Shown: piece after piece, positions 1 through 64,000 of the stretch | Layout of the letters: each line of letters opens with the position of its first letter | How positions within the stretch are numbered: the stretch's first letter is position 1 | From: Acholoe squamosa | Taxonomy: Eukaryota; Annelida; Polychaeta; Phyllodocida; Polynoidae | DNA length: 64,000 nt | Reading direction: 5' to 3' | Assembly (NCBI GenBank): GCA_949317995.1 | Contig: OX439046.1 | Location: 34,260,002 to 34,324,001, forward strand | The notes under the pieces: model-generated | Told to the model about the DNA's origin: nothing | Seen by the model: only the letters and a program-made list of their open reading frames with translations | Database searches by the model: none | Made by a program: the position numbers and the translations under genes

Positions 1-1
1 G

Positions 2-1853
2 TCGTTACTCTGTCAGATGCAAGCTGACGAGGATGCTCGAGCCAGGGACGAGGCAGAAATGCGTCGTCGCTGTGAGGAACGAATCGAACACGCAAACAAA
101 ATGGCGGAATATCAGGTTCTAATGGAACAAAAAGCGAGGCACGAGGCCGAGCTTAATTCCTTGAAGTCTGAATCCCTAGTAGCCCAATCACTGAAAGATC
201 AGAAGGATTCGGATACTCTGGGAGCCATGCGTGGAGAAATCGATGAGCTCCGACGAGAGATATTGTCTCGCAGGAAGGCTGATGAAGCCAGGGTTAATAA
301 AGAAGTTCGTGATGAACTCGCACTCGAGGAACGTCTGAAGGAGCAGACGGAATCGAAATTGCGTGCCGCTAGACTTCAAGATAAGCAACAAAGAAGTGAA
401 TGCAGCACTACTAGAGTTGCTACTCAAGAGGACCTAGTCGAAAACCCTGACTACAGAGAGTGGCTTGATCGTGCCATGAAGGAGGTCAAGCAGCTCTTTG
501 CCATCAGCGAGCAACGAGATCTCTCGAAGCCCGAACATACCCGCCTGGAATTCCTAGTGTCGGAATTAAGACAGGCGGAACGTTCAAAACAGCAGGCTGA
601 GATAGATAGAATGGTGGGGGCAATCGACGACATCTCGAAAGTTGATTCGAGGTCACGTCGGACCCAACCTGTTCCTTCGATGCCACGCACCGATGGTCTA
701 AGTGGAGTGATCGGACAGTTCTCGACCCCTACCACGACCCAACAACATGTTGATCCACCCAAATATAGGGATATCAGATTCGAGGCTTCGCGCCTGAGTG
801 ACGCCGATTCTGGTAATCCCTGGGGGATGAATCATAGTCGTGCAGACACGACTATGAGAAACATGGGGATGGACCATCAAATACCTAGAAGAGGTACAAC
901 ATTCGCTCTTGATCAGGTCAGGAGATCAAGCAGAATGTTTGAAAATACCTCTATCGGGCATGAACCAGCCCGAACTAGGTCAGTCGAGTGCCCTCCATTT
1001 ACATGGAAGGACGATTGGCTCCGTTGGTACCACGGATTCAATCACGTCCGTCGAGTAAATGTATGGACCTCGAGTATGGCATTAGCTCAACTCCTCATGT
1101 TACTCCAGAATGGCCCTGCAGCTGATACTGTGTGGCTATGGGAGGAGCATGGAGATGGGACTTTGGATGGACTGGTCGACATGGTAACGGAAGCCATGAC
1201 TTCTAGCCTTCAAGATCCCATTGTCACAATGGAGAAGAGACGCCAAGGCAAGAACGAAAGCATTAGAGCCTATGGCTTTGCTTTGAGACGTCTTGCCGGC
1301 GATGCCTATCCAGGTTGAATGGCTCATAACCAAAGTCAACCAGTTGTTCATAGGAGGATTGTATGACGTTGATTTACAACAAGACGTTCTTCGGGAGTGG
1401 CGCACTTACATGTCCCTCAAGGATCTCATGGACTTGGCAGACGAGTTGTTGCGGAAACGACAACTCCTGCCGAAGTTGGTGAATCCTACCTCGACAAATG
1501 CATTGTCGGCGTTGGCCGACGCCGCTTTGGTCGAGGAGGGACAGGGGGAAGTGTCCTCATACTCGAAGCCCGGGGCGGGGAGTAAGACTAAGAAAAGTCA
1601 GAAATCCGCTGGTAAATCGAAAACACCAAACAAGGCCTCCAAACCCAAGGTACAGGAACAGACCTTCTCGCTGAGTCAATTGAAGAATTTACTCAGGGTT
1701 ATCGAGGGAGGGGATGTCCCTGGTACTAGCTCGGAGAAGCCGAGTACCCCTCCGTCCGACGCCAAGTGTTGGAACTGCAAGAAGCAGGGGCATTTCGCAC
1801 GAACTTTCCCCGAGCCGATTAAAGGTCTACCACCTGACACGACGGAAAACTGA
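2..1853 (+). pseudogene. gag: Gag polyprotein of element A (5' partial, frameshifted)
   Basis: Structural protein of the particle. The frame is open from the window edge, so the N terminus is missing; the first visible Met is at 17. About the first 120 residues are highly charged and look like a coiled coil, followed by a capsid-like region around 1000-1460 (W, RAYGF and LFIGGL-type positions match the Gag of element B). The frame is lost at about 1290-1318 and the homology resumes in another frame from 1293 to 1853, so one indel separates the capsid halves. A zinc knuckle lies at about 1768-1812: it has C-x2-C-x4-H but Phe where the last Cys belongs, unlike the intact knuckle in element B. 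Gag and pol are in different frames; the pol frame is open back to the end of gag. Confidence 0.85.
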
Positions 1854-2053
1854 GGCGGGCAGCTCGACGTGGCAATCGAGCTGCCCGACCATCGAAAAGC
1901 CAAGGTATCAGCACCTCTGGCACTCCTGATCAGACGACAGTAGATTCGAGGGAACTAGGTAAGGTCCCGGTAGGGCCGTCCCAGCCCTTTACCACAGCAG
2001 CACCGGTTGATCACCGGTCGGGTTCCGAAGATGTCGGTGTAGAAAAAGCCTCA

Positions 2054-4330
2054 ATGGCCAAGGAACAGGGCGCTGGCAGCCCGAACTCCGAGGTCGAGGG
2101 TTCGACTGGATCGAAAGTGAAAGTCGACGCCGGGAGAGAAGCCCTGATGTGGCAGCTGGCCAGAGTCTGCGCAACAGAGCTTCCCTCAGATGATCCCTGT
2201 CTCTCTTTTCTGAAGAAGAGAGGGATCGATCTGAGTACTGACGTAGGGTTGAGAATGCTAGCAGGAACCGCCCCCTTGTCGGGGAAACGATGGTACCTGT
2301 CTGCAGAGATTCGAGGGCGTTCTCTAGACTTCCTGATAGATACTGGTGCCAGCCACACCATTGTCTCTCGGGAACTCGCGAAAACGTTAGTAGTGCCGTC
2401 AGATAATCTCTACGAGGGAATAACGGCGTGCACTGCGTCTGGAGCCGAAATGCGGACCTATGGTCGATTGGTTCTACCTCTTAAGGTCGCATCGACCCAC
2501 TATGTGTTTAGCCCAATAGTGGCCGATGTGGCTGACGATGGCATTCTGGGGCTCGACTTCGCGGCATTATACGGTATGATCCTGAACCCAAGGACGGGTC
2601 AATTGGTCATGACCGAGCCGGTAGAAGAGCACCATCAGTGTAAACTGAAGAGAGTGTCATCGATAGCCTCAGTAGCACAGACCACTAGGATACCTGCCAG
2701 ACATCGGTGCGATGTCTTGGTAAAATCCGACGGTCTGGAAAGAGACCGACAGGGCATAGTCGAACCCGACCTGAAAACTCTGAGAAGTTTTGGGTTGGTT
2801 GGTGAGGCTGCCCTTGTCAGCAATGTCCGTCGAACAGTGTTTCCCGTCTGTAATCCACTGAATCGAGACATTGTCCTGGAGAAAGGCCAGGTGGTCGGTA
2901 CTGTACAGTACGCTGACAGAAACAGTGAACTCTCTTCACCGGAGGTAGGATCTGTGATCATGGGTCTCGAGCAAGAAGCTGCAGACATCGAGACGGCGGA
3001 AATCGCGAGCACCCGCACGGGGGAGCTCCCTACCTGGCTGTTAGACATGTATGGCGACACCCACCTGACCCAGCCAGAAGAAAGACTGAAACTGTCCGCC
3101 TTACTACGTAAGCATGTGGATGTCTTTGAATCCCCAGATGAACCGTTAGGGCGTACCGATCGATGTCTGCATAACATCGACACGGGTGACGCACAACCTA
3201 TCCCTTATAGAAGGATTCCGCTCAGCAAGAAAGCTGCGGCGGATGAACAACTTAAGGAGATGTTGGATACGGGGGTGGTTAGGCCAAGTACTAGTCCCTG
3301 GTCCAGTCCCGTCCAGATGGTGACGAAGAAGGATGGGACCATGAGATTGTGCGTCGATTATCGATGTCTGAATGGAGTGACTAAGAAAAATGCTTACCCC
3401 CTCCCGCGCATCGACGAATCCTTGGATGCCCTAGGAGGAAACAAGTGGTTTAGTTGTCTCGATCTCCAAACTGGATATTGGCAGATCGGGATGAATCCCG
3501 ACGACGTCGAGAAAACCGCTTTTTCCTACCAGAGGGGGCTCTACGAGTTCGATCGAATGGCGTTTGGTTTGTGTAACGCCCCCGCCACATTCGAGCGAAT
3601 GATGGAGGAGATGTTGAGAGGTTTGCTAGGTAAAAGTTGCCTGGTTTACCTCGATGATATCATCGTCTTCGGCAAAACGACGGATGAAGCAATGGCGAAT
3701 CTGGCAGAAGTCTTCAACAGGATTCGGGCATGGGGGCTGAAGTTGAAACCTAAAAAGTGTCAACTTTTTAGGACTTCAGTCGAGTACCTCGGCCGAATCG
3801 TGTCTGAACAGGGTATAGAAGCCAACCCGGGGAAAATTAGCGATGTAATGACTTGGGCTAGGCCTACTACAGTGAAGGAAATTCGATCCTTCATTGGTTT
3901 TTGTTCCTACTACCGAGAGTTCATCCCGGGGTTCGCGGAACTCGTAAGCCCTTTACAGGACTTAGTGATCCAAAAACCTAAAGGTAGTAGAGGTCGTTAC
4001 GAGGCATTCGCGTGGACGGAAAGAGCCGAACATGCCTTTGTCGAGTTAAAACGAAGTTTCAGGGAGACACCTGTGCTTCGATTCCCCACACCCGACGGTC
4101 GTTTTATCTTGGACACTGACGCTAGTAATACCACGATCGGGGCTGTTCTATCCCAAGTGCAGGATGGAGCAGAGGTCCTGATCTCGTTTGCTAGCAACAC
4201 TCTAAGTAAAACACAACGAAACTACTGCACCACCAAAAGGGAACTGCTGGCGGTTGTCGTGTACACCAGGAAGTTTAGGCACTACCTCTATGGTGGTAAC
4301 TTCACTATCCGCACCGATCATTCGTCTTAG
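2054..4330 (+). pseudogene. pol: Pol of element A: protease, reverse transcriptase, start of RNase H
   Basis: Replication enzymes of the element. The aspartic protease has DTGA at 2339-2350. The reverse transcriptase follows, with the YPLPRIDE region, the LQTGYWQIGM block, FGLCNAPATFERMM and the catalytic YLDD at 3647-3658. RNase H begins near 4100 with LDTDAS and includes TKRELLAVV. The frame ends at a TAG (4328-4330) directly after the RTDHSS motif; element B has a sense codon at this place, so this is a nonsense change inside RNase H rather than a natural end. The first Met is at 2054, but the frame is open upstream to about 1840 and the true start may be made by frameshifting from gag. 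Confidence 0.92.
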
Positions 4331-4745
4331 AAATGGCTCCTGAATTTCAAAGAGGCTGAAGGAATGATGGGTAGGTGGCTGGCCCACCTTTCGGAGTTCG
4401 GTCTCGAAAACTCTAAGATCGAACATCGAAGTGGGGCCAAGCATCTAAACGCCAGGATGGAGCAGAGGTCCTGATCTCGTTTGCTAGCAACACTCTAAGT
4501 AAAACACAACGAAACTACTGCACCACCAAAAGGGAACTGCTGGCGGTTGTCGTGTACACCAGGAAGTTTAGGCACTACCTCTATGGTGGTAACTTCACTA
4601 TCCGCACCGATCATTCGTCTTAGAAATGGCTCCTGAATTTCAAAGAGGCTGAAGGAATGATGGGTAGGTGGCTGGCCCACCTTTCGGAGTTCGGTCTCGA
4701 AAACTCTAAGATCGAACATCGAAGTGGGGCCAAGCATCTAAACGC
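4160..4745 (+). repeat. Perfect 293-bp tandem duplication inside RNase H
   Basis: Bases 4160-4452 are repeated at 4453-4745 with a constant offset of 293. I found no difference between the copies, and both carry the same TAG stop. The junction shares only the short bases CA (or CCA), so microhomology is minimal. The unit length is not a multiple of three, so the duplication also shifts the pol frame. It is either a very recent event in this copy or an assembly artefact. Confidence 0.95.
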
Positions 4746-6837
4746 CAATGGTCTTAGTCGTATCCCTGTGTGGCTATGCCAGAGGTCGGATTGCACAGAC
4801 TGTGGCAGTCATAATGCTGTTTTGGCAGCTGTAGGTGGTTTAGTAGACAGCCGGGTGGGTGTTGCATTTTGGTCTCTCGATGAACTCATTGATGCTCAGA
4901 AAGCGGACGCCGACATCAAACGAGTTGCTGAATGGCTAGTTAAGGGGGCTAAACCCACTAGGCCTGATGTATCAATCGAGAGCGCCGAGGTACGGAAATT
5001 AGTAGGGCAATGGCCTCTATTAACCTTCCGTGAAGGCTTGTTGTGTCGCTGGAAAGTCGAGGCGGGTCGAGCTAGATGCAAGATTCAAGTAGTTCTACCA
5101 CGCCAACTGAGGGGCGAGGTACTCTCCTTTTGCCATGGACACCGAACAGCGGCACATTTTGGTCGTAAACGAACGCTTGAAAAAGTGAAAAGGAGATATT
5201 ACTGGCCTGGAATGGGGAAGGACATAGGTCGTTGGGTTCGACATTGTCCTACCTGTTGCCTGGTAAAGCCCGGCGAGGGCATGGGTAAGTCTCCTTTGCA
5301 CCAAGAGTTGTTCGGGGTGAGATTCGGGAGGATAGCTATGGATATCATCTCGGGATTTGCACCCACGCCAAACAAGAATACTTGCATGTTAGTAATCCAG
5401 GATTACTTCACCAAGTATGTACGCGCTATTCCCCTACCAAATCACACAGCAGAGACCTGTGCAGAAGCCTTCGTGGACGAATGGGTTTTGACCTTTGGAG
5501 TCCCGTTGCTTCTGCATTCCGACCAAGGTCGAGAATTTGAGTCTCGACTCTTCTCTGAGATGTGTGAATATTTGACGATTGTAAAACAGAGAACCAATCC
5601 ATACAGACCACAGAGCGATGGTCAGGTGGAAAGGTTCAATAGAACATTGTTTCAGAGTCTGACTATGTTGGTAGACAAACATATGGACGACTGGGATGAA
5701 CAGGCTAAATATGTGGTGTCCGCATATAACAGCTCTGAACACAGTTCTACTGGATGCAGTCCAAATATGATAGTATTCGGGGAAGAAATTCTCATGCCAG
5801 CGGATGTGATTTTCGGCTCAATCGAGAACCCACTCGAAGTCCCTTGTTCCGTCACTTTCATGGAACAACTTCGTGACCGATTGAGAGAGAGTTACAGCAT
5901 GGTAAGAGAAAACCTAGGTAAATCTGCAGAACGCCAGAAGGTCGGGTATGACTATGGGCTAAAGCAGAGAAGATACTCAGTTGGGGAACAGGTGGTGAGG
6001 TACCACACCCCCCAAGCAGCTATGAAGCTTGCCCCCAACTGGGATGGGCCGTTCGTAGTAGATTCTGTCATCTCTGAGTCAACATTATTACTTCGATCAT
6101 CCCGCGGACGGTTGCAAAAGAGCAATATCGATAGAGTGCGCCGGTGGTTGGACGTAGAGCTATCACAAACTGTCGAGTTGTTGCAACCACAACTTGATGA
6201 TGATTCACCTTCTCGTAAGGCTACGAAAAGGGCTAAGTCTGTTTCTGGACAGGTCGAAATAGAGATCGAAAGGTCGCGGCCGGAAGTTCAGTCTAAAAAA
6301 CAAACTACGCAGGGTCATCGAAAACGACAGCAAAAGGCTCGAAAACTGAGCGAGGTGGAGGTGTTGGATGCCAGTAAACTATCAAAGCGGCGCCGTGGTC
6401 GACCGGCCCGTCGAGATAAGTCGAAAGCATCTAAACAGCCTTTGAAAGGATGTCGGAAGCCCGACCCCCCCTCGAAGGTGCGAACGATTGAACAAACTTC
6501 ACATCGAAACGTCTCGATTGAAGTCAAAGATCAGTCACTCCAGTCCGGACCTATGACTCGAGCGAGGCTTAAGCGCCAAGGCTCATCAAAGGAACGGTCA
6601 GCGAGTGTCGAGGATGAAAGGAAATCCAGAGCAAACACTCTGGCTCCTACATCCACACCGTCACAAGTGATGGGAGGCAGACGCCGACGGAAACGGGTTA
6701 ATAGCCCGGTTGGCCCGGCCACATCAAAGGACGGCGGGCTAGGAGGGGGTGATAGTAACCCACCCCGAGGCTCAACACTCGTTCCTATAGTAAAGATTAG
6801 AATCAGGAAAAGTCCTAGATTAAACCCTACTCAGTAA
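4657..6837 (+). CDS. pol: Pol of element A: RNase H end and integrase with AT-hook tail
   Basis: Open for 726 codons. It starts with the end of RNase H (duplicated copy), then has the H-x-H...C-x2-C zinc-binding region of integrase (HGHRTAAHFG to HCPTC, about 5137-5256). The integrase core has its acidic residues in MDII (about 5338), HSDQGREFES (about 5515) and DGQVERFNRTL (about 5617). A GPF-type module (NWDGPFVV, about 6037) follows. The remaining 230 or so residues are very basic and low in complexity, with an RGRP AT-hook core at 6394-6405 in place of a chromodomain. The integrase of element B stops soon after the GPF-equivalent region, so this long tail is specific to element A. Upstream pol is disconnected by the stop and duplication at 4328-4745. 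Confidence 0.92.
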   Translation: MMGRWLAHLSEFGLENSKIEHRSGAKHLNANGLSRIPVWLCQRSDCTDCGSHNAVLAAVGGLVDSRVGVAFWSLDELIDAQKADADIKRVAEWLVKGAKPTRPDVSIESAEVRKLVGQWPLLTFREGLLCRWKVEAGRARCKIQVVLPRQLRGEVLSFCHGHRTAAHFGRKRTLEKVKRRYYWPGMGKDIGRWVRHCPTCCLVKPGEGMGKSPLHQELFGVRFGRIAMDIISGFAPTPNKNTCMLVIQDYFTKYVRAIPLPNHTAETCAEAFVDEWVLTFGVPLLLHSDQGREFESRLFSEMCEYLTIVKQRTNPYRPQSDGQVERFNRTLFQSLTMLVDKHMDDWDEQAKYVVSAYNSSEHSSTGCSPNMIVFGEEILMPADVIFGSIENPLEVPCSVTFMEQLRDRLRESYSMVRENLGKSAERQKVGYDYGLKQRRYSVGEQVVRYHTPQAAMKLAPNWDGPFVVDSVISESTLLLRSSRGRLQKSNIDRVRRWLDVELSQTVELLQPQLDDDSPSRKATKRAKSVSGQVEIEIERSRPEVQSKKQTTQGHRKRQQKARKLSEVEVLDASKLSKRRRGRPARRDKSKASKQPLKGCRKPDPPSKVRTIEQTSHRNVSIEVKDQSLQSGPMTRARLKRQGSSKERSASVEDERKSRANTLAPTSTPSQVMGGRRRRKRVNSPVGPATSKDGGLGGGDSNPPRGSTLVPIVKIRIRKSPRLNPTQ

Positions 6838-7321
6838 TCGATGATTCGCACAATACTAAGCAACAGCTTTACTAACCTGTGTTTTTAACGAGGCTTTAAA
6901 ATAACAGGTGCCGTTCTTGGGTAAATCTGTCTGTGGACGTGAAGCCGACGGTGAATAAAAAATTACACAACGAGAAGTCATACGATTGCCTCTTAGTTTG
7001 AGACAACCTGATGCTAGAAGCATGGAAGTATGGGGCCTCCGACTTTTATTCTGACTGTGAGGATGGGTTCCCAGCATAGGCTGGTGGATTCTGCCCGAAG
7101 GGTAGATCCATATTGGAACCATTTTTTTTTAATCCCGGTAGTCTGATGAAGGGGGGGTGCCCAAATTATCCATGTTAATAGTGTTGGAACCCATAGACCG
7201 CATAGGAAATAACGGCATATGCAAACATTGCGACTGGAGAACCAGAGCGTGACGGTGAGGGGAGAGTGAGTCGTTCTATTTTTTGAGCATTACCTTATTT
7301 GGTCATGGCGTGATGCGCTGT
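6838..7321 (+). other. Non-coding spacer between pol and the ORF3 promoter region
   Basis: No convincing coding frame. It contains short T and G runs, including a purine-rich stretch around 7147-7156 that could be a second polypurine tract or part of the ORF3 upstream region. I see no LTR boundary here, so I treat it as internal to element A. Confidence 0.5.
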
Positions 7322-7396
7322 GGACCAATAGGGTTCGCCCTCCTCAGTCACGTAGGCCCTTCCTCCAATCAGAGGCGTGCGCCACAGGGATAAAGG
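7322..7396 (+). promoter_or_regulatory. Possible internal promoter driving ORF3
   Basis: Two CCAAT boxes (7323-7327 and 7364-7368) are followed about 20 bases later by a TATA-like GATAAAGG at 7389-7396, in GC-rich sequence. This resembles the U3 promoter of the 3' LTR (TATATAAG at 11493-11500, preceded by a TTGGTCATG motif that also occurs here at about 7299-7307). ORF3 lies far from the 5' LTR and behind gag and pol, so it needs either its own promoter or splicing; this arrangement suggests the former. No transcript evidence is available. Confidence 0.4.
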
Positions 7397-7457
7397 CCGC
7401 GCCGCACACCTCGGAGGTCACATCTGCAGCCCTTCTCGTGAGAGTCGGACGCAGATT

Positions 7458-7728
7458 AGCTGGACTAAGCCTAGCTTATTCCAGCTGGTATACTCCGCCC
7501 CGGGGACTTCCTACCTGAGTGTAGGAGTTCTCCCCTGCCTAAGTGTCGAGGGACACGACCTGCGTGAGCGCAGGTTCGGGTTCTCTCGAGGCTCCAGTCT
7601 TCGGTCCCTCGAGCCGCCTGAGTGCGGTTCGAGGTACATCGAAGGCACCTTCGAGGCTTCGACCCGCCAGAGTGCGGATCGAAATACCTCGAAGATTCTC
7701 TTCGACGTCTCGTCCCGTCTGAGTACGG
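7458..7728 (+). other. Array of stem-loops in the ORF3 leader
   Basis: A 29-base hairpin at 7458-7486 (12 base pairs, one mismatch) is followed by short stem-loops at 7510-7525, 7559-7574, 7614-7627, 7664-7677 and 7715-7728, spaced roughly 40-60 bases apart. Stems are CCTAC/GTAGG, CCTGC/GCAGG, CCGC/GCGG, CCGC/GCGG and CCGT/ACGG, around a six-base loop usually CTGAGT or CAGAGT. A degenerate sixth copy may sit near 7532-7552. Several have outer TCGA pairs. The stems differ between copies by paired changes, which supports structure in RNA. The frame is open through this region, but I place the likely ORF3 start after it. Confidence 0.6.
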
Positions 7729-7784
7729 TTCGAGACCCGGAGTCTTCTCTCTCTCTGGTGGAACCCAGCAGTTCAGGAAGAACC

Positions 7785-10244
7785 ATGGGGTCCTCGTCCG
7801 ACGAGCAGTCAGGGTACAGCTCTTCGGCGAGCCACAAGTCGCAGAAGAAGAAGAAGAAGAAGTCCAAGAGGACCAGACCCGAGCAAGAGCTCGAGTCTAC
7901 CTCGGCTAAAAGTGCTGCCCTTCTGAAGCAGATCGAGGAAGCACAGAAAGCCTTGGCCGAGTCCCAGGAGCGGGAGAAGGAGCTCCGCCGGAAGGCGAAA
8001 GAGGCATCTAAGCAGCAGAAGCGCGACTTGAAAGTCGCAGCTGCTGCCGCCTCGAGGGACTCCTCCCCCGACGAGATGGAGGTCGACGAGCCGTCGACAC
8101 CTGCTCCATCGAAAAGTGCTACCCCTTCAGGTTCTAAGGGCAAGAAGCCCACTGAATCGAAGGCATCCAAGGGTACCTTGAAAGACTTCAAGATCCCTAA
8201 GGTGCCCAAGAAGGAAGGTAGCAAGAAGGAATCCGCAGCCAAGAAGGCTCCAGCCCGGGAAAGGAGTAGCGAGTCTACTGCACCACCGGAACCTGGAACC
8301 GAGCCGTCGGAGGTCGATGCCGGTGCCGTGGAGAGCACCGTATCCTCACCCCCAGACACGGCCAAGGCTGTCGACGAGTGGAAGCGGCTGTCAGCGATCA
8401 CTGCCAAGCGACGTACTGAGTACGTCGATGACAGGCCACTGACCAAGCTTCAGGAATACCGCAAGAATGGTCAAGTAGTACTCCCTAGTCTCGTCGGGAA
8501 GGATGGTAGTGACGACGAGGAATGGTATTCGGACGATAGTCATGCCATTGACTGGTATGTCTCGATGATCGAGAATATCACGAATGCCTCAGACTCGTCG
8601 GGGGTGTCGCTGCCCGAGCGACAGCGGATTGGATTCGCATGGCGCATCTTCAATCCAGGGCAGCAGTGTGCTTTCGATAACTGCACACGTAAGGGGTTCC
8701 CCCCTCGCGTATATGCAACAGACGGCAGGTATGCTCGACACTTGGTTGAAGAGCATCGAGCCATCCGTCCGCAGTTCGGTTGTGTTAAGGTGGAAAAGAC
8801 CATTCCATGTTATCAGGACCCTGATGACCCGACCTCTCCTCCTTTCGTGACTTCACGAAGGGGCTTGATGGCGCGTCATCTCAAGTCGTACAAGCAGCCC
8901 CATAAGTACAACGCCGAGGGCGCTATCCAACTAGTGGAGACACTGGTTGGAAAGTGTGAACGGAATGAAAAGAAAGGCGCGCCGACTAGACACTGGATGC
9001 GGATGGCCCCCGCACCCCCGTCTACGAAGCGCCTGTATATCAGACCGGAACTGATGCCCGCTTTCTACGGTGCCTACCCCGAGTTCAGGGTAGAGCAACG
9101 GAAGAAGCGGGAGGCCAGTCGTCCTCGGGACCCAGGACCGACAGCTTTTACGAGTGGGAACAAGAGGCCCCACTCTACAGAAGCTGGGAAGTCTGCCGGT
9201 TCGACTGAACCTAAGAAGCCTAAGCCGCAGGCTGCTCCCTCGAAGCCCGAAAAGGCATCGAAAGCCGCCCCGGCCCCGGCTCCTAAAAAGTCGAAGACTG
9301 CTTCGACCGGTTCAGCCAAACCAAGCACCAGTGGTGCTAAAACTGGAGGCAAGACGGTGGAATCCCGGAGTGGTCGTGATCGGCAACCCAAGGTGACCAC
9401 CAACTCGTCTCCCCCTGTCAAACCCCCTGCGGCGGCGGAGGACAGCACCCCAGCTGCCACGCCGCGTGTTCACGTGGGAGGCGCGACACTGACCTCGGCA
9501 GCAGGAGCTAGCTTCTCCGACGTCGTGACAGGCGCCGACACCCCAACAGCAGCCTTGCGTTGGGAGTTGGCACAGCCTGCCTACGGCGATGGCGTCGAAC
9601 GTGGGGTCCCGAAGACGTTCGTGGAACGTTGTAAGGGACTTCTACAGATGACGGGCAGCCCTGCTATCGACAAATTCGGTGAGGCATTTCGTGAGGAAGC
9701 GAGTGCCTACTTGTTCGGCCTGTTTGATAGAACAAACATGGCCATCCGTGACGAGCTCCTTCCGGCTCTTAGGGATGAGGCGCGCCAGACTGTTCAGATG
9801 GAGATGGACTCTCGTCTGACCGATGTCCGAACGCGTCTCAATAACTTTGAGTCACAAGCCCAATATGATATTACCAAGAGGGATAGTATCATAGAAGGTT
9901 GGGAGGAAATCGACCGCGAATTCTTCAGAGTCTTTGGGGTCCAACTGTCGGAATGGATGAAGGACAAGCACCATGGCGTCCGAACCCTGAAGCCCGTTCG
10001 AACCGAGCCCTCTCGCGAAGCGCAGAGGTACCTCGTCGAGGGTGGAGTGGTCCCTGACGTCAGGACGCTGGCCGCTCAGACTAATCCGTTGAGAGAATTG
10101 TCTCCAAAGATGGACAGTCTGAGCTCGGCTATGACGATGTTGGGCCGAGAACAGGTGGTGCAGGACAAGCCTGACACCGCGGGTAGGTCTCTCGTGCCTC
10201 CGTCTACCCACCAGCAGCCCCATCTTCCTCCTCGGTTCCCTTGA
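7785..10244 (+). CDS. ORF3 of element A: coiled-coil, zinc-finger-like protein in the env position
   Basis: I do not recognise this as any named family. The frame is open from 7377, but the ATG at 7785 has a strong context (ACCATGG) and begins a Ser- and Lys-rich region, giving 819 residues. Order: a poly-Lys stretch, a coiled coil (about 40-90), a Ser/Pro/Lys-rich linker, a DDEEW motif (about residue 243), then two zinc-finger-like units, C295-x4-C300-x18-H319-x4-H324 and C333-x8-C342-x22-H365-x7-H373. A second Lys/Pro/Ala-rich linker and a helical C-terminal region (about 600-790) follow. There is no signal peptide, membrane segment or furin site, so it is not an envelope protein. It is probably a nucleic-acid- or chromatin-binding accessory protein (inference). 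Element B carries a broken homologue with matching RHLVE and RRG-MA-HL motifs. Confidence 0.75.
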   Translation: MGSSSDEQSGYSSSASHKSQKKKKKKSKRTRPEQELESTSAKSAALLKQIEEAQKALAESQEREKELRRKAKEASKQQKRDLKVAAAAASRDSSPDEMEVDEPSTPAPSKSATPSGSKGKKPTESKASKGTLKDFKIPKVPKKEGSKKESAAKKAPARERSSESTAPPEPGTEPSEVDAGAVESTVSSPPDTAKAVDEWKRLSAITAKRRTEYVDDRPLTKLQEYRKNGQVVLPSLVGKDGSDDEEWYSDDSHAIDWYVSMIENITNASDSSGVSLPERQRIGFAWRIFNPGQQCAFDNCTRKGFPPRVYATDGRYARHLVEEHRAIRPQFGCVKVEKTIPCYQDPDDPTSPPFVTSRRGLMARHLKSYKQPHKYNAEGAIQLVETLVGKCERNEKKGAPTRHWMRMAPAPPSTKRLYIRPELMPAFYGAYPEFRVEQRKKREASRPRDPGPTAFTSGNKRPHSTEAGKSAGSTEPKKPKPQAAPSKPEKASKAAPAPAPKKSKTASTGSAKPSTSGAKTGGKTVESRSGRDRQPKVTTNSSPPVKPPAAAEDSTPAATPRVHVGGATLTSAAGASFSDVVTGADTPTAALRWELAQPAYGDGVERGVPKTFVERCKGLLQMTGSPAIDKFGEAFREEASAYLFGLFDRTNMAIRDELLPALRDEARQTVQMEMDSRLTDVRTRLNNFESQAQYDITKRDSIIEGWEEIDREFFRVFGVQLSEWMKDKHHGVRTLKPVRTEPSREAQRYLVEGGVVPDVRTLAAQTNPLRELSPKMDSLSSAMTMLGREQVVQDKPDTAGRSLVPPSTHQQPHLPPRFP

Positions 10245-10758
10245 TAACCCTCTCGGGAACCACCGAGCCTACACCGCCACCGGTCCAGAGAGTGGTGTCA
10301 CCGAGGATCCATCCGATCTTCATGGCATCACACCTCTGGCCCCGGCGAATGTAGCCGTCTGCCCGGACCCGTCGGCTTCCGCCCAAGCAGTAGAACCTGC
10401 CGAGGCGGAACAGTCGATGGATATAGACGGGGACGTCGATGTCGTCGATCAATCTCCAACGCCTCCCCCTGACCAGGGAGACAAGGACGACCGTGAAGGT
10501 CAGGAGAGCGACGACGACGACGGAAGCGACTCAGCAGACTCGGCCGTTCTCCACTCAGATGCTGAGGGGGACTCCCGGGATACACCCGAGACCTCTAACG
10601 AGGCTTGGAGTACGACAATGGACCGTGAGGCCCCATTGCCGGAGTCGCCGACGTTTTCGGGCCAGCTAGCCGCCAGCGCTTCACATGAGGAGGAGCGCAC
10701 TGACGGAGAGCAGGCTGAAATCGACGCCGCTACAGGGTCCATCTCGGAGGATCAGTAG
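10243..10758 (+). pseudogene. Acidic C-terminal tail of ORF3, in a shifted frame
   Basis: The ORF3 frame ends in TGA at 10242-10244, but another frame is open through that point and continues to a TAG at 10756-10758. Its product is rich in Asp, Glu, Ser and Pro, including a run of Asp near residues encoded at 10505-10525, a composition matching the rest of ORF3. The two frames overlap from about 10200 to 10244, so one indel or a programmed frameshift would join them. The first in-frame ATG is at 10417. The stop codon lies inside a hairpin (10746-10778). Confidence 0.55.
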
Positions 10759-11341
10759 TATGATACTACTGCTCCTCCTCTTTAGCTTGGATCGCTGACA
10801 TCGAACAGAGTCTCGATGTCAGCACGGAACCCCCGGGAACTCGTTCCCGGACGAGGGTGTACCCTCCACGAGTGGGGGTACCTTTCCTGTCCCCGGACCT
10901 CCCTGCGAAGCTGTGTGGATCCGACGCCACCCTGGTCTTAGGGCCCGGTGGTGCCACACATCCTCGGCCTCACGGTCGAAGGACCATCATAGTAGTACTG
11001 TACACTATCGATGGGCTTCCTACGCTGGAAGGAGCTTCTCAACGAGACAGGGAGGAAACGACACGACCCCGGTTGCCATACCCGGTCGTGCCTCCCTCGG
11101 ATCGACCAGGAGCAGGTCGTGAAGCAGTGTTTCGACACTGGTCTCCTACGTTGGATGGAGCAACGCCTTATAATTTAACTGTGATAATAATTTTTTTCTA
11201 CAGTACAGTAGAAACTATATTTCTATATATTCCTCTACTGTTTCTGTCGACTATGTCGACAGATCCAGTAGTTCATATTATTATCTAATTGTTTAGACTG
11301 ATCCGGGGTCTCTGAATTTTCAGAGACCTCGTTTCAGTCTA
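10746..11341 (+). other. Chain of hairpins between ORF3 and the polypurine tract
   Basis: This non-coding tract holds at least seven inverted repeats in a row: 10746-10778 (6 plus 8 base pairs), 10794-10823 (11 perfect pairs), 10833-10850 (8 pairs, 2-base loop), 11062-11090 (7 pairs), 11125-11140 (6 pairs around TTCG), 11235-11271 (9 inner and 6 outer pairs) and 11294-11341 (10 inner and 8 outer pairs). The last one abuts the polypurine tract. A 3' untranslated region with this density of perfect stems is unlikely by chance. Possible roles are RNA packaging, dimerisation, stability or export; none is shown by sequence alone. Confidence 0.65.
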
Positions 11342-11352
11342 GTGGGGGGTGG
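11341..11352 (+). other. Polypurine tract (plus-strand primer)
   Basis: AGTGGGGGGTGG directly precedes the TGTGGTG that begins the 3' LTR, as expected for the primer of plus-strand DNA synthesis. It is not a pure purine run (two T residues), but position and G content fit. Confidence 0.65.
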
Positions 11353-11820
11353 TGTGGTGGTCCCGCGTCGTCTTCGAGGTACCTTCGTGGTCCTCGTGGG
11401 CGACGTCGAGAGCACCTCTATTACCCGACGCCTGGGGGCGCTGGAGTCCAGCGCCACGTCACCACTTGGTCATGTGGCCCTCGACTCCAGTGTATATAAG
11501 GCCGTTGTACGGCCTTCCTCAGGGTCAGTCCAGCCCCGACTGACCATCGTGAGCGATGGTTGGCGGCTGCCCGGCTACCATATTCTAGTACTCCTCTGTG
11601 CTGCTGCACAGAGGAGGTGTATGTGGAATATCAACTGTAGACACTAGAAGGCCTAGTGTCGAACCTGATTTAGAGTTCAAACTCTGCCACCTGTAACTGT
11701 GATCGAGAACGGCTGATGCCTATGTGTTATTAGACAATAAAGTTTTAACTGGAACCTGAATAGTTGTTCTTCGTTGTTTATCGAAAGATTCAATTGAACA
11801 TCGAGGGGTAGAACACTACA
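11353..11820 (+). repeat. 3' LTR of element A (468 bp)
   Basis: It begins TGTGGTG and ends CACTACA, so the ends form an imperfect inverted repeat of the TG...CA type. It contains a TATA box (TATATAAG, 11493-11500) and a polyadenylation signal at 11736-11741, giving a U3 of about 165 bp. Five consecutive perfect hairpins follow the TATA box: 11498-11516, 11523-11545, 11543-11560, 11591-11616 and 11640-11660. The ends match those of the element B 5' LTR and the solo LTR at 62107-62553, placing all three in related families. The target duplication would be about four bases starting at 11821, but its partner is outside the window. Confidence 0.85.
11736..11741 (+). terminator. Polyadenylation signal in the 3' LTR
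   Basis: AATAAA about 240 bases downstream of the LTR TATA box and 80 bases before the LTR end, the expected place for the R-U5 border signal. Confidence 0.65.
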
Positions 11821-12251
11821 CTCCTATCACGTGTGCCAAGAAGTCAAACATCAGGGGTGAGAGTGTGAGTGGTCTAAAGTCAGTGTAGGAAACTGAATCC
11901 GCCATTTTCTTTTGGTGCTGCCACCTTGTAGAAATTAATGAACTATTGCTGCTTTATTTTCTAATAAAATAATACCTCTTTGTGAAATACATTCACGATT
12001 TTTATATGAGCTAAAGATAAATCACAGAAATTAAAATGGTAAGTCTCATAATTTTATTATGTCTACATAACAAAAACAACCTGTGAATGTGTTGCAAGTG
12101 TTGCCCCTTCTGAGGCCCCACCATATATATCAATTCAGCCAGCTGATTGGCCTCTATCAAGTGGGGTTTCCCCATGACCTTTAAGAGCCCCTGATAGACC
12201 CTGATAATGATTTTCTTCAATTGCCAAGTATATGTTATTATATAGACCTAA

Positions 12252-12476
12252 GGGAGTGACCATTTTTTAACAACAGGGGGGGCTGGTGGGTTTGAGGGGG
12301 GGGGTCAGAATATTTTCAACACCTTGACCGGGGGGTCAGAATTTTTTCAACACCTCTGATGGGGGGGTCAAAAGAAAAAATGTTATCCCCTCGAGAGGGG
12401 GGGATCGAAAAATTTTTCGCATGTCTGCACGCAAACCCACCAGCCCCCCCCCTGTTGTTAAAAAATGATCACTCCC
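12252..12476. mobile_element. MITE with TWA target duplication, copy 1
   Basis: Inverted ends begin GGGAGTGACC and end with its near-complement, extending into AACAAC and a G run for about 45 bases. It is flanked by TAA on both sides (12249-12251 and 12477-12479). The three-base TWA duplication is typical of PIF/Harbinger elements. The interior has repeated G runs followed by TCA and A/T stretches. Related copies are at 51095 and 59724. Confidence 0.8.
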
Positions 12477-12688
12477 TAAGTACATGTGTAAGTGACTGAC
12501 AGAGCCGGTCTATTGGGGGTAAGGACAGGCAATATGCCACTCAACTCTTTACAATACCACCCCACTAATATACATAATAGGGTAGATTCCCCTTAAGTCG
12601 GCCACATACCTGGAGTCAGCCACCTTAAACATTGCTTTATTAACTTACCACATGCCTCATGTTTATGTACCATATCCTGCCTCACATT

Positions 12689-12815
12689 TCCTATCCACGC
12701 CCCCATACCTATCATGTATCATATGGTATTTCATCCCCCCCAGGCTCACATGCCCTGTCCATGCCCCAGTATTATGTACCATACCCTGTCCACGCCCCCA
12801 GTATCATGTACCCTG
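12689..12815. repeat. Imperfect tandem repeat, unit about 31 bp
   Basis: Two adjacent units (12753-12783 and 12784-12815) share CCCTGTCCAYGCCCC followed by GTATYATGTACC. A more diverged unit lies upstream near 12689-12720. Confidence 0.5.
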
Positions 12816-14078
12816 CCTGATACAATTTTACTTTCTTTCATTTTTTAGGCTGTAGAATGTTTACTAATAGTCTGGTTTGAAAACTGTAAAACCTGGCATG
12901 TAGCTGAGAATTAATTGATTTTAAAACTCCCCTTGGCCCCTCAAAAGTGGGGGGGGCATTCGCCGCATTCGCCCCCCCCCCTTGAATCGGCGCCTGAGTC
13001 CATAAAAAATACTCAAGTTAGACATGGACAGGAGTGGCCAACACCCGGTGAATCTACCCTACCATCAAGAGTACAGCTCTGGGCTGTCGAGGCGTTCGGG
13101 GTACTGTTTTCTTACATTTTGCAGTGGATTGTAGGTGGGGGTGCCCTTGAACGCTAACTACACTACCTCAGCTGGTTCCCTCCACCCCCTTCCACCCCAG
13201 CCAGGTCTGGCTAGGTACCAGTCCCTCACTATGCTTGGGAGTGTAGTAAGTTGACTTGGGGATCAACATTGACCCACATGGGGAGGACTAATAGGGGATG
13301 GCCTGACAAACCAGTATTGATCCCTTGGTCGATCCACGAATGCCTCGTGTGTGTTAACAGGGAAAGTGGGAGCACACAGACCATTAAAACAGCAGGTTTC
13401 AGAAACAACCATTTCTGTGCCCCCACCCTTATGACATGCACAGGGATTCCCTCTACTCTCAGTATAAACATTGGCACATGGAAATGTGTATCAAAGTGAT
13501 AACTGTCCATCAAAGCAATGGTAACTTCATTTGTAGCTGTAATATGTTTCATATATATATCTGAGAACACATTGTAGAGATCACATTGTAGAGATCCAGC
13601 CATTACAGGGGAGTGGAGGGGGTTGGACTAGCAGACCCTGATGTATATACCCACATAACATCACAACAGTAGTACACATCTGTTGGAGATTGCTCACGCC
13701 TGTGACTCCTATCATGCTAAAAGTTTGGTAATATCCAAAAAGTGGGCCAAAGTATCCCCTTTTTATGGTAATTCATGGATGACCCCTTCAGTCTCAATCA
13801 TCAATGACAATGAATTTATTCTCAGAAACTCACCAAGAATCATTAGAATGGCAAGAGATACATGAGAGACATATGATCATTTATAAAACAGCTGGCAGTT
13901 CTCTGCTGCATGATAGAAGTGACATTGAGTGCATTATAGCAGTGTAGTGCACACCTGAACAAGGTCACCATAGGCATAGCTGTAAACAAGTCAAGGGCGA
14001 TTAATTGGTCTAGACATACTGGTACCTTTATTGGGTACCGGGTAATTAAGTGATGGGAATGAAATGTACAATATTTTA

Positions 14079-14158
14079 TTAAAGGCGCTCTGAATCAAGG
14101 AACTACGTCCGCCGACGTTAGCACTGTGGCGGACGTAGCCGATTCAGAGCTCCTTTAA
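14079..14158. other. 80-base near-perfect hairpin
   Basis: Outer arms 14079-14096 and 14141-14158 pair over 18 positions with one mismatch. Inner arms 14103-14113 and 14128-14138 pair perfectly over 11. The loop is 14 bases. It could be a tiny foldback element or a small-RNA precursor; no transposon ends or repeat copies are seen in the window. Confidence 0.6.
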
Positions 14159-15200
14159 GACAATAGACAACTCCTTCTTCACATCTTGACTGTCTGTTGT
14201 CCTGTCCTATAGTATAATGCACTCAGATGCATTCATGTAGGTATGTGAATGAAAGGGCTGCTATGAGCGCGGACCATGTCCTAGAAATCTGTGACAGGTT
14301 TGGGAGGTGTGTGCAGGTCTCAGTGATTAGCTTTAAAATTATAGAAATAGTTGATGAATAAGGTTCCTGATATTTTATCTGCCAAGAAGACAAGATTTCC
14401 TTTGATTTAGTGTTTCAATTTTGTATGAACTCTAATTAGTTAATTAATTACCACCTTAATTAGGTCAATGTTTTAGTAATATCTCATTCATTATATGATA
14501 GAACTTAGGAAGTCGAACAAAAACATATAGAACAGCAAGTACATAGTCTTAACCTCATCTCTACCAAATATGAAGGAATTCTATCGACGAGCACATAGGT
14601 TTCTAGGATCAGCCAACTTAAATTTCAGCTAATTTTGATGGTTTTTCTCAACTTTTTATATTCATAAATTCATATCTCTGACCCTAGTGGTCATATCAGC
14701 TTCATTTAAACTGCATTGTATCCGTAAAGTCATTGGCTTTCAGGAAATATATGGTTTGCTATGATATATCTCTTTTAAAATTATGGCAATAATGTAGCTA
14801 AAGGTAACAGACAATTCCTCTTTGTAGAGTTTAATTTCATGACGAAAATTTGGCCAACCTTGTCTCACAAAAACCTCAATAACTCACCCAAAAATGACCT
14901 TAAAATTACAATTCAAAAAGCATGTTGCTTCTCACATATGTGCGGAAAAGACTGTGCCAAAAACCAAGAGCTCTCATGACATGTGTTTAAAATTTTTAGT
15001 CACATACCTAATTCATGCATTATAGGACAACAGACAGTCTTGATGTGAAGAAGATCGTTGTCTATTCTCTAAATATCATATGTAGTGATGATAGATGTAG
15101 ATCTATTGGCTAATGATAAGCCTTATCTAGTCTATTCTAGATCTAAATGATCTAATATCCGATCTAGACTTGGGGCCCTTGATGGGGGGTCCCCATGTCC

Positions 15201-15333
15201 CATGTCGATTTTAAGAAATGGCAATGTCCCCATGTCGATTTTAAGAAATGGCCATGTCCCTGTGTCGATTTTAAGGAATGGCCATGTCCCTGTCACTAAG
15301 CCAAAAAATGCTCATGTCGCCATGTCGATTTTA
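15201..15333. repeat. Tandem repeat, 30-bp unit, about 4.4 copies
   Basis: Units start at 15201, 15231, 15261, 15291 and 15321. The consensus begins CATGTCGATTTTAAGAAATG and ends GGCCATGTCCC. The fourth unit is diverged. It ends about 660 bp before the start codon of gene 1. Confidence 0.85.
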
Positions 15334-15989
15334 GGGGGTCTAGAGCCATAGACTTATCTCAGATGTGTGACATGACAGAAATCAGAATACAGTCATACAC
15401 GTCTTTATTTATATTAGTCATTGAATATTACCCACCTGCCAAACTGTCCTCAAGAACACTTAAAATCAATAATATTGTAAAAACAGCATGCCTGGTTATA
15501 TCCATATCTCCTTGAAAATGCACAGACAGAAACGTGCTGTTCGGGCGCTGTTCTGACGTATTGTTTCTCTGGGGTTTCTACTCAAGGGAAAAGAAGTACA
15601 TTCAGGTAGGACGCACAGGAGTTCAGTATGAGCACGTGAGGCCGCGTTTGATAACATACTGGGGTCCTCTACAGTGTTGTATAATGATAACAATCCTTTT
15701 TGTTTGCTGTAATCATACCACTTTTTAAATTAATTCATTTTGTGGTACTTTTTGCTTAAACCTTCTTTTTTCTTATCATGTATATCTAACTAAGATTAAC
15801 TCATTTCTAAACTTTCAATTTTAGAACTAAGTTGGATAGTCGAACAAGTATCATAGCTGTCATATGAGTGCGTCATGTGACCATAGTAGAAGGCCGTACA
15901 AATATATCCGCCGCGCGTGAACGACAGCCGTGTTGACATCGAGAGGTAGAGAGTGTGTAACCCAAAGCCAACGTCTCCTAACAATCACC

Positions 15990-33619
<17,630 letters not shown>

Positions 33620-35156
33620 ATCATATTTTCCACTAAAGGGATGTACACATGTAAAGTCTCTCCCTAGTAAGCAGACAAAGTATTGATTTGTATATTTTAG
33701 CATATTCCAAATCTATGAATGATCATGTAAAGTTACGTGAAGTCTCAGAATAATAATAATCAGCTAAAGATATTCATGGTTGCAGATCATGTCTTACAGA
33801 GACTTGAATATATCAACCGTATCATATAAGGATGTGTTGAGAATAGTTAATTAACTCGAAAAGCGAGTTAAAAGAGCCGGATAAAAAAAAAACAAGGTTT
33901 TCAGTGCCTCAGAAAAGGTGGGGAAAAAAGGGAGGGGCAGGATTTCAAATTTGCAAATGCACTGTTTAAATGATGCAATAAACTTCACAATTTGTACATG
34001 GAATTGGAGCTTAGAATGTCTATTTTATGATATGGAAAGAGTGAAGTTGTTTTCTTTTTTACTTTCTTAAATATCCTGTCATGAGTGCATACAAGTCATC
34101 CATAGTTTGTGTCCAGTCCATTTAAGATGCTTTTGAGACCCAGTGCTGAGCCTATGGGATGTTGATCCATGGATCAACATCCCCGCCTTTTTACAATGAG
34201 GTGGTACAAATGGCTATTGGGGGTGCAGATATATGTGAATGAGGTTCAAAGGGAGGCTGGTGGTGCTAATAGTTACAGTGTAATCAAAGTGTGTCTTTCT
34301 ATATTTTTACAGTCCACTTTTTATATACAGTTTTGTCTCCTGTTGTTACCTGTATATCCTGGCTGTGATTGTGTCATTGAATTATATATGAATATCCCTC
34401 TTGTGTAGCCTTTGGGACTTGGGGGTTCCGAATCGTTAACGCTGGTGTGATTATAGATCTGTCAGGGTCAAAATTGTGATGCGTCAATATCTAATGAGGC
34501 ATTCTTTTATCATTAATATAGGGTGTTCTCAGTAAAATTTTGAAAAGTGATTACTAGCCATCATAAAAAAAACGACACCAGACCTCATTATTTGGCATGT
34601 GTATTCACAACTTAACTTGGAAATATACCCCAGACCCCCTTACTTTCATCGTCAACAGCTGGTCAAGTAGCGCACTTGCATTCAAAATTCTGTTCAGGTT
34701 GTATGTCCGGTTGTATCATGCTTTAGAAATGTTCCAAATTGATGACATTTTTGGGCATACTTTCGAAGGAAGAGTCAGTACTTTTTTGATCCACGCATTT
34801 ACTGTACTGGATAATAATTCTGTACTTCAGTGATTCCCACCTAACTTTCCAAAAGAAATAAAGAATCCACGATCTCATGAATAAAAAAAAATGTGTGCCT
34901 GTCGTTATTTTTTTATCATGTTCTACCTAATCTTCCCCTAACAAGCGTGCCCCCCTCCCCCTTTTCTGTGAGCTTTTTCTCAAACTGGAAAAGGACCTTT
35001 TTTATGTCTGATTGCTATGCCGACATAGTAATCACAATAGAGGGAGGTCTCGTCGATCAGCCTGCCCATAATGCATCGGTTCACCATGCAATCCCGCAGC
35101 AGTAACACCCACATCCAAGCGAATTTTTTCAAATTTCTACAAGATCTACAAAACTT
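33620..35156. other. Region downstream of gene 1
   Basis: AT-rich with no credible gene. An AATAAA at 33977-33982 is the first plausible polyadenylation signal for gene 1, about 360 bases after the stop. A short dispersed repeat around 33855-33915 resembles one at about 20285-20350. Nothing else was recognised. Confidence 0.5.
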
Positions 35157-37892
35157 TTAAGACCCCTGGTATAGGTCCCAAACACACTTTGCTATTCTGT
35201 TATTATGAGTCCAAAACCACTGAGTGCTCTCGAGCTGGTCCGAGCTAGTCGCCATCACAAGCAGGTCAACATGTGTGTCGTCCAACAATGGTAGCATGGC
35301 TGACCACAATACTGACCAGGGGGAAACCTTGGGTGTGGCTAGTCCACAAACAGTGCAATTGTCCTCTGACCAACTCAGAAGATGAGTCTGTTGAAGGGGG
35401 TTTTCCAAACACAGGTAAAAAATGTGGATAAAGTGGTTGGAAAGCACAAGAAGCATTACCTCAATGAGGATGAAAGCGACCAAGATGGCGACCAAACTAT
35501 TGGTCAGGGCACTGACCACAACACCGACCAAAATGGCTGAGTTGACCCAGATTCCGGGGATGACCTGGACGTCTACTATAAATACCTTGATGGCCAACTA
35601 GAGGCAGGGGACCCCATAAGCGAAGATCTACCAGAGAAAGTGGTCAGTATCTTCAAGAAGGCATCTGGGCCCTCATTTTACTTGACTGTCATCAAGGCAA
35701 AGAGGGAACAGTTCCCAAGACCGGCAAACACGCCAGAGTTAAGAGTGCCACAGCCAAACCACTCCCTGAAATGCGCAGTGTCTGTCAACGCTCGCCCGCT
35801 GGACAAGCCCATGGCTGAAGTTCAGACCAACATGTCTGCAGCCATGATATCCATGGCCAGACAGGCCAATGCCATGGAGGAATTCAAGACATGGGCTAAG
35901 CAGGATTTCAACCCTGCCATAAGGGAGATGGCTGATGACTTCACCAAAATGGTCAAATCTACCATGGATGCCAATATTGACATGACCAGAACCATGTCCA
36001 ACTCTAAAGTCCTAGAGAAGGTAGCAAACCTGCTCTCGGATGAAAATCTACCAACTCCACAGTGGTTAGGGGGAGATGACATCATCTCTGCCATGGACAA
36101 ACATCAAAAGGAAGACAAACATGTCAACAAACTCAAGAAGCACCAACCCAACTGGAGAGATAGGTACTCCCATGCAGGAGGGCATGTGTCCAATCATAAG
36201 AAGGACAAGAAACACAAGGGTTACAAACCTAAAAACAACCCACACAAGAAGAAATCCAGCAGTTCGAAGGGGGGCTTCTCACTAATTCAGATGAGTGTTA
36301 ACAATGCAATGCATGAACACATATTACCCCCTAGTGTGCCGAAACCTCCTGTACCGGTAGCTAATAAAGACATAGGTTTTGGTACATTTGTACCGGGTGG
36401 CACTAAGGCACATGTCAATCAATGGGTAAAATTAACCCATGACCCCTTAATCATAGAATCTGTTCAAGGGGTGAACGTAGACTTGTTTGAACCTCCTATA
36501 CAAGATACTGCACCTAGACCCTATCTAGTGTCAGAGGAAACTAAGGAAATTACTGACAGGGTGGTAAAAGAATACCTGGGCAAAGACATCATAGGAAAAT
36601 ACCAACCTGTTCAAGGCCAGTTTATCTCAAATATTTTCTTGACACCTAAACCAAATGGCAAACACAGACTAATTTAAGATTTTCCAGAACTGAATGCTTC
36701 AGTAGTATGCAGACATTTCAAAATGGAAAGTCTGCAAACAGCCATAGACATGGTGCAAAAAAATGCTTCCTCGGGTCTTAAGATTTGTCAGACGCATATT
36801 ATGGTATACCCGTAGCAAACTCTGACAAAAAGTCGCTAAGATTCAAATGGAGGGGGGGGGTTATACCAGTATACATGCCTACCTAATGGACTAGCACATG
36901 CACCTAGAATTTTGGCGAAAGTTCTAAAGCTTGCATTTGCAGAACTGCAAAAAGAAGTTCATTCTTGTTTAGGCTATATCAAGGATATATTCATCATTGG
37001 GGAAATGGCACAACAATGTGGTGAAACCATAGCTAAGCTACAAAGGCTGCTTGTAAATCTAGGGTTAAAAATTCACCCAGACAAAAGTGTAGTTACACCA
37101 ACCACACGCCTCAACCTTTCGGGATATCTCATAGACACCACCACTATGACAGTCATACCCACTAGGGAAAAAGTCACAAAGTTCAAACAACTAGCAGCAG
37201 AACTCTTGAAAACATGCAGAAAGTTGTAATCAGAGAAGTAGCAAGCCTAGTGGGCCTTATGGTAGACTATACAAAAGGCATAGATTATGGGAAAGCCCAT
37301 TACTGGCATCTTGAACTAGACAAGACTGAAGCCCTCACTAGAAACAGGCAATTTTGAGGCAAAGATGGAAATCTATGAGGGCAAGAAGACATCTTCTGGT
37401 GGCTAGATAGACTAGACACAGGCTGTAGACAAAGCGGACTACAGAAACCTGTAACCACAAACTTAACTGACTCCTCAGACAATGGCTGAGGGGCAGTGTG
37501 TGGGAAAGATAGGACAAGGGGCCTATGGTCTCTAAAAGAAAGAAAACCATACTAACATGAAAGAATGTATGGCAGTACTGCTAGGCCTACAGATATATGC
37601 CAAAAACTATTGTAGCAAAACAATCAGGTGTCTATCAGACAATACCACGGCAGTGGCATATGTGAATCACAAAAGGGGATCCAAAAAGCAGCCTTGTGAT
37701 TATAGCAAAGACCATAATTATGGGAATTATGTGAAAACAGAGACCTGTGGTTAAAGGCAGCTCATATTCCAGGCAAGGAAAATGAGGAAGCAGATAGAGA
37801 ATCTAGAACAGCAGGGCACACAGAGTGGGAACTACCTGACTCAGCCTTTAAACAGATTGAAAAGAAATGGGGACATCATAGCAAAGACCTAA
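35157..37892 (+). pseudogene. Degenerate DIRS-like retroelement (gag, RT, RNase H remnants)
   Basis: A Gag-like ORF (35640-36677, open frame also upstream) has a Lys/His-rich segment and runs into the start of RT (SNIFLTPKPNGKHRLI). RT then continues in broken frames: HFKMESLQTAIDMV, VANSDKKSLRFKW and, near 36975, GYIKDIFIIG, where the second motif residue is Lys instead of the catalytic Asp. RNase H remnants include CLSDNTTAVAYVNHK (about 37630) and AAHIPGKENEEADRESR (about 37757). These blocks are typical of tyrosine-recombinase retroelements of the DIRS order. No recombinase was found: the match stops where repeat R begins (37893), so the 3' part is missing. Confidence 0.8.
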
Positions 37893-38685
37893 TTGGCCTA
37901 TTCCGTGTCAGTTCAACCAACCTTCCCGGATGACCATCTCAGATTTTCTTCTAACTCATATATATGATTGGTCCATGTATCTAAAGTACTCTCCCCAAAT
38001 ATTTCCTCAAAATTCCATATAGTCCCCGAGTTTTGGCATATATAGTGGGAGGAGGGTCAGCCCTCGAGAGCAAACTCTTATTTCTGGGCCATTTTCAGAA
38101 GCATGTCATAAAACCGCTCTTGTTACAGGTCCAAGTTTAATTAGACATGTACTACTACTTGTAGAGACCAGCAAACAAGCATAGAAACATACCCCTTGTG
38201 CTGTGTGTTGATGCACTGAGGCTCGGAAAACAGGAAAAAATCAATGGACTCTCAAGAATTTCAAATAATCAAAAATCTGTCAAAATTAGAATTTTAGCTC
38301 CAGCAACTTTATCTTTGGGAAACATATTAAGTTAGATATGGGCCTTGTATTCATATGATAATTTTACCTCAAAACACCATACAGGTGGCGCTGCTGGTGG
38401 CCAAAGTCAGCCAATTTAGTGAAATTACCTATATTCAGCAGCCATTAAAGTCATGTGACCTCAAAGTTATTGACCCGCAAAATATCTTCAGCTTTAATTT
38501 GAATGTAGTCGCTAAGGTGTTCCGTATTTCGTTATGGGTGAAAAAAATTCCTCAAAGTACAATATTTGACCTATCATTTTAAGCTTTTTCCTACCATTTT
38601 CTATATAAACAACCCAGTTTTGAGTGTTGTAGGTAAGACCAATTGATAGCAGTGTCATATCTATTCATATTGTATATAATTGAAT
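37893..38685. repeat. Dispersed repeat R, copy 3
   Basis: It starts TTGGCCTATTCCGTGTCAGT and is co-linear with the copy at 31821, with about 100 extra internal bases. It abuts the DIRS-like remnant on the left. It is cut on the right by the 753-bp element, before its inverted end appears. Confidence 0.8.
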
Positions 38686-39438
38686 TATAGGAAAAGCAAT
38701 GTAAATTGCTAAAAACTCCAAAATCATTAGTTCTTCAAGGGTTGGGAAAGGCCCCCTATCTTAACTCTTTCATATCCTCCTACTTCTTCTAATCTAGCTT
38801 ATATATTTCAGATCTGTTTTCTAGAGAAGAGAAAGTCAATGAAGGTTTGAGTCCAAATCTTTATAAATAAGGGCATTTAATTCTAATTAAGTAATTTACT
38901 AAACTACTTCAGTATGAATAAGTAAAAATAGAAAAACCTGACCAGGCAGCCTACATTCCCAACCAGGAGCTAATGTAAAGAAGAATCGATGAGAAAAATC
39001 ATTTAGGATATTGAGATGTAACTTTTTGATGAAAAAAAGAAATCCATCAGAAAGTGTCCAAAAAGGGAAACAGGTGCAAAATATCCCAGTGGCAGATCTA
39101 AATCAACTCATTAGAATAAAAGTGCATGACTAGTTTTGAAGGAATACCAGATGCTTAGATTATAAATAGTCTTGAATAAGGCCTAAAATGTTATGTACAG
39201 GTATCCCAATTGACCCTACATTATTAATCAATTTATTTATTTTTGTTGTAAAATTGCCTTAAAATAAGAGAATTTTGGCAGAAAATGTCTCCATCTAAGC
39301 ATATAATGTATCAAATTAAATCTCTTGTTCTCAGGAAGGCAGCTACCTTTGAATAACCAACCTTTCCAGTTTTAACGAGGTCGTGATTTTTTAAAGAAAA
39401 TTTTGGAGTTTTTAGCAATTTACATTGCTTATCCTATA
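38686..39438. mobile_element. 753-bp element with 39-bp terminal inverted repeats
   Basis: Left end 38686-38724 and right end 39400-39438 are complementary over 39 positions with one mismatch (TATAGGAWAAGCAATG...). The terminal TATA on both sides is compatible with a TA target duplication. No transposase ORF is present, so it is non-autonomous. It truncates repeat R on the left and ends 7 bases before element B. Confidence 0.85.
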
Positions 39439-39445
39439 TAAAGTA

Positions 39446-39803
39446 TGTAGGGGCTCGTAGATCGTGATATAGTGTGAGCGTCTCCCTCGAGAGGGCGTTT
39501 CGAGCGGTGCGCCCATCACCGGTAGTCACTAGAGGTCTCCTCGACCCCTGGTTTCTGCGGGGTGGTGGCAGCACTGTTCGCCTCGCTCCAGCTCCTACCT
39601 GGGGCCGGGGAAGGCGTTAGTCTGGCTCTACCTGCCAACGGAGTCTGACCACCTCTACCTGAGCTTGCACTATAGCTAAGCAGTACACTTCGAGGTGGAT
39701 GTAAAACATATACCGCAATAAATATGTGCCGGTTGCACTAACCCGAGATACCTTGTCTGGTTTTCACTTCGAACTAGTCGAGGCATTAATCTGAACCACT
39801 ACA
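39446..39803 (+). repeat. 5' LTR of element B (358 bp)
   Basis: It begins TGTAGGGG and ends CCACTACA. A polyadenylation signal lies at 39717-39722. The ends are the same as those of the solo LTR at 62107-62553 read on its own strand. The preceding AGTA (39442-39445) would be the target site, but its partner is lost with the 3' LTR. Confidence 0.8.
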
Positions 39804-39804
39804 C

Positions 39805-39819
39805 TGGTGCCGTGACCAG
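39805..39819 (+). other. Primer-binding site of element B
   Basis: TGGTGCCGTGACCAG lies one base after the LTR. It starts with TGG, the complement of a tRNA CCA end, as required for minus-strand priming. The tRNA is not identified. Confidence 0.7.
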
Positions 39820-39863
39820 TCCTTGGTGTTAGTGCGCGGCCCTGGAGGCCGAACACGAGCACG

Positions 39864-40909
39864 ATGGATCTCAAGATGAAACAGCGAACATCTCGGGATC
39901 CACACCGAATGACACTGCTCATGCTAACGACTTCAACAGAACACAAATGAGGGGATATACTTCCATAGCAGGACCCAAAGTGGAGAGAGTAGTTCGAAAT
40001 CTCGAATCAGAGGAGATGCCCACTCCAGTCGCAAACCATACATATAGATTAAGCACCGAGTCCACAGGGACACCGCCCCCGATTACAATGATGACCCTCG
40101 ATGCTCAACGAGCAGCCTCAGCTCGAGCAAAAACAAAAACAACGAGTCCTCGCCGATCCCTAGACGACGTAGACGTCTCGGTATTCGACATAGGAGGTTC
40201 GAAAAGAGTTACTGAATCGGCAGCAGAATACTTGCGCGAGCAGGCCAAGCTGAGCTTCGACGCCATGAATAGAGTTTGCCTATATCAAGGGTTACCGAAG
40301 CTAGAAGACTCCGAACATAAAGTTCTGAGGCTTAGAAATCTGGAGAAACAATGTCACCAGTATCAGACCGAGAAAGAACGAATGTTGAATGACATGAAGA
40401 AGCTCGAGGAAAAAGCCGAATTGAAAGAAAAAGCTAATCGCGACCTTGAACAACAGGCACACATTATGCGAAGGAAAATAGAACTTGCTAAAGCCGAGTG
40501 GGAGAATGAGAAGCTTAGAAAGGAAGTTGACCTGGAGGAACAAGAAGCTAGCTCCACTATCAGGAATCTCGAACTAAAGAAAGAGACCGAGCAAATAAAG
40601 GCCGAAATAGAACAATACAAGTACGAGGCAAATAAGTTGCTGGAGATTCGGGATCAATGTATATTGAAGAATGAGGACGTGATGGAATCCATTAAAGACA
40701 GCAATCAGGACTTGTTCCTGAAGCAACAGGAGCTATGCCTTGAAATAGCCAATCTGACTAAGCGAAAGACGGCCCTTGACACATACGTGTCGGGAATAGA
40801 GAGTAATGGTCAGATTGATAAAGCAGACCCTGTTGTGGGGAAAGACAAATCTTTCGAAACAGACACGAGTGCATCTGTAACAGTTACTTTATCAACAAGG
40901 ATTATCTAA
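39864..40909 (+). pseudogene. gag: Gag of element B, N-terminal coiled-coil part
   Basis: The longest frame begins at the ATG at 39947, but coding-like sequence in that frame extends upstream. A better start is the ATG at 39864 in a neighbouring frame, implying an early one-base shift. The product is rich in Glu, Lys and Leu; residues about 110-290 form a long coiled coil, as in the Gag N terminus of element A. It ends in TAA at 40907-40909 while the capsid frame is already open from 40881. In element A these two parts are in one frame, so this break is probably a mutation. Confidence 0.75.
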
Positions 40910-40937
40910 GAACGAAATACCTACTGATGCTACGTTC

Positions 40938-42497
40938 GTGAAGGGACCTTCACCTTTAGCAACATCAACACCAGCCGAGGCTCTGAAGAAGCCGGACCGA
41001 TACGACCCGTTCGTAAACAACAACGCCGATGTTCATGTTCGAAATGATGGTGTCTATGACCCGAAGCATGAACCAAGGGCAACTGAACCCGAAAAACGGA
41101 GAATACGATTCAGTGTCACCACTGCCATGCCGCACAAAGAAACTGAATACAGCACTACTGATGGACAGGAAGGCCACTTCGAGTTGTCTTACGATGACAA
41201 CTCGGTAGATGAGTCAGAACCTTTGGGCACCGGGAACCAAGGTGCGGTAGGGGGTAGTGCATCGAGTACTACCCAAGGATCGACTGCACCCCCTACCGGG
41301 GCTGGGGGCGCTACAGGGGGACCTTCGAGGCGCTGGTCCCGAAGTAGCATGTTAGAAGACATGCTGAATCAATCAGCTAACACCTCGAACACTGCACACA
41401 GTGAGGAGACCATTCGAGAATGGAGTGTTAACCAATGCCAGAAATTGGTACGGACTAATAACGCGGCCAGGCGTCAGGCCATTCTACCAAAGATATACGA
41501 GGGTGTAAAGACTTGGAAAGAATGGTTCTCGAACTTCACTGATGACATGAGGTGCAACGCATGGACCCCCGAGGAGGCCTTGCCTCATCTCATCCGATGC
41601 CTGAAACACGGCCCCGGCCGGATAGCTGTTGAAAAGTGGAACGAAGTGTACTTCGAACGGGGTACTTTCCAACAGCTAGTTGAGATTGCCAGCATCTTAC
41701 TGTACAACTTGGTGAGTGAAGACCCTTTCATGCTCTTCAAGAAACGAACGCAGAAGCCACAAGAATCATTTCGAGCCTACAGGTATGAGCTGCAATCCCT
41801 GTTACAGAGGGCACGGCCGGGAACCAATCCTTCCAATAAATTTTTCCTGAACGACTTGCTACCACAATTCGTGAGCGGACTTCGAGACGAAGATCAGCAG
41901 CAAGCAGCTTTGGATGCTTGGAAAGGACGAAACCCTACGTTAACGGACCTGTTCGAGGGAATCGAATGCTGGACGGTGAAGAAGACCCTCATGGCGGGAA
42001 AAGTAGAAATGAAGACCTCAAACACTAAGGTTTGCGCGAGTACTAATACTAGTACAGCCTCCATGTCGGGGATACACCAACCGACTTACACTGAAACGGC
42101 TGCTAACGACTTCGAGATCATTGAGATCGAGGAGGAAAACAGCAGTATCTCTGCAGTACAGGTTAAGAAAGACGTCAAACGCAAATATATCCCTCGGCGG
42201 ATATATAACCGACGGCCTAATGAACCTCGGGTGGAACCAAGGCCCAACTCAGACAGCCGTGCACCTGAGATGGCCATTGCTCGAGCACCAGTGATGTCCC
42301 CACCGCGAACTACTGTTACACCCAAACCTCTGGACATCAAGAAAATGATGGAGGATTTCATGAAAACTTTTGCCGAAACAATGTATAACAGACCCGCACG
42401 TCGGAGAGTAGATCGTAGCAGACTACGATGCTACCGTTGCCAAGAAATGGGGCACTATGCTCACGAGTGTACAGCCCCAAAACCTGTACTATCCTGA
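40938..42497 (+). CDS. gag: Gag of element B: capsid and zinc knuckle
   Basis: The frame is open from 40881; the first listed codon is a GTG at 40938, so no real start need lie here. The capsid region (about 41500-41980) aligns with element A through TWKEWFSNF, ESFRAYRYEL and LLPQFVSGL. A complete zinc knuckle C-x2-C-x4-H-x4-C is at about 42430-42471. A Gly/Ser/Thr-rich linker precedes the capsid. Gag ends in TGA at 42495-42497, and pol begins 54 bases later in a different frame. Confidence 0.85.
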   Translation: MKGPSPLATSTPAEALKKPDRYDPFVNNNADVHVRNDGVYDPKHEPRATEPEKRRIRFSVTTAMPHKETEYSTTDGQEGHFELSYDDNSVDESEPLGTGNQGAVGGSASSTTQGSTAPPTGAGGATGGPSRRWSRSSMLEDMLNQSANTSNTAHSEETIREWSVNQCQKLVRTNNAARRQAILPKIYEGVKTWKEWFSNFTDDMRCNAWTPEEALPHLIRCLKHGPGRIAVEKWNEVYFERGTFQQLVEIASILLYNLVSEDPFMLFKKRTQKPQESFRAYRYELQSLLQRARPGTNPSNKFFLNDLLPQFVSGLRDEDQQQAALDAWKGRNPTLTDLFEGIECWTVKKTLMAGKVEMKTSNTKVCASTNTSTASMSGIHQPTYTETAANDFEIIEIEEENSSISAVQVKKDVKRKYIPRRIYNRRPNEPRVEPRPNSDSRAPEMAIARAPVMSPPRTTVTPKPLDIKKMMEDFMKTFAETMYNRPARRRVDRSRLRCYRCQEMGHYAHECTAPKPVLS

Positions 42498-42550
42498 GTT
42501 AATTATGTCGAAGAAACCCAGGAGGAGGAAAACTAAAGAGGATTGCATCT

Positions 42551-45500
42551 ATGGCAAAGGATGTGATCCGTGATTCGAAAATCTGCCAAAAAGCCACCAC
42601 TGGCGAACCCGAGCTAGTACGGGAATCAATACCCTCCGGGGGACTGGTACGTGAGAAGGATCCTCTCACCCCAGCCCGGGCTGGGGGCTTCAACGGGGTA
42701 GGGGCAGACGTTTGCCTGGACCTGAGGGAGAAATCCTACGTCGAAGAAGAGGGAGGTTGGGTTGAAGAGTTGACGCGCGTGAGTGCGGCACACCTCCCAC
42801 CGAACCATCCGTGTGTAACCTTCTTGAAGGGTTTCGGATGGGAGATCGGTGATTCCAAGGAACAACTCCGATTCGCCCAGAACTCCTCACCTTTGGGGGG
42901 GAAACGATGGTACATTGCTGTATCGGTGAAGGGGCGGACAGGGGAATTTTTGATTGACACAGGTGCCAGCCATTCGTGTGTCTCGAGAAAATTCTTCAGT
43001 CTGGTGTCCGGCAACCATGAAACGCTACCTGTTGGTGTTAATGCTTGCACGGCCGACGGTAGTCAGATGCAGACTTTTGGCAAGACTTTCATACAGATCG
43101 GGATGGGGGGCTACGAGTATGTAATGAGCCCTACTATAGCCGAGATAAGTGATGATGGGATAATTGGCCTGGATTTCGCAAGTTTGTATGGTGCTGTATT
43201 GGACCCCCGATTCGGGATGTTGAAAATGAGGCAACCCTTAGAGATCCCGTGCATATTGAGACATGTATCCTCGGTAGCCACCGTGGTACAGACAGTGAAA
43301 ATTCCGCCAGGAACGACTTGTGACGTTTTGTGTTCTTCGAACCATGCATTTCGAGGCTCGGACACTGTCTTCGAACCTAATTTTGAAACACTATCTAGCT
43401 TACAGCTAGATTCAGTCGACACTCTTGTGGGAAGTGGATCTTGGACAGTAGTCCCAATTATGAACAGAGGATTGAAACCTGTGTATCTGAGAAAGAATGA
43501 GAAGATCAGGGATATGTCCCTGATAAAACACATATCGGAAGCCCGATTTCGAACCGATTTACCTGATGGGACAGTTCAGGGACTACCAGATGACCTAAGG
43601 AAGTTGGTTAATGAATCTTCCCTGAGGAGGAATTCAGAAAAAGAGAAACTTCGAGCTCTGCTTGCTACCTACAACGATGCCTTCGGGAAAGCGGGGGGCG
43701 CGGTAGGTCGCACTAGCAAGGTATTACACACAATTGACACCGGTGACTCGAAGCCATTCAAAATACCCTATAGGAGGTTACCACTGAAAAAGAAGGTGGA
43801 GGCGGAGAAACAAATTCTCAAACAGCTGGAGAAAGGGGTCACAGTGCCGAGCACGAGCCCTTGGTCTAGCCCTGTGTGCATGACCACGAAGAAAGAAGGG
43901 TCTATTCGATTTTGCATCGATTATAGAAAGCTGAACGGCTCGACGAAGAAAAACTCCTATCCCTTACCAAGGATAGATGAGAGCTTAGACTCATTGGGGG
44001 GGAATAAATATTTTTGTACCCTCGACCTTCAATCCGGGTATTGGCAGATCGGGATGGACCCTAAGGATATGGAGAAGACAGCCTTCTCGAGCCATATGGG
44101 CCTATTCTAGTACAATGTTTTACCTTTTGGGCTGTGTAATGCACCGGCCACTTTCGAAGCTATGATGGAGGAGATGCTAAGTGACCTTCTTTGGAAGAGT
44201 TGTCTGGTGTACCTCGATGATGTCATAGCATTTGGAAAGACTTTTGAGGATTGCATGAGCAACCTCGAACTAGTCTTGAAAAGAATCCTAGCAAATGGGC
44301 TGAAATTAAAAGCAAAGAAATGTAATTTATTTAAATCATCTATTACATATCTCGGCCGTATAATAACTCCTGACGGCGTAAAAGCCGACCCTGAAAAACT
44401 CCAGACAGTATCCGAATGGCAGAAACCCATATGTGTGAAGGAGGTAAGATCCTTCCTGGGCTTCTGCTCATACTATCAAGACTTCCTCCCGAATTACTCC
44501 AAAGTAAGTTACCCCTTACAAATATTGGCACATTGGACCCCAGGTCGAGCAAAAGAACGTTTTCCATGAGGAGACGAACAAGACATAGCCTTCGGGCAAA
44601 TAAAACACTTGTTTGCTAACACGCCAGTATTGAAATATCCAACTGCGGATGATCATTTCATATTGGACACAGACGCTAGCAATGATAGTATTGGTGCAGC
44701 CCTGTCTCAGGTCCAGGACGGGGTCGAAGTACCAATCGCCTTTGCTAGTAATACTTTGAATAGGGCACAACGAAACTACTGCACCACCAAACGTGAGTTG
44801 CTGGCTGTGGTGGTATATACCAAAAAGTTTCGACACTTCCTATGGGGTACCGACTTTACTCTCCGAACTGACCACTCATCCCTGAGGTGGCTACTTAATT
44901 TTAAGGACGCTGAAGGTATGATTAGCCGTTGGCTGGCACACTTGTCAGAATTTGGGTTGGAGCATAGCCAGATCCAACATAGACCGGGCTCGAAGCATAT
45001 CAATGCAGACGCCCTTTCCCGGAGGCCTTTGAGAAAGTGCCAGAAAATCGATTGCGATGATTGCGGGGCCCACAACGCTGTGGCCGCAACGGTTCGAACT
45101 AGACAGTCGACGCCGTTGCCTAGCGGCAGTATGGAAAATGTTATAGAATGGCCAGAAGAAATTATCCTACATTTCCAACAAAATGACCCCGCTATCAAGA
45201 GAGTGATTTGTTACCTGAACAAGAATGCCAAGCCCGAACGGCCGGCATTGTCCCTCGAAGACAGAGAAACCCGTAAATTTCTAGCCCAATGGACCGAGCT
45301 AGAGATTCGAGACGGTCTACTGTGTCGATGGAAAACCTGTCCCACAAAGGACAAGGTTCTACAGATAGTGATTCCTATGTCACTAAGACGAGATATTATG
45401 TTTTATTGCCACGGGCATAAAACGAGTGGACACTTCGGGAAGAAGAGGACCCTAGAATGCCTAGCCAGGAGGTACTACTGGCCAGGAATGCACAACGACA

Positions 45501-46491
45501 TCATAAGGTGGGTGATGACTTGTCCCGAATGCGGCAGGAACAAGCCCGGTCCAGGAATGGGAAAGATGCCCCTGGTGCAAGAGCTATTCGGAGTTCGATT
45601 TGCCCGGGTAGCTATTGACATCATCAGCGGAATCGAACCCACACCCCGGGGCAATACTTGCATGATGGTAGTAACTGATTACTACACCAAATACACTCGA
45701 GTATATCCTTTACCTGACCATAAGGCAGCCACTTGCGCTATTGCCTTCGTGAAAGGATGGGTGTTACATTTAGGTGCACCTTTAATGATGCACAGCGACC
45801 AGGGACGAGAATTCGAGTCCAACCTGTGGCAAGAGATGTGCCACTATTTGGCCATTTGTAAAACTCGAACTAACCCATACAGACCACAGTCTGATGGCCA
45901 GGTAGAAAGATTCAATCGAACATTGATAAAAGTCCTTAAACCCTTGGTAAATTCTTGCCAGGACGACTGGGACGAACAATGTGACTTCGTGGTACACGCT
46001 TATAATAGCACTGTGCACGCTGCAACAAACTGCTCCCCGAATTTGTTAGTATTTGGGGAGGACATCATAATGCCCGCTGATCTTGTATATGGTGTTATAG
46101 GGGTAAGCCCCGAAGCCCCATGTACTGTAATGTTTGTAGAGTCTCTGCGAGACCAATTTAAGAGAGCTTATGAAGTAGTTCAAAAATGAACTACTAAAGA
46201 ACGCGAATTGGCAAAAAGTTGGGTATGATACCCACCTAAAGCCACGACAATTCAGTGTGGGCGACCAAGTGTTTAGGATGCATGAACCTTTAAGGTGCAA
46301 GAAACTGATTTCGAGCTGGGACAGACCCCATGTGGTCACCCGAACCTGAGAGCACTGTTATGCTTATGAGTCTAGCTACAGGCCGTATGAAAAAGTCTAA
46401 CATGTGTAGGTTGAGGAAATGGAGAGGACGGGATGCCGCATGTGAGGAAATTTCCAAACGGATGAACGAACAGAAGGACGAGATCCACTAA
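42551..46491 (+). pseudogene. pol: Pol of element B: protease, RT, RNase H, integrase
   Basis: Domains in order: protease DTGA (about 42956), RT with YPLPRIDESLDSLGG and YLDD (about 44210), RNase H with LDTDAS and TKRELLAVV, the integrase zinc region (HGHKTSGHFG to CPEC), and the integrase core with AIDII, HSDQGREFES and DGQVERFNRTL. One frame runs from 42551 to 46189, interrupted by a TAG at 44108-44110 inside RT and a TGA at 44567-44569 before RNase H. After 46189 homology continues through two frameshifts to a TAA at 46489-46491. The C-terminal tail is short and lacks the AT-hook region of element A. Confidence 0.88.
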
Positions 46492-46800
46492 CGGCCTATG
46501 GAGAAAACCAACCCCGACCCTGGGTTATCCGGGGTAGTACGGACGCCTGCCACGAGCGGGAAGGGGGCGCTAGGGAGCGGAATGTCGGAGTGGCGCAGTG
46601 CAGTCGCGTACGCACAATGGTTCCGCATCGCTTGTTGTGCCTCTAATATCGCTCACAACACGCGAACCGTCTTACCGAGGTAAGTGCCACTGTTTTCTCT
46701 GCCACTTATAGTGACATAGTCCTTCTCAGCTGACTGCCATTGACTCCTTCTGTTCCTTGAACGAAGGAGGATAACCCCCTGAGCCGTCTGAGCCCGAAAT

Positions 46801-49105
46801 ATGGCTCAGTCAGAGGTGATGGCATCCGTAACGGCCAACCCCGAAGGACAACGACTCCACTTCGAGCCCAAGACAAGGCACCCCGAAGTCCAGTAGTGGA
46901 ACTAATGGACACCACCGAAATGGAGTCAACTATCCCCGAAACGGCTCCAGACACCCTGAGCATCCCGAGAGGTGCAGAACTGATCGCCCCGAGAACCCCA
47001 CGCCTGAGTACGACTGAGGGAACCCCTTCAGTCATCATCGAAGTCCCCGTGACTTTCACCGACCAACCACCAGCTGTTGGGTATGTGAACGTGACCAAAG
47101 GATTCATCCGGACGGCCACAGGCAAGAATCGGTACTGCCCACCGAAGTACCTGGACCTCCACGGCTGATACCCTATGATTTACAATCTAGGATCTGCCGT
47201 GGATGCACCGATACCGGAGTCACTGACGTTTCCGACATCTGGTTCGAAAACTATTTCGGACTGGCCGAAGCGATGTGCATCAGCGATGGCCTAGTTGCCG
47301 TTGTTGATGCCATCTACGAGGACGACCGAATTAGGTCACAGACAGCGTACCCCCTGCTGTATGGCCTAATCGGGTTCGAGGAGCGCCTTCCCAGCATCCA
47401 CTCCCGCGAAGTCCTCCTCCCACAAGGACCACCCCGAGAACGCACCTACGTGTTCATGTCTGACTCGCAGAAGAACTCCCCTGTTCGCGAGGAAGAAGAC
47501 GCTTTGTTGGCTGACCCCGAGCTCGAGAAAGAAGAGCAGAGAATGGCCAACGAGACCGCTCGCGACTGAGACGTGGCCAGCAAGATCCCCGAAGCTGCCT
47601 CGAGCCTTGAGGGTGGAGCCTGCTACTCCACCAAGGTAAACACCGCCAAGGAAATGAGCCTCGAGGAGCTTGATGCCCGCCAAGAGGCCATTGAACTCGA
47701 GCGCAAAGACTTAATGAAGCGCAAGTCAAAACTAAAGAAGGAGGTGGAGAAAGCCAAGAATGAGTCCACGGACAAGCCCGAAGCTAAGCCTAAATCGAGC
47801 CGCCGTAAGAAGAAGGTGGTAGAGGAGAAAGCCGAAGAGAGCGACGACTCCGCAGCCTCGACTTCGTCTCGAAGCTCGCGGAGTCAAACCCGGAGTGGTA
47901 AAACCACCAAGGAGGACGCCCCATCCCCCTCAAGATCTACCCGGACGAGACCTTCTCGAAGAACGACCTCTCTTGCCCCCGAGCCCGTCAGTAGCACTGC
48001 GGTCAAGGAGGAAGAGATCCAAGAAGAGGGTAATGGAGACCGTGACCGGCAGGTTGCCGAAATGAGCCCGCACCTGCTGGAGAATATCGACTCGTTGGAG
48101 GAACCCCTGGGGGACGCCCCTGACGAGACCTGTCTGAATAAGTGGGTCAACGCCCGAACCGGATTCCCGGATTATACCCCGAAATGTTTCATGGACTGCC
48201 AGCGTCACACTGACAGCTACTCGATTCCTCCCGCCACCAATCGCGATGGCGATAGTGACGACGAGGAATGGATGAAAATCCTAAAGAAGGACTCTGGCCC
48301 CGCGAAATTCTACCGCGTGTGGGTAGCCTCGCTCGGAGACACAGCTAAGACGCCTAAGTCTTACTATGGCTTCGAGCACCGGACGAAGCTGTAGTATGCC
48401 GCTTCGAGCTGGACACATTCAAACCCGACCTGCCCGTTCGAGATCCGCGTCAACACCGCAGAGACTGAGAGAGTCTGGCCTTCCAAGGACTCGTTCTTCA
48501 GACACCTCGTGGAGCATCATATGCACCACGCACCAGTGTACCGATGTTCCAATGAGAAGAACGAGAACAAGAAATGCCAAGGGCTGAGAACCACCAGGCG
48601 GGGACGCATGGCCGAACACTTAGCTCAGGTCCATGGTCTCAAAGCCAGCGACGCTAGACTCAAAGCCTTGAAACTCCACGAACGACTTATGTCGAAGTGG
48701 GACCAGATGACCTCAGAGGAGCGATCGAACATCACCATGAGGACCGACCACCTTTGCCACACGGTCAAGGGGAAGCAGGACGCCTACTTCCTCAAGAACG
48801 TGCGTTCTCATCGATTTGACATGTCTGCAGAAATCCACTGGCGTGTCAAAGTCCAGAGGAGAGATCCCGACGCGGTCGACCGTCATGGAAGACCCCGACC
48901 ACACCCCGGTAGCGACCCCCGACGGGACGCCAAACGGCCAAGGTCGGAGTCACAGTCTCCAGCCCCAGCTCCTGAACATAAGAAGAGGTCCCCCCATCCT
49001 ACCACGATCCCGGGTGCTACATCCCGAGACCCCTCGAGCCTTGAGCACGTTTCGCCCCTGAGTTTGAGCACCTATCGCTCTAGGCCATCACCTATCTACC
49101 TGTAG
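46801..49105 (+). pseudogene. ORF3 of element B, homologous to ORF3 of element A, broken
   Basis: Pieces lie at 46801-46896, 46905-47168, 47169-47569, 47573-48394 and 48395-49105. The last three share one frame, separated only by a TGA (47567-47569) and a TAG (48392-48394). The product has an N-terminal region (about 47060-47470, with RICRGCTD and WFENYFGL) not seen in element A, then a coiled coil, a Ser/Arg/Lys-rich linker and DDEEW (about 48260). Two zinc-finger-like units follow: one with RHLVEHH, whose second Cys is Arg, and one reading C-x9-C-x13-H-x4-H with RRGRMAEHL. A basic tail ends the ORF. A splice-donor-like GAGGTAAGT lies at about 46677. Confidence 0.7.
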
Positions 49106-49998
49106 CAGGGACCTCGACTGGTAACCACCAGACCTGGTTCGAGGGACGGAATACCCTCTCACACTCTGACTGGTTTGCATCATTCACATCCCTCCAGAAG
49201 CGTTCATCCATGACGTCAAATAATTCCTTTGTAAGGTTAGCATTTCTGCCTCGTGCTGTTCAAATCACTAAGTGACCTTTTTGTAACCCGTCACTGGTGA
49301 CGATTCTTTATATATCTTTTATCTCCCCTGGCATTTATAAGGTTTCAGTCTGGGCAATTAAACACCAGTCTTGTTGGTAAATGAATGATATGATGCACAT
49401 AGTATAATTGGTGAATTAATAGGAATTAACTCCTTGTAATTAATGATTTATCAGGAAATCCATCTCATTGAAAGGCCTTAAGATAAATTATACCTGGTAA
49501 GTAGCAGCAAGTATGATAAATCGATGTAAGGAATATTGAACTCTTAAGTCTGATAAACCATGCCCCTTTGTTGAGATACAACTAAACTGGCAATGATCAA
49601 CCCCCTTTTGGAGTGTCATATCCAAATTTGACAGAAAAAAAAAACAGCCATTATAAACATGCCTTTAATGGGAAATTGTCGAACCATTTGGTTGATTATT
49701 TGATCTAAAACCTAAGATGGAATAGAAGCGGACATGTTTTGGAAATGATCTGATTTAGGTAGGAACAAAAACATAGGAGAGTTAACACTACCGGTAGTTG
49801 CATTGTGATAATCTTTATACAACTATCACAAGCAATATAATCTTGACCAAATTCCCTACTATATCTATGATCCTGTCCACACTACTGGTCAGAGGTTATC
49901 AGTATAGTGTTCACATGAGGGAACCCACCCAATAGTCCTGTCACTGTGCCTAGGGTGACATCGAGGAGACAATACCAGGGATACATACACCTTTCAAC
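49106..49998. other. Remnant 3' end of element B and upstream region of gene 2
   Basis: The first 60 or so bases keep the GC-rich, TCGA-containing character of element B, including an inverted repeat (CTGGTAACCACCAG, about 49116). After about 49200 the sequence is AT-rich host-like DNA. The promoter of gene 2 should lie near 49900; no TATA box stands out. TGACATCGAG near 49957 is shared with the leader of gene 1 (about 15935). Confidence 0.45.
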
Positions 49999-52900
49999 AT
50001 GGCTGTAATTAGCCTTGCATTGTTTGTCTTTTCTGTTCTACCAGCCAGTAGTATTGCTACCCTAGCAGACATTCACAATTTGAATGAAATAGAGGCAAAA
50101 CAACAACTCGATCACCTTTTCCAAGCAACAGCAGAGATCCAAAATGGCCCAGCTGTTAAACCCGTCTTGAAAGACTTTAATTCCATGGTGTACGATGCCA
50201 ACATACACGCTGAATTGTTGAGAACTTTTGAAGATGCAGCAGAGGAGGACGATCTGGTAACTGGGAAGTGTATTGCAGACTTCACTAAACTATTATTTGA
50301 TATGCTAGGAGAGAAGGCCTACACATTTCAAGGTATGCTATTTGAAGTGATCATAGATGTTTTATATGGGTAAAAAAGTGCATGCAAGACTGTTAAAGGT
50401 ACATTCAACAACTTGGTAAACCCGAAACTGCCACTAGTTTCTTCAAATTACTTGAGGTTATATCAGTTTTATGTAGAACTTAGAAGAAGATAGATGTAGC
50501 AATAAAAACTATGGATCATTGAGCTAGATTCTGATCTATTGACATTCGAAGATGGAAACCACTTATCTATAGTCGTTCATGGGGGAAACACGCATTTCTT
50601 TAAACGTTTTAGTCAAATATAAAAAAAAAATGACCTTCAACATCTTAACCAAACATCATCTGTACCATGCATGATCAAGCATAAAAACGGTTGGTTATTG
50701 AAAAGAGTTCAAATGAAAAGTAGTGAAAATTTGGGAGAAGCTCACACAGGGTTAGGCCTATAACTGCTTGGAAGTATCTACGAGGAACGAGTACCCGAAG
50801 GGCCTTCAGGGAATAGGAAAATGTTCTCAAAACAAAACAGAGCAGAGGCAGGAAAGTACATGAGCAGAAAAAGGCCAAAAACTAGGCAAGAATGCAATGC
50901 TACCTAGGTGGCATCGCTGATAATTGATAGTTGATACGTCATTGAGAATTATAAATAACATAAGAACTGTGCAAGTCCCGATAAAGACCTCACATATTTT
51001 TTCTCTCTCTGGTCAAGATATATCAGTCACTAAACCGTGCACGACAAGTTGGATTAGATCGTGTGATCTGAGCTTTGGAATAAAACCCTAATTAGGGAGT
51101 GGTCATTATTTATCAACAGCGGGCGGGTGGTGGGTTTCTGTGCAGATGCGCGACATTTTTTTATGCCCCCCCTCGGCAACAGTCAAAAATTTTTGCGCCC
51201 CCCCAAACCGGAGGTGCCGAGAATTTTTACGCCCCTCTTTGAGCTATAGTAGGGCGTGGGTTTTTTTCCTGAAAAGAGGGTAAATTTTTTTAGCCCCCCT
51301 TAAGAGGGGTCAAAATTTTGTTAGCCCCCCTCGGGAGGGGTCTAAAATTTTTACGCCCCCCCCTCAAACCCACCATCCCCCCCTGTTGATAAATAATGAC
51401 CACTCCCTTAGTGACTTCAAGACCCGGTACGACAATAGATATGGGCTTGGACAATGTATCATGTTATCAGATACATGTATTATACTGTGCTTGAATCCGC
51501 ATTTATGCAAAGTATATGTGGCGTAGCCTCTGATAAAGCCAAATGTAACGGGTGATGACCTCACAAATTGGAAATATTGAAAGTTCGTCCACCACAAAGA
51601 AGCACAAGAGTCAGGGTAACCTTAACCCTTTGAATAACAGCAATTGAGTAAGATAAAATATAGATCACTCAATAGAAATATTCATTTACCATCAACAATC
51701 ACCAGAAAATATGACAAGACAAGGATATTTTTGTTCAATATTAACGATGCAGAGCCCTGAGGCTCCTCCTTAACCGTGTGTATATATCATGGTATCTAAA
51801 TTCACTTCCATAATGCCTTTTAGCAGTGAAATATTTCATATTTTTAGACGTTGGTTTGATGAAACATCAATATTATTGCCTAACAGTGGGAGGGAACTAC
51901 ATTATCTGTAGATATATAGATAGCTATCTATCCACATGGACTGGAGGCAGTGGTCACTGGACGACCAGTCACAAACTAGTTTGCTCTAGTCATAGCTGTG
52001 GTGCTCTTATCCAGCATCTTCTTTCTTTTCTCTGTAACCTCATAGCAAGTTATTGGATGTTGTTCCGTTATACTCCGACCAACCGACTTGAAAAAGGGGG
52101 TGGGAGTTACTACTATAGGCCTACCTGTGAGGAAAGGCATCAGTTGAGATTGTTAGTTGATATCTAGAACAAGAGGGGGTAATGTAATCATGTAACATCG
52201 ATGTATCAATTTATGGTAAGAAGGTTTATATATTTCACTGCAAGCAAAACTGCTCTTATCCAACAACAGGGTGTCTTTTTGTTGAATTTTGCTCTTTTTT
52301 TTTTTTACTACCTAAAATGAGTTATATATTTCAACAACGGCAACAACAACCCCCACTCACAGATGGGTATTAAATCACCTTATAATTATGAAGAATAATA
52401 TAGCTAGATTTTGCTATGAGTATAAACACATTTTATAAAGCCTTTAAAATGCGATGGGGCTTCCTTAGAGATCAGTTTATACCCCATGTATGTGGAATAT
52501 GATAAATTGTCATATATGACCATTTGTTGAATAAGGTCCATAATATTTCAGGGGCCCTCTTGAAAACTACCTCACGATTTCAGGAATATATACTACCAGA
52601 GACATGTAGTATACGCCATGCTACTATATCCCTGTCTCCCGCTATAGTGTACTGAGTGTCCTTATAATATAACATGCCAAGGCTAATACCTTGCAAGAAA
52701 ATACTTAGGGGAGGAATGCATGTGGTATATTAGAAGGTAACTTCACAGGGACTGGTGTTTTACTACCACTAAAGCTACACATCATCTGAGCACTGTAACA
52801 TCATTAAAGTAAAGTTAATGTTCAATTGTATTATTACTTTCTACTGATAAGGGTAAAGTGATATATGGGTAGTCCTACCTATATGTTTTATGTATGTTTA

Positions 52901-55900
52901 GTTCTAGATTCGATTGGGAAGCCGCCCAGTGCACTTTTGCAGGGCGCATTCGTATGGGTTGGATCCTATGATCAGTGCACAAATATCACGGTGTATGAGA
53001 GTGGTACTTCCGAAAAGATCCATTTCCAGGGAAAACACTGCCTGTCCATGTTGAAAGGCCAATCACTGGTGAGTTGGTAAAAATCATATTCTCTGATGTG
53101 TCTTTTTCCCCCCTGGGTATAGCAAATTTAGTGTTATTATACTACCGGGGCCAAACAATTAGGGAAGGTAGCGTTACCTGAACACAAAACCTTTTTAGGC
53201 CTTTAATCAATAGATAAAAGTACTAACTGCTGAGAAAGGAGGATGGTCCATTCACAAATAGACCTAGGACAAAAAATCACTAGTGAAGGCTACCATTGTA
53301 CCTTGTATATAAGGTGGACTCGCATGTAAGGTGCACCCTGGGCGTGAGAACTGGAAGTGACAGCTGACACCTTAAAGAGAGAGAACCCTATGTCCATGAA
53401 AGCGTTTTTTTATAGCATTTATGTCAGAAGATTCTGAAGTAGTCTGTGAAATAGTTATCCTTACAGAGAAAGGAAGCAGGTTTAGCCGATGCATCTGTCA
53501 CCATTGAGAAATATGCTCCCTAGTAGTGCTTATAAACACAGCACGTAAAGGATACAATCAGATGCTCTTTCTAACGTTTTATTCTGTCTGAATCTATATA
53601 TCCCTTTGACAACAGTCATGTTTCTCTATAGATAACCCTACAGAAGTTTCCTGTACTTTATCATGACAGCGGGCACTTAAGTACTGTAACTAAAGCACAT
53701 TAAAAATTTGTAAAATCCACTATGCATAGACAATGCAGCAGCCGATGCATGTGGACAATCGTGACGTCATCAGATACATCAAATAAACTGTCCCACTTGG
53801 CATAAAGACGTTGTTTTTTTAGGTTAAAAAACGTATTTTATTGGTTTCCCCATTAGTTATTTGGTTGAAAATTGGGTTTAAAAAACGTTTAAAACACTTT
53901 TTGCCAAGTGGGGATCCTCTTCTCTAGTCTACAATGACAAGTATTTCAATAATGATGTCAGACTCTTTATACTTGATATAACGGCTATCAAATTACGCTA
54001 TTATGAAACTAGCATACTATTTGCCTTTAAAAACACTCTTCTAGACAATAGAGGGCATTTAGTTCCAGATAAGATTTACAACTCGTATGGCTTCATTGAA
54101 TCCATCTCATACTCCTGGCTCCTCTATAGCCCAATCTGCATGGAGCCTGGTGTTATTATCTTCAAAATTCTAAGTAATCTAGATTCAAAATGTTAGGTGA
54201 AGAGCTGCATCACACATGTTTCATTAACTCTGGGTTGATTCTGTCGTCACAGGAGAAGATTAGTCCCTTCTTGGGAGAGATGGGAATACTTGTGGGGCTC
54301 TGTGTCCCAAGTTCGTGCAACCAGGCCAACTTACCCAACATCACAAATCTTGGTATGTCACATTTTGTTATTGTTTAAATGGATGCAAGGCACTTTAACA
54401 CAACAAGTATGTACATGTATGAGCATGCGCATGTCCTTCTTGATTAAGTTAATGCATGCTTTTTTATTGTCTCATATAATGTCTTGGAGATATTTGACAT
54501 ACACAGTCTGGTTTCCCATGTCTCACTAGTTAACATATTGCTTGATGTATTGTTTAAAGGAATCAAATGCACACAGGGAAAAAGTAATATTGGGAAAGGA
54601 AAAGGGCAATTCGTTGGTTTGTTATCTTAATTTAAAATTGTTTGAAAAGCAAGACATTGCACTTTTCTTTTCATCAAGGCCTGACTGCAGTCACCAAGTT
54701 ACTGAATATGACCGGTCCCAGTAATCTAACTGTGCATGGTGTTGGTGGAATTTGTGCTGAGCCTGCGCCACTGATAACTGGTGATATTGTGGCTATGTGA
54801 GTATTTTTTTAGTACTTTTCAATTCATTTATGTCATGAGTCCATATCATAGTAGAGGCACGCCTCTATGGTTAGGTATGTGCACATGTGTAAAACTTAGG
54901 ATATTGTAAATTAGCATGGAGAATTCTGGAAAAAAAAGATAGCAGCCTAAGCAATTTTCCTCAGTACATGCAAACATGCACATGGGCCAGTTCATGACAT
55001 TGGGATTTATGATAGGTTAGACACCTTCTAAGGTTATTCTGAACATTTCAGCTAAAGTCATAAGCTGTTGTTTTTTTTAAAAGGTTTTATTGGGTCTAAA
55101 GTTAAATACCAGAATTCTGTCTGGCCGTTCTGCCATCTGGGCCCACATTTCAGCCTCCTATGTTGACAATTGGTACGGTGGCGAGTAATAATATTATCTT
55201 TCAGTGGACCATAAAGCAGAGAAAATAGCTTCTAACAATCGTATTCACACATGATAGATCAGAGAAATCAGAAAAGTTCAAGACTCCAGGCAGTCGCATT
55301 ATAGTATTGGTGAAACCACTCAGTGGTCTTTGGGAAGGGGAGGGGAGTGGCGAGTGAGGGATGAAAGGGGATTGAAAATGTGGAAGGAGTTTAGTATTCT
55401 GTCATAGTGTGATATTTTACATCCTGAAGTATAATACCTGCAGCTCATAAAACTCCAGTACACTCAGGTTTGGCTCGATCAGTGCCGGAAGATCTACATG
55501 TATATGTATATATATTGCTGCTAGCACAGTGACATCAACATATAAACAGAGATAGAGGAAAGGAGAAGAAAATTATCAGGAGGAAGAGATCTAATACTGT
55601 GCCTGGAGAATTCAACTTATTATATGGTATTTTGAAAAATAAGATAAGTATAGTGTAATGATATGTAAGTGTGCATAGTATGAACATCTGGCATAGTTGT
55701 AAATACTACATTTCCAAAAGACCTCTTATCATAGGAGAAAAGCCCATATCAATCTCGAGCGTAAATGTCAATTCACCATAATGACTGTGGTAATACTATA
55801 TGACATACCCTAGGATGAAAATAGAATACAATATAAAGGACATGAACATAGATATGGAGAAACAGTAAAACAGTGATAATTTCATAGATAATACAGCATG

Positions 55901-58900
55901 GAAAGACATAGATAATGACACAATGAGCAGTGGTAACTACCAGCTGCTGCAGTGGCAAATTATAAAATTATTGTCTAGAAGTGGTATAATACCAGCTACT
56001 AGACTTACCTAAACCAGTTTGTATCAATTGGTATAATAAAACAGTTTGGAAAATCTTTTTGGATTACGTTTTTTGAATAATTCTTTCTCCAGACTATTAG
56101 TGTATTTTGCACAAAGGTTATTCCAGCAGTTTATCGCTCTAAACCTGGCTGATTTACCATATACAGGATGTTTGATACGAGTGTAATGGTACCTTGTACC
56201 GTTGAAACGTCTGGTTGGTAAATCCCTATTGTCAATGAGATCAACATTAATTTTTAGATCATAGGCATAGTAAATTAGGTGAAAATACATTCTTTCTCTT
56301 AAACTTTTGACATTGGCCCTATCATGAGTTTGTCTTGTGGTCATGCTTGGGTTAGGTCCAAGCCTGACATTATATACTATTCTCAACGCCTTGTTTTGAA
56401 GGAGCTGCAAGTCTTTGAGTTGGTCCTTACAATTATCATCATAGATTACATCACAATAATCATAATGAGGGAGAATGGTGCTGGTATAGATATTTAGAGC
56501 AGTATTAACATCTGTATATTTTCTTATTCTAGCTAACTGTATAACCTTGGAGTTTACCCTATCATAGACAGTACTAATATGCTTATTGAAGGATAGGTTA
56601 TTATCTAAAATTACACCCAAGTATTTGAAGGCTTGTACTTCTTCCAGTTGTACTCCCCTAATATAGAAATTAGGATGTATGGCCGGTGGTGGGCCTATGA
56701 ACATCCATTGTGTTTTTTCTGATTTATCGTAAGACTGTTCATAATACACCAACTTGACAACTTGTTTAAAGCAACTTGTAGCTCTCTCGGATCAGTGGAG
56801 GAAATCACAGCATCATCAGCATAAAGAACTATATTACAGTTTCCTACCTGCTTCACCAGGTCATTTATATAGATAATGAACAAAATAGGACCTGCTGTTG
56901 AGCCTTGTGGCACTCCATACTTTATAGGCAAGGTCTTAGAAAATTTGTTATTCACACCAACTTCCTGAGTCCTATTTGTCAAGTAGGACTTAAACCAATC
57001 ACATGTATTGTCACTAAGTCCATAATCAGATAATTTTTGTATTAGTATAGGGTGAGAAACAGTATCAAATGCCTTTTTATACTCAATGAAGATAGAGAAG
57101 GTAGTCTTCCTATTGTCAAAGTTTTCATAGACCATATCCAAGTAAGCACTGACAGCAGATAATGTAGAGTGATTTTTCCTGAAACGATGTTGGGCACAAG
57201 TGATATAATTTTTGCCTTCCATATAATTTTTAAGCCTTGTAATAACTAATTTTTCAAGAATTTTGCCAGGTAGCGGGAGTTGGCTTATAGGCCTTAGATC
57301 GTTTACAGATTTGCTATTGGGTTTCTTTGGTATGGGGGTGACAATGGCATGTTTCACACATCAGGAAAACTTGCATCTAATAGGGATTTGTTAAAGATCA
57401 TCCTGAGCTTACTACAGTCTCGAAGTAATAACTGCTTAATGACAGAGAATTTCACATTTGTGATAGCAGATGACTTAGTGACATCAATTTCAACAATAGC
57501 TTTTTTTATATCATCTTCATCAAACAGGGTAAACAGTAGGTCATGCTTTACATGTATTTGTGGTATATTGCTCCTATATAATACCTTGGGTAAAACTTCC
57601 GCAAGTTTTTTACCAATTTTAGTAAAAAATTCATTGATATAATCAGGGATTTCAGCAGGACCATATTTGTGCCCAGTCTCATCATCAATAAGTTGATTTA
57701 TACAGTCACCTTTATATTTAGGGAGCAGTTTTCTAACACCTCTCCAGAATTCATAAGGATCAGTTTAATGCTTATCCAGCAGCTTGCTCAGGGTATTCTT
57801 TTTTATTAACAGCAATAGCAATATCAACTCTCTGGGCAAATGTATCAGCAGCCCAGTCACCTGGGTTATTGTATAGCTTGGCTTGTTTATAAGCATTGTC
57901 ACGGACCTCATTGCACCTATGATCTCATTTGTTAACCATTCTGGCTTATCTACTGACACATATGTCCTCCTCAAGGGGGCTGTGGCACTTAATGCTTTAA
58001 GGAAATTAGCCATATAGATCGAACATAATCCATTAACATCTCGGTGATAATTGTAGTCAACCCAATTGCTATTGCAAAAGTCATGGTGAAAGACATTAAT
58101 ATCAAAATTTCTGTACACCCTAATAGTTTTTAATTCCTTAGGAATTTCGTTTCCTTCACGTTTTAAGATTAGAAACACCGGCATGTGATCACTTTGGTGA
58201 ATATTAACTGTACCATGGTGAATTACATAATCACAGTTTGTATACATATGGTCAATAAGGGTTTTGGATAAACCTTCTTGTTGGGATCGTAATATACTGC
58301 TTAAGACCATTGACATTAGTTATTCTCTTAAACGTTTTTGATCTATGTCAGACAGTGTAAGTAAATCAATATTAAAATCTCCCATAATTACAATCTTTCG
58401 AGTGGGTACAGTTTTATCAAGTAGATTAATCAAGTAGTCAATAACATGTTGATTTCCTACCTCAGGGGGCTTGTAGACTAGAATCACCTTATATATAGCT
58501 TTATGGATCTCAAGGTCAATAGTCAAAACTTCATAAATTGGAGTTATTGCTGACTCAAGTGGACATTCAGTTATGATAACATCCTCTTTGACATAGAAAA
58601 GTAATCCGCCACAGTCTTTATCAACATAAGGGCGTCGATCCAGCCTTACAATATTATAGCCAGGGTATGATATCATTGATGTATCATGATGTTTGTCTAA
58701 CCATGTCTCACAGACACCCATTACATCGGCATATGGAAGAATGTATGAGATTTTAATGCTTTTCCTATATAGACAGAATATGTTACAACCAATAAACTTC
58801 AACCCTTTATGTTGACCTAAATCATTTACCTCGAAGCACTCACTCATCAGGGCCATTTATGCCATTCTGGCAGATAAGACCATATCTGTATCTTGTAAGT

Positions 58901-61900
58901 GAACAATGGTAATGATGAAAAATGAAAACACATAGGGGGGGAGGGGGGAGAAATAAATCGTTTGCATGGTGTGCTGCTTATAACTATAGCTATGGGACCA
59001 CAAAGTTGTGATATAGTCGGTGTGTGTGTGAGACTGCACACAAGCGTTCCCTAAAGAAAACTGGAAAACAAGTAGCATTAAGGTCTTGTTATGTAGTGCA
59101 CTGGTTATAGTGATAAAGAAAATATAAGTGGTGATACATAGAGACCCAGTGATATTCACTGTTATATGGCAATTTCAGTTGCCACAGTTAAACCTAAGGA
59201 ACATATATACACATTTACATAGTTACCATTTGCCAAATGTAAGCAATGAACAGTAATCATTGTGCAATAATCTCTAGTGATCTATTGATCAAATGATCTT
59301 AGATACTATAGATGACCTTATATAGATAAACTGACATAGATTAGATGATGATACCTGCAGGTATGACTGAAAACAAAATAATCATTAGTACTGGAAATGA
59401 TTCGTAGCAATGTACAGCTTGTCGATCGCTTTTGTGAGTTCATTGGCATAGTAGAGGTTGCCATCATGATCTAAATGGCAGCCATCATTCAACGAATCAT
59501 AGTTGTGCATTGTCCTTCCTTGTCCAACCCCTTTATGAAAAAGGGTAGCTGTTTCCAGTATTAAATTTCCTATATTTTATTGCCAAGTATTACTCCAATT
59601 CAGTTAACCTTTGACCTTTCCTTCTTACAATGGATTGTGATAAGGCACAATCATAAATACTACAACATACATCTTTATTGAAATACATTACCTTCAAGAC
59701 TTCTAGAATTCTAAGTAGGGTAAGGGAGTGGTCATTATTTATCAACGGGGGGTGGGGATGGTGGGTTGAGGGGTTAATTACAGACCCCTCCCAAGGGTGG
59801 GCTAACAAAATTTTTACCCCTCTTGAGGGGGGGGGGCTAAAAAATTTACCCTCTTTTGATCAAAAAAGCCTGCATGCTACTATAGCTCAAAGAGGGGCGC
59901 AAAAATTCTGACTGTCGTTGAGGGGGGCGTGAAAAATCCGCGTGGAAACCCACCCCCTGTTGATAAATAAGGACCTCTCCCTAAATTCCTTTTTAAGTAA
60001 GTAGGGTTAGCCAAAAGCACATCTCTCTTTGCGTGAACAAAAAGTCAGGAAGGCATTTCTCAAGATGGTATGACTGAACACAGCCACTACGATGTGAGAC
60101 ACTCAAAATTATATTTGGGGATCATAGGTAATGCACTACAACTGCTCTGTACGATCAGGACTTAATGTAACAGTTACATAGGGTTTGGTAGGGCAGTTGT
60201 ACCAGTGCAATCATTAGTGACCATTACATTCAAGGCTTTAATGGCATTGGAGTGAGGGATCCCATGACGATTTGGAAGTTGTCTAGCCGTACTATCTTGA
60301 GAAATGCCTTCCCGAGCTGGTATACAATTACGTAGATGAATTCGATAAGAATGCAAACTGTATTAAGTTGAGAACTAATATAAACTTCTTTTTTTTAAAT
60401 TGCAGAGTGATTTGTGCTTTAATACTCTTCCTTACAACTAGTGGTAGTGCATATGACATTGTACAACGGTTACTCACTAATTGGAAGACGTCTAGCTCTA
60501 AAAAGACACTGTTCCCATCAGGACATAGTATTTCACATGGAGACAAGGTGGATCTTGTTGATAATGAGGTGAATGTGCATAGCAATGTTCAGTTGGGGCC
60601 TGAGGATGTGAGTGTAGTATCACCTAAACCTAGTGCTGTAAAAGGTAGGAAGAAGATCCTTGACTTTATACATAATGCACCTGTTGCTCTAGAGTGATAA
60701 TCAAGAATGCAAATTCATTGCTTTTTGCAGCAGAATTATCTGGATTATGTTGATATTAGATATACCGTAATGGCTGTTTTAAGTAGTATCGCAATATCCC
60801 GTGTATGAGGCACAGCCCGCATATAAGGCAAACCAAGGGCTTGATTTTGAACAGTTTAGTAGTGTTTTACAATTTGTTATCCTCACCTATAGGGCGCACC
60901 CTGACTTCAGGAAGATTATATAAAGCACAGTCAGGGTTTCTCGTCATGTAGGCTATATGCCACACGATATACACAAAGTACAAGGTATTACTCTAGATCA
61001 CAGAGAGGCTCAACTTGAGGATTGGTGTTTTAGCAAGAAGCATAGGTCTACATGTATAAATGGGGATTCCCTATTTACCTTTTGTTCTAGGCTTCTTTCA
61101 TCAGCTCCTCATGTCATTTTCTGCTATCAACAATGCTGAAAAGCTTTTGGGTGCGAGTGTACGTGAAGGTCAACTTGGTGCAGTGAATGGTATTCGTGTG
61201 ATATCCATGTGGTGGGTCATACTTGGACACACCTATGTCTTTTTGGTGGGTTTAAAGGGTAAGATATCAGTTCAAACAATGATATGATGGTTTGAAAGTC
61301 ATATTAAAACACATTGATAATTATGACCATCTTGATAATCTAAACTTGAATTCAGTTGTTTAAATATTTAGTTGGAAATGAGGGCCAATGTTTACTAATG
61401 AATTTACAAATGTAATTTCTTTTTCATCTACAGGTGCAGGCCTCTTTGGCAATCCCTTGAGTCTCTTAGGTGTCATAAAAAGATTCTCATTCCAGGCTGT
61501 AATGAATGCCACATATTCAGTAGATACATTCTTTTTCCTCAGGTAAGTCAAGTCCCAGTTAGTTGAATTGCAGTTTACTAGAGAAATAATTAAAAGTGCC
61601 AAAACCCCTCATTTTCCGTTATTATTCTGTGAGCTACAGACAGAAAATGCGATGTGACAGTTCTACCCTTGATTGCATCCATATCTATGGTCATCTATAG
61701 ATTAGATATATTTTTAATGCATGTTTGTACCTTATTTTGTTTTTCTAGTGGCCTTCTAGTGACATACCTTCTACTGAAGGAACTAAAGAATTCACATGGC
61801 AAAATTAACTGGGCGCTGCTGTACTTCCACAGATTCTGGAGGTATACATTTTTTTACATATGAAGAGTTTGGTTCCAAAACGCAATAAACACCATTTTGG

Positions 61901-63815
61901 AAAAAAATGGAGTTAAGATGAGAAAACAACAGGTCAGAGTAAGTGAAAAAAAAATTGCAAAATCATTTTTTCCAAAGGGCCACCTAAAATCCCATTTTTT
62001 CCAAATGCAATAAATCCCACACCTGTTTTGTACCAAAATGCAATAAATCCACTCAGCCAGACATTGTCATAACAATTGTTCATTAATATCCTTATTTCTA
62101 TGGAAGTGTAGTGGTTGGTCCTTTTGGTTAGATGTCAAATCATAACGAAAAGAGAAGAAGTTTCCGGGTAGGCAAACGAGTATTTTATTCTGACCTTAGT
62201 TACACACGATCACAGCCTATAGAGAGTCCTACATGCCGGATGGCATTTGGTTACCCGTAGGTAACGGTAGAAGGGTGCTGAGCAGTGATAGGACCACTAC
62301 TGAAGAACTACGGCAGGAACTGCCCTTATATAGGGGAAAAGCCTGCGAAACTCAGACCCGTCACATGACGTGTGACGGACGAGTGGAAGGCCCCCTGGTG
62401 TAATGGATACGAACCCGGAGGCAGGTGCTGCCACCTGCCTATATTATTAATTTATCCGGACTCCCCCATCACATCCGGAGACCTGGGTCTGAGTCCCACG
62501 GGTACATGAATGTTATGAGTGTAATATTACAATAAAAATACCATACCCCTACAGAAGTAAAGATTCACTAATGTCATATTGCTATGTTTTGTAAGTTTTA
62601 TATCCTTATTACTGATAAAATTCAACTTTGCTGTTGAGGAGAGAGGTGTATATATGTGAAAACCATATTGATGGATTCATTGTGTTTTGGAACAAAACAG
62701 TGTGGATTTATTGCGTTTTGTAGGATTTATTGCATTTTGCAAAGAAATAAATGATAAATCATCATTTGCCTGTAAAGGAACCATCAGTGTAGAAAAGGTA
62801 CTCATAAATGTTTTATATATATATATATATCCAACTAAATGAGAAAAGTCAAATATAGGAAAGAAAACCAACTTTTGTGGTCATTATGTGGATACAAAAA
62901 AAAGCATCATGTTGGATTTATTGCATTTGGAATAAAACGGTTTGGTGGATTTATTGCGTTTTGGAAAAAAATGGGATTTAAATCACTGAATTTATTTGTG
63001 AAGGAAGACTCAAGGATTTCAAAACGAAATGTTGAGGTGTTTTATTTGTGGTCTTTTTATATATTGGAACTCACAAAAATTACCATCCCCTCTTCAATTT
63101 TTTGAAAATGATAAATGTCTCATTATCTCAAAACACCCAAATGGATTTGTTGCGTTTTGGAACCAGACTCTTCATATATAAATCTTAATAATAAATTCTT
63201 TCTGCTTCACATAGAGTTTGAGCTATTGCTTAGCTATCTAAACAAAGCAAATAAGCCGTTGTTTCCAGCATCCAAACACACCACACCCTATACAATATCA
63301 AAAGCTCTACATAGAAATGTTAATAATGATATCTCACAATTTTCTGTCCACAGATTGACACCAGTATATATGTTTGTACTCATGATCTATGCAACAATAG
63401 CATTACACATACCAACAGGCCCATTCATGCGGACAGCAGACGGTGGACAAAAGCAATGTCAGAAATATTGGTGGACCAACCTTCTTTACATTAACAATCT
63501 ACATCCAAGAGAGCTAGGTCAAGAGGCAAGTAAAAAAAATATCAGGGTAAATGATATTTAGATGTATGTGAGTGCTCTATTGGGCAAACACATATTGTCA
63601 AGCCCTGTGTTTAAGAAATAATTGAAGTCATATCTATTGGAACTTTACTGAAAGTTTCAATGAAGGAACTATATGTACTTGCATGAAAATGTCTTATCTA
63701 TGCCTCATTACTTTACATTATATACTTTTCTTTAGTGCATGGGATGGTCTTGGTATCTTGCAAATGACATGCAGTTCTTTATCATCACTCCTGCGATCAT
63801 CTACCTTCTCTACAG
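49999..63815 (+). CDS. nrf-6-like: NRF-6-like membrane acyltransferase, gene 2 (exons 1-10, 3' end outside window)
   Basis: Exons: 49999-50332, 52902-53068, 54253-54352, 54679-54796, 60406-60644, 61091-61258, 61434-61542, 61749-61841, 63354-63525, 63736-63815. All phases equal those of gene 1. Exons 3, 4 and 6-10 have the same length as in gene 1, and exons 1, 2 and 5 differ by 12, 3 and 12 nt. The start context is AACATGG. The signal peptide and NRF domain cysteines (KC, DQC, HC, GLCVPSSC, GGIC) are kept, as are NGIRVISMWWVILGHT and HRFW-RLTPVY. The intron after exon 9 has a GC donor (AGAG/GCAAGT); the others are GT-AG. Five exons equivalent to 11-15 of gene 1 must lie beyond the window. Protein function is as for gene 1; the substrate is unknown. 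Confidence 0.92.
51095..51407. mobile_element. MITE with TWA target duplication, copy 2
   Basis: Ends GGGAGTGGTCATTATTTATC and its near-complement, flanked by TTA on both sides (51092-51094 and 51408-51410). The interior carries several G/C runs separated by AATTTTTNCGCCCC-type units. It lies in intron 1 of gene 2. Confidence 0.85.
56024..58856 (-). pseudogene. CR1/L2-like LINE, antisense in intron 4 of gene 2
   Basis: On the minus strand, from 58856 downward, there is an AP-type endonuclease (GCNIFCL, VCETWLD, VIMGDFNIDLL, then SDHMPVF near 58170). It is interrupted by one in-frame stop at 58320-58322. The region 57765-57357 is coding in shifted frames. RT (57357-56695) has DLRPISQLP, PQGSTAGPILF and LYADD. 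A C-terminal part (56752-56024) ends with ARFRAINCWNNL. The domain order and RT motifs fit the jockey superfamily, CR1/L2 side. The frames are broken by one stop and at least two shifts, so it is inactive though little decayed. The 3' end lies near 55990; the 5' end is not defined. Confidence 0.88.
59724..59981. mobile_element. MITE with TWA target duplication, copy 3
   Basis: Left end GGGAGTGGTCATTATTTATC; right end near-complementary; TAA on both sides (59721-59723 and 59982-59984). It lies in intron 4 of gene 2, between the LINE and exon 5. Confidence 0.85.
61861..63174. mobile_element. TA-flanked inverted-repeat element in intron 8 of gene 2
   Basis: Left end TGAAGAGTTTGGTTCCAAAA and right end near-complementary (CCAGACTCTTCA), with TA at 61859-61860 and 63175-63176. 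The motif AAAACGCAATAAA and its complement recur many times through the interior. A solo LTR (62107-62553) is inserted in it, so the original element was about 863 bp. No transposase was seen. Confidence 0.75.
62107..62553 (-). repeat. Solo LTR, minus strand, with GAAG target duplication
   Basis: Read on the minus strand it begins TGTAGGGG and ends CCACTACA, the same termini as the 5' LTR of element B. It has a TATA box (CTATATAAGG, about 62333-62324) and an AATAAA (62189-62184) in the right order. GAAG flanks both sides (62103-62106 and 62554-62557). The U3 part contains perfect hairpins. It is an excision product left by LTR-LTR recombination. Confidence 0.82.
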
Positions 63816-64000
63816 GTCAGTCACCCATATTATATTAAAGCGCAATTATGGCATCAGGCATTGAATTTGCTTTACAGATGAAATAGATAAATCAATTATG
63901 TCAAACCATATTCATAGAACATAGATTAAAACCATATTATTGGAATATAGATTGCCCACTAGCAAGCGTTAGGGCGTTGTTGATTCTCAAATAATATGGT

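Follow-up and report, generated by a model that had tools for sequence, protein, structure and literature searches.

What protein does a Ty3/gypsy retrotransposon encode between pol and its 3' long terminal repeat (LTR), in the position of env, when that protein shows none of the features of an envelope? The question is raised by a retrotransposon, here called element A, at the start of the 64,000-nucleotide stretch of Acholoe squamosa DNA that was analysed (the window), and concerns the third open reading frame (ORF3) of this element. The relevant parts, all on the forward strand, are:

2..1853, + strand: gag of element A, split over the overlapping frames 2-1318 and 1287-1853, with its 5' end upstream of the window
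1838..4330, + strand: pol part 1, with aspartic protease, reverse transcriptase (RT) and the start of RNase H (Pfam)
4160..4745, + strand: exact tandem duplication of 293 bases within the RNase H part of pol
4624..6837, + strand: pol part 2, with the end of RNase H, integrase and a long basic C-tail (Pfam, ORFs and sequence comparison)
11341..11352, + strand: purine-rich run directly 5' of the LTR, a candidate polypurine tract judged from the sequence
11353..11820, + strand: 3' LTR, TG...CA, with the target duplication CTCC at 11821-11824

The order of protease, RT, RNase H and integrase is that of Ty3/gypsy elements (Metaviridae), and the RT is Ty3-like, its best match among solved structures being the Ty3 RT 4ol8 (E 3.5e-71). 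The second gag frame contains a CCHC-like knuckle (zf-CCHC, 17.0 bits in Pfam, under the cut-off of 20.8). LTR ends were suggested by a terminal word, CACTACAC, common to the end of the 5' LTR of a second element in the window (element B) and the DNA 3' of ORF3 in element A. The 5' LTR of element A was found upstream of the window in the flanking genome sequence, aligning to the 3' LTR over 470 bases with 6 mismatches (98.7% identity). It is followed by the primer-binding site TGGTGCCGTGACC, and CTCC flanks the element on both outer sides. Hence ORF3 belongs to an element flanked by two LTRs, where it follows pol and precedes the purine-rich run next to the 3' LTR, and the open frame is in the place that an earlier note on this DNA had given it. 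The window copy of pol is broken by the 293-base duplication in its RNase H region, which is either too young to have diverged or an effect of the assembly.

The reading frame itself differs between this copy and its family.

7743..7771, + strand: candidate 3' splice site, a pyrimidine run then CAG ending 13 bases 5' of the ATG, present in 20 copies
7785..10244, + strand: ORF3 of element A, 819 codons from the ATG in the window copy
10135..10758, + strand: frame with the acidic tail of ORF3, which differs from the ORF3 frame in the window copy

A single ORF of about 990 codons at 7785-10758 had been proposed. This is not true of the window copy, with its 819 codons and its tail in another frame, but describes the family well: in 8 of 20 A-family copies, a set including the window copy, 990-994 codons follow the ATG and the frame reads on through the acidic tail, while a ninth has the same length without the ATG and the other 11 stop earlier. 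The stop-to-stop frame of 962 codons is far above chance, the longest in 1000 base shuffles being 327. Stop-to-stop frames of 1009-1017 codons were open in 32 of the 55 scored genome copies, beginning about 20 codons before the ATG; hence translation probably begins at the ATG at 7785, and the extended opening upstream of it in element A would be accidental. The pyrimidine run and CAG precede the start in 20/20 copies, the bases immediately 5' of the CAG being variable. ORF3 is probably translated from a spliced subgenomic mRNA, judging from this putative acceptor; no clear splice donor was established.

Searching the host genome (1.48 Gb, 63 contigs) with ORF3 identified at least 54 further copies besides the window's own, with a 96-98% match, these counts being lower bounds as 55 of 12,913 candidates were scored. 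In the set of 20 A-family copies, pol-tail sequence was present upstream and LTR sequence downstream in every case (20/20 for both). The dN/dS ratio over 804 codons of these 20 copies was 0.137, although it is biased downward by their being the best protein matches, and was 0.133 in the 14 copies lacking internal stops. By region, it was 0.115 for residues 1-189, 0.102 for the module at 190-405, 0.249 for the linker at 406-590 and 0.122 for the C-terminal part at 591-760, with bootstrap 5-95% ranges (30 draws) of 0.06-0.15 for the module and 0.18-0.31 for the linker. By contrast, the shifted sense frames of ORF3 gave 2.26 and 2.03. The neighbouring C-tail of pol, which is not an enzyme part, gave 0.81 (17 sequences), and the antisense frames 0.157, 1.71 and 2.74, the lowest of which is taken to follow from shared codon positions. 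The selection of copies cannot by itself account for so large a difference from the shifted frames; therefore the check that the earlier note had suggested, of dN/dS across copies, points to purifying selection.

The features of the protein are as follows.

8352..9044, + strand: conserved module, residues 190-420 (model pLDDT 80, pTM 0.79)
8511..8525, + strand: DDEEW, residues 243-247
8667..8756, + strand: finger 1, C295-x4-C300-x18-H319-x4-H324
8781..8903, + strand: finger 2, C333-x8-C342-x22-H365-x7-H373
9660..9935, + strand: 92-residue predicted helix (coiled coil) near the C-terminus (local pLDDT mostly 82-95)

The DDEEW motif and both C/H units were found exactly as previously written, at residues 243-247, 295/300/319/324 and 333/342/365/373. 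Across the 20 copies, 159/160 codons for the C/H ligands and 100/100 for DDEEW were conserved, so the Cys2-His2 ligands of a tandem pair are kept in each finger. A coiled coil had also been claimed; the long helix in the structural model lies near the C-terminus and is distinct from a putative N-terminal coiled coil. In the predicted fold, the fingers are tentatively C2H2-like, unlike short CCHC knuckles. Nevertheless, these were not recognised by profile searches: Pfam assigned no family to ORF3 at its cut-off when applied to ORF3, the neighbouring frames and all 11 members of the module alignment, and no zinc-finger family matched those 11 members at E <= 10. A sequence search of solved structures with ORF3 returned chance-level matches only, and Foldseek comparisons of the module model with the PDB and predicted viral proteins found nothing at E <= 0.001, with C2H2 chains surfacing at low Z only in a second look.

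The same module is present in element B.

39473..39803, + strand: probable 5' LTR of element B, with terminal CACTACA and a primer-binding site as in element A (TGGTGCCGTGACC at 39805)
39833..46189, + strand: gag and pol of element B, in broken frames
47456..49105, + strand: homologue of ORF3 in element B, interrupted by a TGA (ending at 47569) and a TAG (ending at 48394)

The homology that had been claimed for element B is real, with 33/110 residues identical to element A (30%, BLASTP E 4e-6), and the second piece of its ORF3, when compared with the nine database homologues alone, matches 9/9 of them (E <= 0.006). The frame contains stops, one Cys of finger 1 is absent in the alignment, and no counterpart of the C-terminal part of ORF3 was seen. 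Elsewhere the two elements are 34% identical in gag (over 103 residues) and 45-72% identical in pol, such that ORF3 diverges faster between families than pol. The zinc knuckle in element B's gag exceeds the Pfam cut-off; the LTR search inside the window found no recognisable 3' LTR for this element.

Each of the two Ty3 elements lies upstream of one of two related blocks of host sequence (16027-28790 and 50036-63819), which share 70-83% DNA identity in patches and, from their sequences, are probably a tandem gene duplication. Flanking genes have a putative likeness to nrf-6-type acyltransferases, which would point to an animal. Frames at 56024-58856 on the - strand resemble, by eye, a non-LTR retrotransposon with endonuclease and RT, and fragments of another RT-bearing element occupy 35541-37229 (RVT_1 match at 36840-37226).

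The module extends beyond these two families. Three protein searches yielded nine database homologues (P0001-P0009) of 344-1024 residues, without names or Pfam families and known here as proteins alone; finger 1 is present in 9/9 and finger 2 in 8/9. When the same genome was searched with P0005, at least 60 matches of 22-42% identity were obtained (E <= 1e-3; 57 of 9,096 candidates scored), some of which may be A-family copies. The best 30 of the 60 were analysed as loci, representing 28 places as L062, L067 and L075 overlap. These three are successive module matches over approximately 3 kb (G000:C12, 16355432-16358510). The modules of this second subfamily are 28-38% identical to that of element A, and in 21/30 loci, at 21 places, RT or integrase coding sequence of 37-72% identity precedes the module, in the same orientation, inside the stretch examined (in 9 it does not); 22/30 of the matched stretches contain stops. 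In the aligned loci, the successive ligands C, C, H and H were retained in 27/30, 30/30, 26/30 and 28/30 for finger 1, and in 29/29, 29/29, 28/28 and 25/27 for finger 2, with all eight in 16/27 fully aligned loci, a count in which the three overlapping loci represent one module repeatedly. Hence at least three diverged groups, being carriers of A-like, B and P0005-like modules next to Ty3 pol, share this module. The view of ORF3 as a conserved, non-envelope module of its lineage is borne out by the purifying selection, the near-complete retention of ligands, the nine homologues and the 30 diverged loci. Neither a known host gene family, nor env, nor absence from other copies, which the earlier note had named as grounds for abandoning its proposal, emerged from the searches run, which covered proteins, Pfam, solved structures, viral models and contigs, and genome sequence. 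Scans of viral contigs with ORF3 of element A and its homologues, pol of A, pol of A and B, and second-subfamily ORF3 confirmed no locus, and nor did a scan of the genome contigs collection.

The organisation of the protein would suit a transcriptional regulator: the N-terminus is basic, two C2H2-like fingers follow in tandem, and the C-terminal side has a long coiled coil and then an acidic tail. The modelled fingers and helix make binding to nucleic acid or chromatin plausible, and the probable ligand of the protein is DNA or RNA of the element itself, as with the regulators of complex retroviruses. Our preferred interpretation, which is tentative and falls somewhat short of an even chance, is that ORF3 serves its Ty3/gypsy lineage as an accessory gene, a regulator acting at the DNA level by transactivation of the LTR. 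The protein would be soluble, oligomeric and probably nuclear, with its subunits joined by the coiled coil. The fingers, likely binding zinc, would grip the nucleic acid of the element, most likely integrated DNA or its LTR, and host transcription factors would be recruited through the acidic tail, with an effect on transcription.

The strongest alternative concerns RNA. The transcript of element A is predicted to be unusually structured.

7502..7735, + strand: four hairpins with the apical loop C(T/A)GAGT, loops at 7515, 7618, 7668 and 7719, the last two with stem mismatches
10759..11340, + strand: inverted-repeat-rich stretch after ORF3 (RNA fold z -9.06 for 10760-11340), with the hairpin loop CAGAGT at 10806

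Including a loop at 8416, six such hairpins are found around ORF3, of which two have mismatched stems, and one more, the seventh, is in the 5' leader of element A (L021, 2823); four of the seven fall in the 300 bases before ORF3. In three tandem hairpins the stems differ while the loop is constant except for one base, and 3 loop changes occur among copies. The motif was picked after being seen, and against a shuffle control admitting any one-place-degenerate word, the six observed compare with 4 for the best word in 60 shuffles, and at most 1 for CWGAGT itself. CWGAGT words were on stems of at least 5 pairs in 72/136 cases in 20 A-family loci, as against 0/40 in 30 second-subfamily loci; the counts were 0/15 in host DNA and 0/3 in element B. 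Folding in 250-base windows gave mean z scores, relative to dinucleotide shuffles, of -2.50 for gag-pol (n=27), -4.58 for the gap (n=3), -3.37 for ORF3 (n=11) and -6.28 for the 3' part (n=3) of element A, folded for its part in the window; those of element B were -1.48 (n=28) and -1.85 (n=10), and those of two host stretches -0.95 (sd 2.62, n=76) and -0.28 (n=58). At Rfam gathering scores, nothing in the window matched. Such structure is what would be expected were ORF3 a CERV- or Rev-like factor for nuclear export or packaging of unspliced genomic RNA, its fingers binding structured RNA and its coiled coils oligomerising; CERV, a nematode LTR-element accessory protein with a candidate C4 finger and possible leucine zipper, is needed for genomic RNA export according to the available text (PMC10309623). 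Yet the absence of stem-borne CWGAGT from the second subfamily and element B means the hairpin is not tied to ORF3 generally, weakening the idea of a general target. Covariation in the structured stretches is also slight: across copies of three non-coding stretches, double-sided changes affected only 1, 1 and 2 pairs, and changes keeping pairing exceeded those breaking it (52 vs 20, 32 vs 11 and 56 vs 35) by a modest margin, as about half of single transitions preserve a pair anyway. RNA export or packaging is a possible function, though less likely than regulation at the DNA level.

The other explanations are less probable. DNA-binding-like fingers and an acidic tail could make ORF3 a chromatin tether, or a partner of integrase in targeting, and insertion sites do show a preference. 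In 38 3' flanks (37/40 copies and window 11821-11832), counted from the end of the LTR, position 5 is mostly T and never A, position 6 has A in 74% and position 7 has A or T in 38/38; combined with the 4-base duplication, this reads like TA-n4-TA, from 3' flanks only apart from element A. Integrases produce short preferences beside the target duplication on their own, and this one is both short and adjoining. No tRNA gene was found in 40 flank stretches of 1.3-1.6 kb, flanks were alike in one pair only (over 56 bases), and their G+C rose from 0.34 over the first 20 bases to 0.39-0.41 further out, making a tether improbable. A particle protein or reverse-transcription cofactor, akin to a second nucleocapsid, is marginally less likely again: zinc-binding and basic stretches could coat RNA and coiled coils link capsids, but gag has its own knuckle, weak in A and above the cut-off in B, and the fingers resemble C2H2 rather than CCHC. 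Retroelements do capture host genes, so ORF3 might be a recently acquired piece without function in the element, such captures being documented (PMC7264820, in the available part). However, the dN/dS of 0.137 and the fact that deeply diverged families share these ligands render this very unlikely. An envelope-like entry protein is the least credible, despite ORF3 being in env's place. By a crude hydropathy test, no 19-residue stretch exceeds a mean of 1.21 in ORF3 or its nine homologues, consistent with the earlier report of no envelope features: there is no sign of a membrane anchor, signal peptide or hydrophobic fusion segment. Furthermore, the module, which was the part searched, lacks a match among predicted viral proteins at E <= 0.001.

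Regulation at the DNA level therefore stays our preferred function for ORF3. A bolder conjecture, which we consider improbable as it stands, is that animal Ty3/gypsy elements include a broad and ancient group of "complex" retroelements, every one with its own zinc-finger regulator replacing env. In the A family, the C(U/A)GAGU hairpins that occur in the leader, and before, inside and after the regulator gene, would then be response elements, forming a Rev/RRE- or Tas-like circuit with an origin outside retroviruses. With a zinc-finger-like protein under strong selection in several families of one Ty3 lineage, there is a testable case of an LTR element controlling its own expression without env, and ORF3 would be a new family of finger proteins, in principle open to domestication by hosts. 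Complex retroviruses are characterised by accessory regulators; to our knowledge, few are known in animal LTR retrotransposons, CERV being one. The foamy virus Tas (Bel-1) protein is an accessory activator that binds DNA; it has an acidic activating region, and its coding region is on the 3' LTR side. ORF3 may be likened to it in domain layout only, and Tas is not known as a C2H2 finger protein.

The literature search, from which most subscription papers fell outside, found no description of this zinc-finger ORF3. Extra ORFs are already known from plant Retand elements (PMC11963269) and rotifer LTR elements (PMC5408684), as are env-like genes, and accessory nuclear proteins from Cer1 (PMC10309623) and MDG1-group elements (PMC11952523), and a zebrafish foamy-like element has three extra ORFs of unknown kin (PMC2774666). 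The available parts of PMC2774666 and PMC8220671 contain no match to ORF3. Troyka elements, as far as described in the text available, have CG...CG ends, mostly a single gag-pol protein and no env (PMC12440569), and were rejected as a counterpart of element A, with its TG...CA ends. The comparisons that follow likewise draw on the available portions of each source. Retand TRP28 ORFs are similarly conserved between pol and the 3' LTR, with predicted DNA binding and a proposed regulatory role, but are antisense, from plants and contain PF04195, whereas ORF3 is sense and has no Pfam match (PMC11963269). Bdelloid rotifer ORF3s are also additions to gag and pol that are not env, some being coiled-coil or enzymatic; however, their types are GDSL, DEDDy, transmembrane or coiled-coil, with zinc unmentioned in the main text, and Pfam found neither a GDSL esterase nor a DEDDy exonuclease domain in element A's ORF3 (PMC5408684). 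The sORF1 of Drosophila MDG1-group elements is a subnuclear, gypsy-type accessory protein, but of approximately 110 residues, encoded upstream of gag and with a possible helix-turn-helix (PMC11952523). CERV, from Cer1 of C. elegans, is like ORF3 an accessory non-env protein with a candidate zinc region and oligomer helices, and a nuclear role, proposed for ORF3, has been shown for CERV. Nevertheless, when compared by description only, CERV differs in having 517 residues, exons 1-3 in common with the gag frame, a C4 candidate finger and a G-protein-like domain (PMC10309623).
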